From assembly GCF_900107455.1 (NCBI RefSeq), contig NZ_FNQB01000002.1, positions 124,001 to 188,000 of the forward strand: a stretch of DNA of 64,000 nucleotides, read 5' to 3'. A program made the position numbers and the translations under genes. The notes below the pieces were generated by a model, which worked only from the letters and a program-made list of their open reading frames with translations, searched no databases and was not told the DNA's origin. How positions within the stretch are numbered: position 1 is the stretch's first letter; each line of letters begins with the position of its first letter. Below, in pieces: positions 1-64,000 of this stretch. The stretch is from Asanoa ishikariensis. Lineage in GTDB: Bacteria > Actinomycetota > Actinomycetes > Mycobacteriales > Micromonosporaceae.

Positions 1-295
1 CCGGGCGCCAGCTCGACGCGGACAGGTCGCCGATCACGTTGAGCCGCACCGAGGTGCCGCGGCCCGCGGTGGCGACGTCTTCCCAGCGCGCGGCGTACCC
101 GTCGATCGAGGCGAGGTCGAAGGCCGGGAACGGATGCGGTGCCACGACGTCCTGCGCCAACACGTTGCCGTACGCCTGGGTGAGCTCGAGGTCGAGCGGT
201 GGTAGTGCGCGCAGCCTCCGCAGCGCGCTGCCGAGATAGTCGGCCAACGGTGTCAGTTCTCTGGCGGCTACCTCCGCGTCGGCTGTCTGCGTCAT
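1..295 (-). CDS. moeA: molybdopterin molybdenumtransferase MoeA, N-terminal part
   Basis: Read from the ATG at 293-295 on the minus strand, this gene runs off the left edge, so only about 98 residues are visible. They contain the MoeA N-terminal pattern: a first-helix leucine-rich stretch, then GNVLAQDVVAPHPFPAFD followed by ASIDGYAAR. MoeA inserts molybdate into molybdopterin-AMP during molybdenum cofactor synthesis in the cytoplasm. The start overlaps the stop of galU in an ATGA, so the two are translationally coupled. The catalytic MoCF domain lies outside the window. Identity is from the motif and the common actinobacterial galU-moeA order. Confidence 0.85.
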   Translation of the reverse strand, partial: MTQTADAEVAARELTPLADYLGSALRRLRALPPLDLELTQAYGNVLAQDVVAPHPFPAFDLASIDGYAARWEDVATAGRGTSVRLNVIGDLSASSWRP

Positions 296-1248
296 GAGCC
301 GACCCCTCCCGCTCGCACGAACTCTTCGAGCCAGGAACGGAACGCCGGGCCCAGGTCTTCACGCTGACATGCGATCTGCACTACGGCCTGCAAATAACCC
401 AGTGGCATTCCCGTGTCGTACCGGGTGCCGCGGTAGACGATGCCGTGGACCGGCGTGCCCTCGTCGAGCAGCGTCTGCATCGCGTCGGTGAGCTGGATCT
501 CGCCGCCGCTGCCCGGCTTGGTGTGCTTGATGGTCTCGAAAATCTTGCCAGGCAGGACATAGCGGCCGAGTACGGCGAGGTTGCTCGGTGCGTCCTCCGG
601 CGAAGGCTTCTCGACGAGGCCGGTCACCTTCACCACCTCGGCGCCGGGCACCAGGTCCGGCTCGGCCGGCGCGACCGAGGCGATGCCGTAGCGCTTGACC
701 TCTTCGCGCGGCACCTCCAGGAACGCCAGCACGATCCCGCCGGTGCGCGCCTGGAGGTCGAGCATCGCCGGCAGCAACGGCTCGTCCTCGTCGACGAACT
801 CGTCGCCGAGCAGCACCGCGAACGCGTCGTCGCCGACGTGCGAGTCGGCCATGCCGACCGCGTGCCCGAGCCCGAGCGGCTCGCCCTGCCGGCAGGTGTA
901 GATCTCGGCCAGCTCGGCCGGTCGACGGACGGCCGCGAGGCGTTCGAGGTCGCCCTTCTCCTCGAGCCGGCTCTCCAGATAGGGCTGGCGGTCGAAGTGG
1001 TCGACCATCGAGGTCTTGCCGCGGCCGGTCACCAACAGGATGTCGGTGATGCCGGCGGCCGCCGCCTCTTCGACGATGTACTGAAGGACGGGCCGGTCGA
1101 CGACCGGCAGCAGCTCCTTGGGTACGGCCTTGGTCGCGGGCAGGAAGCGGGTGGCGAGACCGGCGGCCGGGATGACCGCCTTGACCGCGCGCCGGCGCGG
1201 CTCGCTAGACGGGGATGGCGGTCGTGGGGTCGCTGGCTCGTCCGACAT
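292..1248 (-). CDS. galU: UTP-glucose-1-phosphate uridylyltransferase
   Basis: The 318-residue protein makes UDP-glucose from UTP and glucose-1-phosphate, feeding trehalose, glycan and cell-envelope synthesis. After a basic, Pro-rich N-tail of about 22 residues it has the nucleotidyltransferase start KAVIPAAGLATRFLPATKA with the following PKELLPVVDRP, typical of bacterial GalU. VEKPSPEDAPSNLAVLGRY in the second half is also the expected GalU signature. Length fits the family (about 300). The stop overlaps the moeA start by four bases. The GGDEF gene upstream (start 3396, stop 1258) is on the same strand with a 9-nt gap, so all three could share a transcript. Confidence 0.95.
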   Translation of the reverse strand: MSDEPATPRPPSPSSEPRRRAVKAVIPAAGLATRFLPATKAVPKELLPVVDRPVLQYIVEEAAAAGITDILLVTGRGKTSMVDHFDRQPYLESRLEEKGDLERLAAVRRPAELAEIYTCRQGEPLGLGHAVGMADSHVGDDAFAVLLGDEFVDEDEPLLPAMLDLQARTGGIVLAFLEVPREEVKRYGIASVAPAEPDLVPGAEVVKVTGLVEKPSPEDAPSNLAVLGRYVLPGKIFETIKHTKPGSGGEIQLTDAMQTLLDEGTPVHGIVYRGTRYDTGMPLGYLQAVVQIACQREDLGPAFRSWLEEFVRAGGVGS

Positions 1249-1257
1249 TCCGCGAGA

Positions 1258-3396
1258 CTATCCGCCCCTCGTCTGTCGCGGTGGCTGCGTCCCGCGTGAC
1301 GCGCCGCCAGCAGGTCGGATCGGTTGTCCGCCCCCGGCCCGGGGCAGGTTGTCGTCGGGTGGCACGGCACCCGCGGCGACCGGTATCTCGGCCACCACCG
1401 CCGGCGCACCAGCGGCGGTGCGGAAGTCGTCGCGGCCGGCCGCCTTGGCCGCGTACAGCGCGCCGTCGGCCGCGTTCAGCACCGCCTGCGCGGTGGCGGC
1501 GTGAGCCGGGAACACCGCGATTCCAATGGAGACGGTCACGTCGATCCCGGTGGTGCCCTCGATGTCGAATGTGTCGTCGCGCACGGCGGCGCCGATTCGG
1601 CGCGCCACGATGGCCGCACCGTCGGCGTCGGTCTCCGGCAGCAGCACCACGAACTCCTCGCCGCCCTGGCGGAACGCCAGGTCGACCTCGCGCACGACGC
1701 CGCGGATCCGGTGTGCGAACTCGACCAGCACCGCGTCGCCCGCGGTGTGGCCGTAGGTGTCGTTGACCTCCTTGAACCGGTCGAGGTCGAGGGCGAGCAC
1801 GGCCAGCATCCGCCCGAACCGGCTGGCCCGCTCCACCTCGCGGCGGATCGACTCGCGCAGGTAGCGGTAGTTCCAGAGCCCGGTGAGCGGGTCGGTCAAC
1901 GAGAGCCGCTGTGCCTCCTGGTGCACGCGGACGTTGTCGACGGCGACCGCGGCCTGGCCGGCGAACGTGCGCAGGGTGATCAGGTCGGCGTCGTCGAACT
2001 CGTCGGAGCCCAGCCGGTCGTAGAGCGCGAGCACGCCGGACGCGGTCGGCGGCTCCGGCGGTTGGACGCCCGGCACCAGCGCCGGCTCCGTGACGGGACT
2101 AGAGACGTTGAACGGCACCACGACGTACGTGCGGCAGGGCGGCTCGAACGGCGACAGCACCGGACCGTCGCGGTCGACCCGGCCGCGCCTCGGCACCCCG
2201 GTCGCCGCGACGCCGCCGAGCAGGCCGTCGCCGACCGGAATCCGGCGGCCGGCGACGTCGACCGCGAGGCCGCACTGGCCGACCAGCGTGCCGGTGGCGG
2301 GGTCGAGCAGCAGCACGCCGCCACCGCTGGCGCCCGTCGCGGCCTGGGCCGTCTCCAGGATCACCTGGAGGATCCGTTGCAGGTCGTGGGTGCTCGACAG
2401 GGTGTCGCCGAGCACCGCCAGGTGGCCGCGCAACTGGTCGCGGCTGGTGGTCAGGGCCCGCACGTACGCCTGCGTCTCCCGGGTCATCCGGTTGAACGCG
2501 AGCGCCAGCCGGCCGACCTCGTCCCGGCCGCGCACCGGCACCCGGGCGGCGAGGTCACCCCCGGCCACCCGGGCGACCGCGGCGGCCAGCTCGGCCAGCG
2601 GATGGGTGGTCGACCGGGCCAGCCACCAGGCCGCGGCGACCGCGAACAGGCCGGCCAGCACGACGGCGGCGATCAGCAGCGCGTAGAGGCCCTGCGGCTG
2701 GCCGGTCGGCACGGACAGCACCAGCGGCAACGGCTGGCCGGGCGCCGGGCCGACCCGCCGCACCACCCGGCCGCCGGCGGTCTCGGCCACCGCGTCACCG
2801 CGTACGCCCGACGCCGCCGCGACCACCGCGGGCAGCGCGCCGGGCGACTCCGTGCTGTGCACCGCGCCCGCCGGTGTGCCCCCGAGCAGGGTGACCGCCG
2901 TGCCGGTCGCGCCGGCGAGCCGGCCGATGGTGCCGGTGTCGAGGTCATGGGTGGCCCAGATCGTGCCGAGCGGCACGCCGGCAGCGTCCCGCGCCTCGAT
3001 CCCGACGGCCAGACCGCGGAACGGGCCGGCGTCCAGGCCGGGCCGGGCGCAGTCGGCCCAGGGCCGGTCCGGGGATCCGACCGTGCGCAGCGTCTGCACG
3101 CCGTCCGCGCCCTCGACGACGACGCCGGAGGCCAACCCGCGGGCGACCACCTGGCCGGCGATGTCGGTCTGGCGGGCCGGGTCGGCGACCACCGCGACCG
3201 CGTCGGCGGCGGCCTGGAGTTGCTGGCACAGGGAGCTGACCGAGGTGCGCAGCGCGGTGGCGGCGACGCTGAGCCGATCCTTCGCCCGATCCTGGGCCAC
3301 GGCGCCGACGGTGCCACCCACGAAGAGCGCACCCAGCAGCACCGGTCCCAGCACGACGGCGAGGAACGCGGCGGTCAGCCGCCCGCGCAGCGTCAC
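1258..3396 (-). CDS. membrane HAMP-GAF-GGDEF diguanylate cyclase
   Basis: This 712-residue protein should make cyclic di-GMP from two GTP at the inner face of the membrane. TM helices lie at about residues 9-31 and 237-260 and flank an extracytoplasmic sensor with four Cys. HAMP is at about 261-315, GAF at about 337-490 and GGDEF at about 498-665. The active-site loop is GGEEF (578-582), and the metal/substrate segment DLDRFKEVNDTYGH is intact, so activity is expected. An RxxD (569-572) sits exactly five residues before GGEEF, the layout of the product-inhibition I-site. The C-tail after about 665 is low complexity. Signal sensed is unknown. An EAL protein at 42179-43399 could be the opposing activity. 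Confidence 0.93.
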   Translation of the reverse strand: MTLRGRLTAAFLAVVLGPVLLGALFVGGTVGAVAQDRAKDRLSVAATALRTSVSSLCQQLQAAADAVAVVADPARQTDIAGQVVARGLASGVVVEGADGVQTLRTVGSPDRPWADCARPGLDAGPFRGLAVGIEARDAAGVPLGTIWATHDLDTGTIGRLAGATGTAVTLLGGTPAGAVHSTESPGALPAVVAAASGVRGDAVAETAGGRVVRRVGPAPGQPLPLVLSVPTGQPQGLYALLIAAVVLAGLFAVAAAWWLARSTTHPLAELAAAVARVAGGDLAARVPVRGRDEVGRLALAFNRMTRETQAYVRALTTSRDQLRGHLAVLGDTLSSTHDLQRILQVILETAQAATGASGGGVLLLDPATGTLVGQCGLAVDVAGRRIPVGDGLLGGVAATGVPRRGRVDRDGPVLSPFEPPCRTYVVVPFNVSSPVTEPALVPGVQPPEPPTASGVLALYDRLGSDEFDDADLITLRTFAGQAAVAVDNVRVHQEAQRLSLTDPLTGLWNYRYLRESIRREVERASRFGRMLAVLALDLDRFKEVNDTYGHTAGDAVLVEFAHRIRGVVREVDLAFRQGGEEFVVLLPETDADGAAIVARRIGAAVRDDTFDIEGTTGIDVTVSIGIAVFPAHAATAQAVLNAADGALYAAKAAGRDDFRTAAGAPAVVAEIPVAAGAVPPDDNLPRAGGGQPIRPAGGASRGTQPPRQTRGG

Positions 3397-3472
3397 AACT
3401 CCCCCTTCGGACTGCCATGCTCGGCGTCGGCGTCTGTCCAGGGTCTAACCGGGTAAGGGTCGGGAGTGTTGC

Positions 3473-4066
3473 GTGCCGGATTTATCGCATAGTGGGGTGA
3501 CTAAGGCTGACATGCGGGCTGCGGTGCTGGCCCGTCGCCGGTCGCTGTCTCCGGCGGAGGTGGCCGCGGCGGCCGAGGCGGTGACCGCCACGCTGGCCGA
3601 GCTCATCAGAACGAGCGCGCCAAGGCTGGTCTGCGGGTACGTGCCGGTCGGCAGCGAACCCGGCGGTGGCGACCTGGCGGCGGCGGTGCGAGCGGCGTTG
3701 ACCGGGGCGGCCGACCTGCTGCTGCCGGTGCTCCGGGCGGACAACGACCTGGACTGGGCCCGGTACGCGGGCACTCTCGTGCCGGCGGGGCGGGGTCTGC
3801 GGGAACCCGACGGTGAGCGCCTCGGGCGCACCGCGGTGGCCGATGCCGAGCTGATCGTGGCGCCGGCGCTCGCGGTCGACCGGCGCGGAATGCGGCTGGG
3901 TCGCGGAGGCGGGTCCTACGACCGGGCGCTGGCCCGGGTGCCGGCCGGCGTGCCCGTGGTCGCCCTGCTGCACGACGGGGAGTTCGTCGACCGGGTGCCG
4001 GAGGCGGCGCACGACCAGCGGGTGACCGGGGTGATCACCCCGGCCGGCGGGCTGGTGCGGCTTTAG
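3473..4066 (+). CDS. 5-formyltetrahydrofolate cyclo-ligase
   Basis: 197 residues. The enzyme converts 5-formyl-THF to 5,10-methenyl-THF using ATP, salvaging folate. The family signature GMRLGRGGGSYDR is present near residue 145, preceded by APALAVD, and RRRSLSP near the N-terminus matches the usual first helix. The start chosen is GTG 3473, which has a GGGAG six to eight bases upstream. A second GTG (3497) and an ATG (3512) are in frame and would give proteins closer to typical length, so the true start is not certain. The gene is divergent from the GGDEF gene and converges on fmdB with overlapping stop codons. Confidence 0.9.
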   Translation: MPDLSHSGVTKADMRAAVLARRRSLSPAEVAAAAEAVTATLAELIRTSAPRLVCGYVPVGSEPGGGDLAAAVRAALTGAADLLLPVLRADNDLDWARYAGTLVPAGRGLREPDGERLGRTAVADAELIVAPALAVDRRGMRLGRGGGSYDRALARVPAGVPVVALLHDGEFVDRVPEAAHDQRVTGVITPAGGLVRL

Positions 4067-4377
4067 GAAGCGGCGGGGGAGGCGGCCTTGGCCGGCTCGG
4101 ACTTCGGCTTCGACTCGGTCTTGGTCTCGGACTTCGACTCCGACTTGGTCTCGGACTTCGACTCGGACTTGACCTTGGGAGTGTCGCTGCCGGTGGAGCC
4201 GTTGCGGGAGTCGGTGCGGTAGAAACCGGAGCCCTTGAACACGACGCCGACGGCGCTGAAGACCTTGCGCAGGCGACCCTCGCACTCGGGGCACACGGTC
4301 AGCGCGTCATCGGAGAACGACTGCACGGCCTCGAGCTGGTGTCCGCACTCGGTGCAGGCGTACTGGTAGGTCGGCAC
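4063..4377 (-). CDS. FmdB-type zinc ribbon protein with Lys/Ser/Glu tail
   Basis: 104 residues. The first 45 are a canonical FmdB/CxxC_CXXC_SSSS zinc ribbon: MPTYQYACTECGH, then CPECEG, giving two CxxC knuckles that should bind one Zn2+. The family is a regulator-like or structural small protein of unknown biochemical role, widespread in bacteria. The C-terminal third is a run of alternating KSES/KSET units (about residues 68-96), highly charged and probably disordered. At DNA level it is a tandem repeat of about 12 bases (4100-4165). The stop overlaps that of the cyclo-ligase. Next to 5-formyl-THF cyclo-ligase is a common actinobacterial position for this gene. Confidence 0.9.
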   Translation of the reverse strand: MPTYQYACTECGHQLEAVQSFSDDALTVCPECEGRLRKVFSAVGVVFKGSGFYRTDSRNGSTGSDTPKVKSESKSETKSESKSETKTESKPKSEPAKAASPAAS

Positions 4378-4452
4378 GGCTTCCTCCGGATCTTGCTGGG
4401 GCCTTTCGGCACTCAGCCTAGCTGAGTGCCAACAGAACGAGCTTCAGCGATA

Positions 4453-4626
4453 TCAACCCCAGTGCGGCGGCTTGTCTTCCCAGAGGCGCTCGTCGTTGGT
4501 GTCGGTTCGCTCACCCCAGCCCCGATCGGTGTCGTCGGAGGTCTGCTCAGGGAGGACGTACTCGTCGCCGCTGAGGTCGACGGGACGGTCGTCGTCTGGT
4601 GTGGCGGGCGATTGCGCGCGGTTCAC
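4453..4626 (-). CDS. small acidic conserved hypothetical protein (57 aa)
   Basis: A GTG at 4624-4626 opens a 57-residue protein rich in Asp/Glu (about 16 acidic residues) with core RPVDLSGDEYVLPEQ and the end DKPPHWG. I do not recognise a domain. Coding support: acidic composition with G/C in third positions, and a short divergent intergenic region (39 nt) facing the gene at 4666 that would serve as a shared promoter. I infer it is real because the sequence is far more protein-like than the antisense frames. Function unknown. Confidence 0.6.
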   Translation of the reverse strand: MNRAQSPATPDDDRPVDLSGDEYVLPEQTSDDTDRGWGERTDTNDERLWEDKPPHWG

Positions 4627-4665
4627 GCAGGCAGCGTACCCGCGCGTTCGGTAGCGTCGTTCGCC

Positions 4666-4980
4666 GTGACGTACGACGACCCGAACGCCGCACCGTGGCA
4701 GCGGCCCGGCCCCGGTGGCGAACCCGGCCCGGCGAGCACGGGTGGACCCGTACCCCCGGTTGGCTACTCGGGGCCGCCACCGACCGAGCCCCCGCCGACG
4801 GGGTGGCGACCGCCGACCTACATCCAGCCGCCGCCGCCCCGCCAACTGGCACCGCAGGACCTCGACAAGATCGACTCGCAGGAGAAGGACGCCCGGACTG
4901 TGACGTACGGCATCGGCCTGGTCGCCGCCGCCGTGCTGGTCGTCCTCTCCTGCCTGCTCTGCTCGCGGGTGCTCTTCTAG
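4666..4980 (+). CDS. proline-rich single-pass membrane protein (104 aa)
   Basis: From GTG 4666 the protein has a disordered Pro/Gly N-terminal half with PPPTEPPPTGW and QPPPPRQ, a short charged linker (DLDKIDSQEKDARTV) and one hydrophobic helix at the very C-terminus (about residues 80-103, GIGLVAAAVLVVLSCLLCSRV). This resembles tail-anchored proteins with the Pro-rich part in the cytoplasm, common as hypotheticals in actinobacteria. Longer in-frame starts exist (4426) but they run antisense through the 57-aa gene. No function assigned. Confidence 0.6.
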   Translation: MTYDDPNAAPWQRPGPGGEPGPASTGGPVPPVGYSGPPPTEPPPTGWRPPTYIQPPPPRQLAPQDLDKIDSQEKDARTVTYGIGLVAAAVLVVLSCLLCSRVLF

Positions 4981-4984
4981 CCGG

Positions 4985-5473
4985 TTACGGGACGGCGCCT
5001 TCCCAGACGGCGTGGGCGCCGCTGTCGCCGGTGAGGAAGACGTAGATCGCGGTGGCGACGGCCAGCGCGATGACCACCACGCTGATCGCCAGGGTGACGC
5101 CGACGGGCACATGCTGCGGCGCCCGGCGGCTGCCGCTGGTCATGAACAACAGGACGAGCGTCACGACGCCGAGGGCGAGGGTGAACCACCAGGTGCGGTC
5201 GCCGTAGCTCTGATGCTGGTTGACCTTGTCGAGGATCTCCGGGGAGAAGCCCGCGGCGACCAGTCGGTCCCGCAGGTTCTCGCCGGACGCCTTCGCGAAC
5301 CAGGCGGCGATGGGCGAGATCACCGCCAGGGCCGTGACCGCCCACCCGATCTTGCTGCGGAACCGCGGGACCAGCGCGTAGACGACGGCGCCGAGGCAGA
5401 GCAGGGGGATGAAAACGACAGCCACGTGGATGATCAGCGGGTGGGCCGGTATGCCCAGAATGTTGTTAAGCAC
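4985..5473 (-). CDS. DUF2231 membrane protein
   Basis: 162 residues, four predicted TM helices (about 10-35, 42-60, 97-113, 122-148). The N-terminus NILGIPAHPLIIHVAVVFIPL with its conserved PAHP and IH, and the C-terminal GDSGAHAVW, are the hallmarks of DUF2231, a family of small integral membrane proteins. The conserved His residues suggest metal or haem binding in the family, but this is inference. It converges on the Pro-rich gene (stops 4 bases apart) and is divergent from the Fur gene, 167 bp away. Confidence 0.85.
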   Translation of the reverse strand: MLNNILGIPAHPLIIHVAVVFIPLLCLGAVVYALVPRFRSKIGWAVTALAVISPIAAWFAKASGENLRDRLVAAGFSPEILDKVNQHQSYGDRTWWFTLALGVVTLVLLFMTSGSRRAPQHVPVGVTLAISVVVIALAVATAIYVFLTGDSGAHAVWEGAVP

Positions 5474-5640
5474 GCGGCCTCCTGTGGATTTCTGTGACAG
5501 CGTACGGCCGGACCCGTCGCTGAACAGTCCTTACGAAGGGGACACGTGAGGTGAGCGGGATGTGGTTCAACGCTTGACCAAAACAGCCGTCGAACTCCCC
5601 GTATCTTGAACGTTTCCAGCTTGCGTGTTTCCATAGCGGC

Positions 5641-6084
5641 ATGTCAGAGCCGGTGGAGGACCAGGGCGCGGCCCTGCTGCGCGCCCGCGGCATGCGGGTC
5701 ACGCGGCCGAGGCTCGCCGTGCTCGGGGTGCTGGCGGGCGGTGGCCATCTCGAGGTCGACGAGATCGCGAGCGCGGTGCGCACCCGGCTCGACTCGGTTT
5801 CCACGCAGGCGGTCTACGACGTGCTCGGCGCGCTGTCCCGAGCCGGTCTGGCCCGGCGGATCGAGCCGGCCGGCAGCCCGGCCCGGTTCGAGGCGCGCAC
5901 CGGTGACAACCACCACCACGTCGTCTGCCGGGCCTGTGGTGCCATCGCCGACGTCGACTGCGTACACGGTGCGGCACCCTGCCTCGACCCGGTCGGAGCC
6001 GGCGGGTTCGTGGTCGACGAGGCGGAAGTGACCTTCTGGGGCCTCTGTCCGGTATGTCAACAGGCTAAAGCAGCCGACGACTAG
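5641..6084 (+). CDS. Fur-family metal-dependent repressor
   Basis: 147 residues with a winged-helix N-terminal half (RVTRPRLAVL then STQAVYDVLGALSRAGL as recognition region) and a dimerisation domain with DNHHHVVCRACGAIADVDC and a terminal WGLCPVCQQ, giving two CxxC for the structural zinc site and a His cluster for the regulatory metal. It could be FurA/PerR/CatR-like. Such genes often sit beside a catalase, but none is here. The next gene (DUF2236) starts 10 bases downstream and is probably co-transcribed. The ATG has no strong Shine-Dalgarno. The 5474-5640 upstream region probably carries an autoregulatory box that I cannot define. Confidence 0.9.
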   Translation: MSEPVEDQGAALLRARGMRVTRPRLAVLGVLAGGGHLEVDEIASAVRTRLDSVSTQAVYDVLGALSRAGLARRIEPAGSPARFEARTGDNHHHVVCRACGAIADVDCVHGAAPCLDPVGAGGFVVDEAEVTFWGLCPVCQQAKAADD

Positions 6085-6094
6085 GCTTGTGTCG

Positions 6095-6940
6095 ATGGCA
6101 GACCTTGGGCTTTTCGGACCCGACACGGTGACGTGGCGGGTGCACGCCGAGCCCATTCTGTTCGTCGGCGGCCTGCGCTCGCTCTATCTCCAGGCGTTGC
6201 ATCCCCGGGCGATGGCCGGGGTCGCGCAGAACTCGCACTACAAGGACGACCCGTGGGGCCGGCTGGTCCGCACGTCGATCTACGTCGCGACGGCGGTCTA
6301 CGGGACCACGGCGGAGGCCGAGGCGGCCGGTCGACGGTTGCGCGCCATCCACGCCAAGATGCGCGCCCGCGACCCGTTCACCGGCGAGGAGTTCCGGATC
6401 GACGAGCCGGACCTGCTGCGCTGGGTGCACGTGGCCGAGGTCGAGTCGTTCATCACCACCGCTCGCCAGGCCGGGGTGCCGCTCACCGACGCCGAGGTCG
6501 ACACCTACTACGACGAGCAGCGCCGGGTCGCCGCCCTCGCCGGTCTGGACCCCTCGACCGTGCCGGGGTCGGCCTCCCAGGTCGCGGCGTACTACAAGTC
6601 GATGCAGCCCGAGCTCAAGATCACGAAGGACTCCGCCGAGGCCCTCGTCTTCCTGACGGCGCCGCCGGTGCCCTGGAAGCTCAACCCGGCCGTCCGGGTC
6701 GGCCTCGAGCTCGGCGGTCCGCGCCTGGCTTACCTGGGAGTGGCCTCGACCGCGCTTGGCCTGCTGCCGCCGTGGGCGCGGCGGCTCTACGGCGGCCTCG
6801 GCCTGCCGATAGAGGGCTTCACCGCCGGCCTGTCGGCCCGGGCCTTGCGCGCCGCGTTGGCCGCGCTGCCACGCCGCTACGTCGAGGGACCGATCTACCA
6901 GCGCGCGATGGCCCGCGCAGCCGCCGCCGCGGCGAGCTAG
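6095..6940 (+). CDS. DUF2236 (MpaB/latex-clearing-like) oxygenase family protein
   Basis: 281 residues from ATG 6095 (a GTG at 6089 is also in frame). Characteristic DUF2236 features: WRVHAEPILFVGGLRSLYLQ near the start, then ALHPRAMAGVAQNS and the RTSIYVATAVYGT block, and later RWVHVAEVESF. The family includes haem-binding oxygenases such as latex-clearing protein and mycophenolic acid MpaB'. Most bacterial members have unknown substrates. It lies 10 nt after the Fur gene on the same strand, so Fur-regulated redox or iron-linked expression is a reasonable inference. Confidence 0.85.
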   Translation: MADLGLFGPDTVTWRVHAEPILFVGGLRSLYLQALHPRAMAGVAQNSHYKDDPWGRLVRTSIYVATAVYGTTAEAEAAGRRLRAIHAKMRARDPFTGEEFRIDEPDLLRWVHVAEVESFITTARQAGVPLTDAEVDTYYDEQRRVAALAGLDPSTVPGSASQVAAYYKSMQPELKITKDSAEALVFLTAPPVPWKLNPAVRVGLELGGPRLAYLGVASTALGLLPPWARRLYGGLGLPIEGFTAGLSARALRAALAALPRRYVEGPIYQRAMARAAAAAAS

Positions 6941-6953
6941 CCGGCGCGGTCAG

Positions 6954-7823
6954 CTACGGCGCGACGGTCCGTGCCGTCGCCGTGACGTAGCCGCTCGCCA
7001 GCGCGGCCAGTTCCGGATCCGACCGCCCGGCGATCACTCGCACCGTGCCGGCGACGATGTCGGCGACCTGGACCCGGGGGTCGTCGTTGGAGTCGACCAG
7101 CGTCAGGTCGGCCAGGTCGGGCGCGGCTTCGCGGAGCCAGGCGACCCGCGTCGGGGTGAGGGAGCTCTGGAAGTCGTGTGTGATCCGCACCGGACCCCAG
7201 TGGGCCACCGCGTTGACGATCGCCGGCGCCAGCAGGTCCACCGGCGCGAACGCGGGCGGGTCGGTGCGGCGTCGATCCAGAAAGTCGTCGGCCCGCGCGC
7301 GGTTCTTGCCGAGCAGGGCCAGCGTCTCGTCGGCAGCGGGCGGGACGCCGGTGCGGCGCAGGTCGCCGATCGCCTGGAAGAGCACGTCCGCCGCGGTCGG
7401 GTCCAGGGGTTCCCGGGTGCGCAGCAGCGCGTTGCCCGCCATCAGGAAGCGCCGCCAGCGTGGTTCGGCGGTGACCGGCAGGGTGTCGACCCGGTCGGGC
7501 GCGTCGATCAACTGGTCGAGCAGCGTGCGCACGAGGAACCGGGGCTTGTCGACGAGTTGGACGTAGGCGTGCCCGTGCACCGGACCGCCCGTGCCCAGCA
7601 ACCAGACCAGGACGGCGCGGTGCTTCTCGCGCAGCAGGTGGTTGGCCTTGTATTCGGTGGCCGGCGACTTGATCCGCGCCCGAAGCTCGGCCATGCACTC
7701 GGCCGCGGCCGCCCACGACAAGTGCACGCTGCCGTGGGCGAACACCGTGGTCGGCGAGCTGACGAGCTGTTGGCCCTCGTAGCCGGACTCGTCGCAGGCG
7801 ATCTCCCGGATCTCCGCGGCCAT
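6954..7823 (-). CDS. DUF3800 domain protein (RNase H-fold)
   Basis: 289 residues from ATG 7821-7823, preceded by a weak GGGAG. The N-terminal ACDESGYEGQQL and the C-terminal LVDSNDDPRVQVADIVAGTVR match DUF3800, a family with an RNase H-like fold whose catalytic acidic residues are the D-E of DESG and the late D/AD pair. Here both are present, so a nuclease-type active site looks intact. DUF3800 genes are frequent in mobile and defence regions, but no phage or toxin genes are adjacent here. An upstream GTG at 7874 is possible but would overlap the preceding gene by 28 bp. Confidence 0.75.
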   Translation of the reverse strand: MAAEIREIACDESGYEGQQLVSSPTTVFAHGSVHLSWAAAAECMAELRARIKSPATEYKANHLLREKHRAVLVWLLGTGGPVHGHAYVQLVDKPRFLVRTLLDQLIDAPDRVDTLPVTAEPRWRRFLMAGNALLRTREPLDPTAADVLFQAIGDLRRTGVPPAADETLALLGKNRARADDFLDRRRTDPPAFAPVDLLAPAIVNAVAHWGPVRITHDFQSSLTPTRVAWLREAAPDLADLTLVDSNDDPRVQVADIVAGTVRVIAGRSDPELAALASGYVTATARTVAP

Positions 7824-7846
7824 CCAGCCACACTCCCACAGCGGGG

Positions 7847-8080
7847 TCAGCCGGTGACAGCGGATTTCCGTGACCGGCGGACCGCCAGCGCCGCGAAGAC
7901 GATCAATGCGAGCACTCCCGGCCCACAGTGGACGGCAAGCACGCCGGCCAGCCCGGGCCCACCCCAGTCGTTCTGATAGGTCGACGGGTCGTCGAAGTCG
8001 ATCACGAACGGCTCCAGCACCGCCCGCCCGATCAGGTAGACCCCGAACACGATCCCGATGACCGCCAGCACCTTCTTCAT
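7847..8080 (-). CDS. small two-TM membrane protein (77 aa)
   Basis: ATG at 8078-8080. The protein starts with a hydrophobic helix (KKVLAVIGIVFGVYLIGRAV), has a conserved-looking acidic loop (IDFDDPSTYQNDWGGP) and a second helix (VLALIVFAALAV) with a basic tail. The loop pattern recurs in actinobacterial hypotheticals. No function known. It precedes the DUF3800 gene by 23 nt on the same strand. Confidence 0.65.
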   Translation of the reverse strand: MKKVLAVIGIVFGVYLIGRAVLEPFVIDFDDPSTYQNDWGGPGLAGVLAVHCGPGVLALIVFAALAVRRSRKSAVTG

Positions 8081-8118
8081 AGGGTCCAGCGTCGTCGCCC
8101 GGAAACAAGGTAACCATC

Positions 8119-8151
8119 CGGCTGGCCGCCCTTCGATGGTGCGGCCAGCCG
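8119..8151 (-). terminator. stem-loop terminator of the sugar ABC operon
   Basis: Perfect 11-bp inverted repeat CGGCTGGCCGC (8119-8129) / GCGGCCAGCCG (8141-8151) with an 11-nt loop. It starts 3 nt past the isomerase stop on the minus strand. There is no long U-tract, as usual in high-GC actinobacteria. Confidence 0.75.
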
Positions 8152-8154
8152 CAC

Positions 8155-9012
8155 CTAGAGGTCCGCGCAGACCTCGCGCAGGTAGCGCAGCCCGTTGATG
8201 GCCAGGTCGTCCTGGGTCGGTGCGAACGGGCGCCAGATCGAGGCGGCCACCGCGATCGACTCGTTCTCGCCGGTGAAGGACTCGATGCAGAGCGGGCCGC
8301 GATAACCCGTCAGCGCCAGCGTGCGCAGCCAACGCGGCCAGTCGATGTGGTCGTCGCCCGGTGCGCCGCGGTCGCTGCCACTGACCTGGACGTGCACCAG
8401 GCGTGGGCCGGCGGCCCGGATGGCCGCGTACGGGTCGGCCTCCTCGATGTTCATGTGGTAGCTGTCGAGCATGATCCCGACGCTGGGCGGCAGGCCCTCG
8501 AGGGCGGCGAGCGTCTGCGCGACCGTGTTGAGCACCGAGGTCTCGTAGCGGTTGAGCGCCTCCAGCCCGATCCGGACCCCGCGCGCGCTGGCGTGATCGG
8601 CGACGGGGGCCAGGGCGTCCCGGAGCGATTCGTAGCAGTCCGACCGTTCTGCGGGCGTCATCCGCCAGACGCGGCCGACCGCCGCGTAGGCCGGGCCGCA
8701 GACGCTCGGTGCGCCCAGGACCACCGCCGCGTCCACAAGGGAGCGAAGGTAGTCCTGGGTCGCCCGAACCGTGCCAGGATCGGTGTTGACCAGGTCACGC
8801 CCGGGTGGCGTGACCGAGAGGACTGCGGCGGCGGTCAACCCGTGCTCCGCGAGCAGGTCGCGGGTCTTCTCGGGTGACCAGTCGCCGAGGTTCTCCACCG
8901 GGATCTCGATCGCGTCGAACCCCCAACCGGCGATCTTCGGCACCAGCGAGGCGAGCGCCGCGTCGTCGACAGGGGACGTCCAGATCCAGGGGTTAGCACC
9001 GATCGTGAACAT
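8155..9012 (-). CDS. sugar isomerase/epimerase, TIM-barrel (D-tagatose 3-epimerase/IolE-like)
   Basis: 285 residues, AP-endonuclease-2-like TIM barrel. Metal-site segments are visible: Glu in LEALNRYE (about residue 150), Asp in MLDSYHMNIEE (about 182), His in HVQVSGSDRGAPGDDHIDW (about 208-226) and Glu in CIESFTGEN (about 245). These match the D-tagatose/D-psicose 3-epimerase group, which acts on ketohexoses, and related 2-keto-inositol or 3-keto-glycoside enzymes. Last gene of the five-gene transport operon (5-nt gap after the binding protein), so it probably handles the imported sugar. Exact substrate cannot be read from sequence. Confidence 0.85.
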   Translation of the reverse strand: MFTIGANPWIWTSPVDDAALASLVPKIAGWGFDAIEIPVENLGDWSPEKTRDLLAEHGLTAAAVLSVTPPGRDLVNTDPGTVRATQDYLRSLVDAAVVLGAPSVCGPAYAAVGRVWRMTPAERSDCYESLRDALAPVADHASARGVRIGLEALNRYETSVLNTVAQTLAALEGLPPSVGIMLDSYHMNIEEADPYAAIRAAGPRLVHVQVSGSDRGAPGDDHIDWPRWLRTLALTGYRGPLCIESFTGENESIAVAASIWRPFAPTQDDLAINGLRYLREVCADL

Positions 9013-9017
9013 GATGG

Positions 9018-10214
9018 CTACTTACCGCCCCAGTCGCCCGGGTAGCCCGGGAGGTCGCTGCACCCGCACATCGCGTAGTGCAGCGGCGGCATGCTGGGGT
9101 CGACGTACTGGGACAGGTTGGCGTCGGTGATCGTCGGCTGGGGCAGCTTCCACGGGCTGGGCACCTGCTCGCCCTTGAGGATCTTCAGGGCCGCGATCAC
9201 CGGCGTACGCCACTGGTAGGTGGGGTAGGTCGGCGCGACCGCGGTGAGCTTCTTGTCCTGCCACATGCGCAGGAAGTCCTGCTGGTCCTCGCCGACGATC
9301 GCCGGGAACGGCTTGCCGAGGTCCTCGAACGCCTCCGCCGCGGCGACGGACGTGGCGCCGGCGTCCATCCAGATACCGTCGATGTTGCCGAAGCGCTGGA
9401 TGTAGTTGTTGACGATGGTCTTCGTCTTGGCCGCGTCGCCGTCGGTGAACTCGACACCGACGACCTTGAGCTGCGACTTGTCGAAGGCCACCTTGGCCGC
9501 GCCCCAGCGGGCCTCCAGCACGTCGACGCCGGGCAGGATGCGCAGCGCCAACACGTTGCCGCCCGGCTTGACCTTCTCGATCAGGAACTCGGCGCCGGCG
9601 GCGCCGAACGCGTACCCGCCGATCGGGTTGATGAAGGTGACCGGGCACTTGGTGTTGACGCCGCGGTCGAAGACGATCACCGGCACCTTGGCGCATGCCT
9701 GCTCGACGGCCGGGGTCAGCGTCGCGGTCGTGTTGGGCGACACGATCAGCGCGTCACAGCCCTTGCCGAGCAGGTCGGTGATGTCGGAGATCTGCTTGTC
9801 GTCCTTGCTCTCCGCGTCGGCCACCTGGAACGACTTGATCTCCGGGTGCAGCTTGACCTCGGCCTGCATGTTCTTGAAGCCGACCTGGCGCCACGGGTTG
9901 CCGACGCCGGCGTTCGAGAAGCACAGGTTGTACGGCCCGGCCTTCTTGTATTTCGCGGTGTCGGCGTTCTGCGGGTTGAGCGCCTGCTCCCATGGCTTGT
10001 CCGAGGGACCGGTCGCACTGGTCGTGCGCAGTGCGATCTCGTTGTCGTAGTCGGCCTGGACGAAGAACTCCGACGTCTCGCCGGTGCCGGCGCCCGCATC
10101 CGCGGAAGCGCTGGCGCTCGGGTTGGTGGCCGGCACGTCGCTGGAACAGCCCGCCAGGATCAGGGCCGTTCCAGCGGCGAATATGGCAAGGGCAGTACCT
10201 GTTTTCTTGCGCAA
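9018..10214 (-). CDS. sugar ABC transporter substrate-binding lipoprotein
   Basis: 398 residues from a TTG start with AGGAGGAGAG immediately before it. Signal peptide with basic MRKKT, hydrophobic core and lipobox LILAGC, so the mature protein is anchored at Cys22 or close to it, then a Ser/Ala linker. The body is a type-I periplasmic-binding fold of the ribose/AI-2 group (PF13407): a GKGCDALIVSPNTT loop, VIVFDRGV, and GIWMDAGA. Together with the permeases this is a CUT2 (monosaccharide) importer. C-terminal MCGCSDLPGYPGDW contains two Cys. Lies 30 nt after the permease gene. Confidence 0.92.
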   Translation of the reverse strand: MRKKTGTALAIFAAGTALILAGCSSDVPATNPSASASADAGAGTGETSEFFVQADYDNEIALRTTSATGPSDKPWEQALNPQNADTAKYKKAGPYNLCFSNAGVGNPWRQVGFKNMQAEVKLHPEIKSFQVADAESKDDKQISDITDLLGKGCDALIVSPNTTATLTPAVEQACAKVPVIVFDRGVNTKCPVTFINPIGGYAFGAAGAEFLIEKVKPGGNVLALRILPGVDVLEARWGAAKVAFDKSQLKVVGVEFTDGDAAKTKTIVNNYIQRFGNIDGIWMDAGATSVAAAEAFEDLGKPFPAIVGEDQQDFLRMWQDKKLTAVAPTYPTYQWRTPVIAALKILKGEQVPSPWKLPQPTITDANLSQYVDPSMPPLHYAMCGCSDLPGYPGDWGGK

Positions 10215-10244
10215 CTCTCCTCCTACTGGTGGTGGGTGCGTGGT

Positions 10245-11237
10245 TCAGGTGCGTGCCCGTAGCCCGCCGATGGCCACGGCAGCGAGGATGATCAGGCCCT
10301 GCACCGCCGACGCGAGTGCGCCGGCGACGCCGAGCAGGTTCAGCAGGGTCAACAGGGTTTGCAGGGTGAGCGCGCCGAGCATGGCGCCGACGACCGAGCC
10401 GCGGCCGCCGCCGAGCACCACGCCGCCGAGCACGACCGCGGTGATCGCGGTGAACTCCAGCCCGGCGCCGACCTGGAAGCTCACCCCGCCGAAGCCGCCG
10501 AGCAGGATGGCCGCCACGGCCGCGCAGCCGCCGCTGACCACGAACGCGATGGTGCGGACGCCGGCCACCCGCCCGCCGGCCAGCCGGGCCGCGCGGGGGT
10601 TGTCGCCGACGGCGAGCAGCACCTTGCCGAAGTCCGAGCGCATCGCCAGGATCGCCAGCCCGGCCAGGACGAGCAGGATCAGCACCGCGTACGGAATCTC
10701 GCCCAGCCAGGGCACGCCTTCGATGCCGCGCCGGCCGAGCATCCGGAACTCCTCGGACAGCGCACCGCGGGGCGAGCCGCCGGTCCAGGTGTAGACCGCG
10801 CCGACCAGGATGAGGTACATGCCGAGGGTGGTGATGAACGACGGCACCAGCAGCAGCGTGGTGACCAGCCCGTTGACCAGGCCGACCAGCAGGCCGAAGC
10901 CGAGCACCAGGGCGACCACCGGCCACGTCGCACCCGGGTCGCCGTCGATCAGCCGGGCCGCGATCACCACCTCGGCGGTGACCAGGGAGCCGACCGACAG
11001 GTCGAAGTCGCCGGCGACGATCACGAAGTATTGCCCGGCGGCCAGGATGATCAGCGGCGCGGCCCGCTTGAGGAAGGCGAGCAGGGCCGGCGGGTCGTAG
11101 AAGTCAGGTTGCCGGATGCCGACCGCGACCAGCAGCAGCACCAGGATCACCACGACGGGCGCGATGCTGCCGGCACCCCAGCGACCGCGGCGGGACTGGC
11201 CGAGGGCGGCGGGGCCGGTGGGTGCTTCGACCGTCAT
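10245..11237 (-). CDS. CUT2 sugar ABC permease (RbsC-like)
   Basis: 330 residues, about nine TM helices. The BPD_transp_2 signature is visible: PLIILAAGQYFVIVAGDFDLSVG, the region around GLVNGLVTTLLLVPSFITTLG, and a late VLGGVVLGGGRGSVVGAMLGA loop that contacts the ATPase. Family members form the membrane pore of ribose/xylose/galactose-type importers. Its start overlaps the stop of the other permease by four bases (ATGA at 11234-11237), indicating coupled translation; the two permeases probably act as a heterodimer. Confidence 0.93.
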   Translation of the reverse strand: MTVEAPTGPAALGQSRRGRWGAGSIAPVVVILVLLLVAVGIRQPDFYDPPALLAFLKRAAPLIILAAGQYFVIVAGDFDLSVGSLVTAEVVIAARLIDGDPGATWPVVALVLGFGLLVGLVNGLVTTLLLVPSFITTLGMYLILVGAVYTWTGGSPRGALSEEFRMLGRRGIEGVPWLGEIPYAVLILLVLAGLAILAMRSDFGKVLLAVGDNPRAARLAGGRVAGVRTIAFVVSGGCAAVAAILLGGFGGVSFQVGAGLEFTAITAVVLGGVVLGGGRGSVVGAMLGALTLQTLLTLLNLLGVAGALASAVQGLIILAAVAIGGLRART

Positions 11238-12220
11238 GCCGCCGCCTTCCGGACCACTTTGCGGCGCAGCCGCATGGCGTAGATCGCGACCGCCGCGACG
11301 ATCACGACGCCGCGGACCACCTGCTTGAAGAACGGGTCGACGGCGAGCTGGTTGAAGATGCCGTCGATGACCGCGAGCAGCAGCACGCCGCCGACCGTGC
11401 CGGCGACTCCGCCCTTGCCGCCGGCCAGCACCGTGCCGCCGAGGACCACCGCGGCGATCGACTCGAGGTCGTAACCGCCCTCGGCGCCGACCCGCGGCGC
11501 TCCGGCGCCGAGCCGGCTCGCCAGGTAGAGACCGGCGATGCCGGCGCAGAGCGAACAGATCACGTGGGTCCGGATCAGCACCCAGTCGGTGCGGACGCCG
11601 GAGAGCCGGGCGACGTCGAGGTCGCCGCCGGTGGCGATCAGGTGGTGCCCGAAGCGGCTGCGGTTGATGACCACCCAGGCCACTGCCGCGACGCCGATGA
11701 AGAGCAGGAACGCCACCGGGACCGGGCCGACCCGGTCGTAGCCGAGGTGCTGGAAGGAGACCGGCACCGAGCCGGCCGGGCCCGCGTACCCCTGCTCCAG
11801 GTAGCCCTTGATCAGCAGCCCGACGCCGAGCGTGGCGATGAAGGCGTTGATCCGTAGTTTGGTGATCAGTAGGCCGTTGACCAGGCCGATCGCGCCGGAC
11901 ACCGCGACCACGGCGAGGATCGCCGGCAGCACGCGGCCGTCGCTGCCGGCCATCGTCTCGGCCGCGATCAACGAGGTGAGGCTGATGACGTACGCGACGG
12001 AGAGGTCGAGCGACCCGGCCAGGATGGCGAACGTCTGCCCCACGGCGACGATGCCGAGCCCGGCCGCCCGCTGCAACAGGCTGACCGTGCTGTTCTGGCC
12101 GAACAGCGAACCACCGTCGGTGGCGACCAGGATGCCGCCGATGATCAGCGTCATGCCGAGCGCCAGCCAGACGCCGTTGGTGGAGTCGATGCGGGGCCGC
12201 CGCGCGGTCAGGGTAGTCAT
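11234..12220 (-). CDS. CUT2 sugar ABC permease (RbsC-like)
   Basis: 328 residues, about nine TM helices, paralogous to its downstream neighbour. Signature regions: GLGIVAVGQTFAILAGSLDLSV, IGLVNGLLITKLRINAFIATLGVG, and IAAVVLGGTVLAGGKGGVAGTVGG. The ATG overlaps the ATPase stop (12217-12220). The presence of two different permeases rather than one indicates a heterodimeric channel, seen in some CUT2 systems (AI-2, rhamnose and several actinobacterial importers). Confidence 0.93.
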   Translation of the reverse strand: MTTLTARRPRIDSTNGVWLALGMTLIIGGILVATDGGSLFGQNSTVSLLQRAAGLGIVAVGQTFAILAGSLDLSVAYVISLTSLIAAETMAGSDGRVLPAILAVVAVSGAIGLVNGLLITKLRINAFIATLGVGLLIKGYLEQGYAGPAGSVPVSFQHLGYDRVGPVPVAFLLFIGVAAVAWVVINRSRFGHHLIATGGDLDVARLSGVRTDWVLIRTHVICSLCAGIAGLYLASRLGAGAPRVGAEGGYDLESIAAVVLGGTVLAGGKGGVAGTVGGVLLLAVIDGIFNQLAVDPFFKQVVRGVVIVAAVAIYAMRLRRKVVRKAAA

Positions 12221-13734
12221 GCGGGCACCTCGTGCGGTGTGCCGGTGGCCAGGCTCAGGACCGCCTCCTCGCTCGCGTCACCGGGTAGCTCCCCGGCCAG
12301 GGCGCCGTCGCGCATGACGACGATCCGGTCGCTCATGCCGAGCAGCTCGGGCAGCTCCGACGAGATCATCAAGACCGCGGCTCCCTTGTCTGCCAGGTCG
12401 CGGATCAGCTCGTGGATGGCCGCCTTGGCGCCGACGTCGATGCCCCGGGTGGGCTCGTCGAACAGCAGCACCCGTGGCGCCATGGCCAGCCAGCGGGCCA
12501 GCACCACCTTCTGCTGGTTGCCGCCGGACAGATAGCGGACCTCCTGGTCGACGCCGGCCGCGTGCACCTCGACGGCGGCGAGCAGGGCGCGCACGCTGGT
12601 CGTGCGGGCGCCGCCGCCGAACCATCGCGGCGTGGCGGCGCGGCTGGCCAGCAGCGCGTTGTCGAGCACCGACTGGCTCAGCGCCAGCCCTTCGCCCTTG
12701 CGGTCCTCGGTCACGTACGCGATGCCGGCCCGGACCGCCTGTCGCGGCGACCGGGGCCGCACCGGCTTGCCGTCGAGGGTCATCTGCCCGGCGGTGAAGC
12801 TCTCGACTCCGAACAGCGCGCGAGCGAGCGCCGAGCGCCCGGACCCTTGCAGGCCGCCGACGCCGAGCACCTCGCCGGAGCGCAGCTCGAGGTCGATCGG
12901 GCGGAGGCGGCCGTTGCCGGCGCCGGCCAGCGTGACCAACGCCGCGCCGGGCGCGCCGGCCTTGGGCGGGTAGTAGCTGGCGAGCTCGCGGCCCACCATG
13001 TGCCGGACCAACGCCTCGGGCGTCGCGTCGGCGGTGTCCACGGTGACCACCCGGCGGCCGTCCTTGAGCACGGTGATCCGGCTGGAGAGGTCGAACACCT
13101 CGGCGAGCCGGTGCGAGACGTAGAGGATGCCGATGCCCCGGGCCTGGAGGCGGCGGACCAGCGCGTAGAGCAGCTCGACCTCGTGGTCGGCCAGCGCCGC
13201 GGTCGGCTCATCCATGATCAGGATGCGGGCGTCGAGGGAGAGCGCCTTGACGATCTCGACCACCTGCTGCTGCGCGACGCCGAGTTGGCCCACCCGGTCG
13301 GTCGGCCGGACCGTCTCCGCGCCGACGGAGGCGAGCAGCTCGGCCGTACGCGCGCGCATCGCCCGGCGGTCGACCAGGCCGCGCCGCGTGGGCTCGCGGC
13401 CCAGGAACACGTTCTCGGCGACGGTGCGCTCCGGGAGCAGGTTGAACTCCTGGTGGATGATCCCGACGCCGGCTGCCTGTGCTTCGCGTGGGTTGTGCAG
13501 CACGACCGGCTCACCGGCGATCCGCAGGCTGCCGCTGTCGGGCTGGTGCACGCCGGACGCGATCTTCATCAGCGTGGACTTGCCGGCACCGTTCTCGCCG
13601 ACCACGGCGTGCACTTCGCCGGGATACACGTCAATGTCCACATTGGACAATACGGACACACCGTAGAACGACTTTCCGACGTCGTGCATCGCTAGGAGCG
13701 CGTCCGGTGGTTCAGGTGAATCCATTGTGATCAC
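12217..13734 (-). CDS. CUT2 sugar ABC ATPase (RbsA/MglA-like)
   Basis: 505 residues with two fused nucleotide-binding domains. Domain 1: Walker A GENGAGKST (about residue 47), the family-specific LGVAQQQVVEI in place of the classical signature, Walker B ILIMDEPTAAL. Domain 2: degenerate P-loop GLQGSGRS, full signature YLSGGNQQKVVLARWLA, Walker B VLLFDEPTRGID. This one-active, one-degenerate arrangement is normal for RbsA-type proteins. First gene of the importer operon. A GTG (13734) and an ATG three codons later (13725) are both possible starts. The 302-bp upstream region is shared with the divergent dehydrogenase gene. Confidence 0.93.
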   Translation of the reverse strand: MITMDSPEPPDALLAMHDVGKSFYGVSVLSNVDIDVYPGEVHAVVGENGAGKSTLMKIASGVHQPDSGSLRIAGEPVVLHNPREAQAAGVGIIHQEFNLLPERTVAENVFLGREPTRRGLVDRRAMRARTAELLASVGAETVRPTDRVGQLGVAQQQVVEIVKALSLDARILIMDEPTAALADHEVELLYALVRRLQARGIGILYVSHRLAEVFDLSSRITVLKDGRRVVTVDTADATPEALVRHMVGRELASYYPPKAGAPGAALVTLAGAGNGRLRPIDLELRSGEVLGVGGLQGSGRSALARALFGVESFTAGQMTLDGKPVRPRSPRQAVRAGIAYVTEDRKGEGLALSQSVLDNALLASRAATPRWFGGGARTTSVRALLAAVEVHAAGVDQEVRYLSGGNQQKVVLARWLAMAPRVLLFDEPTRGIDVGAKAAIHELIRDLADKGAAVLMISSELPELLGMSDRIVVMRDGALAGELPGDASEEAVLSLATGTPHEVPA

Positions 13735-13739
13735 CGAAA

Positions 13740-13782
13740 CTTTCGCTTGTCAGGCTTGAGCTTTTGCTGAGCTGACCGAAAG
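13740..13782. promoter_or_regulatory. inverted repeat upstream of the sugar importer operon
   Basis: Just before the ATPase start lies CTTTCG (13740-13745)...GTCAG (13749-13753), an 18-nt spacer, then CTGAC (13772-13776) directly followed by CGAAAG (13777-13782). The two nested arms pair, except for a 3-nt bulge on one side. It may be an operator for a sugar-responsive regulator or a leader hairpin. No regulator gene is adjacent. The rest of the 13735-14036 region holds only the direct repeat listed next and no gene I can support. Confidence 0.4.
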
Positions 13783-13990
13783 CGCCATTGGCGTCGCATC
13801 GTAAGCGCCCGAACACAGACCGATCAAGACCGTAACGCGCTGGAGACGATCACAGTTCTGCATTGATTGATCTTTCCGCGCGATCCGGTCCGTTGACGGG
13901 TCGCCGCGAAGCGAGTCAAACTCAGCAGCGTCGATGCGCTGCGGCGCTTCGACCCCCACGCGTACTTCGGCGGACGCGTTGCACCGCAAG

Positions 13991-14019
13991 CCCTCGCACG
14001 GCATTGCCCTCGCACGGCA
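13991..14019 (+). repeat. 13-bp direct repeat in the leader of the ThuA/dehydrogenase gene
   Basis: CCCTCGCACGGCA occurs at 13991-14003 and again at 14007-14019, 18 bases before the ATG at 14037 and just ahead of its AAGGAGA ribosome-binding site. It could be an operator pair or a chance short duplication. Confidence 0.4.
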
Positions 14020-14036
14020 ACGACGAAGGAGACCGC

Positions 14037-17000
14037 ATGCGCCGCCGCAGACCTGTCCTCACCCTGCTCACGATCCTCATCACGCTGCTCGGCCTCGGCA
14101 TCGTCCAGGCGCCCGCCCAAGCCGCGCCCGCCTTCCGGGCGCTGGTCTTCAGCGAGACCGCCGGCTACCGGCACGACTCGATCGCGGCCGGCGTCACGAT
14201 GTTCACGCAGCTCGCCGCGGCCAACAACTTCGAGGTGGTGTTCAGCGAGGACTCCACGGTGCTCAACGCCGCCAACCTCGACACGTACGACGTGCTCGTG
14301 ATGTTCCAGACCTCGGGCATGGTGTTCGACAACGACTCGCAGCGCACGGCGGTGCAGAACTACCTGCGCGCCGGCAACGGGATCGTGGCGATCCACAACG
14401 CGACCGACATGGGCATCGACACGACGTTCCCGTGGTGGGACCAGACGATCAACGGTGGCGCGCACATGCCGTCGCACTCGCCTGGCTCACTGCAGGGGTA
14501 CGCCCGCGTCGCCGACAAGGCCCACCCGTCGACCGCGGGCCTGCCGGACAACTGGCAGCGCACCGAGGAGTGGTACAACTTCGACGTCAACGCGCGCGGC
14601 AACGTGCACGTGCTGGTCACCGCCGACGAGCGCACCTACAACCCGGGCTCCGACGCGATGGGCATCGACCACCCGATCTCCTGGTGCCGCGAGACCGAGG
14701 GCGGCAAGGTCTGGGCGACCGCGATGGGGCACGACATCGCGTCGTACAGCGAGACGAACTTCCGCAACCACGTGCTCGGCGGCGTCCGCTACGCGGCGGG
14801 CAACCTGCCCGGCGACTGCGGCGGCACGGTCTGGGGCAACTTCGAGAAGGTCAGCCTCGACTCCAACACGGTCGACCCGATGGCGCTGGACATCGCGCCG
14901 GACGGTCGGGTCTTCTACGTGCAGCGGGCCGGCCAGATCAAGATCTTCAAGCCGGCGCAGCAGAGTACGGTGACCGCCGGCACGCTGTCCGTCTACACCG
15001 GCGGTGAGGACGGGCTGGTCGGGATGGCGCTCGACCCCAACTTCGCCAGCAATGGGTGGATCTATCTCTATTACTCGCCGTCCTCCTCGTCGACGGACAT
15101 CAACCGGTTGTCCCGGTTCACCGTCAGCGGCGACACCCTCAACCTGAGCAGCGAGGTCGTGCTGCTGTCCGTGCCGGCGTACCGCGACCGGACGTTCCCG
15201 GAGCCTGGGCACACCGGCGGCTATGTCGCGTTCGGGCCCAACGGCAACCTGTTCCTGTCGACCGGTGACGACACCCCGCCGAACCTCGACCCGGCCTGGC
15301 AGGGCTACGCGCCGCTCGACTGGCGCTCCGGCAAGTCCAACTTGGACGCCGCGCGCAGCGCGGGCAACACCAACGACCTGCGCGGCAAGATCCTGCGGAT
15401 CCACCCCGAGACGAACGGGACGTACACGATCCCGAGCGGCAACCTGTTCACGCCCGGCACCGCGCAGACGCGGGCGGAGATCTACGCGATGGGCTTCCGC
15501 AACCCGTTCCGGTTCGAGGTCGACAAGCAGACCGGCTGGATCAACATGGCCGACTACGGGCCGGACCGCGGCCTGCCGACCACCAACCGTGGCCCCGAGG
15601 GGCTGGTCGAGCTCAACGTGATCAAGCAGGCGGGCAACTTCGGCTGGCCGTTCTGCCATGGCAACAACCAGGCGTACGCGCCGTACAACCCGGACACCGG
15701 TGTGGTCGGCTCGAAGTTCAACTGCAACGCGCCGGTCAACGACTCACCCAACAACACCGGCCTGCGGACGCTGCCTTCCCTGGTGCAACCGCAGATCTGG
15801 TACGGGTACGGCGCTTCGTCGAACTTCCCGGAGATGGGCGAGGGCGGTGCGGCGCCGATGGGCGGCCCGGTCTACCGCTACAACGCGTCCAGCACCTCGG
15901 CCACGAAGTTCCCGGCGTACTACAACGGCGTGCACTTCTTCTACGAGTGGGCCCGCAACTACGTCAAGGAGATCCACTTCGACTCCTCCGGCGGCCTGGT
16001 GAAGATCAACCCGTTCCTGCCGGGCGAGTTCTTCAACAAGCCGATGGCCATGCGGTTCGGGCCGGACGGGTCGCTCTATCTGCTCGAGTGGGGCGCCAAC
16101 TTCGGTGGCGGCAACAACGACTCCGGCCTATACCGGATCGACTACGTCAAGGGCGGCCGGGCACCGGTCGCGGTGGCCACGGGCACGCCGACCAACGGGC
16201 TCGCATCGCTGACCGTGCAGTTCTCCAGCGCCGGCACGCACGACCCGGACACCGGCGACACGATCAGCTACGCGTGGGACTTCGAGAGCAACGGCAGCAC
16301 CGACTCGACGGCCGCCAACCCGTCGAAGACGTACACCACGAACGGGAACTATGTGGCGAAGTTGACCGTCACCGACAACACCGGTCGGTCCTCGTTCGCC
16401 AACGTGCCCATCACCGTCGGCAACAACGCGCCGGTGGTGACCGTCACCGGGCCGCCAAACGGCGGGATGCTCGACTTCGGGCAGAACGTGGCCTACTCGG
16501 TGACGGTGACCGACGCGCAGGACGGCACGGTCAACTGTCAGCAGGTGTTCACGAACCCGGCGCTCGGGCACGACGACCACGAGCACGGCACCACCGACCT
16601 GCCCGGCTGCTCGGGCACGGTGTCGACGGGCAACCTCGGCGGGCACCCGGACGGCGCCAACCTGTTCTACGTCCTGAACGCGCGCTATCAGGACAACGGA
16701 AACGGGTCCGTGGCCCGGCTCACCGGCTACGCCAAGGCGATCCTCCAGCCCAAGCACAAGCAGGCGGAGTACTACACGGCGCAGTCCGGCACCCGGATCG
16801 TCGCGCAGACGGGCGCGGAGAGCGGCGGCCGGATCGGCGACATCAGCAACAACGACTGGATCATGTTCGACCCGATGAGCCTCCAGGGGATCACCACCGT
16901 CAGCTACCGCGTCTCGTCGCCTTCAGGTGGTGGCAGCATCGAGCTCCGGGCGGACTCGCCGACGGGCACGTTGCTGGCCACGAACCCAATCGCGGCAACG

Positions 17001-17588
17001 GGCGGCTGGGACACGTACGTGCAACAGGCCGCGGTCAACGTGGCGGCGCTGTCCGGCACGCACAAGCTCTACATGGTGTTCAAGACCAGCTCGACGAACA
17101 GCTTCGACGTCGACGCGTTCACCTTCGGTGGCAACGGCGTCGGCACCACGCCGAGCGGCGGCATCGCGGGTCGGACGTACACGGTGACCGCCAACCACAG
17201 CAACAAGCTGGCCGACGTCAGCGGCCAGTCGACGGCCGACAACGCGGTCGTGCACCAGTGGGCCTCGACCGGCGGCGCGAACCAGCGTTGGCAGGCGGTC
17301 GACGCGGGCAGCGGCAACGTGTACCTGAAGGCCGTACACAGTGGTAAGTGCATGGCGGTGGCCGGTGGCTCGACCGCCGACGCCGCCGCGGTGGTGCAGT
17401 TGACCTGCAACAACCAGACGAACCAGCAGTGGACACCGGTCGCGTCCGGTGGCGTCTACCAGTTCCGGGCGGTGCACAGCAGCAAGTGCCTCGACGTCAA
17501 CGGCGGCTCGACCGCCGACGGCGCGGCGCTCATCCAGTGGCCGTGCCACACCGCTACCAACCAGCAGTGGCGCCTGACCCAGCAGTGA
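14037..17588 (+). CDS. secreted ThuA / glucose-sorbosone dehydrogenase / PKD / CBM6-like / ricin-lectin protein
   Basis: 1183 residues from ATG 14037, which has AAGGAGA six bases upstream. Order: Sec signal peptide (residues 1-30, ending AQAAP); ThuA-like domain (about 32-255; FSETAGYRHDSI, GIVAIHNATD); soluble PQQ-type glucose/sorbosone dehydrogenase propeller (about 265-700; DIAPDGRVFYVQRAGQIK, GLVGMALDPNF, FGPNGNLFLSTGDD, FRNPFRFEVD); PKD domain (about 705-800); CBM6-like beta-sandwich (about 910-1035); ricin-B trefoil with NQRWQ, NQQWT and NQQWR repeats (about 1045-1183). ThuA proteins act on keto-disaccharides in trehalose/sucrose catabolism. The lectin and CBM would hold it on polysaccharide. 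Divergent from the importer/isomerase operon, suggesting one extracellular sugar-oxidation and uptake pathway. Ends at the palindromic repeat. Confidence 0.92.
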   Translation: MRRRRPVLTLLTILITLLGLGIVQAPAQAAPAFRALVFSETAGYRHDSIAAGVTMFTQLAAANNFEVVFSEDSTVLNAANLDTYDVLVMFQTSGMVFDNDSQRTAVQNYLRAGNGIVAIHNATDMGIDTTFPWWDQTINGGAHMPSHSPGSLQGYARVADKAHPSTAGLPDNWQRTEEWYNFDVNARGNVHVLVTADERTYNPGSDAMGIDHPISWCRETEGGKVWATAMGHDIASYSETNFRNHVLGGVRYAAGNLPGDCGGTVWGNFEKVSLDSNTVDPMALDIAPDGRVFYVQRAGQIKIFKPAQQSTVTAGTLSVYTGGEDGLVGMALDPNFASNGWIYLYYSPSSSSTDINRLSRFTVSGDTLNLSSEVVLLSVPAYRDRTFPEPGHTGGYVAFGPNGNLFLSTGDDTPPNLDPAWQGYAPLDWRSGKSNLDAARSAGNTNDLRGKILRIHPETNGTYTIPSGNLFTPGTAQTRAEIYAMGFRNPFRFEVDKQTGWINMADYGPDRGLPTTNRGPEGLVELNVIKQAGNFGWPFCHGNNQAYAPYNPDTGVVGSKFNCNAPVNDSPNNTGLRTLPSLVQPQIWYGYGASSNFPEMGEGGAAPMGGPVYRYNASSTSATKFPAYYNGVHFFYEWARNYVKEIHFDSSGGLVKINPFLPGEFFNKPMAMRFGPDGSLYLLEWGANFGGGNNDSGLYRIDYVKGGRAPVAVATGTPTNGLASLTVQFSSAGTHDPDTGDTISYAWDFESNGSTDSTAANPSKTYTTNGNYVAKLTVTDNTGRSSFANVPITVGNNAPVVTVTGPPNGGMLDFGQNVAYSVTVTDAQDGTVNCQQVFTNPALGHDDHEHGTTDLPGCSGTVSTGNLGGHPDGANLFYVLNARYQDNGNGSVARLTGYAKAILQPKHKQAEYYTAQSGTRIVAQTGAESGGRIGDISNNDWIMFDPMSLQGITTVSYRVSSPSGGGSIELRADSPTGTLLATNPIAATGGWDTYVQQAAVNVAALSGTHKLYMVFKTSSTNSFDVDAFTFGGNGVGTTPSGGIAGRTYTVTANHSNKLADVSGQSTADNAVVHQWASTGGANQRWQAVDAGSGNVYLKAVHSGKCMAVAGGSTADAAAVVQLTCNNQTNQQWTPVASGGVYQFRAVHSSKCLDVNGGSTADGAALIQWPCHTATNQQWRLTQQ

Positions 17589-17592
17589 GAAA

Positions 17593-17670
17593 GGAAGGGA
17601 CCCTTGCTAACGCGCCGTGTTAGCAAGGGTCCCTTCCGCTGCGGAAAGCGTTAATAAGGGGCCCTTGCTT
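17593..17670. repeat. palindromic intergenic repeat, copy 1 (also terminator-like)
   Basis: A perfect 19-bp inverted repeat, GGAAGGGACCCTTGCTAAC (17593-17611) and its complement (17619-17637) with a 7-nt loop, is followed by GCTGCGGAAAGCG and a third half-site TTAATAAGGGGCCCTTGCTT (17651-17670). The 17619-17670 part matches copies at 23470-23527 and 54776-54827. It separates two convergent genes and can fold as a strong bidirectional terminator. Its right end supplies the last codons and stop of the MHYT gene. Confidence 0.85.
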
Positions 17671-18562
17671 CGCGGTGGCGGAGGCCGGGGGTGATGGGCA
17701 TGTCGAGGCGGATCGGCTCCGTCGCGGTCGCCCTCGCCCTCGCTGTCGCCGTCGGCGTCGCGGAGAAGCCGGCTGCGGCCAGGCCGACGGGCTCCGGCTT
17801 GGTCAGCGTCGCGGGACCGTCGCCGGCGAACTCCTCGGTGGTCATCGCCTGCAACGCCACGGTGGCCATCACCGTCATCGTCACCGCCGAGACCAGCGCG
17901 ACGGCGACGATCAGGCCGAGCGGGCGCACGCCCTCGACCACGCTCAGGCCGGTCCGGTCGAGCTCGACACCGACCGCGGCCATCGCCGTGTAGTGCATGC
18001 CGCACACGCCCGCGGCCATCAGCGCCGACGCGCCCGCGATCGGCAGGCGGCCGTCGACGGTGGTGCTGAACCAGAGCGCCGCGGTCGCCGCGACGACCGC
18101 GATCAGCGCCGACAGTGCGACGAGCTTCGGGCCATAGGTGATCTCGCCGGCCACGTCGACCGCGGCCATCCCGGTGAAGTGCATGCCGAGCAGGCCGGCA
18201 CCGGTCACGCCGCCGGCCCGCAGGATCTGCGCGGTGCTGGGCTCGCGGTAGCCGACCAGGAACAGCCCCACCCCGACGGCGCCGAGCGAGAGGGCGAGGC
18301 TGGCGGCGGTCAGCGCCGGGCTGTAGCGCACCGGGCTGTCGACGACGTCGAAGCCGAGCATGGCGGTGAAGTGCGCGAGCCAGACGCCGGCACCGCCGAT
18401 CGCCACGGTCGCGATGGTCAACCACTTCACCCTGGCCGCGCCTTCGCTCACGGCTCGCGCCCGGCCGGTGCAGTAGAGGCCGATCAGGGCGCCGATCACG
18501 GAGACCGTGTACGCGAAACCGGGATTGAGCCAGCCGTGCGTGAAGTGGTGCACTTCTGCCAT
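17651..18562 (-). CDS. MHYT-domain integral membrane sensor protein
   Basis: 303 residues from ATG 18560-18562. About seven TM helices. Three copies of the MHYT metal-binding pattern lie at helix ends: AHFTAM, MHFTGMAA and MHYTAMAA. MHYT domains are proposed to bind copper and sense O2, CO or NO, often fused to GGDEF/EAL. Here the domain stands alone with only a Pro/Thr/Ala C-tail, as in several actinobacterial homologues. The final residues EARAPY and the TAA stop are encoded by the palindromic repeat, so the native C-terminus was probably replaced when the element arrived. Divergent from the secreted lysozyme-like gene. Confidence 0.85.
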   Translation of the reverse strand: MAEVHHFTHGWLNPGFAYTVSVIGALIGLYCTGRARAVSEGAARVKWLTIATVAIGGAGVWLAHFTAMLGFDVVDSPVRYSPALTAASLALSLGAVGVGLFLVGYREPSTAQILRAGGVTGAGLLGMHFTGMAAVDVAGEITYGPKLVALSALIAVVAATAALWFSTTVDGRLPIAGASALMAAGVCGMHYTAMAAVGVELDRTGLSVVEGVRPLGLIVAVALVSAVTMTVMATVALQAMTTEEFAGDGPATLTKPEPVGLAAAGFSATPTATARARATATEPIRLDMPITPGLRHREARAPY

Positions 18563-18642
18563 GCGAGCAGTGAGCCAGCTAGATAAGGTGGGGTGTCGCA
18601 CAGCTCGTCCGTCACCCACCCGATCGAGGTGGCTTGCGCTAA

Positions 18643-19626
18643 ATGTCCTTTTGGCCCGTTGACCCGCGGAAGTGGCCGCGCATACGGTCGCTCGCCGTGG
18701 GACGACACATTCGACGGTACGGCTGGCCGATCGCCGCGGTGGTGACCGGCGCGGCCGTCATCGCTCTGGCCGGCACTCTTTCCGCGCACGCCGAACACAC
18801 TCCGGGCGACCCCGGCGGACTGGCCGAGCGCACCGGCACCGGTTGGCGTGACTCCGACGACGGCTGGTCGCAGCCCGCGTCGCCGCCGCCGGCCCTGTCA
18901 TCGACCGCGCGGCCGGCGGAAGCGGTGCCCGAACGGTTCGCCACGTTGCCGCCGGGTGCCGCACTGCCGACCGGGGCACAGTGCGCGACCTGGGTGCGGG
19001 CTCGGCCGTCGGCCGAGAACAAGCGCATGAACCTGATGGCGAACGCGGCCACGGGGCACCGGATCGGGGCCGACATCTTCGACGACAACCGGGCGGACAC
19101 CCTGGTCGCGACCAGGGTCGACGGTGCGTTCACCGGGTCTACAAAGGACATCCTGCGGTGGGCGGCGTGCAAGTGGGGCGTCGACGAGGACCTGGTGTTC
19201 GCACAGGCCGCGATCGAGAGCTGGTGGCGGCAGACGGTGTACGGCGACTACACGGCTGATCCAGCGCGCTGCGCCCCGGGCCACGGGCTGGGTGACGACG
19301 GCCGGGCCGGGGAGTGCCCAGAGAGCTTCGGCATCCTCCAGGACCGGCATCCGTACCAGAAGTCGGCCTGGCCGGGTGTCGCCCGCTCGACCGCGATGAA
19401 CGCCGACCTGGCGTACTCGATCTGGCGGGGCTGCTTCGAGGGCTACGAGGCCTGGCTCGGCAAGGAAGAGCGGGGCAGCGCGTACGCGGCCGGTGACCAG
19501 TGGGGCTGTGTCGGGCGCTGGTACAGCGGGCGCTGGCACACGGCCGACAGCGAGGGCTACATCGCCAAGGTCAAGGACTACCTGAACCGCCGCATCTGGG
19601 AGACCCGCGACTTCCAACAGCCCTGA
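18643..19626 (+). CDS. secreted lysozyme/transglycosylase-like protein
   Basis: 327 residues. An N-terminal basic stretch and one hydrophobic helix (about residues 27-47, WPIAAVVTGAAVIALAGTL) act as a signal peptide or anchor, then a Pro/Ala linker to about residue 100. The C-terminal domain (about 165-320) carries FAQAAIESWWRQTVYGD, with a Glu in the position of the catalytic residue of soluble lytic transglycosylase-type lysozyme folds, and SFGILQDRHPY, which resembles the GLMQ(I) segment of that superfamily. Paired Cys residues suggest disulfides outside the cell. Likely a peptidoglycan hydrolase, but the substrate is inferred. The start has no good ribosome-binding site; a GTG at 18697 is an alternative. 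Confidence 0.6.
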   Translation: MSFWPVDPRKWPRIRSLAVGRHIRRYGWPIAAVVTGAAVIALAGTLSAHAEHTPGDPGGLAERTGTGWRDSDDGWSQPASPPPALSSTARPAEAVPERFATLPPGAALPTGAQCATWVRARPSAENKRMNLMANAATGHRIGADIFDDNRADTLVATRVDGAFTGSTKDILRWAACKWGVDEDLVFAQAAIESWWRQTVYGDYTADPARCAPGHGLGDDGRAGECPESFGILQDRHPYQKSAWPGVARSTAMNADLAYSIWRGCFEGYEAWLGKEERGSAYAAGDQWGCVGRWYSGRWHTADSEGYIAKVKDYLNRRIWETRDFQQP

Positions 19627-19674
19627 GTCCTGGCTGGGTGCAACGGATCTCCGTGCGGTGGAGTTCTGGGTGGC

Positions 19675-21273
19675 ATGCGGGTTGATCACATCGTCGAGCG
19701 GCTGTACCGCGTCCTTCTCGGGTCGGCATTGGCGGTCGGCGTCGTCGGTGTGACGCACGTGTGGTGGGCCGGGTTGGGGATGTGGAAGGACGAGGCGAGC
19801 ATCGCCAACAACCTGCGCCGGTGCTACCTCGCGCTGACCGGGAACCTGCACTACGACCAGGTCGCGCCGGTCGGCTGGCTCTGGTTGGAGAAGACGTTGC
19901 TCGGGGTGGTCGGCGCTGACGACCGAGTGCTCCGGCTCCCGTCGTACGCGGGTGCGCTGGTTGTGCTCGGGCTCGGTGCGTTCATCGCGCGCCGGGCGAT
20001 CGGCCGGGCCGGTGCGGTCGCTGTCGTCGCCCTGCTCGCGGTCTCGCCGATGTTGCTGGTCTACGCGGGCGAGCTCAAGCAGTACACCTTCGAGGCCGCG
20101 GTGGCGTTGGCGCTGCTCGTACTCGGCGCGTGGGCACACGAGGCGCTCCGGTGGAACGGTTTTAGCTACGACTGGCGCTCGGCGACGTGGGTCGCGGCGA
20201 CCGGGGTCGCGGTGTTCGTGTCGTTCAGCGCGATTCTGGTGACAGCGGCGGTCACGATGGCGCTCGTCGGGCTGCTTGCGTTGCGGCGTGCGTGGGCCGA
20301 CGCCGGTTGGCAGGCCGCGCTGTCGGCGCCGGCCGCTCTCGCCGCCGCGTTCCTCGTGTGGTGGCGGCACCGCTTCTCGTTCTATCCGAACCAGGCGGAC
20401 TATTTCGTCAACGGCACCGCACCCAGGAACGCGGGACCGAGCGAGTTGCTGGCCTGGCTGCCGAAAATGTGGACCACCTTTGTCACGGCGCCGATGAGTT
20501 GGCGGTTCGGATGGCTGGTGCTGCTGCTCATGATCGTCGGGGTCGTCGCTCTCTGGCGGCGTGACCGGTTGTGGGCGGCCATGCTGACCATGGTCTTCGT
20601 GACCGCGGTCGGGGCCGCCGCCCTGCGCGGGTTCCCGATGGTCGGCCGGCCCGCGATCTACCTGATCGCTCCCACCGTGCTGCTGGTCGTCGCGGGACTC
20701 GTCGGGATCGTGCGTGCCGTCGTGGCCGGTGCGACCTTCCGCGGCCGGGCGGTCGTGGCAACGCTCGCCGTCCTGGCCTGTGGGCTTGCGATGGTCCGGC
20801 CGGTCGCCGGAACCGTCCGAAAGGAGATCGCGGCGCCGTTGGGCAAGGAAGCGCTCCGCGATGCGCTCAGGGACGTCTCGGGTCAGGTCCGGCCGGGCGA
20901 TGTCGTCCTTGTTTACTATTTCGGCAACCCGGTCACTACCTGGTACAGCCCATATCTCGACCTCGGAAACGACGTTTTCCATGTGCGGCTCTGCCAGCCG
21001 ACCAGCCCCGAGGAGAAGAAAATCCGCCTGTACGAGACGCTCGCCGGTGCCAAACGAGTCTTCTACGTCCAAGGCCGGTTGAACGCGACCACGCGGCGCG
21101 ACAACTTCGACGTCTCGCTGCGAGCCCTCGACGCGATCGGCACTGTCCAGGAACGCCACGATGCCCCACGGGACCGCATCGGACCGCATTCCTGGGCGCT
21201 TGTCGACATCACGGAGGCCCCGCCGTTCTCCCCACCGGCGTCGCCGCCCAACCCATGCCTTGAGATGTACTGA
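19675..21273 (+). CDS. GT-C fold membrane glycosyltransferase (GT39/PMT-like)
   Basis: 532 residues with about ten TM helices. After TM1 the loop GMWKDEASIANNLR carries the acidic DE motif typical of GT-C enzymes that use polyprenyl-phosphate sugars; VAPVGWLWLEK follows, as in ArnT/PMT-like proteins. The soluble C-terminal part (about 400-532) is extracytoplasmic. It is followed on the same strand by a GT2 of the dolichyl-phosphate-sugar synthase type, and the pair would make a polyprenyl-linked sugar and transfer it outside. The two genes are separated by a 164-bp palindrome. Acceptor unknown. Confidence 0.75.
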   Translation: MRVDHIVERLYRVLLGSALAVGVVGVTHVWWAGLGMWKDEASIANNLRRCYLALTGNLHYDQVAPVGWLWLEKTLLGVVGADDRVLRLPSYAGALVVLGLGAFIARRAIGRAGAVAVVALLAVSPMLLVYAGELKQYTFEAAVALALLVLGAWAHEALRWNGFSYDWRSATWVAATGVAVFVSFSAILVTAAVTMALVGLLALRRAWADAGWQAALSAPAALAAAFLVWWRHRFSFYPNQADYFVNGTAPRNAGPSELLAWLPKMWTTFVTAPMSWRFGWLVLLLMIVGVVALWRRDRLWAAMLTMVFVTAVGAAALRGFPMVGRPAIYLIAPTVLLVVAGLVGIVRAVVAGATFRGRAVVATLAVLACGLAMVRPVAGTVRKEIAAPLGKEALRDALRDVSGQVRPGDVVLVYYFGNPVTTWYSPYLDLGNDVFHVRLCQPTSPEEKKIRLYETLAGAKRVFYVQGRLNATTRRDNFDVSLRALDAIGTVQERHDAPRDRIGPHSWALVDITEAPPFSPPASPPNPCLEMY

Positions 21274-21281
21274 CCTGCCTG

Positions 21282-21445
21282 GGGGGTGTCTCGTGGATCA
21301 TGCCGGCGCCGCGCCGGGCCCAGATGGCGTCCGACCGCACGCGGAGACCGGCCAGATACAACACCGGTATCCGACCGGCCTCCGCGCACGCCCGGACGCC
21401 ATCTGGACCTCGCCGCCGCACCACCCTGATCCACGAGACACCCCC
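21282..21445. repeat. 164-bp MITE-like palindrome between two glycosyltransferase genes
   Basis: Perfect 19-bp terminal inverted repeats: GGGGGTGTCTCGTGGATCA (21282-21300) and its complement (21427-21445). Inside are nested complementary blocks: CCAGATGGCGTCCG (21320-21333) with 21393-21406, GCGGAG (21341-21346) with 21380-21385, and GATAC (21355-21359) with 21367-21371. Nearly the whole element can fold into one long hairpin with a 7-nt loop. It carries no gene. It starts 8 nt after the upstream stop and ends 1 nt before the AGGAG of the downstream gene. Confidence 0.85.
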
Positions 21446-21457
21446 TAGGAGATTCCG

Positions 21458-22147
21458 TTGAAGCTCTCGATCCTGATGCCGGTCTACAACGAGGAAGAAC
21501 GCGTCGCGGAGGCGCTCAAGCAGGCGCTCGCGGTCGAGTACCCGTGCGAGATCGAACTGGTCGTGGTCAACGACGGCAGTCGTGACGGCACCGGTGCGAT
21601 CCTCGACGCTGCTGCCGATGACGCGCGCCTGCGGGTGATCACGCATCCGCGTAACGCGGGTAAGGGTGCGGCGATCAAGACCGCGGTCGACAGCGCGGAC
21701 GGTGACTACATGGTCATCCTTGACGCGGACCTGGAGTACGACCCGCTGGACATCCCTCGGTTACTGGCCCCTGTGCTGGACGGGCGGGCGAAGGTGGTTT
21801 ACGGCAATCGGACCTTCGGTAGCCACAGTGCGTACAGCTTCTGGTACGTGATGGGTAACAAGGCCGTCACCACCGCGGCGAACGTGCTCTTCAACTCGTA
21901 CATCGGTGATCTGGAGACCTGCTTCAAGTTGTTGCCGGTCTCGTTGTATCGGTCGTTGGAGATCAAGTCGCGGGGCTTCGGTATGGAGGCGGAGGTGACC
22001 GGGAAGCTGTTGCGCCGCAAGATCCGGCCGTATGAGGTGCCGATCAGCTACCGCGCCCGTGGTCGTGAAGAGGGCAAGAAGATCACCTGGAAAGACGGCG
22101 TCGAAGCACTGTGGATCCTGGGCCGCGAGCGCGCCCGGAAGCGCTGA
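21458..22147 (+). CDS. GT2 glycosyltransferase, polyprenyl-phosphate sugar synthase type
   Basis: 229 residues from a TTG start with AGGAG six bases upstream. GT2 (GT-A fold) with SILMPVYNEEERV, VVVNDGSRDGTG, the GKGAAIKTAV segment of the DPM1/GtrB group, the DADLEYDP metal site, and a C-terminal EVPISYRAR block. No TM helix, so it is the soluble DPM1 type that transfers a sugar from a nucleotide to polyprenyl phosphate at the inner membrane face. A TTA leucine codon occurs near 21761. Probably serves the GT-C protein upstream. Confidence 0.85.
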   Translation: MKLSILMPVYNEEERVAEALKQALAVEYPCEIELVVVNDGSRDGTGAILDAAADDARLRVITHPRNAGKGAAIKTAVDSADGDYMVILDADLEYDPLDIPRLLAPVLDGRAKVVYGNRTFGSHSAYSFWYVMGNKAVTTAANVLFNSYIGDLETCFKLLPVSLYRSLEIKSRGFGMEAEVTGKLLRRKIRPYEVPISYRARGREEGKKITWKDGVEALWILGRERARKR

Positions 22148-22173
22148 CGCCACGTCCGCAGCCTGGGTGTGGC

Positions 22174-22749
22174 TCAGCGCAGAGTGGTGGCGACCAGCGC
22201 GGCGAAAGCGGATGCGGCGCGCTCGTCGGTGCGGCGCTCTGACCAGTTCATGTGACCCAGGAAGGCGTGTTGGAAGCAGGCGCCGACGAGCAGGCCGGCC
22301 GCCCCGTCCAGGTCGGCGTCCGCGGAGACGACGCCGAGGGTCTGGTGGCGGCGCAGGTATTCGACGACTGCCTCGTTGACGCGCTGCGGTCCGGCGCCCA
22401 CCAGGCGTAGGCCCGCGGTGTGCGCGGCCAGGATCGTCGGCTCGGAGAAGATCGAGGCGAGCATCGGGAAGCTGTCGGTGTAGAACGCGATCGCCGCCCC
22501 CGCGATGGCGGTCAGGCCTTCGACCAGGTCGTCGTCGTCGCTGTCCATGGCGCGGGTGAGCTGGGCCATGGCCGGTGACCGCTCGCGCAGCACCGAGACC
22601 AGCAGCTCGGCCTTGCCGGTGAAGTGCTTGTAGAGCGTGGCCTCCGAGTAGCCGGCCTCCCTGGCGATCTCGCGCGTGGTCGTCTTGGCCATGCCGCGAT
22701 GGCGGATGACCGAGGCGGCGGCGTCGAGGATCAATTCCCTGGTATCCAT
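22174..22749 (-). CDS. TetR-family repressor
   Basis: 191 residues. N-terminal TetR helix-turn-helix: ILDAAASVIRHRG, TTTREIAREAGYSEATLYKHF (recognition helix about 37-47), KAELLVSVL. The C-terminal ligand domain has no family-specific motif I can name. Divergent from an NAD(P)-binding oxidoreductase with two palindromes between, so it most likely represses both itself and that gene and is released by a substrate of the enzyme. Confidence 0.9.
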   Translation of the reverse strand: MDTRELILDAAASVIRHRGMAKTTTREIAREAGYSEATLYKHFTGKAELLVSVLRERSPAMAQLTRAMDSDDDDLVEGLTAIAGAAIAFYTDSFPMLASIFSEPTILAAHTAGLRLVGAGPQRVNEAVVEYLRRHQTLGVVSADADLDGAAGLLVGACFQHAFLGHMNWSERRTDERAASAFAALVATTLR

Positions 22750-22765
22750 TGGGCTCCCATTGACA

Positions 22766-22814
22766 GGTTAGTGAGCGCTCACCATCCTAGTGGTTAGTAA
22801 GCGCTCACTAACCA
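22766..22814. promoter_or_regulatory. double TetR operator
   Basis: Two copies of one palindrome lie between the divergent genes. Site 1 has GTGAGCGCTCAC at 22771-22782 with GGTTA before it. Site 2 spans 22791-22814, with TGGTTAGT and ACTAACCA arms around AGCGCT and one mismatched pair. The shared half-site GGTTAGTRAGCGCT makes these the clear candidate operators. Confidence 0.8.
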
Positions 22815-22826
22815 CGGGAGGCAGCC

Positions 22827-23465
22827 ATGAAACTGACCGTTCTCGGTGCGACCGGCGGCACGGGCCAACACGTCGTACGCCAAGCGCTCGACGCCGGCCA
22901 CCACGTCACCGCGGTCGTCCGCGACCCGGCCCGGCTGCCCGTCGGCGCCGACCCACGACTAGAGGTGGTCGTCGCCGACGCGTTCGACCCCGACTCGATC
23001 GCGGCCGCGGTCAGCGGGCGCGATGCCGTCATCGACACGCTGGGCCCGCGCCCGAAGACCGAGGCGACCGTCTGCTCGCGGGGAGCGGCGGCAGTGGTGG
23101 CCGCGATGAGCGCGAACAACCCAGCGGCGCGGCTGCTCGTGGTCACCGGCAACGGCCACGCGCGGGACGCCGGGGACGGGCCGTTCACCCGCTACGTGAT
23201 CAAGCCGCTGATCGGGAACACCGTGTTGAAGAAGCAGTTCGACGACTTCGCGCGCACCGAGCGGCTGGTGTTCGACAGCAAACTGCGGTGGACCGTGCTG
23301 CGCCCGCCGCAGCTCACCGACGGCGGGCGCAAGCCGTACCGCACGGCCGTCGACCGCAACGTCCGCGGCGGCTTCCGGCTGTCCCGGGCCGACCTGGCCG
23401 ACGCGATCATGGTCGCGCTCGGCGACCCCCGCACCGTCGGCCGCACCGTCGGCCTCGGCTACTGA
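22827..23465 (+). CDS. NAD(P)H-binding atypical SDR (NmrA/flavin-reductase-like)
   Basis: 212 residues. N-terminal Rossmann motif LTVLGATGGTGQHVVRQAL, then TAVVRDPARL and the DAVIDTLGPRP loop characteristic of atypical SDRs of the NAD(P)H-binding (PF13460) group, such as biliverdin/flavin reductase-like proteins. ATG with GGGAGG close upstream. Regulated, by inference, by the divergent TetR. Substrate unknown. Followed after 4 nt by palindromic repeat copy 2. Confidence 0.85.
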   Translation: MKLTVLGATGGTGQHVVRQALDAGHHVTAVVRDPARLPVGADPRLEVVVADAFDPDSIAAAVSGRDAVIDTLGPRPKTEATVCSRGAAAVVAAMSANNPAARLLVVTGNGHARDAGDGPFTRYVIKPLIGNTVLKKQFDDFARTERLVFDSKLRWTVLRPPQLTDGGRKPYRTAVDRNVRGGFRLSRADLADAIMVALGDPRTVGRTVGLGY

Positions 23466-23469
23466 CCCC

Positions 23470-23527
23470 GCGTTAGTAAGGGCCCCTTGCGCTGCGGAAA
23501 GCGTTAACAAGGGGCCCTTCCTTACGC
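23470..23527. repeat. palindromic intergenic repeat, copy 2 (bidirectional terminator position)
   Basis: Arms GCGTTAGTAAGGGCCCCTTG (23470-23489) and CAAGGGGCCCTTCCTTACGC (23508-23527) pair with three mismatches around the conserved centre CGCTGCGGAAAGCGTTAA. It fills the 67-bp gap between two convergent genes, so it can end transcription from both. Confidence 0.85.
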
Positions 23528-23532
23528 CGAGA

Positions 23533-24285
23533 TCACCAGGCAAGAACGCCGTTCTGGTCGCCCTCGATGGTGATCAGGTGGCCCCACAGAAGCCCGGACG
23601 GGCCGTCGGCCGGCAGCGTGGCGAGGTGCGCGCACACCCGCGCCGCCTGCTCCGGTGTGCGAAAGCCGTGGTGGGAGTTGAAGTCAGTCGCGGTGTAGCC
23701 AGGGTTCGCCGCGTTGACCTTGATCGGGGTGTCCCGCAGCTCCTTGGCGTACATCGCGGTGATCATGTTGAGGGCCGCCTTCGAGGCCGGGTACGGCACG
23801 GAGGTCAGCGCGAACAGCGGGCTCGCCGGGTCGGTCAGCGACGAGATCGAGCCGACCTCGCTGGACACGTTGACGATCCGCGCGGCCGGTGCCTGACGCA
23901 GCAGTGGCAAGAAAGCGTTGGTGACCGTGACGACGCCGTACACGTTGGTCTCGAAAACCTCCCGCAGCGTCGGGAGCGTGGTCGCGCTGGGCGCCCCGGC
24001 CGGGCCGTCGACGCGGAGGATGCCGGCGTTGTTGACCAGGATGTCGAGCCGGCCGAACTCCGCCGTGACCAGGTCGGCCGCGGCCGTGACGCTGGCCGCG
24101 TCGGTGACGTCCAGTGCGACGAACCGCGCGTCCAACCCGGCGCCGCTCAGCTCCTTGGTCGCCGCAACCCCGCGGGTTTCGTCCCGGGCACCGAGCAGCA
24201 CGGTCATGCCGAGCTCGCCCAGCAAGCGTGCCGTCGCGTACCCGATGCCCTTGTTCGCGCCGGTGATCAAAGCGATCTGTGTCAT
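23533..24285 (-). CDS. short-chain dehydrogenase/reductase (SDR)
   Basis: 250 residues from ATG 24283-24285. Classical SDR: cofactor motif ALITGANKGIGYATAR, LVNNAGILR, catalytic VNVSSEVGS and YPASKAALN (Tyr and Lys present). The Arg in LLGARDETRG suggests NADP preference. Substrate unknown. The divergent MmyB-type regulator 101 bp away is a common partner of such SDR genes in actinobacteria and probably controls it. Confidence 0.92.
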   Translation of the reverse strand: MTQIALITGANKGIGYATARLLGELGMTVLLGARDETRGVAATKELSGAGLDARFVALDVTDAASVTAAADLVTAEFGRLDILVNNAGILRVDGPAGAPSATTLPTLREVFETNVYGVVTVTNAFLPLLRQAPAARIVNVSSEVGSISSLTDPASPLFALTSVPYPASKAALNMITAMYAKELRDTPIKVNAANPGYTATDFNSHHGFRTPEQAARVCAHLATLPADGPSGLLWGHLITIEGDQNGVLAW

Positions 24286-24386
24286 GCGGTCGAGCCTGCC
24301 GGGCCGAAAAGCGGCGCGGCAGGACCGGTTCTGCCTGGTACCGGCCGTACCACCCACGCCGGCGCCGAAGCAGGCACTCTTGAGTC

Positions 24387-25250
24387 GTGACGGTCAACCG
24401 GTCCGAGCTCGCCGCGTTCCTGCGCACCCGCCGCGCGCGGTTGCGGCCCTCCGACGTCGGCCTGCCCGGCAGTGGCACCGGGCCGCGACGGACGCCCGGC
24501 CTGCGTCGCCAGGAGGTGGCCGAGCTGGCCGGGATGTCGATCGACTACTACATCCGGCTGGAGCAGGCCCGCGGACCGCAGCCGTCCCGGCAGGTGCTGG
24601 CCGCGCTGGCCCGGGCGTTGATGCTGACCATCGACGAGCGGGAGTACCTCTTCCGGATCGCCGGCGAGACGCCGCCGGCCGTGGTCGGTCCCAGCCGCGA
24701 GCTGCTGCCGGCCATCCGCCACCTGCTCGACACGATGCCGCTGACTCCGGCGTACGTGGTCGACGCGAAGTACGACCTGCTGGCCTGGAACTCGCTCGCG
24801 ACCCGGTTCATCGGCGACCTGTCGGCGTACCCGCTGGACGATCGCAACATGATTCGCTGGATGTTCCGCCGGCCGCCGGAGGACGTGCACTGGCGCGACG
24901 AGGACGCGATGGCGTTCACCGCGGCGTCGGTCGCCGACCTGCGTGCCGCGTACGCCCGCTATCCCGGTGATCCGGGCATCCAGCAGCTCGTCACCGAGTT
25001 GCTTGCGCTCGCGCCCCTGTTCGCCCGGCTCTGGGCCAGCCACGACGTGGCCGTGCGGCGTGGGGTGCGCAAGCGGGTCGACCACCCGGACGTCGGCCCG
25101 CTCGAGTTCGAGTGCCAGGTGCTGCACATCAGCGACAGCGACCAACGCATGATCGTCTACTGTGCCGAGCCGGGCTCGCCGACCGAGGCCGCCTTCCACC
25201 GGCTCGCCTCCCTGCCGGCGCTGCGCGCGATGCCCGCCGTCCGGGATTAG
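24387..25250 (+). CDS. XRE-type regulator with MmyB ligand-binding domain
   Basis: 287 residues from GTG 24387. N-terminal HTH (about 1-85) with TPGLRRQEVAELAGMSIDYYIRLEQARGPQPS, the distinctive signature of this family. The C-terminal MmyB-like domain (about 105-280, PF17765) has AYVVDAKYDLLAWN and a fold related to PAS, which binds fatty-acid-like ligands in characterised members. Divergent from the SDR and likely its regulator. Stop overlaps that of the VOC gene. Confidence 0.9.
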   Translation: MTVNRSELAAFLRTRRARLRPSDVGLPGSGTGPRRTPGLRRQEVAELAGMSIDYYIRLEQARGPQPSRQVLAALARALMLTIDEREYLFRIAGETPPAVVGPSRELLPAIRHLLDTMPLTPAYVVDAKYDLLAWNSLATRFIGDLSAYPLDDRNMIRWMFRRPPEDVHWRDEDAMAFTAASVADLRAAYARYPGDPGIQQLVTELLALAPLFARLWASHDVAVRRGVRKRVDHPDVGPLEFECQVLHISDSDQRMIVYCAEPGSPTEAAFHRLASLPALRAMPAVRD

Positions 25251-25756
25251 GGCGTCGTCGCTCCCCAGTCCTCCGGCTTCGTGTCGTGGAGATGCTGGCT
25301 GAACATCCAGCGGTGGCCTTCGGCGTCTTCGACCCGATAGCTGCGGACGCCGTACGGCTGGTCCTCGGGCTCGCTGAGCAGCTTCGCACCGGCGGCCCGG
25401 GCTCGTTCGGCGTGCGCGTCGACGTCGTCGACGTAGATCATCACGCCGTTGATCACCCATGGCTGCTCGGTCCAGCGCATCGCGGACGTGCAGTGCTCGC
25501 GGTGGTGCTTCGGGCTCTCGTAGCCGATGCCCTGCGGTGTCGCGAGCGCGATCACCGCGTCGCCGAGGGCGAGCTCGGCGTGCCCGATGGAGCCGTCGTC
25601 CGCCGTCAGCCGCATCCGCTCGGTGAAACCGAACGCGGCGCCAAGGAACTTGATGGCCGCCACGCCGTCTTCGTACGCGAGCATCGGCATGATCGCCGCC
25701 GGGTAGTCGCTGGGGCGGGTGTTGCGCTCCGGCCCCGTCTCGGTGTCAGTGGTCAT
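25247..25756 (-). CDS. VOC-family (glyoxalase/PhnB-like) protein
   Basis: 169 residues from ATG 25754-25756. One VOC domain: PMLAYEDGVAAIKFLGAAFGFTE, GHAELALGDAVI, then VMIYVDDVDAHAERARAAGAKLL and a C-terminal YRVEDAEGHRWMFSQH that carries the final Glu/His metal ligands. The HxE/E set is compatible with a metal-dependent VOC enzyme or a drug-binding protein. Substrate unknown. Converges with the MmyB gene. Confidence 0.85.
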   Translation of the reverse strand: MTTDTETGPERNTRPSDYPAAIMPMLAYEDGVAAIKFLGAAFGFTERMRLTADDGSIGHAELALGDAVIALATPQGIGYESPKHHREHCTSAMRWTEQPWVINGVMIYVDDVDAHAERARAAGAKLLSEPEDQPYGVRSYRVEDAEGHRWMFSQHLHDTKPEDWGATTP

Positions 25757-25818
25757 GTCCCGAACGGTATCGACGTGCGCCGCGCTGCGCTTGGACAAAT
25801 GGGAAGCCGGCGCAACCC

Positions 25819-26472
25819 TTGATCGGCCCACGCGTTAGCCGTGTCGTGGGTGTGGCCGGCACGCTGACCGCGCGGCTGGTCGAGGTGGTCCTCGCCGTCG
25901 GCGGGCTGTTGTTCACCATCATGGGCAGCGAGAGCGAGCCGAACGTCGTGCTCTTCCTGCTGTTCTGGAGCCTGCTCGCGGCCGCCTACCTGTTCGTCGG
26001 CACGCTGCGGGTGCGGCGGGAGCGGCTGACCGACCCGAACGTGCCACCACCGCCGGTCACGGGCATGAACGCCCGGCTGACGGGCCGCCGGTTCAGCTTC
26101 TTCTTCACCGTCGCGGCGAGCATCACCGGGCTCGGCGCCTCGCTCGACGTGCTGGCGGTCGACGAGAACAGCGACTACAGCGGGCTGGTGCAGGGGCTGG
26201 GCGCGTTCGTCACGATCTGCGCCTGGCTGTTGTTGCAGCTCGGGTACGCCCGCTTCTACGCACAGTGGACGGACTGGCGGTTCCCCGAGTGCCCGTACCC
26301 CCGGCTGATCGACTTCCTGTATTTCTCGGTGACCGTCGGCGTCTCGTTCGCCGCGTCGGACGTGGAGGTCCGGGGCCGCACGGTGCGCTACCACGTGATG
26401 GTGCACAGCGTGATCAGCTTCCTCTACAACGCGATCGTGCTGGCGATCGCGGTCAACATCATCACTGGATAG
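25819..26472 (+). CDS. DUF1345 membrane protein
   Basis: Up to 217 residues, five TM helices. The C-terminal half has the DUF1345 pattern: YPRLIDFLYFSVTVGVSFAASDVEV followed by VMVHSVISFLYNAIVLAIAVNII. Function of the family is unknown. The longest frame opens at TTG 25819; GTGs at 25846 and 25852 start just before the first TM helix and are more plausible. Divergent from the VOC gene. Confidence 0.8.
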   Translation: MIGPRVSRVVGVAGTLTARLVEVVLAVGGLLFTIMGSESEPNVVLFLLFWSLLAAAYLFVGTLRVRRERLTDPNVPPPPVTGMNARLTGRRFSFFFTVAASITGLGASLDVLAVDENSDYSGLVQGLGAFVTICAWLLLQLGYARFYAQWTDWRFPECPYPRLIDFLYFSVTVGVSFAASDVEVRGRTVRYHVMVHSVISFLYNAIVLAIAVNIITG

Positions 26473-26553
26473 CTGTCCTCCGATCAGGGGATTCCATTGG
26501 GGCCTATTGGGTGTGTCCCGGCATATAGGATGTTTGACGAGTATGACTGTCAA

Positions 26554-28167
26554 GTGACGTCCGAACCCCCGAAGACGCCCGCGCCGGAACCTGAGCCTGT
26601 CCCCGCGCCCGGCAAACCCTGCGCACGCGTGGTCGGCGGCTGCTACGAGCTGGTCGAACAAATCGGTGCCGGCGCCAGTGGCACCGTGTGGCGCGCCCGC
26701 AGCCAGGCGACCGGCGAACAGGTCGCGATCAAGCTGCTGCGTGACGAGTTGGTGCCACAGCCCAAGGCCGTGATGCGGTTCGTGCAGGAGCGCGCGATCC
26801 TCGCCGCGCTGGAGCACGAGAACATCGTGCCGGTCCGCGAGCTGCTCACCATCGGCGAGTCGCTCGGCCTGGTGATGGAGCTCGTCCCCGGCGGCAGCGC
26901 CCGCGAGGTGCTGCGCGCCCGCGGCACGCTGACGCCCGCCGAGGCGGCCACGGTGATGGCCGCGGTCGCCGACGGCCTCGCGCACGCGCATCACCTCGGT
27001 GTCGTGCACCGCGACCTCAAACCCGACAACATCCTGGTGGGTACGCCCGACGCATTGGCTCGCGATCCCCAGGTCCGGCTCACCGACTTCGGCATCGCCC
27101 GGGTCGTCGACGCGCCCGCGCTGACCACCACCGGCGCGCTGCTCGGCACGCCGAACTACCTGGCACCGGAGATCATCAACGGCGCACGACCGTCACCCGC
27201 ATCCGACATGTACGCGTTCGGGATGGTGCTCTTCGAGCTGCTGACCGGGCGGCCACCGTACGCCGGGCACACGCCCCGCTCGGTGTTCCGCCGGCACGTC
27301 GAGACTCGGCCGCGCCGCAACCCCGGCATCCCGGACGTGCTCTGGAAGCTCATCGCGTCCTGTGTGGACAAGAACCCGTCCCGCCGGCCCGAGGCGGCCT
27401 CGATCGGTGTCGCCCTGCGCACGGCGGCGCTCCGGCTGGGCGCGACTCCCGCGCTGCCGAAGCTGCCCCGGCTGCCGATGCAGTCGACGCTCACCGCGCG
27501 GCCGTGGATTCCCACCCAGCGCCGTCGGGCACCGGCCTGGCACGCGATCACCACGGTGGTCACCGCGTTCGTGCTGATCGCGGTCGCGCTGGTCGCCTTC
27601 GAGTGGCCGGGGCCGGGCAACGGCAGCACGGCCGACGCCAGCCGCCCGACAGCGTCGCCGCAGTCGTCGGCCAAGGCCAAGGGCGCGAACCCGGCCCGCG
27701 GCGGCGATCCGGTGGAGACCGCGGCCGCCGGGCTGACCGCCAACCGGATGGTCAAGCCGCAGCCGGCCACGGCGCGGGCGTCGCGGGAGGCCAAGGTGGC
27801 GCCGCTGCCGACCGCGTTCGGCGCTGCGAAGTGCACCGGATACCAGTGGAAGTTCCTCCAGCCGGCGTTCTCCAACACCTGCTACGCGACCGGACCGGGA
27901 GTGCGGATCTCCGGGGGTCTGCGGTCCAAGGAGGTACGCGCGGACATCACGCTCACGCTCCAGGACACGGCCGGCCGGACCGTCGGGACGCCGCACACCT
28001 GCCGTGGTCTGGTCTTCGGACCCGAGCTTTCCGAGCGGCTCTGTGGTCCGACGACGTTGACCCCGCCCAGGGGCAAGCGGTTTGTCCTGGTGCAGAGCTG
28101 GCGCGTGTACGACAACGACGGCACGGCGATCCGTGGCGAGGCGAAGAGCGCGGAGTTCGCCTACTGA
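26554..28167 (+). CDS. membrane Ser/Thr protein kinase (PknB-type)
   Basis: About 537 residues. Kinase domain at about residues 28-290: GAGASGTVW, VAIK, HRDLKPDN, DFGIARV, LAPE, all catalytic elements intact. A juxtamembrane linker, one TM helix (about 330-350, ITTVVTAFVLIAVALVAF) and an extracytoplasmic Cys-containing C-terminal domain (about 430-537) without PASTA repeats follow. The external domain is not recognised. GTG 26554 is chosen because it leads straight into the Pro-rich tail; ATG 26530 and TTG 26497 are in frame, and none has a good ribosome-binding site. Confidence 0.88.
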   Translation: MTSEPPKTPAPEPEPVPAPGKPCARVVGGCYELVEQIGAGASGTVWRARSQATGEQVAIKLLRDELVPQPKAVMRFVQERAILAALEHENIVPVRELLTIGESLGLVMELVPGGSAREVLRARGTLTPAEAATVMAAVADGLAHAHHLGVVHRDLKPDNILVGTPDALARDPQVRLTDFGIARVVDAPALTTTGALLGTPNYLAPEIINGARPSPASDMYAFGMVLFELLTGRPPYAGHTPRSVFRRHVETRPRRNPGIPDVLWKLIASCVDKNPSRRPEAASIGVALRTAALRLGATPALPKLPRLPMQSTLTARPWIPTQRRRAPAWHAITTVVTAFVLIAVALVAFEWPGPGNGSTADASRPTASPQSSAKAKGANPARGGDPVETAAAGLTANRMVKPQPATARASREAKVAPLPTAFGAAKCTGYQWKFLQPAFSNTCYATGPGVRISGGLRSKEVRADITLTLQDTAGRTVGTPHTCRGLVFGPELSERLCGPTTLTPPRGKRFVLVQSWRVYDNDGTAIRGEAKSAEFAY

Positions 28168-28245
28168 GCGGGGCAGCGCGTCGGGCGGCGGTGGGCTACG
28201 GTCTCGTCTCGTCGATTTCCCGCCCTTGCCCGAGGAGCCCCCGCC

Positions 28246-28704
28246 ATGCGCCGGATCCTGGTCACCGTCCTTGCCGCCTCCGCCTTGGCGCTCGCCGCGT
28301 GCGGCTCCGACACTGACGCCGCACCAGCCGGCGGCACGTCGGCGGCTGCCGGCGAAGGCGAGGCGGCCGCAACCGCCAGCGCGTGCGGTGAGGCCGTCGC
28401 GGTCAGCAAGACGGGTGCGAGCGGCTTCGACGAGGGCGTCGAGAACCTGCTCAAGGTGGCGCTGGAAGGCGACGAGGCCAAGACCGACGCGGCGGAGAAG
28501 GAGTTCCGCGCGGTCCTGACGAGCTGGTCCGACAAGCTCACCGAGCTGTCCGGCGAACCGGTCGCGGCGGACGTCAAGGCCGCCTTGACCGAGGGCGCGG
28601 CGACCGTCAAGAAGATCGCCGACCCGGACGACAACACCCCGGTCAACGCGGCGAAGGAAGAGCTCGCCGGGGTAGCCGACAAGATCGGCGCGGCCTGCGC
28701 CTAG
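28246..28704 (+). CDS. small helical lipoprotein (hypothetical)
   Basis: 152 residues. Signal peptide with lipobox LALAAC (Cys19), then an Ala/Gly-rich linker and an Ala/Lys/Glu-rich helical domain with two Cys (about residues 48 and 151). Surface lipoprotein of unknown role. It follows the kinase on the same strand, 78 nt downstream, and could be part of the same signalling unit. Stop overlaps the TetR stop. Confidence 0.75.
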   Translation: MRRILVTVLAASALALAACGSDTDAAPAGGTSAAAGEGEAAATASACGEAVAVSKTGASGFDEGVENLLKVALEGDEAKTDAAEKEFRAVLTSWSDKLTELSGEPVAADVKAALTEGAATVKKIADPDDNTPVNAAKEELAGVADKIGAACA

Positions 28705-29267
28705 GGTTTGATGCCCTTGAGGACCACATCCAGGTACGGCGGGACGGTCGTGCCGCGTTCCGGGTCCTTCGGCAGAGCCGAGATCATCGTGAACAGTTGG
28801 AGCGCGGTGAGGTCCGGCCGGACCAGGCCGGCCGCGCGGGCGCGGTCGAAGAGGTCGCCGAAGCTGGCCCTCATAGGCGTGCAGGCGACGGCGACCGGTG
28901 AGGAGTCGTCGGCGATGCCTTCGGCGACGACCCTCGTCATGCCTCGGTAGCGTGCCGCGCTCTCGTCGTAGAGCCGCAGCCACTGGACCAGTGCGTCCCA
29001 CGGGTCCGGTGCGGTGAGCAGTTCACGGGCGGTGCGGTCGAGCAGGTCGATGCTCTCCGACATGATCGCCGCGAATAGGTGCTCGCGGGTCGGGAACTGG
29101 CGGTAGAGGGTGCCCTGCCCGACGCCTGCCCGGCGGGCCACCTCCTCGAGCGGCGCCTGCGTGCCAGATTGCGCGAAAACGGACTTGCCCGCGGCGAGCA
29201 ACGCCTCGTAGTTGCGCTTGGCGTCCGCCCGCTGCGGCCTTGCCCTGCCCGGAGTCGCGGAGTTCAC
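28701..29267 (-). CDS. TetR-family repressor
   Basis: 188 residues from GTG 29265-29267. TetR HTH: NYEALLAAGKSVFAQSG, APLEEVARRAGVGQGTLYRQF, TREHLFAAI. The C-terminal domain is of the common SCO-type TetR_C_33/49 style seen with small oxidoreductases, which I cannot subtype. Two palindromes in the gap to the divergent NTF2-like gene are its likely operators. The GTG was chosen because longer versions read antisense through the NTF2 gene. Confidence 0.88.
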   Translation of the reverse strand: MNSATPGRARPQRADAKRNYEALLAAGKSVFAQSGTQAPLEEVARRAGVGQGTLYRQFPTREHLFAAIMSESIDLLDRTARELLTAPDPWDALVQWLRLYDESAARYRGMTRVVAEGIADDSSPVAVACTPMRASFGDLFDRARAAGLVRPDLTALQLFTMISALPKDPERGTTVPPYLDVVLKGIKP

Positions 29268-29286
29268 AACTCGATCGTACCGGAAA

Positions 29287-29336
29287 GCGGACAGCCCGTC
29301 CGTATCGTTGGAAGTGCAATCGGACGGACTGTCCGG
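29287..29336. promoter_or_regulatory. paired TetR operators
   Basis: CGGACAGCCCGTCCG (29288-29302) and CGGACGGACTGTCCG (29321-29335) each have CGGAC/GTCCG arms around 5 bases and are also mirror images of each other. They sit between the TetR start and the NTF2-like start, covering the region where both promoters must lie. Confidence 0.8.
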
Positions 29337-29360
29337 ATTCGTGCGCTGAAGGGGATGATC

Positions 29361-29765
29361 ATGACTGACACCACCGAGGCCGTAACCACCGAGTTCCTGC
29401 GCCGGCTCTCTGTGCAGGACGCACACGGCCTTGCCGAGCTCTTCGCCGATGAGATCGACTGGAACGTCCCAGGCGAAGCCGACCTCCCATGGACCGGCCG
29501 CCGATCCCGGCAAGACCAGGTCGCCGAGTACTTCGGCCTCCTCTGGCAGGCCTTCGTAGCCGGCGAGAGCACCGCGGCCGTCGACAAGGTCGTCATCGAC
29601 GGCGCCGAGGTGGTCGTCCTCGGCACGTTCGCACACACCGCCGTCTCCACGGGCAAGCGCTTCGAAACGCCGGTCGCCATGCACCTCACGGTCACCGAGG
29701 GCAAGATCGTGCGGCTGCACCTGTACGAGGACACGCTGGCCGTGAGCAAAGCCTTCGAGGCCTGA
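29361..29765 (+). CDS. NTF2/SnoaL-like protein (ketosteroid isomerase superfamily)
   Basis: 134 residues from ATG 29361 with GAAGGGG upstream. Pattern of a SnoaL-like cone: VTTEFLRRLSVQDAHGLAELFADEIDWNVPGE in the first third and HLYEDTLAVSKAF at the end. These proteins are small isomerases, hydrolases or binding proteins, and the substrate here is unknown. Under control of the divergent TetR. Stop is 2 nt from the stop of the convergent ribosome-protection gene. Confidence 0.85.
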   Translation: MTDTTEAVTTEFLRRLSVQDAHGLAELFADEIDWNVPGEADLPWTGRRSRQDQVAEYFGLLWQAFVAGESTAAVDKVVIDGAEVVVLGTFAHTAVSTGKRFETPVAMHLTVTEGKIVRLHLYEDTLAVSKAFEA

Positions 29766-29767
29766 CG

Positions 29768-31732
29768 CTATTTGCCGCGGCCGCCGCTCGTGGTGAGGTC
29801 GCGTTGGGCGAGCCAACGGGTGTACTCGGCCCGGTCCACCGGGTTCCCATCCGTTCTGGGTCGCCGGGGAGGCCGGCCCTGGACGGGGCGGTCGCCGGCT
29901 TGGGTGGAGGTCCAGAGTCCCTCACCGTTGGTCAGGTTCGGCAGCCGCCGCTGAGCCTCGGTGACCGCCCGGGCCGGAATGGAGCCGGTGATCCGCCAGG
30001 TCTCGCCGGTCCCTGCCCCGGTAGGCACCGTCTCGTCGACCAGGCCGCCGAGGTGGGCCAGGGCGCTAGTGACCGGGCCCAATGCCACGACGGGCACGTC
30101 CACCTCAAAGCTGTGGCAGGGCTCGAACACCCGGGTGCCGGCCTGCGCGAGCGCCTGCATCAGCACGTGCGGAGTCAGGTCGCGGAAATCCCCGGCCACC
30201 GTGATCGGCGACCAATAGCCGCTGTGCGTCAGAGTCACCCGCACGTCGGTCACCGGCCAACCGCACAGGCCCTGCTCCAGCGTCTGCACGACCGAATCCT
30301 CGATCGCCTTGTGGTACGCCAGCGGCAGCGAACCCAGCTCGACCTCAAGGTCGTACTCGATGCCGGTGCCGGGCTCCACTCGCAAACCGACCGTGCCGAA
30401 GAAGCCGTTGCCGATGATCTCCACAGCGTTGCCCACGCCTGTCGGGCGTTCCAGGTGGATGAGCTGGCTCGGTGCGAACTCGGCGGCGATGCCGTACGCG
30501 TCGGCCAGCGTCGTCGCGATCACCTCCTTCTGCACCTCGCCGTAGAGCCGCAGCCCCGTCTCGCCGGACGCGGTCACCCGGGCCTGGATCAGCGGATCTT
30601 CGTCAGCCATACGGAGCAGCGCGGCATGCAGCGCCGTGGCCGGTCCGCCGTCCCGGCGCTTCACCACCGTCTCCAGGCTGGGTCGGGGGAAGTGGCTGGC
30701 GGTGTCCAGGCCCGCGGTGGAGCCGATCTGGTCACCGATCCGCACGCTGGACAGTCCGTGCAGCGCCGCGATGTAGCCGGCGGTCAGGGCGGACGCGGAT
30801 GGGTCGCCGACCACCGCGACGCCGGTGAGTTGGGCGCGGTGTGACTCCACCCGGCCGTCGGCAGCGCGCCGAAACACCGGGAGGCGCTGGCGGGCGGTGA
30901 GGGCGCCGCCGTACGAGCGGGCGTAGGCCACCTTCGCGCCGCCGGGTCCTCGGGTGATCGCGAAGACCCGGGCGCGGGGCTCCGGCTCCGGGGGCGGTGC
31001 CGGTGGCAGCAGGTCGCCGATGGCGTCGAGCAGTTCGGGCACGCCTGTCCCGGACAGCGCCGACCCGAACAGCACCGGATGCACCAGCCCGGCGGCGGTC
31101 TGGGTCCGCAGCGCATCCCACAGGGCGTCGCCAGGCACCGGGCGGTCCTCGACGTACGCGGCCAGCAGCCCGTTGTCATGCTCGGCCAGCAACGGCAACC
31201 AGTCGGGCATGGCCGTCGGGGACGCGGTGAACCGTGCCTCGGCCGTGCCGATCGCGTCGACGGTGCCCAGCGGCGCGATCGCCGGCGTCAGCAGCCGGCG
31301 AACGTCGGCCAGCAACTCCGCCTCGCGAGCCCCGGACCGGTCGATTTTGTTGACGAACAGCAGCGTGGGCAGGCGCAGGGCGCGGCAGGTGCGCATCAGC
31401 AGCCGGGTGTGCGGTTGCACGCCCTCGACCGCCGAGAGCACCAGGACCGCGCCGTCCAGCACGCCGAGTGCGCGTTCGACCTCGGCCATGAAGTCGCGGT
31501 GTCCCGGTGTGTCGAGCAGGTTGACCTGGCGATCGCCGACGCGGAACGCGGTGACCGCTGACCTGATCGTGATGCCGCGCCGGCGCTCGATCTCGCCGGT
31601 GTCAGTCTGTGTGGTGCCCGAGTCGACGCTGCCGAGCCGGTCGATGACCCCGGTGTCGAACAGCAGGCGCTCGGTCAGGCTTGTCTTACCGGCGTCGACA
31701 TGCGCCAGAATCCCGATGTTGACGGTGTGCAT
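29768..31732 (-). CDS. ribosomal protection GTPase of the Tet(M)/OtrA family
   Basis: 654 residues, EF-G-like. G1 AHVDAGKTSLTERLL, G2 RRRGITI, G3 DTPGH, G4 NKID, then EF-G domains II-V and a Pro/Arg-rich C-tail (about 610-654) that is extra. NIGILAHVDAGKTS plus the length are typical of Tet(M)/Tet(W)/OtrA proteins, which displace tetracycline from the 30S subunit. Actinobacteria often carry chromosomal members whose resistance role is untested. The gene is alone, with no tetracycline pathway nearby. An inverted repeat at 31747-31780 lies just upstream. Confidence 0.85.
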   Translation of the reverse strand: MHTVNIGILAHVDAGKTSLTERLLFDTGVIDRLGSVDSGTTQTDTGEIERRRGITIRSAVTAFRVGDRQVNLLDTPGHRDFMAEVERALGVLDGAVLVLSAVEGVQPHTRLLMRTCRALRLPTLLFVNKIDRSGAREAELLADVRRLLTPAIAPLGTVDAIGTAEARFTASPTAMPDWLPLLAEHDNGLLAAYVEDRPVPGDALWDALRTQTAAGLVHPVLFGSALSGTGVPELLDAIGDLLPPAPPPEPEPRARVFAITRGPGGAKVAYARSYGGALTARQRLPVFRRAADGRVESHRAQLTGVAVVGDPSASALTAGYIAALHGLSSVRIGDQIGSTAGLDTASHFPRPSLETVVKRRDGGPATALHAALLRMADEDPLIQARVTASGETGLRLYGEVQKEVIATTLADAYGIAAEFAPSQLIHLERPTGVGNAVEIIGNGFFGTVGLRVEPGTGIEYDLEVELGSLPLAYHKAIEDSVVQTLEQGLCGWPVTDVRVTLTHSGYWSPITVAGDFRDLTPHVLMQALAQAGTRVFEPCHSFEVDVPVVALGPVTSALAHLGGLVDETVPTGAGTGETWRITGSIPARAVTEAQRRLPNLTNGEGLWTSTQAGDRPVQGRPPRRPRTDGNPVDRAEYTRWLAQRDLTTSGGRGK

Positions 31733-31746
31733 GGGCAGCGTTGTCC

Positions 31747-31780
31747 TCGAAAACTCGCACGGATGGGCGGAAGTTTTCGA
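31747..31780. promoter_or_regulatory. 9-bp inverted repeat before the ribosomal protection gene
   Basis: TCGAAAACT (31747-31755) and AGTTTTCGA (31772-31780) are perfect complements 16 bases apart, 15-48 bases upstream of the start on the minus strand. The A/T-rich arms stand out from the GC-rich background. It could be an operator or an attenuator-type leader hairpin. Confidence 0.5.
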
Positions 31781-31860
31781 TGCCTCGCATTGCCATGCTC
31801 CTGTCGTCGGGACCCGGTTGCTGCCGAGCCTGGCAGACGCGCGCCAAGCCGGCCAGCGGT

Positions 31861-33099
31861 TTATCCCTCCTGGTCGGCCACCCAGGCCCCGGTCAGGCCG
31901 CGGAAATGCGCCACGAACCGGTCGTGCTCATGCTCCGGGTACGTCGCCCGCACGGTCTCCACCAGCAGCGTGTCGAAGTCCGGCGAGCGGACCCAGTCGT
32001 AGACGAGCTCGTCGACGTGGGCCAGGCGGGACGCGCAGAAGTCGGCGTACCGCTCGGTGTCGAAGTAGTCGTCGGCCAGCTTGCGATAGGCGGCGAGCTT
32101 CTCCTGGTAGCTCAGGTCGGTCCGGTCGGCGATCTCGAAGTACTGCCTGGTGTTGAGGTCGACCTGGAACCGCCGGTCGGTCACCACGCAGAACGTGGTC
32201 CACCGCAGCAGCGCCTTCATCGCCCAGGGGAAGTAGTAGTGCAGCGAGGTCAGCGCGACGTCCGGGCAGGCGTTGGCGTAGTCGATCGGGTACACCTCGG
32301 TCCCCCGGACCAGCGACTCGCACGAGTTGAACTCCCAGCCGAAGAACGCGTTGACCAGCCGGGAGATGGTGACCACCTCGTCGCCGGTCTCGTCGCTGAG
32401 GAAGCCGTGCTCCACCGCGTACCGGTCGTGCATCGGCAGCTCGGGCCGGAACTTCATCACCATCGTCTCGGGGCCGATCGACAGCGACCGGCTGAACACG
32501 TCGTAGCCCTCGACCGACTGCTGGAGGTGCATCAACCGCTCGCCCGACTCGTCGTACGCGGCATGCAGCTCGGCACTGTCCTTGATCTTCGAGACACCGA
32601 CCCAGGCGCCACCGTCATAAGGCTTCATGAACAGCGGATATCCCAGCTCCGAAGCCACCGAGTCCAGGTCGAACGACTGGTTGTAGCGGGCCGCCGTGTA
32701 GGCCCAACGGGAGTTCTCGAGCGGATGCTTGTACGGCACGAGCACGGTCTCCGGCACCTTGAGCCCGAGCCGCATCATGGCGCAGTACGCCGCATGCTTC
32801 TCCATCGACTGGAAGGTGAACGGGCTGTTCAGCAGGTAGACGTCGTCCATCATGGACACCTTTTTGAGCCACTCGCGCGGGTGGTAGTACCAGTACGCGA
32901 GCCGGTCGATGACCAGCGAGTGGCGGGGCTTGTCACGCAGGTTGAACGGCTCGATGGTGACCCGGGTGGTCTTCAGCCGGTGCTTGCGCCCGGAACCGTC
33001 GACCACCGGGCCGAGCCGGTCGACCAGCGCCTCGTAGGCGCGCGGCCAGTCGTCCTCCGTGCCCAGCAGCAACCCGATGATGTGTTCGACGTCGGCCAC
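31861..33099 (-). CDS. ATP-grasp family ligase (unknown substrate)
   Basis: 412 residues. The central region looks like an ATP-grasp fold: YPLFMKPYDGGAWVGVSKIKD (ATP-binding Lys and glycine loop, about 178-198), LMHLQQSVEGYDVF (about 215), and a C-terminal segment with FAWN-like DLNTRQYFE where metal ligands are expected. ATP-grasp enzymes join a carboxylate to an amine or thiol through an acyl-phosphate. Last gene of a tightly packed three-gene set with two alpha/beta hydrolases (15-nt gap). I cannot name the product. A role in making or editing a peptide or amide-linked metabolite is inference. Confidence 0.7.
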   Translation of the reverse strand: MADVEHIIGLLLGTEDDWPRAYEALVDRLGPVVDGSGRKHRLKTTRVTIEPFNLRDKPRHSLVIDRLAYWYYHPREWLKKVSMMDDVYLLNSPFTFQSMEKHAAYCAMMRLGLKVPETVLVPYKHPLENSRWAYTAARYNQSFDLDSVASELGYPLFMKPYDGGAWVGVSKIKDSAELHAAYDESGERLMHLQQSVEGYDVFSRSLSIGPETMVMKFRPELPMHDRYAVEHGFLSDETGDEVVTISRLVNAFFGWEFNSCESLVRGTEVYPIDYANACPDVALTSLHYYFPWAMKALLRWTTFCVVTDRRFQVDLNTRQYFEIADRTDLSYQEKLAAYRKLADDYFDTERYADFCASRLAHVDELVYDWVRSPDFDTLLVETVRATYPEHEHDRFVAHFRGLTGAWVADQEG

Positions 33100-33114
33100 G
33101 TGATGCCTCCCCAG

Positions 33115-33861
33115 TCAACAGAAGCGGGGCAGATGATGTGCCCATTGCGCGCGCCACGACGGCCAGTCGTGCGGCACGTCGTGGCCCCACAGATCCAGCT
33201 CGTGCCGGATCCCCTTGGCGGCAAGCAGTCCGGCCACCTGCCGCGTGGAGTCGAGGGCACCGGTGGTGTCCTCCCATTGCCCCTGACCGCAGACCAGCAG
33301 CACTGACAGCCGCGAGCGCAGCCAGTCGAGGTGGTCGCCGTTCAGGTGCCCGAGATAGTCGGTCGGGCTGTTGAAGTAGGTGGAATCGCCGCGCTCGCCC
33401 CAGCCGTTCCAGGCCGCCGGGTCGTAGTTGCCCGAGAAGCACATCGCCAGCGGAAACAGGTCGGCCCGCTTGCAGGCGAAGTTGAGCGAGTGGAATGCGC
33501 CCATCGAGCAACCGGCGACAGCGATGTCGGCGTCGTCACCGCTTTGGTCATCGCGGATGAACGGCACGACCTGCTCGACGATCCACGACTCGAACGCGCC
33601 GTGCCGCCGGGCGCGTTCCTCGAGCGGCAGGTCGCGGGCCGCCCACGAGGCCGCGTCGTGCGAGTCGACGCAGAACAGCTTGACCCGGCCCGCGTCGAGC
33701 AGGTCGGCCACCGCGTCGACCATGCCGTTGGCGGCGAAGTCGCTGGCCCGGCCCTGTTCGGACGGGAACACCAGCACCGGGCGGCCGTAATGTCCATATC
33801 GGACGACGGATCCGGCCGTCCCGATGGCCGGGGAGAACAGCTCGACCCAGTGTTCCCGCAC
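33115..33861 (-). CDS. alpha/beta hydrolase, esterase D/PHB depolymerase-like
   Basis: 248 residues. Serine nucleophile elbow GCSMG (about residue 125), acid LLVCGQGQWEDT and a C-terminal LWGHDVPHDW with candidate catalytic His. Similar to the EstA/PF00756 esterase family. No signal peptide, so cytoplasmic. It lies 1 nt after the Fes-like gene and 15 nt before the ATP-grasp gene. Confidence 0.8.
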   Translation of the reverse strand: MREHWVELFSPAIGTAGSVVRYGHYGRPVLVFPSEQGRASDFAANGMVDAVADLLDAGRVKLFCVDSHDAASWAARDLPLEERARRHGAFESWIVEQVVPFIRDDQSGDDADIAVAGCSMGAFHSLNFACKRADLFPLAMCFSGNYDPAAWNGWGERGDSTYFNSPTDYLGHLNGDHLDWLRSRLSVLLVCGQGQWEDTTGALDSTRQVAGLLAAKGIRHELDLWGHDVPHDWPSWRAQWAHHLPRFC

Positions 33862-33862
33862 G

Positions 33863-34948
33863 CTAGCCTCCCGACGGCCTACCCCACGAACCCGGGCCGA
33901 ACGAGCCCAGGCTCCACGACGTCTCGCCCCACGACCGGGCCAGCAACCGGGTCAGGTGCGGGTCGAACGCGTCCCGCCAAGCGGTGAAGTGGTGCCCGTC
34001 GGGCACCTCGACCAGCTCCGCCGGATAGCCCTGCCGGGCCAAAGCGTCCGCCATCTCCCGGTTGTTGGCTAGGTTCTCCTCGACGGTGCCACAGGTGAGC
34101 CGAGTCGGCACAGGATGCGCGGCGAACGCGGACGCCACCACGGGCCCCGTGAACCGCGTGATCCGTTGGAAATAGCGGAAGCCGGACTCCTGCGGGTCCA
34201 GCTTCGGCCGGAAGAAACTGCCCGACTGAAGGAACAGCCCCGCGAACGCGGCCGGATAGCGGCGCTGGGCGTGCAGCATCGCCAGCCCGCCGAGGCTCGC
34301 ACCCATCCCGGTGAACCGGCCTTCGAAGCCGAGCTCACTGCGCAGCGCGTCCAGCACCGGGCCGGTGAGCGTCGCGGCATAGGCGTTGTTGGCGGAGTAC
34401 CAGTCGTCGCGTGCGCCGGGACCGAGCAGCACCAGATGGAACGGCGGCAGCGTGCCCGAGCCGACCATCGCCGCGGCGTAGTGGCCGAGGTCGCCCAGCT
34501 TGTCGAACTCGGGACCGTCGTGCGCGACCAGCACCCGGTCGCCGGCGCTCGGTGGCGACCAGGCCCGCACGGTGACCTCGGCGTCCAACGCCGGTGCCGG
34601 CACGGTCAGCTCACGCCACGTGCCACGGGCGCCGGGCAGGTCCAGCCAGATCGGCTCGACGTAGTCGGCGCGACGAAGCACCGACTTGTCGCCGAACGCG
34701 CCACCGACCCGCGCCGGGTTGGCCGGGTCGTTGACCCACTCCTCGCGGCCGTCGAGGTGGCGGAGCTTGAGTTGGTATTCGAGCCGCCACGCCGCCGGCG
34801 CCGGCACGTCCAGGAGCCAGGCCTGGTCGCGGTAGTCGAAATCCAGCCGGTCCGTGGGCAGGCCGGCATGCTGTGCCAGGCGTACGCCGGCCAGCCGGTG
34901 ATCCGGATCGGCGTAGCGGAACGTCAGCCGGCCGTCGACCCATCCCAT
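33863..34948 (-). CDS. enterochelin-esterase-like hydrolase
   Basis: 361 residues. N-terminal early-set domain (about 1-120) followed by an alpha/beta-hydrolase (about 130-345) with GMGASLGGLAML (Ser nucleophile) and EVPDGHHFTAWRDAF (catalytic His). This N-set plus hydrolase layout is that of Fes and related esterases; Fes releases iron from trilactone siderophores. No siderophore biosynthesis gene is in the window, so the substrate is open. First gene of the three-gene cassette. The C-tail is Ser/Gly/Trp-rich. Confidence 0.8.
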   Translation of the reverse strand: MGWVDGRLTFRYADPDHRLAGVRLAQHAGLPTDRLDFDYRDQAWLLDVPAPAAWRLEYQLKLRHLDGREEWVNDPANPARVGGAFGDKSVLRRADYVEPIWLDLPGARGTWRELTVPAPALDAEVTVRAWSPPSAGDRVLVAHDGPEFDKLGDLGHYAAAMVGSGTLPPFHLVLLGPGARDDWYSANNAYAATLTGPVLDALRSELGFEGRFTGMGASLGGLAMLHAQRRYPAAFAGLFLQSGSFFRPKLDPQESGFRYFQRITRFTGPVVASAFAAHPVPTRLTCGTVEENLANNREMADALARQGYPAELVEVPDGHHFTAWRDAFDPHLTRLLARSWGETSWSLGSFGPGSWGRPSGG

Positions 34949-34967
34949 CGGGGAACCTTAGCCCTGA

Positions 34968-36083
34968 TCACGGTCGCACCGCGAGGAAGATGAATGCGGC
35001 GAGCAGTGACAGGTGTACGCCGCCCTGCAGCGCGGTGGCTCGCCCCGGCACGACGGTCAGGATGCCGATCAGCACCGTGAGTGTGAGCAGCACGAGCTCG
35101 GTGGCCGGCAGACCAAGGGTGAGCGGCCCGTCGAGCCAGATCGACGCGATCGCGATCGCTGGGATGGTCAGTCCGATGCTGGCCATCGCCGACCCGTACG
35201 CGAGGTTGAGGCTGGTCTGGACCCGATCGCGCAATGCGGCCCGCACGGCGGCGAGCGTCTCCGGCAGCAGCACGAGCAGCGCGATGACCACGCCGACGAC
35301 GGTGGGCGGGAAGCCGGCCGCGGCCACGCCCTTCTCGATGGTCGGCGACACCGCCTTCGCGTCGCCGACCACCGCGACCAGCGCGACGACCAGCAGCGCG
35401 AGGCTGCCGAGCGCGGCCTTGGTGCTGGGTGGGTCGGCGTGTTCCTCGCTGTCGACGACGGTGCCGCTGGTGGTGATCGGCAGGAAGTAGTCGCGGTGCC
35501 GGACCGTCTGCACGGCGACGAACAGGCCGTAGAGGGCGAGCGAGGAGATGGCGGCGAAGGTGAGCTGGGAGGCGGAGAACTCCGGGCCGGGCTCACTGGT
35601 GGTGAAGGCCGGGAACACGAGGCTCAGCGTGGCCAGAGTGGCGACCGTGGCCAGTGCGCCGCCGGTGCCCTCCGGGTTGAACACCGCGACCCGCCGGCGC
35701 AGCGCGCCGACCAGCAGGCTGAGCCCGACGATCCCGTTACAAGTGATCATCACGGCGGCGAACACGGTGTCCCGCGCGAGGCTAGCGGTCTTCTCGGGCG
35801 TACCACTGATCATGAGCGTGACGATCAGGGCGACCTCGATGAAGGTGACCGCGACCGCCAGCACGAGAGAGCCAAAGGGCTCGCCGACCCGAGCGGCGAC
35901 CACCTCGGCGTGGTGCACAGCGGCGAGGACGGCGCCGGCCAGACAGATCGCCACCAGCGTGACGGCCCACCCCGGCAGGTCGCGGTTCCAGCTCAGGAAG
36001 AGCGCGACCAGGGCGATGATCGGCACACTGATTGTCCAGTTTGTCAGGTACGCGCGTCTGGTTGCTGCTGCTGCCATGCGCAC
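34968..36083 (-). CDS. Ca2+/H+ (Na+/H+) antiporter, ChaA-like
   Basis: 371 residues, about eleven TM helices. The two CaCA-family alpha repeats are seen: AVAVTFIEVALIVTLMISG (about residue 78-97) and ALLVLLPETLAAVRAAL (about 270), each with the conserved Glu in the cation path. Exports Ca2+ (and perhaps Na+/K+) in exchange for protons. Starts at GTG 36083 or ATG 36077. Same strand as the Fes cassette, 19 nt upstream of it. Confidence 0.88.
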   Translation of the reverse strand: MRMAAAATRRAYLTNWTISVPIIALVALFLSWNRDLPGWAVTLVAICLAGAVLAAVHHAEVVAARVGEPFGSLVLAVAVTFIEVALIVTLMISGTPEKTASLARDTVFAAVMITCNGIVGLSLLVGALRRRVAVFNPEGTGGALATVATLATLSLVFPAFTTSEPGPEFSASQLTFAAISSLALYGLFVAVQTVRHRDYFLPITTSGTVVDSEEHADPPSTKAALGSLALLVVALVAVVGDAKAVSPTIEKGVAAAGFPPTVVGVVIALLVLLPETLAAVRAALRDRVQTSLNLAYGSAMASIGLTIPAIAIASIWLDGPLTLGLPATELVLLTLTVLIGILTVVPGRATALQGGVHLSLLAAFIFLAVRP

Positions 36084-36106
36084 AAAGGTGCCAGACGCAG
36101 GGCCGA

Positions 36107-36925
36107 TCAGCCCATGGTCGCGCTTGGGGCAGGGCTTGGGGTGGGGCTTGGCTTTGGCCTGGTCAACATGCCGCCGATGAACTGGAACGCTTGCGGGACA
36201 ACGGATTTCCAGTAGTCCATGTCGTGCCCGCCGTCGCTGTAGCCGCCCGCGATCGGTGGCATGGGCAGCGCGAGTTGGAGGGCCTTGACGTCATCCAACA
36301 GCGGGTCGTCGAGCCCGCACCAGAGCCCGAGGGGCTGCGTGCGCAACCGGCCGACGCTCTGGAAGACGTCGTCGCCGCGGCTGACGGCGGGGGAGAAGGC
36401 GGCGACCCCCTTGGCGAAACCGCGGAAGGTCTCGGCCAGCCGCAGCCCGCCGGCGCCACCCATCGACCAACCCCAGATAGCGAGCCGACCGACGTCGAAG
36501 CCGCGCTCGGCACACCAGTTCGGGATCTCCTCGTACACCATCCGCTGCGGGTCGTCCCCGTCATGCGGCCGCCAACCGCGCCGCCCACCGTCGGCGCCGG
36601 CCAGCACGAACGGCGGACTGCCCTTCTCGACGGCCCGGGTGAGCGCGCGCCCGAACCCGAGACCGCGAAAATCATCAGGCCGCGTCGAGGCGCCGTGCAT
36701 GACGAGACAGATCGGCAGCCCTTTGCCGTCGCCGTGGCCTGCGGGAACGGCGGTGTAGAAGTCGATGGTCTTGCCCCGCGCGACCGATTCCTTCTTCTCG
36801 ACCCGCTCATCCCCGGCGGCGGCTTCGGGTTCGGTCGTCTGTGCGCTCGAGAGCCCGCCGACGGCGGCGACCCCGAGCCCGACAGCACCGACAATGGCCG
36901 CATTGAGCAACGTCCGACGTCTCAC
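36107..36925 (-). CDS. secreted alpha/beta hydrolase (esterase), Tat-type signal
   Basis: 272 residues. MRRRTLLNAAIVGAVGLGVA looks like a twin-arginine signal peptide (R-R-x-T-L-L). The mature part has VMHGAS (oxyanion region), GWSMGGAG with the Ser nucleophile (about residue 155) and DGGHDMDYWKS with the catalytic His, as in the esterase/mycolyltransferase-like hydrolase group. The C-terminus is a short Pro/Ser tail. Substrate unknown. It precedes chaA on the same strand with 23 nt between. Confidence 0.82.
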   Translation of the reverse strand: MRRRTLLNAAIVGAVGLGVAAVGGLSSAQTTEPEAAAGDERVEKKESVARGKTIDFYTAVPAGHGDGKGLPICLVMHGASTRPDDFRGLGFGRALTRAVEKGSPPFVLAGADGGRRGWRPHDGDDPQRMVYEEIPNWCAERGFDVGRLAIWGWSMGGAGGLRLAETFRGFAKGVAAFSPAVSRGDDVFQSVGRLRTQPLGLWCGLDDPLLDDVKALQLALPMPPIAGGYSDGGHDMDYWKSVVPQAFQFIGGMLTRPKPSPTPSPAPSATMG

Positions 36926-36968
36926 ACAGGAACAACGCCCCGCTCCAGTCGGCCGTTATGCACCAACT

Positions 36969-37298
36969 TCAGGTGGTTTCCAGAAACAGATCGAGCGCAC
37001 TGAACGCCTCAGGGTCGAACTCGTCAGTCCAGCCGTAGGGGAGCAAGGTCCGCCGCAGGACGTCGGTTGATCCCCGCAGCTCGTCGACGTCGGGATCGCT
37101 GATGACCACGACTGCCACCCGCGGATGACTGCGTCGAATGACTCCGGCAAGGTCGTCCCCGACGACCAGCGCGAGCGGAAGCCGCTTGCTGATCTGACAC
37201 ACAATGCGCCGGTCGACGACATGTACCCACTCTTCGTCGCCCGGCTCCCACTGGACGTGGAGGGACCGCTCGGCCGCGACACTCTCCGCGACCTGCAC
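36969..37298 (-). CDS. conserved-looking hypothetical protein next to an HNH nuclease
   Basis: Coding on the minus strand is supported by codon use and protein-like composition (for example QWEPGDEEWVHVVDRRIV, then LALVVGDDLAGVIRRSH). The only standard in-frame start near the 5' end is GTG 37296-37298, giving 109 residues, but readable sequence continues upstream to about 37355 (TLTVVLDQAEDPSGWDE), so the gene may be longer or its start damaged. No domain recognised. Divergent from and adjacent to the HNH nuclease. Confidence 0.55.
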   Translation of the reverse strand: MQVAESVAAERSLHVQWEPGDEEWVHVVDRRIVCQISKRLPLALVVGDDLAGVIRRSHPRVAVVVISDPDVDELRGSTDVLRRTLLPYGWTDEFDPEAFSALDLFLETT

Positions 37299-37382
37299 GG
37301 CCTGCCGCTCATCCCACCCGCTCGGGTCCTCCGCCTGATCAAGGACAACGGTTAGGGTGCGCTGACGGGAAGAGGAGGCCGG

Positions 37383-38396
37383 GTGCCGAGTGTCGCTGAC
37401 TATCTCGATGTGACCGTGCCGGCGGCTCGTGCCCAATGGCGTGCGATTCGGTTGCGGCGGCCGGTAGCCGGCGGACGCCAGGTCGATTTCACGCCTGTCG
37501 AGACTCTGCTCTGTCTGGCCGCCGGCCTGTTGGTCAACCGTCGGCGGTACGGAGGGAAGTCGGCGCATCGGGCCGAGGAGCCGCTGCCGACGCTGGCGCT
37601 GCTGTTCGCGCGGTCCAACGGCAGCCTGCTCGCCAAGATGGCCAACCTCGAAGGGAGTTGGCCCAACGGCGCCAAGCACGAGGTCGAGGTCGCAGCCGCG
37701 CTGTTGGCTGATCCTGAACGGCTCGTCGCGGTTTACCGACTGTTGCTCCGGGCCGCCCGTGCGGAAGGCCTGACCACCGACGACCTGCCTGACTTTCTCG
37801 GTCTCGAACCTGAGGACACTGCTTTCGTGCTGCTCGGGCAGGAGGAGCTCAGCCACGGCGAGATCGAGTCGGACGTGGCGCCTCTGGTGGGTACCTGGGC
37901 CGAGAAGCGCCCGGACGTGGCCACCACGACGACGGAGAAGCTGCTCGTCGCCGCCATCAGGGTCGGCCAGCACCAGTTCGCCACCAAGGTGTTGCGAAAC
38001 CATGGTCACCGATGCGCGTTCTGCGGTCTGCGGGTCGACGTCGACGGCGGCCGTGCCCCGCGGATGCTGGTCGCAAGTCACATCAAGCCATGGGCCAAGA
38101 GCACTGCGAGTGAGCGCCTTGACGTTCGGAACGGGTTGGCCGCCTGCCCCACGCATGACGCGGCCTTCGACACCGGGCTGCTCACCGTCAACGGCGGGTT
38201 GCGTATCCACGTCAAACCCGAGTTACGGCGACAGGTGAAAGAGAACGCGGTGGTGGCGGCCGCGTTCGGGTCGCCGCCGTTGGCCGAGAGGTTGCTCGTG
38301 CCGGACGGTGCGGTCACCCCGGGCGAGCGATATCTCGCCTACCACCACGAGAACATCTATCGGCTGGACCTTGGCTGGGCCAAGATATCGACCTAA
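37383..38396 (+). CDS. HNH endonuclease (HNH_2/PF13391 type)
   Basis: 337 residues from GTG 37383 after a GGAGG. The C-terminal half contains GHRCAFCGLRV (zinc Cys pair), LVASHIKPWAK (the catalytic SHIxPW of HNH_2) and RNGLAACPTHDAAFDTGLL (His motif), so the active site is complete. The N-terminal 200 residues are an unknown specificity domain. Proteins of this design are stand-alone restriction or DNA-damage nucleases. No methyltransferase is nearby. TTA codon near 38222. The unknown divergent gene may be a partner. Confidence 0.85.
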   Translation: MPSVADYLDVTVPAARAQWRAIRLRRPVAGGRQVDFTPVETLLCLAAGLLVNRRRYGGKSAHRAEEPLPTLALLFARSNGSLLAKMANLEGSWPNGAKHEVEVAAALLADPERLVAVYRLLLRAARAEGLTTDDLPDFLGLEPEDTAFVLLGQEELSHGEIESDVAPLVGTWAEKRPDVATTTTEKLLVAAIRVGQHQFATKVLRNHGHRCAFCGLRVDVDGGRAPRMLVASHIKPWAKSTASERLDVRNGLAACPTHDAAFDTGLLTVNGGLRIHVKPELRRQVKENAVVAAAFGSPPLAERLLVPDGAVTPGERYLAYHHENIYRLDLGWAKIST

Positions 38397-38528
38397 GCTG
38401 CTGCGTCGGGACGCGGGCGCCGCCAAGGTGAGTGGTGCGGGTTGTCCCTTGACTCGACCCTTCACCTGACCCTTGTCGGGAGCTTTGAGGGTTTGGCGCG
38501 CGTCTATGCGGCCCATAGTCTGCCGTCC

Positions 38529-41501
38529 ATGTTGGGCATCCCTCGTGCTGGGCGGCGCCGCTCGGCTGCCGTGCTGGTCGCTGCCGCGACCCTGTCCGCG
38601 TTCACCCTGACCAGCGCCTCCGCGCAGGCCGCACCGCCTGCGGTCGGCGCGGCGGGTGCGCCTACGCAGACGTACATCGTGCAGACGTCCGAGGCTCCGG
38701 CCGCCACCTACAACGGTGGTGTCGCGGGGTTGGCGCCCACCCGGGTCGCCGCGGGGGCCAAGCTCGACGGTTCCGCCAAGAACGTTCGGGCGTACCGGCA
38801 GCATCTTGCCCAGGCCAGGAATCGGGTGCTCGACCGCGCCGGGGTGAGTAGCGGCAAGGTCAAGTATGACTACACGCTGGTGTTCGCCGGGTTCTCCGCC
38901 GAGCTCACCGTGGCCGAGGCCGCGCGGCTCAAGAAGACGCCGGGCGTCGCCAACGTCTGGAAGAACGAGGTCGTGCATTCCGAGACGTTCACGACGCCGG
39001 CGTTTGTGGGGCTCGACGGGAAGAGTGGGGCCTGGCGCAAGGAGTTCGGCAGCCCCGAGCGGGCCGGCGAGGGAATGATCATCGGTGTCATCGACTCCGG
39101 CTTCTGGCCGGAGAACCCGAGTTTCGGGCCGCTGCCGACGCCGCGCAGGGACCAGAAGACGATCGACGCCAAGTGGCACGGCTCCTGTGACCCGGGCGTC
39201 GAGCGGCCGATCACCTGCAACAACAAGGTGATCGGTGCGCGCTGGTACGCGTCGGACGGGGAGATCTCCCACGCCAACGCGGGTGAGTTCGACTCGCCGC
39301 GCGACTACTACGGGCACGGTTCGCACACCGCCAGCACGGCGGGCGGCAACCACAACGTGACCGCGACCATCAACGGCGGCGTCGCCGGTGTCATCTCCGG
39401 CATGGCGCCCGCGGCCCGGTTGTCGATCTACAAGGTGCTGTACGCGAACAACGCCGGCACCCAGTCGACCGGCAACAGCACCGACATCGTCGCCGCGATC
39501 GAGCAGGCCGTCGCCGATGGTGTCGACGTCATCAACTACTCGATCGGCGACAGCCTCGACAGCTTCAGCGCTGTCGAGCTCGCCTTCCTCAACGCCGCCA
39601 ACGCCGGCGTGTTCGTCGCCACCTCGGCCGGCAACTCCGGTCCGGACGCGGCCACCGTCGACAACGGCATGCCGTGGACGACCACCGTCGCCGCCGGCAC
39701 CCACGACCGGTCGGCGACCAAGACCGTGACGCTCGGCAACGGGCAGGTCTTCCAGGGTGCCGGCACCGGGCCGGTCGCGGCGTCCGCGCCGATCGTCGAC
39801 GCTCGCACCAGCGGCGCCGCGGGCAGCACCGAGCAGTCCGCCGCGCAGTGCGTCAGCAACCCGCCGTCGCTCGACCCGGCCAAGGTGGCCGGCAAGATCG
39901 TGCTCTGCGAACGCGGCAACAACGCCCGGGTCGACAAGAGCCTCGCGGTCAAGAACGCGGGCGGTGTCGGCATGGTGCAGTTCAACCCGACGGCCAACTC
40001 GCTCAACGCCGACTTCCACGCGGTGCCGTCGATCCACGTCGACCAGACCGCGGGCGCGGCGATCAAGGCGTACATCGGCGCCGGAGGCAACCCGACCGCG
40101 ACGATCTCGGCCGCCAGCAACGCCAAGGTCCGCGCCCCGTTGGTGGCGACGTTCTCCAGCCGCGGCCCCGGCGCCTCCACCGGCGGCGACCTGCTCAAGC
40201 CCGACATCATGGCGCCCGGCGTCGACGTGGTCGCCGCGACCGGGCCCGAGAGCCACAACGGCAACCTCTGGGACACCAACAGCGGCACCTCGATGGCCAG
40301 TCCGCACATCGCCGGCATCGGCGCGCTGATCCTGGCCAAGCATCCGAACTGGTCGCCGATGATGGTCAAGTCGGCGCTGATGACCACGGCCGGCGTGCGC
40401 GACAACGAAGGCCAGCCGATCCAGGACCAGGCCGACGGCACCGACGCCAACCCGCTGGAGATGGGCGCCGGACAGGTCGCCGCCAACGAGGCGTTCGACC
40501 CGGGCCTGGTCTACGACTCGGGGATCACGCAGTGGCTCCAGTACGCGTGCGGCATCGGAGCGGACGTCGGTGACGCCTGTGACAGCGTCGGCTCGGTCGA
40601 CCCGAGCAACTTCAACAACCCGGCGCTCTCCGTCGGGGACCTGGCCCACAAGCAGACCCTGACCCGCACGGTGACCAACGTGAGCAAGCTGCCGGCGCTG
40701 TACTTGCCGACCGTGCAGGCACCGCCCGGCATCAAGGTCGACGTCTCGCCGAAGATCATCGCGCTGCTGCCGGGCAAGAAGCAGTCGTTCAAGGTGACGT
40801 TCACCCGTACCACCGCCGCCCTCGGTGAATGGTCCTTCGGCTCGCTGCGCTGGCGCGACCTGCTCGGCCACGACGTGCGCAGTGCGATCGCGATCCGGCC
40901 GGTGGCGGCCGCGGTGCGGCTCGAGCAGAGCGGGTCGGGCGCGTCGGGTCAGGTCGCGCTGCCGGTGACGCCCGGCTACACGGGCACGCTCGGTGCGTCA
41001 GGCCACGGGTTGCAGGCCGCCACCGTCGACCGGTGGACCCTGGCGCCCAACGAGGCCGTCACGGTCGATGTGACCGTGCCGGAGGGCACCAAGGTGGCCA
41101 GGTTCGCGACGTTCGACGCCGACTACCCGACCGGGACCGACATCGACCTCACCGTCTATCGGCTGAACCCCAGCGGCCCGCCGACGCAGGTCGGGCAGAG
41201 CGCCGGAGGCACCGCGGAAGAGTCGGTGACGCTGACCCAGCCCGGCACGTATGTGGTGGAAGTCGTCCTGTTCGCCGCATCGGGTCCGCTCGAAGTCAAG
41301 CACCACCGTTGGGCCGTACCGGCCGGCAACGCCGGCAACCTGACCGTCACTCCGCCCAGCCAACCGGTGACGGCCGGCGGAGCGGCCAGCGTCACGGCGG
41401 CGTGGAGCGGCCTGACGCCGGGCCAGCGGTATCTCGGCGTCATCGAGTACACCGACGGCACCACGACAGTGGGAAGCACCAACCTCTTCGTCGTGGCGTA
41501 A
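38529..41501 (+). CDS. secreted subtilisin-family serine protease with PA and Fn3-like domains
   Basis: 990 residues from ATG 38529. Signal peptide (1-34), inhibitor I9 propeptide (about 45-140), S8 catalytic domain split by a PA domain: Asp189 in VIDSG, His263 in GHGSHTAS, Ser588 in GTSMASPHIAG, all present. The PA insert is at about 375-510. After about 665 come an Fn3-like domain and a beta-sandwich C-terminal part. Architecture as in large actinobacterial and plant-type subtilases. Ribosome-binding site is weak. Followed by a strong hairpin terminator. Confidence 0.92.
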   Translation: MLGIPRAGRRRSAAVLVAAATLSAFTLTSASAQAAPPAVGAAGAPTQTYIVQTSEAPAATYNGGVAGLAPTRVAAGAKLDGSAKNVRAYRQHLAQARNRVLDRAGVSSGKVKYDYTLVFAGFSAELTVAEAARLKKTPGVANVWKNEVVHSETFTTPAFVGLDGKSGAWRKEFGSPERAGEGMIIGVIDSGFWPENPSFGPLPTPRRDQKTIDAKWHGSCDPGVERPITCNNKVIGARWYASDGEISHANAGEFDSPRDYYGHGSHTASTAGGNHNVTATINGGVAGVISGMAPAARLSIYKVLYANNAGTQSTGNSTDIVAAIEQAVADGVDVINYSIGDSLDSFSAVELAFLNAANAGVFVATSAGNSGPDAATVDNGMPWTTTVAAGTHDRSATKTVTLGNGQVFQGAGTGPVAASAPIVDARTSGAAGSTEQSAAQCVSNPPSLDPAKVAGKIVLCERGNNARVDKSLAVKNAGGVGMVQFNPTANSLNADFHAVPSIHVDQTAGAAIKAYIGAGGNPTATISAASNAKVRAPLVATFSSRGPGASTGGDLLKPDIMAPGVDVVAATGPESHNGNLWDTNSGTSMASPHIAGIGALILAKHPNWSPMMVKSALMTTAGVRDNEGQPIQDQADGTDANPLEMGAGQVAANEAFDPGLVYDSGITQWLQYACGIGADVGDACDSVGSVDPSNFNNPALSVGDLAHKQTLTRTVTNVSKLPALYLPTVQAPPGIKVDVSPKIIALLPGKKQSFKVTFTRTTAALGEWSFGSLRWRDLLGHDVRSAIAIRPVAAAVRLEQSGSGASGQVALPVTPGYTGTLGASGHGLQAATVDRWTLAPNEAVTVDVTVPEGTKVARFATFDADYPTGTDIDLTVYRLNPSGPPTQVGQSAGGTAEESVTLTQPGTYVVEVVLFAASGPLEVKHHRWAVPAGNAGNLTVTPPSQPVTAGGAASVTAAWSGLTPGQRYLGVIEYTDGTTTVGSTNLFVVA

Positions 41502-41512
41502 CCCAGGTTGAG

Positions 41513-41542
41513 GGGGCGTCCGCGATCTTTCGCGGGCGCCCC
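41513..41542 (+). terminator. intrinsic terminator after the subtilase gene
   Basis: GGGGCGTCCGCG (41513-41524) pairs with CGCGGGCGCCCC (41531-41542) with one mismatch and a 6-nt loop, followed by TTTC. It begins 12 nt after the TAA. Confidence 0.8.
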
Positions 41543-41666
41543 TTTCAGATCCGGACCATTTCCCGGGTTCGCCGTGGGCACGACCGTCGCTCCCGCCGGG
41601 GATCGCTCCGCTTCGCTGCGCTTGCCAGGTCCGCGGCTGGTCACCCGCGGGCGATACGGTTTTCCG

Positions 41667-42182
41667 ATGGCGCTGGACATCTCGATCGAGCACTCCGTCG
41701 ACATTGCGGAGGTCACTCACCTGATCAACCGGGTCTACGCCGACGCCGAGAAGGGCCTGTGGCAGCCCGGCACCGACCGCACGAACGTCGCTGAGGTGGC
41801 GGCGGTGGTTCAGGCCGGGGAGTTGGCCGTCGCGCGGCTTGACGGGGCCGTCGTCGGGGTCGTGCGGGTGCAGCGGCTGCCCGGCGGTGAGGGCGAGTTC
41901 GGGATGCTCGTCGCCAGCCCGGAACAGCGCGGCGTCGGCATCGGGCGGGAGCTGGTGGCGTTCGCCGAAGGGTGGGCGCGGGCGGCGGGCCTGAGAGTCA
42001 TGCAGCTCGAACTGCTCGTGCCGCGCGGCTGGACGCATCCGGTCAAGGAGTTCCTGCGGGAGTGGTACACCCGGCTCGGCTATCGCGAAGTCCGCCGCGA
42101 CCCGTTCGAGCTGGCGTACCCGGCGCTCCAACCCCAACTGGCCACGGACTGCGACTTCGTGGTCTACCACAAACCCCTTTAA
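41667..42182 (+). CDS. GNAT-family acetyltransferase
   Basis: 171 residues from ATG 41667. GNAT core: GELAVARLDGAVVGVVRV, FGMLVASPEQRGVGIGRELVAFAE (acetyl-CoA pyrophosphate loop RGVGIG) and LREWYTRLGYREVRRDPF. Substrate unknown. The stop overlaps that of the convergent EAL gene. Confidence 0.88.
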   Translation: MALDISIEHSVDIAEVTHLINRVYADAEKGLWQPGTDRTNVAEVAAVVQAGELAVARLDGAVVGVVRVQRLPGGEGEFGMLVASPEQRGVGIGRELVAFAEGWARAAGLRVMQLELLVPRGWTHPVKEFLREWYTRLGYREVRRDPFELAYPALQPQLATDCDFVVYHKPL

Positions 42183-43399
42183 GGCCCGAGGCGGCGCACG
42201 AGCGGCAGGGTGGATGCGACGACCCGTTCGCGGTCGTAGCAGACACCGGCCTCGAAGCCGTCGGCGTGCTCGCGCGCGAACACACCGCTCGCGTAGTGGC
42301 TGCCGATGAACAGCACGGTGCGCTCGTGCACCAGCGGGTCGTCCGCCGCCAGCGGCACGCCGCGTGCCCGGCCCGCGGGCGTGGGGTCCATGCCGTGGCC
42401 GAGCAGGTACACCTCGATGCCCCTGGTCGTGATGTAGCCGTACCGCAGCCGCGCCTCGTCGTCGAGGTTCGCGGCGTCGGCCAGGTTGACCACCAGGATG
42501 GCCGCGTCGGAGGTGTGCAGTGCCTGGTTCTCGATGTGCCCCGTCATCGCCGCCAGCAGCGGCGCGGTCGTGAGGTGCACCGCGTCGGTGCGGGAGAGCA
42601 TCTCGAAGGGTGTCTGCTCCGGAACCTGCCGAGGTGTCACCCGGGCCAGCTCCAACGTGGAGCGGTTCGCCACGGCCGGCAGCGGCCCGGGCCGGCCGAA
42701 CAGGTAGCCCTGCGCCAGGGTCGCGCCGAGCGAACGGGCCACCTCGAGGTTGCCCTCGTCCTCGATGCCCTCGGCGAGGATCTGCGCGCCGCTCCGGGCG
42801 GCCTCGTGCAGCACCGCGTTGACCACGTGCGACACCGCCCAGGTGGACGAGTGCGCCTGCACCACGCTTCGATCGATCTTGATGATGTCGGGGTTGACGA
42901 GCGGCATCGCGGCCAGGCTCGACGGTTCGACGCCCACGTCGTCGAGCGCCACTCGGGCGGAGAGCCGCCGCGCCTGGATGACGGCGTCCATCAGGGCCGG
43001 CGGATCCTGTGTCACCGCGCGCTCGGTGATCTCGATGATCACCTGCCGCTCCCGCATCAGGTCGGCGAACACGCCGAGCAGCCGATCCCGGAACGGGCCA
43101 CGCAGCGTGAGCGGGTCGAAGTTGACGAACAGCGCGAAGTCGGTGAATTCGGAGGCGAGGAAGTGCTCGCCGGCCACCCCCGCGCAGAGCCAGTTGAGGT
43201 CGGCCGAGCGGCCGAGCCGGGTCGCCACCTCGAAGAGCGCCGGCGCGGTCTCGTAGCGGCCCGCCGGTCCCCGGGCCAGCGCCTCGAATCCGACAACTGT
43301 TTGGTCGACGATCGAGACAACCGGCTGGAAAACCGGATAAATCGTGCGGTCACGCAGAATCGACTCGAACTCGTCGTCCCGTGGCTGTTCGGCAGCCAT
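42179..43399 (-). CDS. EAL-domain c-di-GMP phosphodiesterase with C-terminal sensor domain
   Basis: 406 residues from ATG 43397-43399. EAL domain about 15-255: GFEALARG (EAL 39-41), VNFDPLTL, IEITE, ALDDVGVE, DIIKIDRSVV, LAEGIEDEG, QGYLFGRP. The residues needed for metal binding and catalysis (E, N, E, D-D, K, E, Q) are all found, so hydrolysis of c-di-GMP to pGpG is expected. The C-terminal 140 residues resemble the DICT sensory domain (YGYITTRGIEVYLLGH, VLFIGSHYASGVF). No membrane segment. Head-to-tail with the LAL regulator upstream (83 nt), which may control it. Confidence 0.88.
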   Translation of the reverse strand: MAAEQPRDDEFESILRDRTIYPVFQPVVSIVDQTVVGFEALARGPAGRYETAPALFEVATRLGRSADLNWLCAGVAGEHFLASEFTDFALFVNFDPLTLRGPFRDRLLGVFADLMRERQVIIEITERAVTQDPPALMDAVIQARRLSARVALDDVGVEPSSLAAMPLVNPDIIKIDRSVVQAHSSTWAVSHVVNAVLHEAARSGAQILAEGIEDEGNLEVARSLGATLAQGYLFGRPGPLPAVANRSTLELARVTPRQVPEQTPFEMLSRTDAVHLTTAPLLAAMTGHIENQALHTSDAAILVVNLADAANLDDEARLRYGYITTRGIEVYLLGHGMDPTPAGRARGVPLAADDPLVHERTVLFIGSHYASGVFAREHADGFEAGVCYDRERVVASTLPLVRRLGP

Positions 43400-43482
43400 C
43401 GCGCCCAGGCCTCCCTTGCGCCGGTGAAGACCTCCGCCATGGGCGAACCTAACAAGCACCGAGCCGCCTGACCTGGTTTCCG

Positions 43483-46215
43483 CTAGCCCGGTGACCCGCC
43501 GCCCAGCGCCCGGGTCAACTGGGCCCGGTTGCGCACTCCGTGCCGCCGGTAGAGCCGGGTCAGCTTCGCCTCGATCGCCTTCACCGACAGGTGGGTGGTC
43601 CGGGCGATCTCCCGGTTGGTCGCGCCGGACAGCACCAGGTCGACGATCCGCCGCTCGGTCTCGGACAGCCCCGGACCCTGCCCGCCGTCGAGCCGGGACA
43701 GCTCGGCCTCCGCCGCGGCCAGCCACGGCGCCGCGCCGACCGTGGCGTATCCGGCGACCGCCTGGACCAGCGCGGACCGGGACGCGCCGCGTCGGTGCGC
43801 GCGCCGCTCCAGCGTGGCGAGGGTGTGCCAGGCCTTGGCGACCTCCAGCGGGTACGGGTGGTCGCCCGCCTCGGCCAGCGCCTCGGCGAGCTCGATCGCC
43901 GCCTCCCGAGGCTCGCCCTCGGCGGCCCGAACGAGCGCGCCGGCCCGGGACAGTCCGAGTTGGACGACGTCGCGGCCGAGCGCGGCGGCCACCGAGCGGG
44001 TCTCGGTCAGCACCTCCACCGCCTCGGCGAGCTGGCCGGTCGCGGCCAGGGCCTCGACGAAGTCGGCATGCCACAGGAAGATCGCCGGGTCGTTGCGGCC
44101 GTGGCGGCGTTCTAGCTCCTGCGCCTTGCGGAACTCGATCACCGCCGCCTCGGGCGCGCCCTGGAAGAGCAGCACCTGGCCGTACGCCGCGCGGGCCAGG
44201 CGCAGCCAGTCTTCGTCGCCGGCCGCGGAGCAGGCCTCGATCGCCTGCACGAGCAGCCCGGCCGCGACCGTGGGCGAGCCGGCCAGGGTCTCGCCGATCG
44301 CGCCGGCCACCAGCCCGTGGCCCGTGGTCGCCTCCATGTCGAGGATCAGCCGCATGCTCTCGCGCCCGGCACGCAGGGCGTCGGCGCCCCGGCCCGAACG
44401 GAAGTAGATCGACGCGGACGCGAGCAGCACGCTGGACAGGTCGCGCAGCGTGCCTGACCGCAGCACCGCGTCGCGCTGCGCCTCGATCACGCGGGTCGCC
44501 TCGGCCATGTCCCCGGCGTACGCCCGGCCGCGCGCGTAGATGGCCGCCGCGTGCACGCTCTCGGTGCTCGGCGGCAGGTCGGCGGCGAGCGACGCGACGT
44601 GGCTGAGCAGCCGGGCGCTCTCCGGGTCGTGCGCGCCGCGGATCAGGGACCGGCTGGCCAGCAACGAGACGAGCTGCTCGGTCGCGCCGGCCTCGCGGGC
44701 CTCCTCCTCGCCCCGCTTGAGCTCCGCGTCGGCGAACTCGATGTCGGCGTCGTAGTAGGCCTTCAGCGCCCGGTAGTGCCGCACCCGGCAGAGCAGCCCC
44801 GGGTCGTCGCCGGCGTCGGCGAACGCGGCGTCGAGCACCGGACCTACGGCCGACTGGTCCTGGCCGGCGAGGTCGACGATGAGCAGCCGCGCGCCGACGC
44901 GTACCGCCGGGTCGTCGGCGGCCGCGAGCGCCGCGGAGGCCAGCCGGTGCGCGTCGGCGGTGAGGCCGGCGGCGTCGGCATACCCGGCGGCCGCGTAACG
45001 GCGCGCGGCGGCGACCCCGCGCAGCGAGTCGGGCGTCCGTTCGGCGGCGCGTTCGGCGAGGTCGGCGGCGACCGCGGGGGCGCCGCGCATGCGGGCGGTG
45101 GTGGCCGCCTCGACGAGCTGCGCGGCCAGGTCCTCGTCGGCGTGCGGCCGGGCCAGCGCCAGGTGCCGGGCCCGCTCGACCGAGTCGTCGGTGCGTCCGG
45201 CGATGTGCTCGTGCGCGGCCGCCCGGGCGCTCGGGGCGGCGTCGGCGTAGACGAGCTCACGCAGCAGGGGATGGGCGAACCGGACCGTGTCGTCGGGACC
45301 GACCGTGGCCACCCCGGCCTCCACCGCGGCGTCCAGCCCGTCCTTGGCGTCGCCGTCGCCGCCGATCAGGGCGACCGTCGGCCGGGCGGCCGCAGCGGCC
45401 CGCAGCAGCACCGGCCCGCTGTGTGCGGGCAGGCTGGCCACCCGCTGGGCGAGCAGCGGGCGGAGCCGCTCTGGCACCGGGAGCGGCTGGTCGACCCCGA
45501 TCGGGCCGCTCCGGGCGACCAGGGTGCGGCTCAGCTCGACGGCGAGCAGCGGGTTGCCCTGGCTGGCCTCGTGCACCCGGGCGATCGTCGACAGCGACAG
45601 CACCGGGCCGAACCGGACCCGCAGGAGGTCGGCGGTGTCGTATTCCGTCAGCGGCGGGAGCAGGAGCTCGGAGACCGGCGCTGGGCACAGGTCGGTGTGC
45701 CGTGGGCCGGCCGACTCGACCCGTTCGGCGCCGAGCAGCCGGACCCGGGCGGCGCCCAGCCGGCGGGCGACGAAACGCAGCACGCCGGCGCTGTGCGGGT
45801 CGACCCACTGGAGGTCGTCGACGAGCAGGAGCACGGTGCGGTTGGCGGCGAGCCGGCGGAGCACCTCGAGCGTGGCGAGCCGGACCGCGAGCTGGTCCTG
45901 CGCGGTGACCGGCGCGGCACCGCGCAGCAACGCGCCGTCGAACGCGGCCCGCAAATGGCGGGGCAGGCCGTCGCCGCTGATCCCGTCGAACAGGTCGACC
46001 AGGGTCAGGTAGGGCAGGCCGGACTCGACCTCGGCGGCGTTGGCGCGCAGCACGATCGGGTCGCCGGCGAGCGCCGGGTAGGCGGCGAGCACGGTGGACT
46101 TGCCGATGCCGGCGGGTCCGTGGACGACCACGCTCTCGCCGGCGGTGAGCCGGGCGTGCAGCTGGTCGAGCACGTCGGACCGGCCGACCGGCGCCGTGTC
46201 GCGGTTGACTACCAC
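43483..46215 (-). CDS. LAL-type LuxR regulator (large ATP-binding)
   Basis: 910 residues. N-terminal AAA/STAND ATPase: Walker A GPAGIGKST (33-41), Walker B LLLVDDLQWVD (about 127-137). A long TPR-like Ala/Leu helical repeat region follows (about 330-830), then a C-terminal LuxR HTH (about 845-905) with LSETERRIVDLVLSGATNREIA and SVKAIEAKLTRLYRRHGVRNR. Such proteins bind ATP and an effector, then activate transcription. It is 76 nt downstream of the Hsp70-like gene on the same strand and could be co-transcribed with it. Paralogue of the regulator at 53639-55891. Confidence 0.9.
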   Translation of the reverse strand: MVVNRDTAPVGRSDVLDQLHARLTAGESVVVHGPAGIGKSTVLAAYPALAGDPIVLRANAAEVESGLPYLTLVDLFDGISGDGLPRHLRAAFDGALLRGAAPVTAQDQLAVRLATLEVLRRLAANRTVLLLVDDLQWVDPHSAGVLRFVARRLGAARVRLLGAERVESAGPRHTDLCPAPVSELLLPPLTEYDTADLLRVRFGPVLSLSTIARVHEASQGNPLLAVELSRTLVARSGPIGVDQPLPVPERLRPLLAQRVASLPAHSGPVLLRAAAAARPTVALIGGDGDAKDGLDAAVEAGVATVGPDDTVRFAHPLLRELVYADAAPSARAAAHEHIAGRTDDSVERARHLALARPHADEDLAAQLVEAATTARMRGAPAVAADLAERAAERTPDSLRGVAAARRYAAAGYADAAGLTADAHRLASAALAAADDPAVRVGARLLIVDLAGQDQSAVGPVLDAAFADAGDDPGLLCRVRHYRALKAYYDADIEFADAELKRGEEEAREAGATEQLVSLLASRSLIRGAHDPESARLLSHVASLAADLPPSTESVHAAAIYARGRAYAGDMAEATRVIEAQRDAVLRSGTLRDLSSVLLASASIYFRSGRGADALRAGRESMRLILDMEATTGHGLVAGAIGETLAGSPTVAAGLLVQAIEACSAAGDEDWLRLARAAYGQVLLFQGAPEAAVIEFRKAQELERRHGRNDPAIFLWHADFVEALAATGQLAEAVEVLTETRSVAAALGRDVVQLGLSRAGALVRAAEGEPREAAIELAEALAEAGDHPYPLEVAKAWHTLATLERRAHRRGASRSALVQAVAGYATVGAAPWLAAAEAELSRLDGGQGPGLSETERRIVDLVLSGATNREIARTTHLSVKAIEAKLTRLYRRHGVRNRAQLTRALGGGSPG

Positions 46216-46291
46216 GCAAGCGAGTCTGCCTTGCGTTCTGTGTGTTGTCGGTCGCCGATCCGGCCTTTTTGCGAAAGCGAAACGCTATTTG

Positions 46292-48340
46292 CTAGCGACG
46301 GTCCTGGATGGTTACGCAGTTGCCCGTTTCGTATCCGCCCTCTTGGTCCTTGACCAGGAGGTCGGCGGCGTCGGAGATGCGCGCGCAGACCTTCGGATTG
46401 GTGCCGATGACATCGCGGTAGTTGCCCTGTTCGATCGAGCGCACCGACGGCTGCTTGTCCTCCAGGTAGAACCGGCCGGGCTGGTCGGACTGGAAGCCCA
46501 TCCGCGCCGCCGGCGGGTTCGTGCCGTCACCACCGTAGATGTGCAGGTGGAAGCCACCGACGTTCTGCGGGGTCGCGCCGCCCCACTCGACGTCGTACTC
46601 GACGACGAACTTCGTGTTGTCGACGAAGGCCGCGGTGATGCAGACCCAACGGGCGTTGCTCTGGATGGCCTCGGTGCACTGCTCTTCCGGTGGCAGCACC
46701 ACCGCGCTCGCGGCTCCCGTGTTGCCCGGCGTCGGGGTCGGGTCGGCGCCGCCGAACCCGAGGTTGTCGCGGTTGACCCAGATCGCCGCTCCGGCCAGTG
46801 CCAGGACCGCCACGACGACACCCGCGACCAGAGCGGTCCGGTTGCGGCCCGGCCTGGTCGGCGCGGGTGCGGGCGGGGCGGAGGGGTAGGCGTACTCGAT
46901 CCGGTGCGGGCGGGGGTCGACAGTCGGCGCGGGTCCCGAGCCGGCGCGGCCCTGGGCGAACGCCTGGGTCCGCGGGGTGGCCTCGGCCGGTTGGGGCGTG
47001 CGCGGCCGGGTCATGCCTGACAGTGGCTGCGGTACGGGTGCGCCGGAGGTTGGCCGCGGTGCGGGGGAGATCGGCCGGGCGGGGGAGATCGGGCGAGCCG
47101 GGGAGACCGGGCGGGCCGGCATCGGAGGCGAGCTGACGGGCGCGCCGGGCATCGGGGCGCTGGGCATCGGTGGTGCGCTCACCGGGGCCGAGCCGGTGGC
47201 CCGGGTCGGTGGGTGGTGGATGACCACCGTGGCGGAGCCGCGCGCCGAGCCCGCGTCCGGTGCCTGCGTGGTGCCGCCCAACGGAGCGCCGGCCAGCCGG
47301 GCCGCGCCGAGGGCCACCGCGTGCTTGGGGTGCGCGTCGACCGCGACCGGCCGGTTGAGCTCCGCCGCCACGAGCTGGGCGACGATCGGCATCCGCGACG
47401 AGCCGCCGACCAGCAGCACCGAGTGCAGTTGCTCGGCCTCGACACCGGCCGAGCGCAGCGCCCGCCGCAACGACTCGATCGAGCCGTAGAGGGCCGGCCG
47501 GACCATGCCCTCCAGCTCGCCCCGCGTCAGCCGGACCTCGGTGGACAGGTTGGGCAGCAGCACCGGGATGGACGCGTCGGTGTCGGCGGACAGTGCCTCC
47601 TTGGCCGCCACGCACTCCTCGCGCAGCCGGGCCACCGCGGCGATCGCGGCCGGGTCGTCCTCGTCGAGCTCGGCCAGCTTGCCGCCGAGTGCCTGGGTGA
47701 CGTGGTGGAAGACCGCCGCGTCGAAGTCGATGCCGCCGAGTCGCTCGATGCCCTCCGGCTGGCCGAGGATCTCGAAGCCCTGTGCGGTCTTGCGCAGCAC
47801 GGCCGCGTCGAACGTCCCGCCGCCGAGGTCGTAGACCGCGACCACGGCGCCGGTGTCGATCCGCTGCTGGCTCGCGTAGAACACCGCGGCCGCCTCGGGC
47901 TCGGTGATGAACGAGACGGGCTCCTCGACGCCGGAGAGCCGCACGGCCTGGCGTAGCAGGTCCGTCTTGTACGGACCCCAGTTGGCCGGGTGCGACACGG
48001 TGATCGCCCGGGGCGCACCGCCCTCCCGGCTGGACACCTCGTCGATGGTCCAGCGCAGCAGCCGGCCCATCAGCGCCTCGGCCGAGTACGGCACGCCGCC
48101 GAGCAGGATCGGCGTGGTGTCACCGAACCGGCGCTTGAACTCCCGCGCGACCCGGTGCGGCTCGCTCAGCCCGCGCCGGTTGGCCGGCTCACCGGTCAGG
48201 AACGTCTCGTCCTCCCGCAGCAGCACCACCGACGGCACGGCGGCCGCCCGGCTGCCCAGCGAGGCGATCTCCGCGTGACCCGCACGCCAGGTCGCGGCCG
48301 CGGTGAAGGTGGTGCCGAGGTCAACGCCGAGTGCGTACAT
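46292..48340 (-). CDS. membrane-anchored Hsp70/DnaK-like ATPase without substrate-binding domain
   Basis: 682 residues from ATG 48338-48340. Residues 1-352 are a full Hsp70/actin-type ATPase domain: phosphate-1 GVDLGTTFT, phosphate-2 DLGGGTFDAAV (171-181), adenosine LLVGGSSRMP (309-318). After it there is no DnaK substrate-binding domain or lid. Instead come a Pro/Ala/Ser linker with repeated ARPISP units (about 355-500), one TM helix (502-522) and an extracytoplasmic domain of about 160 residues with four Cys. This places ATPase inside and a probable disulfide-bonded module outside. Gene is divergent from the acidic protein at 48504 and stands next to the ini-like operon, suggesting a shared role in envelope stress. 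Confidence 0.88.
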   Translation of the reverse strand: MYALGVDLGTTFTAAATWRAGHAEIASLGSRAAAVPSVVLLREDETFLTGEPANRRGLSEPHRVAREFKRRFGDTTPILLGGVPYSAEALMGRLLRWTIDEVSSREGGAPRAITVSHPANWGPYKTDLLRQAVRLSGVEEPVSFITEPEAAAVFYASQQRIDTGAVVAVYDLGGGTFDAAVLRKTAQGFEILGQPEGIERLGGIDFDAAVFHHVTQALGGKLAELDEDDPAAIAAVARLREECVAAKEALSADTDASIPVLLPNLSTEVRLTRGELEGMVRPALYGSIESLRRALRSAGVEAEQLHSVLLVGGSSRMPIVAQLVAAELNRPVAVDAHPKHAVALGAARLAGAPLGGTTQAPDAGSARGSATVVIHHPPTRATGSAPVSAPPMPSAPMPGAPVSSPPMPARPVSPARPISPARPISPAPRPTSGAPVPQPLSGMTRPRTPQPAEATPRTQAFAQGRAGSGPAPTVDPRPHRIEYAYPSAPPAPAPTRPGRNRTALVAGVVVAVLALAGAAIWVNRDNLGFGGADPTPTPGNTGAASAVVLPPEEQCTEAIQSNARWVCITAAFVDNTKFVVEYDVEWGGATPQNVGGFHLHIYGGDGTNPPAARMGFQSDQPGRFYLEDKQPSVRSIEQGNYRDVIGTNPKVCARISDAADLLVKDQEGGYETGNCVTIQDRR

Positions 48341-48503
48341 CGCGGTCGCTCCGGTGGTCGTGGGCAGTTGCTGGATCGAGTGTTCTTGATGGCAGGACGG
48401 CGGTCCGGATGCTGTCGGGAGTCCGACCCCGGCCGGGCGAGGGGGGTGCGGGAGGGGGATGTCCCCGACGCCGGGCACCGCCCGCCGCCCTAGGGTTGGG
48501 CAC

Positions 48504-49052
48504 ATGGACGCGCGACCGCTGAAGGACGTTTTCACCGACCTCGTCGGTGACCCGTCGGCGAACGCTGCGGCGCTGGCCGGAGCGGGCCACGACCTGCCGC
48601 CGGACCTGGTGGCGGAAGCGGTCGTCAGCTTCGCAGGCAGCGCACCCGCGGAGGTCGCCGAGCACCTCGCGCCGTTCGTCACCGCGCACAGCGGCGTCCC
48701 GGTGGAGTCCGAGCTCGAGGAGCCGGCCGGCTGGGCCGAGCTGCTGGCCACCGCGCCCGAGCCCGGCACCGAGCTCGACGACGACGTGCCGCTCGACGTG
48801 CCGCAGGGTGACCACCCCGGCGTCGGCGAGCTGGCCTTCGGTTCTGGCGACACCTCCGGGCAGACCCCGGACCTCGACCTCGACACGGACCCCGGCGGCG
48901 ACCTGGACGACGAGCCGGTCGCCGTCGGCGGGGGTCCCTCGGAGTACCCCGACGACCTCGCCGACGACACCGAGGGCTTCACCGACCTCGACGCGGCGGA
49001 CAACTCCGACGACGGGGACGACGCGGACGAGCCGGACGAGCTCGACGGCTGA
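48504..49052 (+). CDS. acidic two-part protein beside the ini-like operon
   Basis: 182 residues from ATG 48504. The first about 70 residues are a compact helical domain (LKDVFTDLVGDPSANAAAL, DLPPDLVAEAVVSF, VAEHLAPFV). The rest is Asp/Glu/Pro/Gly-rich (more than 40 acidic residues), likely disordered. The split into a short helical head and an acidic tail mirrors the IniB-like protein, though I see no clear sequence homology. Divergent from the Hsp70-like gene, 163 bp between, and converges with the IniC-like gene, 14 nt between stops. No known domain. Confidence 0.7.
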   Translation: MDARPLKDVFTDLVGDPSANAAALAGAGHDLPPDLVAEAVVSFAGSAPAEVAEHLAPFVTAHSGVPVESELEEPAGWAELLATAPEPGTELDDDVPLDVPQGDHPGVGELAFGSGDTSGQTPDLDLDTDPGGDLDDEPVAVGGGPSEYPDDLADDTEGFTDLDAADNSDDGDDADEPDELDG

Positions 49053-49066
49053 GCGGCGGAGCATGG

Positions 49067-50539
49067 TCAGCGGGCCCGACCGTTGAGGTCGGCCAGCAGC
49101 CCCTCACAGGAGCGCACCGCCACCCGGGCGGCGACGGCCATCTCGTGTGCGGTCATCGGGTTCTCCGCGCGTCGCTGCCAGCGCACCAGTGCCTCGGCCG
49201 CCGACGAGCGGATCTGGCCCGCGGCGGCGTCCGGCGGCAGGTCGAGGCGGACGTGCGGCGCGGTGCCGGTGCCGCCGATGACCCGTTCCAGCTCGTCCAC
49301 CACGGCCGGCTTGCCACCTAGCCAGCCGGCGCGCAGGGTGGCCAGCACCCGCAGCTCGTTGAACGGGTGCGCGGACGCGACGATCTCCTCCACCTCGGCC
49401 GCCACGGCCGGGCTGCCGGGTCGGGGCTTGGTGCGGGCCAGCGAGTCGAGGGCGAGCAGCGCCGAGCGGGCCTTGAGCACGTCGCGGCGCTCGAAGAACA
49501 GCGAGCCGAGCACCTCCTGCAGGTCGGTCAGCCCGCTGCGCTCGGTCAACTGGCGGGCCAGCCCGGTTGCGGTGATCTGCGCGTCCTGGCGCAGCAGCGT
49601 GCTGGCCAGCCGGACGCCGTAGAGCCCGAAACGGGCCAGCAGCGCCTCGCGCTCGATCGAGGTCAGCCCCAGTTCGGGCAGCGCGTTGACGAACCGGTCG
49701 GCGGTGAGCAGCAGCTCCTCGGCCGGCTTGACCTCGAGCGCCGCGACCGCCCGCAGGTGCCGCACCTCGGACTCGGTCAGCGTCGCCGCCGTTTCCGCGA
49801 GCAGGCCGGCCACGGGTACGACGGTCTGCACCACCCGCCGCACGTTGGCGTCGCCGGCCAGCCGGTTGGCGATCCGCCGGGCGGAGGCCATCGCGTCGAG
49901 CCGCCCGACACCGATCTCGTCAGCCCGGGACAGCACACCGATCGCGTTGACCGGGTTGGGCCGGGACACCTCGGTGTCGTGGAAGGCGTGCAGGAACTCC
50001 AGGTCGTTGGCGTGCAGGTGGCGCATCAGGTAGAGCACCGCGTCGGCCGGCGTCTCCTCGTCGTCGGGCGCGAGCAGCTCCCACGCCCGCCGGGTGACCC
50101 GCTCGGAGAGCGAGCCGATGCCGGGCGTGTCGATCAGCGTGGCCCGGCGCAGGGCCTGCGTGGGCCAGGTGATGTCGAGCGAGTGCACGTCCTCCGGCGC
50201 GGTGCCGCCCAGGTCGACCTCGATCGCGCCGTCGTCGCGAGTGAACCGGAGCTGGCGCGCGTCGCCCGTGTGCGGGTGGAGGGTGACCCGGTAGGTGTGC
50301 CCGTCGCGGTACCAGGTGACGATCCGCGTGCACTCGCCCGCGTCGGTCGGCGCGAGCCGGTCGGCCACCAGCGCGTTGAGCAAAGTGGACTTGCCGGACT
50401 TGACCCGGCCGGCGATCGCCACCCGCAGCGGTTCGTCGAGCCGCTCACGGACCTCGGCGATCCGCCCGTCGAAGCCACTGCCCCGATAGACCCCCGCGGC
50501 CCGGGTCAACGCCGCCCGCGTCCGTTCGACGAGCGTCAT
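49067..50539 (-). CDS. dynamin-like GTPase, IniC-like
   Basis: 490 residues from ATG 50537-50539. GTPase domain: G1 GRVKSGKST (44-52), G3 DTPGIGS (137-143), G4 SRAD (204-207), with the rest helical. Length nearly equals mycobacterial IniC (about 490). No strong TM helix. Its ATG overlaps the stop of the IniA-like gene (ATGA at 50536-50539). In mycobacteria IniA and IniC are co-expressed dynamin-like proteins that remodel membranes, and IniA itself can cut lipid membranes. This protein is probably the hetero-partner of the upstream one. Confidence 0.85.
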   Translation of the reverse strand: MTLVERTRAALTRAAGVYRGSGFDGRIAEVRERLDEPLRVAIAGRVKSGKSTLLNALVADRLAPTDAGECTRIVTWYRDGHTYRVTLHPHTGDARQLRFTRDDGAIEVDLGGTAPEDVHSLDITWPTQALRRATLIDTPGIGSLSERVTRRAWELLAPDDEETPADAVLYLMRHLHANDLEFLHAFHDTEVSRPNPVNAIGVLSRADEIGVGRLDAMASARRIANRLAGDANVRRVVQTVVPVAGLLAETAATLTESEVRHLRAVAALEVKPAEELLLTADRFVNALPELGLTSIEREALLARFGLYGVRLASTLLRQDAQITATGLARQLTERSGLTDLQEVLGSLFFERRDVLKARSALLALDSLARTKPRPGSPAVAAEVEEIVASAHPFNELRVLATLRAGWLGGKPAVVDELERVIGGTGTAPHVRLDLPPDAAAGQIRSSAAEALVRWQRRAENPMTAHEMAVAARVAVRSCEGLLADLNGRAR

Positions 50540-52308
50540 GCCGCACTCAGCTTGAGGGCGCGCTCGCGGAGTTGGCCCAGGCGGGTCAGTTCGGCGTCGA
50601 GGTCCTTGAGTCGCTTCTGGCGCTCGGCCTGCGAGCGCTTGGCGTTGTTGGTGGCACCGGCCACCGCGGCCGCCGTGGACCGGTTGAGCTCGTCGGCCAG
50701 CCGGGTGTAGTGGTCGCGGAGCTGGCGCTGCACGCGGCGCACGGTGTCCCGGCTGTCCTTCCCGCTCACGAAGCTGATCTCGTCGCAGTATCGGCGCATC
50801 GCGTTCTTGCCCTGGGCGCGGCGCTTCTCCAACTGCCGCTTCTTCTCGTCCTTGAGGCCGCGATGGCCCATCACCACGCCGATGCCGATGCCGATCGGCC
50901 CCAGCGCGACGCCCATCAGGCTGCCCAGCATGGTGAACATCAGGGCGCCGCCGTACGCGCTCTTGAGTGCCACCATCACCTGCTTGCCGGCGGTCATCCG
51001 GGCCAGCTCGATGCGGTGCTCGACCGCGCGCTCCTCGACCAAGGGGGTCGGGTTGTAGACCTTGAGCATGCCGATCGCTTCGCCGGACGCCTCCTGGAAG
51101 TGGCCGGCCACCACCTCGCTGAGCTCGGTGGCCCGGCGGCGCAGGTAGGTGTAGTTGCCGAGCAGGTCGTACGAGATGCGGGCGCGCAGCCACTCTTCCA
51201 TCTCGGGCCACATGTCGGCCGGGTCGACCTCGTCGATCGCGTCGTCGGCCTCCGACGTGATCTTGCGGATCCGGTCGCGCAGGTCGAAGTCGACATCGGC
51301 GGTCAGGTCGGCGGTGCCGTCGTTGAGGGTCACGCTCCACCGCGCGGCGGCGGTCTTCAACTCCTCGACCCGGCGCTTGGCGGTGTTGAGGTCGTCGACG
51401 ATCTGCTGCGCGTTGGCCGGGTCGGCCAGCGCGCCACGCTCCGCGGTGAACTGGCCGGTGAGCTGGTCGCAGACCGCGAGCACCTCGGCCGCCGCGTCGG
51501 CGGAACGGCGGGCCGCGGCGCCGCCGCCGACCCGCTCCTGCACGAACTTGACCAGGTCGGGGAACCCGGACTCGACGTTGAGCGGCTGGTCGTTGGCGCG
51601 CACCGCGCGGGTGCGCAGCGGCGAGGAGACCGGCAGCAACTGCAGGTCGCCGACCATCCGCAGGTGGCCCGCGTTCAGGTCGCGGATCCGTCGCCAGGCC
51701 GGGTAGAAGTCAATCTTGGTCAGTACGCAGACCACCGTCTGGCACAGCTCACGCGCCTGGCGGAGGAACTCGACCTCGCTGCGGGTGAGCTCCTGCGAGG
51801 CGTCGGTGACGAACAGGACGGCGTCGGCGACCGAGATCGCGGCCAGGCCGGCCGCCGCGTGCGCGGAACCGAGCCCGCCGACGCCCGGGGTGTCGACCAG
51901 GACCAGCCCGCCGTTGAGGATCTTGCGAGGCACGGTCACGTCGACCCGCGCCGGCCGGCGCCCCTCGTCGCCCTCGACGACGTGCCGGCGCAGGTCGGCG
52001 AAGTCGACCTGCGTGCGGCGCGGCGGGTCGCCGTCGTGCACCACGGTCGCGGTCTTCTCCTCGCCGTGCCGCACGAAGGTGGGCACCGCGGTCGCCACGT
52101 CGTCGTCGACCGGGCACACCGCGATGCCCAGCAACGCGTTGATCAGCGAGCTCTTGCCCTGCTTGAACTCGCCCGCCACCACGATGTGCACCGCCGGGTC
52201 GTCGAGCCCGGCCCGGGTCCGGCCGAGCCGCGCGGCGAGATCCTCCCGCCCGTACGCCGTGCAGGCCTTGACGCCGAGGTCAACCAGGGCGGTGGCTGGC
52301 TGGGTCAT
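50536..52308 (-). CDS. dynamin-like GTPase, IniA-like
   Basis: 590 residues. G1 GEFKQGKSS (46-54), Thr in VATAVPT as G2 candidate, G3 DTPGVGG (139-145), G4 TKID (197-200). The stalk is helical, and a hydrophobic hairpin at about 452-482 (GALMFTMLGSLMGVALGPIGIGIGVVMG) could insert into the membrane, as paddle regions do in bacterial dynamins. A Lys/Arg-rich coiled segment ends the protein. Mycobacterial IniA is about 640 residues with the same order. Second gene of the operon, 92 nt after the IniB-like gene, coupled to the IniC-like gene. Confidence 0.87.
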   Translation of the reverse strand: MTQPATALVDLGVKACTAYGREDLAARLGRTRAGLDDPAVHIVVAGEFKQGKSSLINALLGIAVCPVDDDVATAVPTFVRHGEEKTATVVHDGDPPRRTQVDFADLRRHVVEGDEGRRPARVDVTVPRKILNGGLVLVDTPGVGGLGSAHAAAGLAAISVADAVLFVTDASQELTRSEVEFLRQARELCQTVVCVLTKIDFYPAWRRIRDLNAGHLRMVGDLQLLPVSSPLRTRAVRANDQPLNVESGFPDLVKFVQERVGGGAAARRSADAAAEVLAVCDQLTGQFTAERGALADPANAQQIVDDLNTAKRRVEELKTAAARWSVTLNDGTADLTADVDFDLRDRIRKITSEADDAIDEVDPADMWPEMEEWLRARISYDLLGNYTYLRRRATELSEVVAGHFQEASGEAIGMLKVYNPTPLVEERAVEHRIELARMTAGKQVMVALKSAYGGALMFTMLGSLMGVALGPIGIGIGVVMGHRGLKDEKKRQLEKRRAQGKNAMRRYCDEISFVSGKDSRDTVRRVQRQLRDHYTRLADELNRSTAAAVAGATNNAKRSQAERQKRLKDLDAELTRLGQLRERALKLSAA

Positions 52309-52400
52309 CGCTGCGATCCCTTCGGTGTACGGCGCAGCGGCCGGCCGGACCTTCCGGTCCGACCGCCCGCTGCGGTGCAGTGGTTATGGAGTTGGCTGGA

Positions 52401-53459
52401 TCAGGCCGGGGCGTCCTCGTGGTCCTGCGCGTCGCGCAGCGACGGCTCGTCGGCCTCCTCGAGCGTCCGTACCGGCGGCAGGCTGACGTCCACGTCGAAG
52501 TCCTGGTCGAACTCGGCGTCCTGGTCGCCAGGGCCCTGCTCAGTGTTGACCACCGAGTCGTCGGCGTCGATGGTCGTGGTCTCGGTGTTGGTGGTGTCGT
52601 TGTCCTCGTTGGTGACGTCGCCGTCGCCCAGGCCGATCGCGGAGTCGTCGTTGTCGGCGATGTTGGTGCCCGAGCCGACGTTGGAGTTGTCGAGCGTCGA
52701 GTCGTTGACGTTGTTCACGTCGCCGTCGCCGAAGTTGATGACGCCGTCGTTGTCTCCGTCGACGTCCACGTCGTTGGCCTGCTGCTCGTTGTTGTTGCCG
52801 ATGATCGCCCGGTCGACGTCGCCGTCGGCCACGATGCCGGTGTTGACGCCGGTCACGACGGGCGCCTCGAGGTCACCGTCGACGCTGACCGCGCCGTCGC
52901 TGTTGAACAGGTTGTCGCCCTCGATGTCGCCGTCGACGACCTGGGAGTTGGCCCCGGTCGCGGCGTTCACCTCGTCGGCCTCGCCGACGGCCACGGCGCC
53001 GGCGCCGGACGCGTTGGCGGCGTTGCTGTCGACGTCGATGTCGCCGTCGAAGTCGTCGCCGACCTCGACGTTGGTGCTCTGGTCGAGGATCTCGGTGATC
53101 ACGTCGTTGTCGTTGTTGGTGACCTGCGTGACGTAGGTCAGGTGCTGCACGACCTGCTCCATCGACTGCGGCCCGGAGGTCACGTGGTGTGCGGGCGGGG
53201 AGTAGCCGCCGCCACCGCCACCGCTGCCGCCGCTGGTGTAGCTCTGCAGCGCGCCGCGGGCGTCGGCCGGGAAGCCGGGGTCGCCGCAGGCCTGCTGCAC
53301 GATCGCGGGCATGTCCAGACCGGACAGGTCGTGCTCGGTGATGCCCGAGGCGACAAGCTCGCCCTCGGGGTTCTGGGCGAACTGCAGTGCCTTGCCCGGG
53401 TCGCTCGCCAGCTGCTTGACGAAGTTGACCAGGAGGTTGGTGAGCTCGACGTTCTGCAT
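52401..53459 (-). CDS. IniB-like protein with Asn/Asp-rich repeat body
   Basis: 352 residues from ATG 53457-53459, preceded by GAAGGAGGA. Residues 1-70 match the IniB N-terminal domain type: NVELTNLLVNFVKQLASDPGKAL, a GITEHDLSG turn and an Ala/Cys helix. A Gly/Ser hinge follows (about 72-85), then from about 105 to 300 a region of alternating Asp/Asn/Val/Gly with recurring units such as VDGDIEGDN, VDGDNDGV, FGDGDVN and NSNVGSGTN that would suit a parallel beta-helix. The C-tail is acidic. No signal peptide. IniB in mycobacteria is a Gly/Ala-rich protein of unknown role encoded first in iniBAC. Start of the operon; the regulator gene lies directly upstream. Confidence 0.8.
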   Translation of the reverse strand: MQNVELTNLLVNFVKQLASDPGKALQFAQNPEGELVASGITEHDLSGLDMPAIVQQACGDPGFPADARGALQSYTSGGSGGGGGGYSPPAHHVTSGPQSMEQVVQHLTYVTQVTNNDNDVITEILDQSTNVEVGDDFDGDIDVDSNAANASGAGAVAVGEADEVNAATGANSQVVDGDIEGDNLFNSDGAVSVDGDLEAPVVTGVNTGIVADGDVDRAIIGNNNEQQANDVDVDGDNDGVINFGDGDVNNVNDSTLDNSNVGSGTNIADNDDSAIGLGDGDVTNEDNDTTNTETTTIDADDSVVNTEQGPGDQDAEFDQDFDVDVSLPPVRTLEEADEPSLRDAQDHEDAPA

Positions 53460-53638
53460 TTCCGGTTCCTCCTTCAGAGGATCTCTCGCGCTCCCGGCCT
53501 GTCTGGCGGGTATGGATACAGCGTCGCCGCCGGGCCACCCCCCGGACATCGGGAAGTCCCCCCTGGCTGGGGGGAGGGGTTAGGGGGATCGGCCGGTACA
53601 CAGCAGACCGCGAAATCGACCTCTGATGACGCGGAGTG
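53460..53638 (-). promoter_or_regulatory. promoter region of the ini-like operon
   Basis: 179 bp between the IniR-like stop and the IniB-like ATG. It holds a strong ribosome-binding site (complement of TCCTCCTTC near 53467) and a C/G-rich palindromic zone at about 53530-53585 with runs of CCCCC and GGGGAGGGG-type sequence. I see no confident -35/-10 pair. In mycobacteria the equivalent interval is the inducible iniB promoter. Confidence 0.4.
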
Positions 53639-55891
53639 TCAGGAATCCGCCTGACCAGTGTTGAGCAGGGATTTCAAGGCGGCCACGAACTCGGCTCGGT
53701 CGGTCGCGCCAACCTTCACCCGGATCCGTGCCACGTGGTGTTCGACGGTCTTCGGCGAGATGTAGAGCTGTGCCCCGATCTCCTTGTGGGTGCGGCCATC
53801 CAGCACCAACCGAGCCACCTCTACCTCGCGTTCGGACAGCCCGGCCGTGTTGCTCTCGCCGGCCCCGGAGCGGTCTTGCTCCACACCGGACAGTTCGCGG
53901 GCCACCTCCAGCAGCCGGCGGGCGGCGGCCGGGTCGGCGGTACGGATCGCGGCGTGCCCGGCGAGCCGGGAGGCCTCCCAGGGCAGCTCGGCCGCGGCCA
54001 GCCCGTCGACGGCGGCGACCACGGCCGCGACGTCGACCGTCCCGGCCATCGAGCGTGACCACACCACCGCGGCGGCCGCCTGGGCGCGCTGGCGTTGGTG
54101 TGCGGGATCGGCGGCGGCGATCGCGTCGGCGGCCGTGGCGACCACGGCCGCGTCGTCGGCCGCGACCCCGAGCTGGAGCCGGATCCACGCGATGGCCACC
54201 GTCCAGGCCGCCGGGCTGCCCAGGCCGGTGACCGCGGCGTCGAGCGTGGCCAGCACCGGCGCGATCCGCTGGGGCCGGCGCAGCCGGGTCGCCGCCACCG
54301 CGAGCTCCTCGACCTGCTCCACCTGGAACAGGTCGACGGCCTGCCGGGCCAGCACGGGCTCGACGCTGGCCCACGCCTCGCGCAGCTTCGCGATGTCACC
54401 GGAGCGCCGGGCCAGCCCGGCGCGCAGCGAGGCCGCCAGCAGCACCTCGCGGCCCGGCAGGCCGCTGCCCAGCCGCCGCAGCTCCGCGGCCGCGGTGTCG
54501 TAGCGGCCGGTGCGCAGCCGCACCCAGGCCAGCAGCAGCCGGTGCCGCTGTGTGCCGACCGGCCCGCCGACGCCGCGTTCGAGGGCGCGGCCCAGCAGAT
54601 GCTCGGCGGTGGCGGCGTCGCCGGCGGTCACCGCGACGACCGCTCCCCACGCGTGCGGCGTATCGGGCAGGACCACGGCCGGCGGGGTCCGCTCGGCCGC
54701 CTCGGCGGCCTCGATCAGCAGGGGTACGGCGGCCGCCGGATCCCCACCCGCCGCCAGCACCGCCTCAGCCAAGAGAAGCAAGGGCCCCTTGTTAACGCTT
54801 TCCGCATAGGAAGGGTCCCTTGCTAACAGCTCGCGGGCCGTGGCCGCTCGGCCCAGGGCGACCAAAGGTGGCACCGCCAGCAGCGGGCCGGGTGGTGCGG
54901 CGGCGGCCAGCACCTCGGCCGCGCGGGCCGGCCGGCCGTCGTGCGTCGCGACAGCGCCGGCCACCAGGGCAAGGCGGTGGGGGTCGCCGGCCGGGCCGGG
55001 GTCGACCGGGAGTCCGACCAGCGCCGCCGCCTCGGCCTGCCCGGCCGCGACCAGGGCCGGCTCGGCGCCCGCGTCCACCGCGTCGGCGTACCAACCGATC
55101 GCGGCGGCCGGGTCGGTGAAGCGCAGGCGGTCGCCGGCGGCGCGGAACACGTCGGCGCCGGTGCGGATCCGGGCGGCCCGCAACTGGGTCGCGGCCGCGA
55201 CCGGGTCGGCGCCCGAGGCGGCCAGGGCGGCGGCCACCCGGGCGTGCACCCGGCGGCGCTCGGCCGGCGCGAGGTCGTCGAGCAGCGCGGTCGCGACGGC
55301 GGGCACCGGCCGCTCCGCGCCGGGCACCAGGAAACCCAGGTCGCGCAGCGTGCGCAGGGCGTCGGCGAGGGCGTCCGGACGTTGGCCGGTGGCTTCGGCA
55401 AGCACGTCGTCGGTCAGGTCGAGGCCGAGCGCGAGCGTCCGCGCGACCTCGGCAACGCCCGGAGACACGGTGGTGAGCCGCCGCTGCACGCGGGGGAGCA
55501 AGCCGCCGGTGGCGAGCAGGGCCGCGATCGCCGGCCAGCCCGCCGACGGGGTGTGCAGGTCGGTGCGCCCGGTCAGGGCCGCGACACCGGCGGCGTCGAG
55601 CGGACCTAGCTGCACGACGCCGTCACGTGCGGCGAGCTCGTCGAGCTCGGCCAGCGCCGGCCGGTCCAGGGTCGGGCGGCGGCCGAGCAGCACCGGCACC
55701 TGGCGGCGGGCCACATCGGACAGCGCGCGCAGGGTCGGCTCGTCGAGCCGGTGCGGATCGTCGACCACCACAGCCGCCGCGGACGGCGGGACAGCGGGCC
55801 GGTCGGGGGTCACCCAGACGGCGTCGGGCGGGGCGAGCGTGCGCAGCCGGTGCGTACGACCGGCTCCATCCACCCCGACCACGACCGTCAC
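53639..55891 (-). CDS. large LuxR-type regulator in IniR position
   Basis: 750 residues from GTG 55889-55891. N-terminal ATPase-like part with a degenerate P-loop GVDGAGRT (Arg in place of the Lys) and Walker-B-like AAVVVDDPHRLDE, a long Ala/Leu helical repeat body, and a C-terminal LuxR HTH (about 683-745) with LSEREVEVARLVLDGRTHKEIG and SPKTVEHHVARIRVKVGATDR. Mycobacterial IniR (Rv0339c), which activates iniBAC, is the same kind of protein in the same place. Between about 53639 and 55891 lies a 52-bp repeat at 54776-54827 read in frame, adding about 17 residues and a TTA codon. Preceded by a 7-bp inverted repeat and, 53 nt further, the glycan synthase operon on the same strand. Confidence 0.82.
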   Translation of the reverse strand: MTVVVGVDGAGRTHRLRTLAPPDAVWVTPDRPAVPPSAAAVVVDDPHRLDEPTLRALSDVARRQVPVLLGRRPTLDRPALAELDELAARDGVVQLGPLDAAGVAALTGRTDLHTPSAGWPAIAALLATGGLLPRVQRRLTTVSPGVAEVARTLALGLDLTDDVLAEATGQRPDALADALRTLRDLGFLVPGAERPVPAVATALLDDLAPAERRRVHARVAAALAASGADPVAAATQLRAARIRTGADVFRAAGDRLRFTDPAAAIGWYADAVDAGAEPALVAAGQAEAAALVGLPVDPGPAGDPHRLALVAGAVATHDGRPARAAEVLAAAAPPGPLLAVPPLVALGRAATARELLARDPSYAESVNKGPLLLLAEAVLAAGGDPAAAVPLLIEAAEAAERTPPAVVLPDTPHAWGAVVAVTAGDAATAEHLLGRALERGVGGPVGTQRHRLLLAWVRLRTGRYDTAAAELRRLGSGLPGREVLLAASLRAGLARRSGDIAKLREAWASVEPVLARQAVDLFQVEQVEELAVAATRLRRPQRIAPVLATLDAAVTGLGSPAAWTVAIAWIRLQLGVAADDAAVVATAADAIAAADPAHQRQRAQAAAAVVWSRSMAGTVDVAAVVAAVDGLAAAELPWEASRLAGHAAIRTADPAAARRLLEVARELSGVEQDRSGAGESNTAGLSEREVEVARLVLDGRTHKEIGAQLYISPKTVEHHVARIRVKVGATDRAEFVAALKSLLNTGQADS
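54776..54827. repeat. palindromic repeat copy 3, inside a coding region
   Basis: AAGCAAGGGCCCCTTGTTAA, CGCTTTCCGCATAGG and AAGGGTCCCTTGCTAAC follow one another. This is the reverse complement of the 17619-17670 element, with CAT in place of its AGC. Here it lies in the IniR-like gene, keeps the frame and encodes a segment that includes LARDPSYAESVNKGPLL. It introduces the rare leucine codon TTA. Confidence 0.88.
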
Positions 55892-55895
55892 AAAA

Positions 55896-55934
55896 CGTCA
55901 GCCTGCCAGAGATTCCGACATTCCCGCGCTGACG
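55896..55934. promoter_or_regulatory. 7-bp inverted repeat upstream of the IniR-like gene
   Basis: CGTCAGC (55896-55902) and GCTGACG (55928-55934) are complementary with a 25-nt spacer. On the minus strand the hairpin is followed by TTTTG and then the GTG start. It may be an operator or a weak terminator of the upstream glycan operon. Confidence 0.35.
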
Positions 55935-55944
55935 GATTCCTGAC

Positions 55945-58461
55945 CTACGCTTGGACCGCGGCCTCGCCGGTGCGGCGCAGCTTGTGCCAGCGCAGTCGGC
56001 CGCCGGTCAGGGCGGTGACCAACGACTGGATCAGGACCAGATACATGAGCTGCCGGTACGCGAACTGTTGCAGCGGCAGCGTCCAGAGTGGCGTGAGCCG
56101 CTCCTTGTCGAGCTTGAACGCGACCACGCCGGTCACCACCTGCATGCCGAGCATCGCGAGCCAGGCCAACACGGTCTCCAGGCGGCCGGCGAACAGCACG
56201 CCGTAGACGGCCAGCAGGTCGATCACCGGTGCGAGCAGCGGCAGCGCGATGCTGAACAGCGCCAGGAACGGCAGGCCGCGCCGGCCGAACCGGCCCGACG
56301 GCCCGTCGTCGACCAGCGACCGGCGGTGCTTCCACATCGCCTGCATGGTGCCGTAGCTCCACCGGTAGCGCTGCCGCCAGAGCTGGCTCAGCGAAGCGGG
56401 TGCCTCGGTCCAGGCGCGGGCGCGGCCCTCGTACACGACCTTCCAACCGGCGCGGCAGAACGCGATCGTGACGTCGGTGTCCTCGGCGAGCGTGTCGTCG
56501 CTCATCCCGCCGATGGCCAGCAGCGCGTCCTTGCGCCAGGCGCCGATCGCTCCCGGGACCGTCGGCATGCAGCGCAGCGACTCGTACAGCCGGCGGTCGA
56601 GGTTGAAGCCGATCACGTACTCGATGTGCTGCCAGCGGGCGACCAGGGTGGCCCGGTTGCCGACCTTGACGTTGCCGGCGACCGCGCCCACCTCCGGGTC
56701 GGCGAACGGCTGCACGAGCTGGCGCACCGAGTCGCTCTCGAAGACCGTGTCCCCGTCGACCATCACGATGATGTCGGTGGTGGCCGCGGCGACGCCGGTG
56801 TTCAGCGCGCTCGACTTGCCGCCGTTCGGCTTGCGGATCACCCGTACGTTGGGCAATCCGAGCGACTCGGCGATGTCGGCGGTGTCGTCGGTCGAGCCGT
56901 CGTCGACGACGATCACGTCGATGCCGCCAGGGTGGTCGCCACTGGCCAGCGACCGGACGGCCGACTCGATGCCCTCCCGCTCGTTGTAGGCGGGCACGAT
57001 CACCGTGACCCGCTCGGTCACCGGCGGACCCCACGACCAGTTGCCGCGGCGGCGCCTGGCCTGCGTTCCGGAGAGCACGAAGAGCAGCAGCGTACGGATC
57101 AGCGTCAGGGCACCGACGACCAGGAAGAGCACCGCGAAGAAGTCCAGCGACCAGTCGGCGATCCGGATCGCGGTCGCGAGGGCCAGGCCGCGCTGCTGGT
57201 CGGCGGCCGCGGCGGGCGGGTTGGGCAGCACCGTCGGCGCGGCGCCGGTCTCCGGGTCGGTCAGGGAGCGCCGCAGGCCGTCGGAGACCGTGACGAAGCT
57301 GTACCCCTGAGCCTGCATCATCGGGATGAACCGGTCGAGCGCCTGCACGGTCTGCTGGCGGTCACCACCGGCGTCGTGCAGCAGGATCACGGCGCCGGCG
57401 TCGCCCTCGGGCAGCATGCTGGCGACGATCTTGTCGACGCCCGGGCGTTCCCAGTCGCGGCTGTCCAGGTCGTTGACCACGGTGACATAGCCCATCCGGC
57501 CGGCCTTGGTGACCAGGTCCCAGGCGGAGTCGTCGATCGCGTCGGCCCGGGACGAGTACGGGAACCGCAGCAGCGAGCTGCGCACCCCGGCCGCTTCGGC
57601 CAGCGCGAGCTGGGTCTGCGAGTACTCCATCCGCCGGCGCCACTCGGGGAGCGTCGCGATGTCCGGGTGGGTGAAGGTGTGCACGCCGAGCTCGTGGCCC
57701 TTGCCGACCAGGTCCCGGGCCAGCTCGGGATAGCGGACCACCTGGGAGCCGATCACGAAGAACGTCCCGTTGGCGTGGTAGCGGTCCAGCGTGGCCATCA
57801 CCTGCGGCGTCCACCGGGGGTCGGGGCCGTCGTCGAAGGTGAGCGCGATGGTCTTGGGGGGCAGCCGGTAGGAGCGCGCGTCCTCACCCGGCCGCGCGTT
57901 GATGATCGGTCCGCCGCTGAGGATCTCCTCGGGTACGACGGTGGTGTCGCCCTGCTCGGTCTGGTGGTCGGGGGTGAAGCGGGCGTTCGCGTACGCCTCG
58001 ACCAGCAACAGGCTCACGAAGACGAAGACCAGGACCGCGGCGACGACCCACTTGGGCTTGGGCACGACCCGGCGGGCGGTCCGCTTGGGTGGCGGTGGAT
58101 CCGCGTGTACGACCGGGGGTGCGCTGGCCGGTGGTGGCGGCGGCGCCAGCATCACGGCGGTCGACGCCTCGTCGGGTCGGGTGCGGGTGCGCTGGCTCGG
58201 CAGCACGCGGGTCGCCACGTTGAGGTTGAGCGGCCAGCGCGGGGGCGGGTTGTCGGGCACGGTGGCGCGGCCGGTCGCGGGTGGCTGGGGGATCGGGATC
58301 GGCTGCGTGTCTTCGTCCGGGTCGGGGAGCTCGTCCAGCGGCGGGTACTCCGCGCGTTGCGGGCCGATCTTGATGCCGGCCGGGACGCTGGCCTTCCCGC
58401 GGACGGGCTCGCCGGCGATGCCGGCGAGCCCGTCCGCGGGGTCACGGGTCGGTGCGCTCAT
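55945..58461 (-). CDS. fused polysaccharide deacetylase / GT2 glycan synthase
   Basis: 838 residues. A Pro-rich cytoplasmic N-tail (about 1-138) leads to TM1 (about 139-160), then an external NodB-type deacetylase (about 200-390) with TFDDGPD, HTFTHPD and LRFPYSS motifs and a catalytic LLHDAGG. After a TM helix (about 440-465) comes a processive GT2 domain (about 485-720): VTVIVPAYNERE, VVDDGSTDDT, MVDGDTVFE (DxD), AEDTDVTI and the QxxRW-type QRYRW, followed by four TM helices. It resembles hyaluronan/chitin/PNAG synthases fused to the modifying enzyme, as found in many actinobacteria. The ATG overlaps the stop of the gene upstream. Confidence 0.9.
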   Translation of the reverse strand: MSAPTRDPADGLAGIAGEPVRGKASVPAGIKIGPQRAEYPPLDELPDPDEDTQPIPIPQPPATGRATVPDNPPPRWPLNLNVATRVLPSQRTRTRPDEASTAVMLAPPPPPASAPPVVHADPPPPKRTARRVVPKPKWVVAAVLVFVFVSLLLVEAYANARFTPDHQTEQGDTTVVPEEILSGGPIINARPGEDARSYRLPPKTIALTFDDGPDPRWTPQVMATLDRYHANGTFFVIGSQVVRYPELARDLVGKGHELGVHTFTHPDIATLPEWRRRMEYSQTQLALAEAAGVRSSLLRFPYSSRADAIDDSAWDLVTKAGRMGYVTVVNDLDSRDWERPGVDKIVASMLPEGDAGAVILLHDAGGDRQQTVQALDRFIPMMQAQGYSFVTVSDGLRRSLTDPETGAAPTVLPNPPAAAADQQRGLALATAIRIADWSLDFFAVLFLVVGALTLIRTLLLFVLSGTQARRRRGNWSWGPPVTERVTVIVPAYNEREGIESAVRSLASGDHPGGIDVIVVDDGSTDDTADIAESLGLPNVRVIRKPNGGKSSALNTGVAAATTDIIVMVDGDTVFESDSVRQLVQPFADPEVGAVAGNVKVGNRATLVARWQHIEYVIGFNLDRRLYESLRCMPTVPGAIGAWRKDALLAIGGMSDDTLAEDTDVTIAFCRAGWKVVYEGRARAWTEAPASLSQLWRQRYRWSYGTMQAMWKHRRSLVDDGPSGRFGRRGLPFLALFSIALPLLAPVIDLLAVYGVLFAGRLETVLAWLAMLGMQVVTGVVAFKLDKERLTPLWTLPLQQFAYRQLMYLVLIQSLVTALTGGRLRWHKLRRTGEAAVQA

Positions 58462-59438
58462 GCGGCGCTGACGGTCGCGGTGGGTGCCGGCTCGGCCGTG
58501 GCGGTGACCGCCTCGGTGGTCCGGGTGGCTTCGGTGGTCCGGGTCGCCTCGGGGGCGCTGTCGCCGCCGGAGTCGGAGCCGCCGATCGGGTCGCCGGTGC
58601 CGTCGTTGCCGGTGCCGATCGCGGTGCCGGTGTCGGAGCCACCACCGTTCTCGGGGCCGCTGCCGGTGCCACCGCCAGATCCGCTGCCGGATCCGCTGCC
58701 GTTCTCGGGGGCGCTACCGGTGCCGCCACCGCCGGTGCTGCCGCCGTTGCCGGTGTCGGAGCCGTTGCTGGTGTCGGGGCCGCTGCCGGTGCCGCCGCCG
58801 GATCCGCCGCCGGTCTCAGACCCGCCGCCGTTCCCGCCGCCTCCGGAGCCGCTGCCGGCGTCGCCGCCCCCGGCACCGTTGCCGCCCGGGTCGGGCGTCG
58901 GTGGCGTGGTCGGCACCTGTGGCGTGGGATCCGACGGAGGGAGGGTGCCTTCCGGCGGACGGGTCGGCTCGCTGGTGACCGGGGGTGGTGAGACCGGCGC
59001 CGTGCCCTTGGCGGGGCTCGGCGTCGGCCGGGCGGCCACCGGGATGGTCGAGGTGCGCACGCTGCCGGGGCCGCCCGGGGCGGTCGGCGGCGGAAGCGGC
59101 GCCACGAACGGGCCGGGGTTCGGCGGCCGGAAGGCGGTGCGTAGGGAGGTTTCGGCCGGGGTCCCAGCCCGATCGGGTTGTTGCACGCGGTCGGGGAACG
59201 GCATCAACGCGTGCGGCAGCGCGGGCCCGCCGGCGATGCTGACCCCGACCAGCGCGGTGTAGCCGAGGCAGACGGCGCCGATGCCGTACGCCGCCCAGCG
59301 CACGAGGCGCCGTCGGCGGCCGGTCTCGTCGACGAAGATCGGCGGCGCGGCATCGTGCCCGAGGGCCACTCCGAGCGGGCCCGTCGGGTCAGCGGCGGTG
59401 ACGATGATGTCGGTTTGGGGTTCCTGGTCCGGAATCAC
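58458..59438 (-). CDS. single-pass protein with Gly/Ser/Thr-rich low-complexity tail
   Basis: About 326 residues from GTG 59436-59438 (an upstream GTG at 59486 is also open). The cytoplasmic N-part (about 1-45, DQEPQTDIIVTAADP, then FVDETGRRRRLVRW) is followed by a TM helix (about 46-68) and an outside tail of Pro/Thr then Gly/Ser/Gly repeats (GGGSGGG, GSGSGSGG) up to the end. DNA here is a short-period repeat (58620-58880). Four-base overlap with the glycan synthase makes it a likely accessory or wall-spanning partner. No domain recognised. Confidence 0.65.
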   Translation of the reverse strand: MIPDQEPQTDIIVTAADPTGPLGVALGHDAAPPIFVDETGRRRRLVRWAAYGIGAVCLGYTALVGVSIAGGPALPHALMPFPDRVQQPDRAGTPAETSLRTAFRPPNPGPFVAPLPPPTAPGGPGSVRTSTIPVAARPTPSPAKGTAPVSPPPVTSEPTRPPEGTLPPSDPTPQVPTTPPTPDPGGNGAGGGDAGSGSGGGGNGGGSETGGGSGGGTGSGPDTSNGSDTGNGGSTGGGGTGSAPENGSGSGSGSGGGTGSGPENGGGSDTGTAIGTGNDGTGDPIGGSDSGGDSAPEATRTTEATRTTEAVTATAEPAPTATVSAA

Positions 59439-59689
59439 GCGGGGAAGCGTAAGAAGCACTCTCCGCAATGAGGAGAGGTGAGTCACTCGCCTGAGCGTCG
59501 TCGGCCCAGTCCGTAAAACTGCCCGAACCGGCCGTCACCATCACAAGTACCCCGTGCGGGGAGCGCGACCGAATGGCAAATCGCCGCCGTGACCAGGATG
59601 GACGTCCAACGTCAACGTCGGTGACGGCCCCGGTGTGCGATAGGCCCTGTCCAATACGCGACACATGTGAGTCTTGTTCGACGATGCTC

Positions 59690-59822
59690 GCGTCGGGAAT
59701 CCGACCGCACATCTACCCCGCATCACCCGTTGTGCCAGTGATCGCCGCTCGTTAAACTCCCATGTGCGCGCCCCTATCGCCCGCTTCCCCCGTGGCAGGC
59801 GATCGGGGCGCGCCCTTTCTTT
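59690..59822 (+). ncRNA. candidate small structured RNA with intrinsic terminator
   Basis: Three hairpins in a row: GTCGG/CCGAC (59692-59705), ATCAC/GTGAT (59722-59742) and a 16-bp stem with one mismatch, GCGCGCCCCTATCGCC (59766-59781) with GGCGATCGGGGCGCGC (59798-59813), followed by CCTTTCTTT. The last loop is C-rich (CCCCC). The strong stem plus T-tract is a rho-independent terminator, but no coding gene reads into it on the plus strand. The C-rich loop recalls actinobacterial 6C RNA, which I cannot confirm. The rest of 59439-60106 holds no gene I can support. Confidence 0.4.
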
Positions 59823-59912
59823 CCCCCTCCGGTCCCCCGGGGCCGGGGTGGCCGGCGGGGTCTCCGCTGGTGCCGGCGCCGTCGCGGTGTGCGGGTTCTC
59901 ACGCGGTTTAAC

Positions 59913-60130
59913 CCCAGGTGCGCGGCGACGCGGTCTAGCCGCAATGTGCGCGGCTTAGCCCAGGCGGGCGGTGGCGCGGGGTTAGCGCAGGCTGGGGCGG
60001 ACCGCCCTTTCGGCCCAGGTGCGCGGCTCAGCCCAGGCCGGCGGTGGCGCGGGCTCAGTGCAGGCTGCGGCGGATGTTCCTTCAGCCGAGGTGCGCGGTG
60101 GCGGGGTCAGCCCAGGCGCGTGCTGGTGGA
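59913..60130. repeat. degenerate minisatellite (about 73-79-bp units)
   Basis: Units starting CCCAGG recur at 59959, 60032 and 60111, each containing smaller pieces such as GGCGGTGGCGCGGG, GCAGGCTG and AGGTGCGCGG. A shorter unit begins at 59913. The right end overlaps the last eight codons of the DapA-family gene, so its C-terminal TSTSTRLG comes from the array. Confidence 0.65.
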
Positions 60131-60883
60131 CGTGCCGTAGCGCTCGGCGACGAGCGATTTGAGGCCCGCCGGGAATCGCTCTTTTGACCTCAGGTGGGGC
60201 TCTAGGAGGGCGCGTTGCGCGGTTGCGTCGCCGGCGAAGGCGGCTACCGATTCGGCCGGGTGTGTGTTGGCGACCGCGAGGATGGCGCCGGCCGCACCGA
60301 CCGCGCCGGCCATCAGGACGAGTGCGCTTGAACCCACGTAGACCGCTCGGTCCCAGACCGCGAGTTCCTGGAGCAGGCGTTCGGCGGAGCCGGTCGAGTC
60401 CTTGAGGCCGGCGATCGGCAGGTCCGGCAGTGCCGGCACGGGCACGTCACCGCCCGCGGTGCCGGGGAAGTGGTACGCCAGCACCGGGGCGTTGCCGGCC
60501 GCCTTCGCCGCGGCTTCGTAATACGCGTGCAGGTCGCCGGGGCGGCGGGGTGGGGCTACCAGGACCGCGTCGGCACCGGCGCCGACCGCGGCCGCGATGC
60601 GGGCCGCCGCCGCGTCACGCCAGGCACCGCTCGCGCCGGTTATCACCGGCACCGAGGAGGGCAGGGCGGCGCGGACCGCTGCGGTGAGGCCCGCGAGCTC
60701 CGCGTCGGTCAGCGTGTCGGCCTCGCCGGTGCTGCCGCCGACGAGGACGGCGCGGACGCCCTCATCGGCCAGTCGGGCGGCGTGGGTCGCGGTAGCACGC
60801 TCGTCGATCGCGTTGTCGTCGTCGAACAGGGTCACCAGCGCCGCAGCGACGCCGGTCCATAGCGGATCGGTCACGACCAACAA
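60107..60883 (-). CDS. DapA/N-acetylneuraminate lyase family aldolase
   Basis: Up to 258 residues (TTG 60883; GTG 60874 is also possible). TIM-barrel features: GGSTGEADTLTDAE near residue 50, AYHFPGT (the usual YNxP has His for Asn), and Schiff-base Lys in IAGLKDSTGS (about residue 160). Class I aldolases of this family act on pyruvate plus an aldehyde. Which one is not clear, and the Asn-to-His change and short length (typical 290-300) argue against being the main DapA. One nucleotide after pmt, same strand. Confidence 0.8.
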   Translation of the reverse strand: MLVVTDPLWTGVAAALVTLFDDDNAIDERATATHAARLADEGVRAVLVGGSTGEADTLTDAELAGLTAAVRAALPSSVPVITGASGAWRDAAAARIAAAVGAGADAVLVAPPRRPGDLHAYYEAAAKAAGNAPVLAYHFPGTAGGDVPVPALPDLPIAGLKDSTGSAERLLQELAVWDRAVYVGSSALVLMAGAVGAAGAILAVANTHPAESVAAFAGDATAQRALLEPHLRSKERFPAGLKSLVAERYGTSTSTRLG

Positions 60884-60884
60884 G

Positions 60885-62561
60885 CTATATCCAGCGGGAC
60901 CCCAGCCACATCCGTGCGGACCAGTCCGCGTACGGCATGATGTCGCCGACGAAGACCTTGAAGAAGTAGGCGAAGCAGAGCACGACCAGCACCAGGTACG
61001 CGCCTGCGATCACGCCGCCGACCAGGCGTCTGTCGGCCAGTTTGCGGGCGGCCTCCGGACTCGCCGCCACCGCCGCTCGGCCCGCTGGATACATGATCGC
61101 GCCGAGGACGTAGACCACGGCCAGGACCATGAACGGCAGCGCCGGTGCGGTGTAGAAGGAGAACATCGTGCGGCCGTTGTCGATCGCGTACCAGAACCAC
61201 GGCGCGAGGCCGAAGAACACCATCAGCAGGATCGAGCCGGCCCGCCAGTCGCGGCGGGCGATGCCGAGCCAGACCAGCCCGGCCAGGGCCGGGAGGAACG
61301 ACCACCACAGCACCGGCGTACCTAGCAACAACACCTCGGAGGCGCACGAGTCGGCGCCGCAGGTGCCGGTGTTGGACCAGTAGAACGCCACCGGTCGGCC
61401 GAGCAGCAGCCACTGCCAGGGCCACGACTGGTAGGTGTGCTTGGTGTCGAGGCCTTCGTGGAACTTGAAGGCTTCCGAGTGGTAGTGCCACAGGTTGTGC
61501 AGCGCGCCGATGACCGGGGGCTCGGGCCGGCCGCTGTCGGCCAGCCAGTGCCGGTAGAAGCCGTCGTCGGTGAGCAGCCAGCCGCTCCAGCTCGCCACGT
61601 AGACCAGCGCGCCGACCACGACGAACATGCCGACCCAGCCGAGCTCGTCGAGGAGCGTGTCGCGGATCGGGTGGCGGGCGCCGACGGTGCGACGGACGCC
61701 GTACTCCCACCAGAGGATGAGCAGCACGAACGCCGGCAGGAAGAACAGCGCGCTCCACTTGACCGAGACCGCGCAGCCGAACAGCACGGCCGCCGCGAAC
61801 CGCCACCACGGGAACGCGAAGGGCAGGCGGCCGGCGCGACCGAGGCGGGTCGGGTCGAGGCCGGCCTCCATCGCCGTCAGCCAGCGCCGGCGGCGGCTGT
61901 CGCGGTCGGCGACCAGGGCGCCGAACGCGGCGAGGATGAACAGCAGCAGGAAGATGTCGAGGATGGCGGTGCGGGACAGCACCAGGTGGAAACCGTCCAG
62001 CGCGAGCAGCAGGCCGGCGGCGCCGCCGAGGACGGTCGAGCCGAACATCCGTCGGGCGACCCGGACCATGATCAGCACGGAGACCGTGCCGGCGACGGCG
62101 GCGGAGAATCGCCAGCCGAGCTCCGGGGCGGCGGTCCACAGGTGGCCGGCGGCGCGGACGTTGCCGTCGGCGTCCTGGTAGCCGAACAGCCACTCGCCGA
62201 TCGAGATCAGCCACTTGCCGAGCGGCGGGTGGACGACGTACGAGGCGACGTTGTCCTTGTAGTTCCACTCGACGCCCTTGCTCAGCAGGCCGTAGGCGTC
62301 TTTGGCGTAGTAGGTCTCGTCGAAGATCTTGCCCGGCGGGTTCGACAGGCCGATGAACCGGACCAGCGCGGCGACGGCGACGACGAAGCCGGTGACCGCC
62401 CAGGACCACGGATCGCGACGCGCGTCGAACGGCAACAGCCGGCGTCGGACGGTGTCGGGGACCGCGCTGTTTCGCGCCGGTATGGCAGAGGGGAGCTCCG
62501 GTGCCTCGGCCTCGTCGGGCCCGGCCTCGGGGCTCGCTACGCTCGTCGCCGCCAGGGTCAC
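60885..62561 (-). CDS. pmt: polyprenyl-phosphate-mannose:protein O-mannosyltransferase
   Basis: 558 residues from GTG 62559-62561. GT39 (GT-C) with about eleven TM helices. The loop after TM1 has PGKIFDETYYAKDAY (the essential DE), then VVHPPLGKWLISIGEW; WHYHSEAFKFHEGL and YQSWPWQWLLLGRPV are the external PMT motifs. It O-mannosylates secreted proteins using polyprenyl-P-mannose. Divergent from rsmI, exactly as in mycobacteria (Rv1002c/Rv1003), which supports the call. Confidence 0.93.
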   Translation of the reverse strand: MTLAATSVASPEAGPDEAEAPELPSAIPARNSAVPDTVRRRLLPFDARRDPWSWAVTGFVVAVAALVRFIGLSNPPGKIFDETYYAKDAYGLLSKGVEWNYKDNVASYVVHPPLGKWLISIGEWLFGYQDADGNVRAAGHLWTAAPELGWRFSAAVAGTVSVLIMVRVARRMFGSTVLGGAAGLLLALDGFHLVLSRTAILDIFLLLFILAAFGALVADRDSRRRRWLTAMEAGLDPTRLGRAGRLPFAFPWWRFAAAVLFGCAVSVKWSALFFLPAFVLLILWWEYGVRRTVGARHPIRDTLLDELGWVGMFVVVGALVYVASWSGWLLTDDGFYRHWLADSGRPEPPVIGALHNLWHYHSEAFKFHEGLDTKHTYQSWPWQWLLLGRPVAFYWSNTGTCGADSCASEVLLLGTPVLWWSFLPALAGLVWLGIARRDWRAGSILLMVFFGLAPWFWYAIDNGRTMFSFYTAPALPFMVLAVVYVLGAIMYPAGRAAVAASPEAARKLADRRLVGGVIAGAYLVLVVLCFAYFFKVFVGDIMPYADWSARMWLGSRWI

Positions 62562-62646
62562 CCCGCGATCGTAGGCTGCCAGGACCGAATTGGGGTGTTC
62601 GGCAGGCAGGCTTAAAGCAGGCCGGTTGCGTACGAGGGGGAATGAG

Positions 62647-63498
62647 ATGCCGGAAGACGGCCGGAACGGTCGGTTGATCCTGGTTGGTGCGCCACTCGGC
62701 AACCCGGCCGACGCGTCCACCCGGATGCGTGACGCGCTGGCGGAAGCCGACGTCGTGGCCGCCGAGGACACCCGGCGGCTGGTCCGACTGGCCCGTGACC
62801 TGGGCATCACCGTAGCCGGCCGGATCGTCTCCTACTTCGAGGGCAACGAAGAGCGGCGTACCCCGGAGCTTGTCGAGACCCTCCGCGACGGCGCCGTCGT
62901 CGCACTGGTCACCGACGGCGGGATGCCGAGCGTCTCGGACCCCGGCTACCGGCTGGTCCGCGCCGCGCTCGACGCCGGCCTGCCGGTCACCGTCGCACCC
63001 GGTCCGAGCGCCGTGACCACGGCCCTGGCCCTCTCCGGGCTGCCCACCGACCGGTTCTGCTTCGAGGGCTTCCTGCCCCGCACGGGCGGCGCTCGCCGGA
63101 CCCGGCTGGCGGCGCTCGCCGCCGAGGAGCGCACGCTGGTGCTCTTCGAAGCGCCGCACCGGCTGGCGGCGATGCTCGCGGACCTGGCCACGGCGTTCGG
63201 CGCCGACCGGCCGGCCGCGGTCTGCCGGGAGCTGACCAAGACCTACGAGGAGGTCGTCCGCCGGCCGCTGGGCGGGCTCGCCGAGTGGGCCGCCGAGGCC
63301 GGGCCGAAGGGCGAGATCACGCTGGTGGTGGCCGGTGCGCCGCCGGCGGCGGCCACCCGACCGCCGGACGAGGCGCTGCGGGCTGAGGTCGCCGAGGCGG
63401 AGGCCGCCGGTAGCTCACGGCGCGACGCGATCGCGGCCGTCGCCGAGCGCCACGGCGTCCGCCGACGCGAGGTGTACACGATCGTTCACGCGCAGTAG
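62647..63498 (+). CDS. rsmI: 16S rRNA (cytidine-1402 2'-O)-methyltransferase
   Basis: 283 residues from ATG 62647 with AGGGGGAA before it. Tetrapyrrole-methylase fold: RLILVGAPLGNPADASTRM, AAEDTRRL, VALVTDGGMPSVSDPGYRLVRAA, VAPGPSAVTTALALSGL, FEGFLPR, LFEAPHRL, ELTKTYEE. These are the RsmI signatures. The C-terminal RNA-binding HTH (SSRRDAIAAVAERHGVRRREVY) is intact. Uses SAM. Confidence 0.96.
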   Translation: MPEDGRNGRLILVGAPLGNPADASTRMRDALAEADVVAAEDTRRLVRLARDLGITVAGRIVSYFEGNEERRTPELVETLRDGAVVALVTDGGMPSVSDPGYRLVRAALDAGLPVTVAPGPSAVTTALALSGLPTDRFCFEGFLPRTGGARRTRLAALAAEERTLVLFEAPHRLAAMLADLATAFGADRPAAVCRELTKTYEEVVRRPLGGLAEWAAEAGPKGEITLVVAGAPPAAATRPPDEALRAEVAEAEAAGSSRRDAIAAVAERHGVRRREVYTIVHAQ

Positions 63499-63501
63499 GG
63501 C

Positions 63502-64000
63502 TCAGTAGGCGGCGGCCAGGAACCCGATCGTGACCAGCAGGGGTGCGGCCATTCCGAAGGCGGCGGCCGTGCGCCGGGCCCGTCGGTCCTCGAGCCGCAG
63601 CGCTCCGGTCGCGAGCACGATGCCGAGGCCGCACAGCAGCACCAGCAGCAGGCCGAGCAGCCAGCGCAGCGTCATGACGGTGCCGTCCGTGAGGTAGGCG
63701 GTGGCGCTGCCCGCGTGCACCATCTCGGCCCGGATCTGCGTGCCGGGTGCGGTCTGCGCCCGGGTGGCACCGACCACGCGTACACCCTCGGTGGTGAACT
63801 GCCCGTCCGCCGAGGTGAACGAGCCCTTGCAGCGCTGGGTCAGGCCGGAGCCCACGCAGCCGGTGACGGTGGCCGTGCCGCTGTCGCCGCGTCCGACCGC
63901 GAGCCAGATCGGGTCGGCGGTGACCCAGGCGAAGAACGTGCCGGCCAGCGCGAGCACGACCAGCAGGGCGAGCGCGGCGCGAAGTCGGCGCGGTTTGCGC
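63502..64000 (-). CDS. small membrane protein, 5' end outside window
   Basis: The frame stays open to the right edge (a basic stretch, then LRAALALLVVLALAGTFFAW as TM1), so the start is probably beyond 64000. Visible: TM1, an external loop of about 80 residues with two Cys (VTGCVGSGLTQRCKG), then three further TM helices and a basic loop. Unknown function. Converges with rsmI (3-nt gap). Confidence 0.7.
   Translation of the reverse strand, partial: RKPRRLRAALALLVVLALAGTFFAWVTADPIWLAVGRGDSGTATVTGCVGSGLTQRCKGSFTSADGQFTTEGVRVVGATRAQTAPGTQIRAEMVHAGSATAYLTDGTVMTLRWLLGLLLVLLCGLGIVLATGALRLEDRRARRTAAAFGMAAPLLVTIGFLAAAY

Follow-up and report, generated by a model that had tools for sequence, protein, structure and literature searches.

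An Hsp70-like ATPase accompanies iniBAC-like genes in Asanoa ishikariensis and many other actinobacteria and may act as a switch on IniR

Introduction

The locus described here, which lies in a window of 64,000 nucleotides of Asanoa ishikariensis DNA (the whole stretch that was analysed), is in our reading an envelope-stress system of the iniBAC kind in its actinobacterial form, with an Hsp70-like ATPase as a fifth regular component that may serve as a transmembrane switch on the regulator IniR; to this reading as a whole we give about even odds (roughly 0.5). Among the operons with which mycobacteria respond to cell-wall stress, iniBAC is the best known. The Hsp70 gene is a regular neighbour of ini genes in many of the actinobacteria sampled, and its presence in the window is no local accident. 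Of the parts of the reading, the best supported is that the Hsp70 would be a core and co-regulated component of the IniR-IniB-IniA-IniC system; it is probably also a switch that depends on ATP and is tied to IniR.

The ini locus of the window

The window genome measures 9.09 Mb and is near that of Asanoa hainanensis, whose Hsp70 is 91% identical. The genes concerned are the following.

43483..46215, minus strand: second LAL regulator (AAA_16 4.1e-18; GerE 2.9e-8), a neighbour and not a conserved member
46292..48340, minus strand: Hsp70-like protein of 682 aa (PF00012 5.7e-46)
48504..49052, plus strand: acidic protein, possibly a second IniB-like protein (start 48504 conserved; 48459 possible)
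49067..50539, minus strand: IniC dynamin-like GTPase (Dynamin_N 1e-9), its start on the iniA stop (ATGA)
50536..52308, minus strand: IniA dynamin-like GTPase (Dynamin_N 7.5e-24; 6j72 E 2.2e-111)
52401..53459, minus strand: IniB-like acidic protein with an IniB-type N-terminal domain (IniB_NTERM 16.5 bits)
53639..55891, minus strand: IniR-like STAND/LuxR regulator (NF038181 221.7 bits; GerE 1.2e-13)

The minus strand thus carries the IniR-like, IniB-like, IniA and IniC genes in that order, followed by the acidic gene on the plus strand and the Hsp70 gene again on the minus strand; downstream of the Hsp70 gene come the second LAL regulator and an EAL-DICT protein. A sequence-only reading of this DNA had described the same genes, from the IniR-like regulator and the ATGA-coupled dynamins to the divergent acidic protein, the Hsp70 and the second LAL regulator, and these genes are confirmed. 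IniA resembles the solved M. smegmatis IniA (6j72_A) over residues 9-590 of 590, and IniC is assigned by its dynamin domain, its position behind iniA and its homologues in other ini loci. The IniR-like protein scores under the curated cut-off of 750 bits for NF038181 and is, judged by that score, a divergent relative outside the equivalog; elsewhere the same model gave 1414.9 (L093), 449.6 (L071), 447.8 (L085) and 212.3 bits (L029).

The sequence-only reading had also made the second LuxR/LAL regulator a part of the system, although its span (46292..55891) begins at the Hsp70 gene and leaves that regulator outside. This claim is not supported: the protein shows no match to IniR at E 1e-15, its close homologues occur in 3/31 loci, all of them Asanoa, and it is not part of the ini-Hsp70 module. 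In three Asanoa relatives, and in Asanoa only, both it and the EAL-DICT protein (42179-43393, c-di-GMP phosphodiesterase-like) stand behind the Hsp70 gene. Control of iniBAC by c-di-GMP has been reported in mycobacteria, in the accessible portion of PMC13413693.

Two further observations concern the iniR end of the locus. Directly before iniR, at 55945-58461, lies a gene for a large membrane protein in which polysaccharide-deacetylase-like and glycosyltransferase-2-like parts can be read by eye. Inside the IniR-like gene itself, at 54776-54796, is a 21-nt palindromic repeat, GTTAACAAGGGGCCCTTGCTT. When up to 2 mismatches are allowed, the genome has 82 copies of it, against 0 in the control; the copy in iniR falls in a part of the protein whose length differs between Asanoa relatives.

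Linkage of Hsp70 and ini genes across genomes

Neighbourhoods were compared in a sample anchored on IniC and assembled regardless of Hsp70, from the places listed for IniC in 98 genomes of the class (E <=1e-10) and in 61 of the family (E <=1e-60), the window's own place apart. Its 52 rows represent 50 distinct loci, repeats having been removed (L098 is L099, L107 is L065); L105 and L106 contain no IniC, being pieces of flank. An Hsp70-domain gene was scored with a profile built here (E <1e-20) if no more than 3 kb separated it from the IniA-IniC pair. Such a gene was found in 31/34 loci with at least 5 kb of flank on each side, at 12-2,810 nt from the pair and in several gene orders, and in 38/50 distinct loci when the flank rule was dropped. 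Of the 34 well-flanked loci, 24 contain IniR, and every one of these (24/24) has the Hsp70; seven more (7/34) hold the Hsp70 and the dynamin pair with no IniR within the stretch examined. The three without a nearby Hsp70 are L090, L097 and L099, the last being the window genome's own second IniA-IniC pair. That pair (L099, 5012-8313 on contig C3) is also without IniR, and its nearest Hsp70 within the sequence examined is 12.6 kb away. Viewed from the Hsp70 instead, IniA and/or IniC, whole or cut, occur in 27/31 loci on genome contigs; the other four (L024, L034, L035 and L039) have neither in the stretch examined.

PF00012 gives 3-25 matches per 5-11 Mb genome (17 genomes chosen for having ini loci; one gene may give two matches), so a chance neighbour would be expected in about 1-5% of cases per 20 kb. 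Among 61 related genomes, the window's own included, proteins of at least 70% identity were found for both Hsp70 and IniC in 9, for IniC alone in 1 (G121, on a short contig), for Hsp70 alone in 1 (G125) and for neither in 50; the Fisher value of 5.7e-9 ignores kinship, and the 70% cut was set after the listing had been seen. G154 was scored IniC-negative at first, yet IniA, IniC and IniR proved to be present when its Hsp70 was inspected. The lone Hsp70 of G125 (L128, contig C32) is of the window type, 74% identical, with no ini genes in 19.5 kb.

The tree of ATPase domains places most of the ini-linked Hsp70s together, in a clade of 67 sequences that also takes in near paralogues and has support 0.999, separate from 17 other Micromonosporaceae Hsp70s; the set was delimited after the tree was seen. 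The clade also holds L024, L034 and L035, which have no ini neighbours, and mycobacterial-type paralogues, and the Hsp70s beside the four most remote IniA-IniC pairs (L100-L103) lie outside it. Excluded from the tree were L030 (two frames), L037 (identical with L056), the repeats L054, L055, L058 and L084, and matches of under 220 residues (hence L080).

These data bear on a simple explanation, namely that the Hsp70 is a general envelope-protein chaperone collected into the ini regulon for convenience, with no specific contact to IniR or the dynamins. These genomes do contain many Hsp70-type genes, and regulons do collect unrelated envelope genes; but a single Hsp70 clade tracks the ini locus through several rearrangements, the window-type ATPase domain is strongly conserved and no match to a substrate-binding domain was found, and we consider this explanation the least probable of those weighed here. 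Among observations of other Hsp70s, four Hsp70-type genes including dnaK lie within 50 kb around the mycobacterial-type iniR in L093 and G049 (722-772 kb), and G003 and G082 have a full-length dnaK-type gene within 20 kb of iniC.

Gene orders and the ini module

Gene order differs among the loci. In layout B, found in other Micromonosporaceae, the Hsp70 gene and then iniR lie on one strand and the IniB-type, IniA and IniC genes on the other. In 17 loci the Hsp70 gene immediately precedes iniR and shares its strand, the two genes being -1 to 258 nt apart; these loci comprise 13/13 of layout B, 2/3 of family f2 and 2 from Salinispora. L093, a member of f2, has an IniR above the mycobacterial cut-off (1414.9 bits vs 750) and Hsp70-type genes on both sides. 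In a further arrangement (L013, L017, L022, L031, L059-L061) the Hsp70 gene stands in line behind iniC. When the layouts are compared, the usual module consists of IniR, one or two IniB-type proteins, IniA, IniC and Hsp70. The placement of Hsp70 directly before iniR points to a possible switch near the regulator, either in place of a dynamin motor or in addition to one.

The IniB-like protein of the window, a weak match, reaches 16.5 bits against NF038175 (IniB_NTERM), under the cut-off of 40, and 14/15 aligned IniB-like proteins, the window's included, match the model at E <=1 (best 1.3e-8). The cut-off was exceeded by 5/6 layout-B and f13 proteins scanned; L029 gave 29 bits, L033 and L027 had no match, and iniB* of L093 (Rv0340 family) scored 179.4 bits, above the curated cut-off. 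Inspection by eye found IniB-type proteins between Hsp70 and IniA in 8 layout-B and 5 f13 loci and recognised none in the gaps of L063, L066, L091 and L031. The acidic gene product is possibly a second IniB-like protein: 1/14 aligned acidic proteins, and not that of the window, matches IniB_NTERM, weakly (0.0019), and hhalign of the acidic protein against the IniB domain gave E 3.4e-4 with a probability of 38%, or 3.6% with longer alignments. The N-termini of some IniB-type proteins (A2, A3, L070, L088, L029) show weak matches to NHLP-type RiPP leader peptide models.

A shared operator-like palindrome

The iniB operon and the divergent acidic/Hsp70 pair share one operator-like palindrome, which occurs at two sites in the window.

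53544..53586, minus strand: operator-like site before iniB, CCCCTAA, then 16 nt, then GGGGGGACTTCCCGATG
48449..48472, either strand: operator-like palindrome GGGGGATGTCCCC between the acidic gene and the Hsp70 gene

The pattern GGG(G/A)(A/T)NN(T/C)CCC, first spotted by eye in the very sequences in which it was later counted, is found before iniB in 22/23 cases (shuffles 1.3) and before Hsp70 in 21/37 (1.5), and in 0/30 before iniA and 0/29 before iniC. Its stricter form GGGG(A/T)NN(T/C)CCC stands before the acidic gene in 24/26, at 39-50 nt from the start codon, and is often followed by a TANNNT box near the start of that gene. Repeats were excluded from these counts, along with L018, L019, L023, L029, L037 and L094 before iniB (uncertain starts or too divergent) and L029 before the acidic gene. 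The exact stricter form occurs at two places only in the 64-kb window, 48455 and 53551, and most close relatives retain both sites. A matrix made from the sites scores these two at 18.5 and 24.1, respectively, and is weaker elsewhere in the window (best 13.5, at 39252). Matrix sites were also found between the Hsp70 and the IniB-type gene in 5/5 f13 loci and L029, that of L089 (f13) being weak (10.8, below another match in the same locus), and before iniB* in L095; there is none before iniB* in L093 and L094, and none in the Hsp70-iniA gap of the 13 layout-B loci, where the exact pattern occurs once (L083).

The palindrome might instead be the operator of another regulator, such as the second LAL or a general protein that binds G tracts, which would leave the acidic/Hsp70 pair outside the control of IniR. 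That IniR binds the palindrome is our assumption, and layout-B loci have IniR but no motif at the expected place. Yet the palindrome is kept where close homologues of the second LAL, confined to Asanoa, are absent, and IniR is common to those loci with the palindrome whose sequence extends far enough to reveal it, which leads us to regard control by another protein as improbable, if somewhat less so than a mere convenience neighbour.

Domains and catalytic residues

The Hsp70-like protein is built of an ATPase domain (aa 1-352), a Pro-rich linker, a membrane helix and an outer domain, the last two of which map as follows.

46775..46843, minus strand: likely membrane helix, position transferred from relatives (hydropathy and alignment)
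46295..46702, minus strand: outer domain, a predicted beta protein, Ig/Fn3-like by comparison, with an invariant HxH and two Cys

PF00012 matches the protein with 157.4 bits (cut-off 20.6) over the ATPase domain alone; the best match stops at residue 352 with no match to a substrate-binding domain, and the DnaK equivalog gives 147.1 bits vs the 648 required. Complete close relatives, to which the window protein was aligned, have a hydrophobic stretch after the ATPase domain (KD >=1.9 over 19 residues), in keeping with the membrane anchor that the sequence-only reading had seen, and structure prediction returns a folded outer domain (pLDDT 92.8). The larger envelope-stress machine which that reading proposed is partly supported: the Hsp70 does belong with the ini genes, by the neighbourhood comparison and the operator-like site shared with iniB, and does have a predicted external domain, and it is the second LAL that drops out. 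Absence from most relatives, which that reading had named as evidence against its proposal, was not observed for the Hsp70, given its presence in 31/34 well-flanked loci. Layout-B Hsp70s show no membrane helix by hydropathy, and so cannot be transmembrane sensors and could act from the cytoplasm only. In L017 (10001-12457) and L035 (5161-7734) the outer domain resembles by eye a beta propeller and not a sandwich, as if outer domains had been swapped, and the Hsp70 gene of L030 (5745-7438) is in two reading frames, through a frameshift or a sequencing error.

Catalytic residues follow the type of locus. All Hsp70s of the window-type clade (40/40) retain D8, K70, E171, D194, T199 and D201 (DnaK numbering), and 39 retain T11. 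The P-loop of the window's IniR-like protein is GVDGAGRT, with Arg in place of the Walker A Lys, and the window-type form GVDG(A/S)GR(T/S) carries this change in 21/21 readable sequences (20 loci and the window); IniR of L018, L019, L023 and L037 (contig ends) and of L077 (broken frame) was left unjudged. In layout B, the Hsp70 has lost K70 in 12/12, D194 in 11 and T199 in 9, with D8 kept in 12/12 and E171 in 7, and IniR keeps the P-loop Lys in all 12 readable, the P-loop there starting with Ala and its lysines being read by eye from the N-termini. The f2 Hsp70s have D8 replaced by Ser, K70 by Val and T199 by Gly in 3/3, with D194 kept and the IniR P-loop Lys present. Both partners are intact in L029; in f13 all 3 IniR sequences that could be read have the P-loop Lys, and the Hsp70s retain their residues except for K70 in 1/7. 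The swap of residues between Hsp70 and IniR is suggestive and may stem from about two events. It is a tentative proposal, and one that we think less likely than not, that in actinobacterial ini systems a transmembrane Hsp70-type ATP switch is the envelope sensor of IniR. Nucleotide control would then lie with the Hsp70 in the window type, where the IniR P-loop is lost, and with IniR in layout B and the mycobacterial type, where the Hsp70 is degenerate, the switch having moved between the partners in evolution.

A different role for the Hsp70 can be drawn from a eukaryotic parallel. Hsc70, together with auxilin, strips clathrin once dynamin has acted. By analogy, the membrane-anchored Hsp70 could be an effector of the dynamins, and not a sensor for IniR, that disassembles or remodels assemblies of IniA/IniC or of IniB. 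The 7/34 loci in which it is kept with the dynamins and no IniR is seen in the examined stretch suggest that it may indeed serve them, and its position in line behind iniC in several loci, together with the operator-like region it has in common with the acidic gene, fits the same idea. The effector role accords less well with an Hsp70 that lacks a substrate-binding match, with the absence of J-domain and GrpE matches among the eight window proteins scanned, with the loss of several catalytic residues in 12 layout-B and 3 f2 Hsp70s, and with the direct pairing with iniR in 17 loci. We consider it unlikely on balance, though the strongest of the competing explanations.

A proposed mechanism

On the preferred reading, in which the Hsp70 is a transmembrane switch on IniR, IniR would bind the palindrome and thereby turn on iniB-iniA-iniC and the acidic gene, and would also switch on the Hsp70, via the shared region or by read-through. 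The outer domain of the Hsp70 would follow the state of the envelope and its ATPase domain would hold or free IniR, much as MalK does with MalT. Freed IniR would raise IniB, IniA and IniC and in this way bring about membrane remodelling, and a feedback loop would be closed if IniR, the target of the Hsp70, in turn induced it. The switch is inferred from the gene pairing, the anatomy of the protein, the MalT-MalK precedent and the published view that the mycobacterial signal is perceived extracytoplasmically. Mycobacterial trehalose sensing is probably periplasmic, according to the available part of PMC5760070. An ATPase that has a membrane anchor and a folded outer domain, stands beside the ini system in several actinobacterial families and, in the window type, has its operator-like site in common with it, is a concrete candidate for the link between envelope damage and IniR; if true, this would be an unusual use of the Hsp70 ATPase domain as an envelope sensor or switch.

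Comparison with known systems

Membrane-bound MalK holds MalT, a STAND/LuxR regulator related to IniR. The likeness would be one of working: a STAND/LuxR activator and a membrane-bound ATPase that could hold the activator inactive. The MalT box, GGGGA(T/G)GAGG, resembles half of the ini palindrome. Unlike MalK, the ATPase here is an Hsp70-type domain, and no ABC transporter is among the eight window proteins scanned. With Hsp70s of the DnaK/HscA type the window protein shares an ATPase domain that has all the catalytic residues checked; it differs from them in having no matched substrate-binding domain, in its membrane anchor and predicted beta outer domain, and in belonging to a separate clade.

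The closest likeness is to the mycobacterial iniR-iniB*-iniBAC genes, as presented in the accessible part of PMC5760070, with which the window shares an IniR-type regulator, IniB-type proteins, IniA (similar to 6j72 over its whole length) and IniC. As far as that part of the paper extends, the window differs in the membrane-anchored Hsp70 beside these genes, in having iniR on the same strand before iniB, in the change of Lys to Arg in the IniR P-loop, and in IniR and IniB scores under the curated cut-offs. The same part of PMC5760070 mentions that iniR of M. smegmatis has a dnaK-like gene next to it, drawing no conclusion and naming no other species, and its wording implies that M. tuberculosis and M. 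marinum have no such gene beside iniR. This mention was the sole relevant statement seen among the papers listed from the open-access literature, subscription journals being outside the scope of the search. The M. smegmatis gene is like those described here in that an Hsp70-like gene adjoins iniR, as in L093; what in the available text of PMC5760070 is a mention for one species is found here in most of the ini loci sampled.
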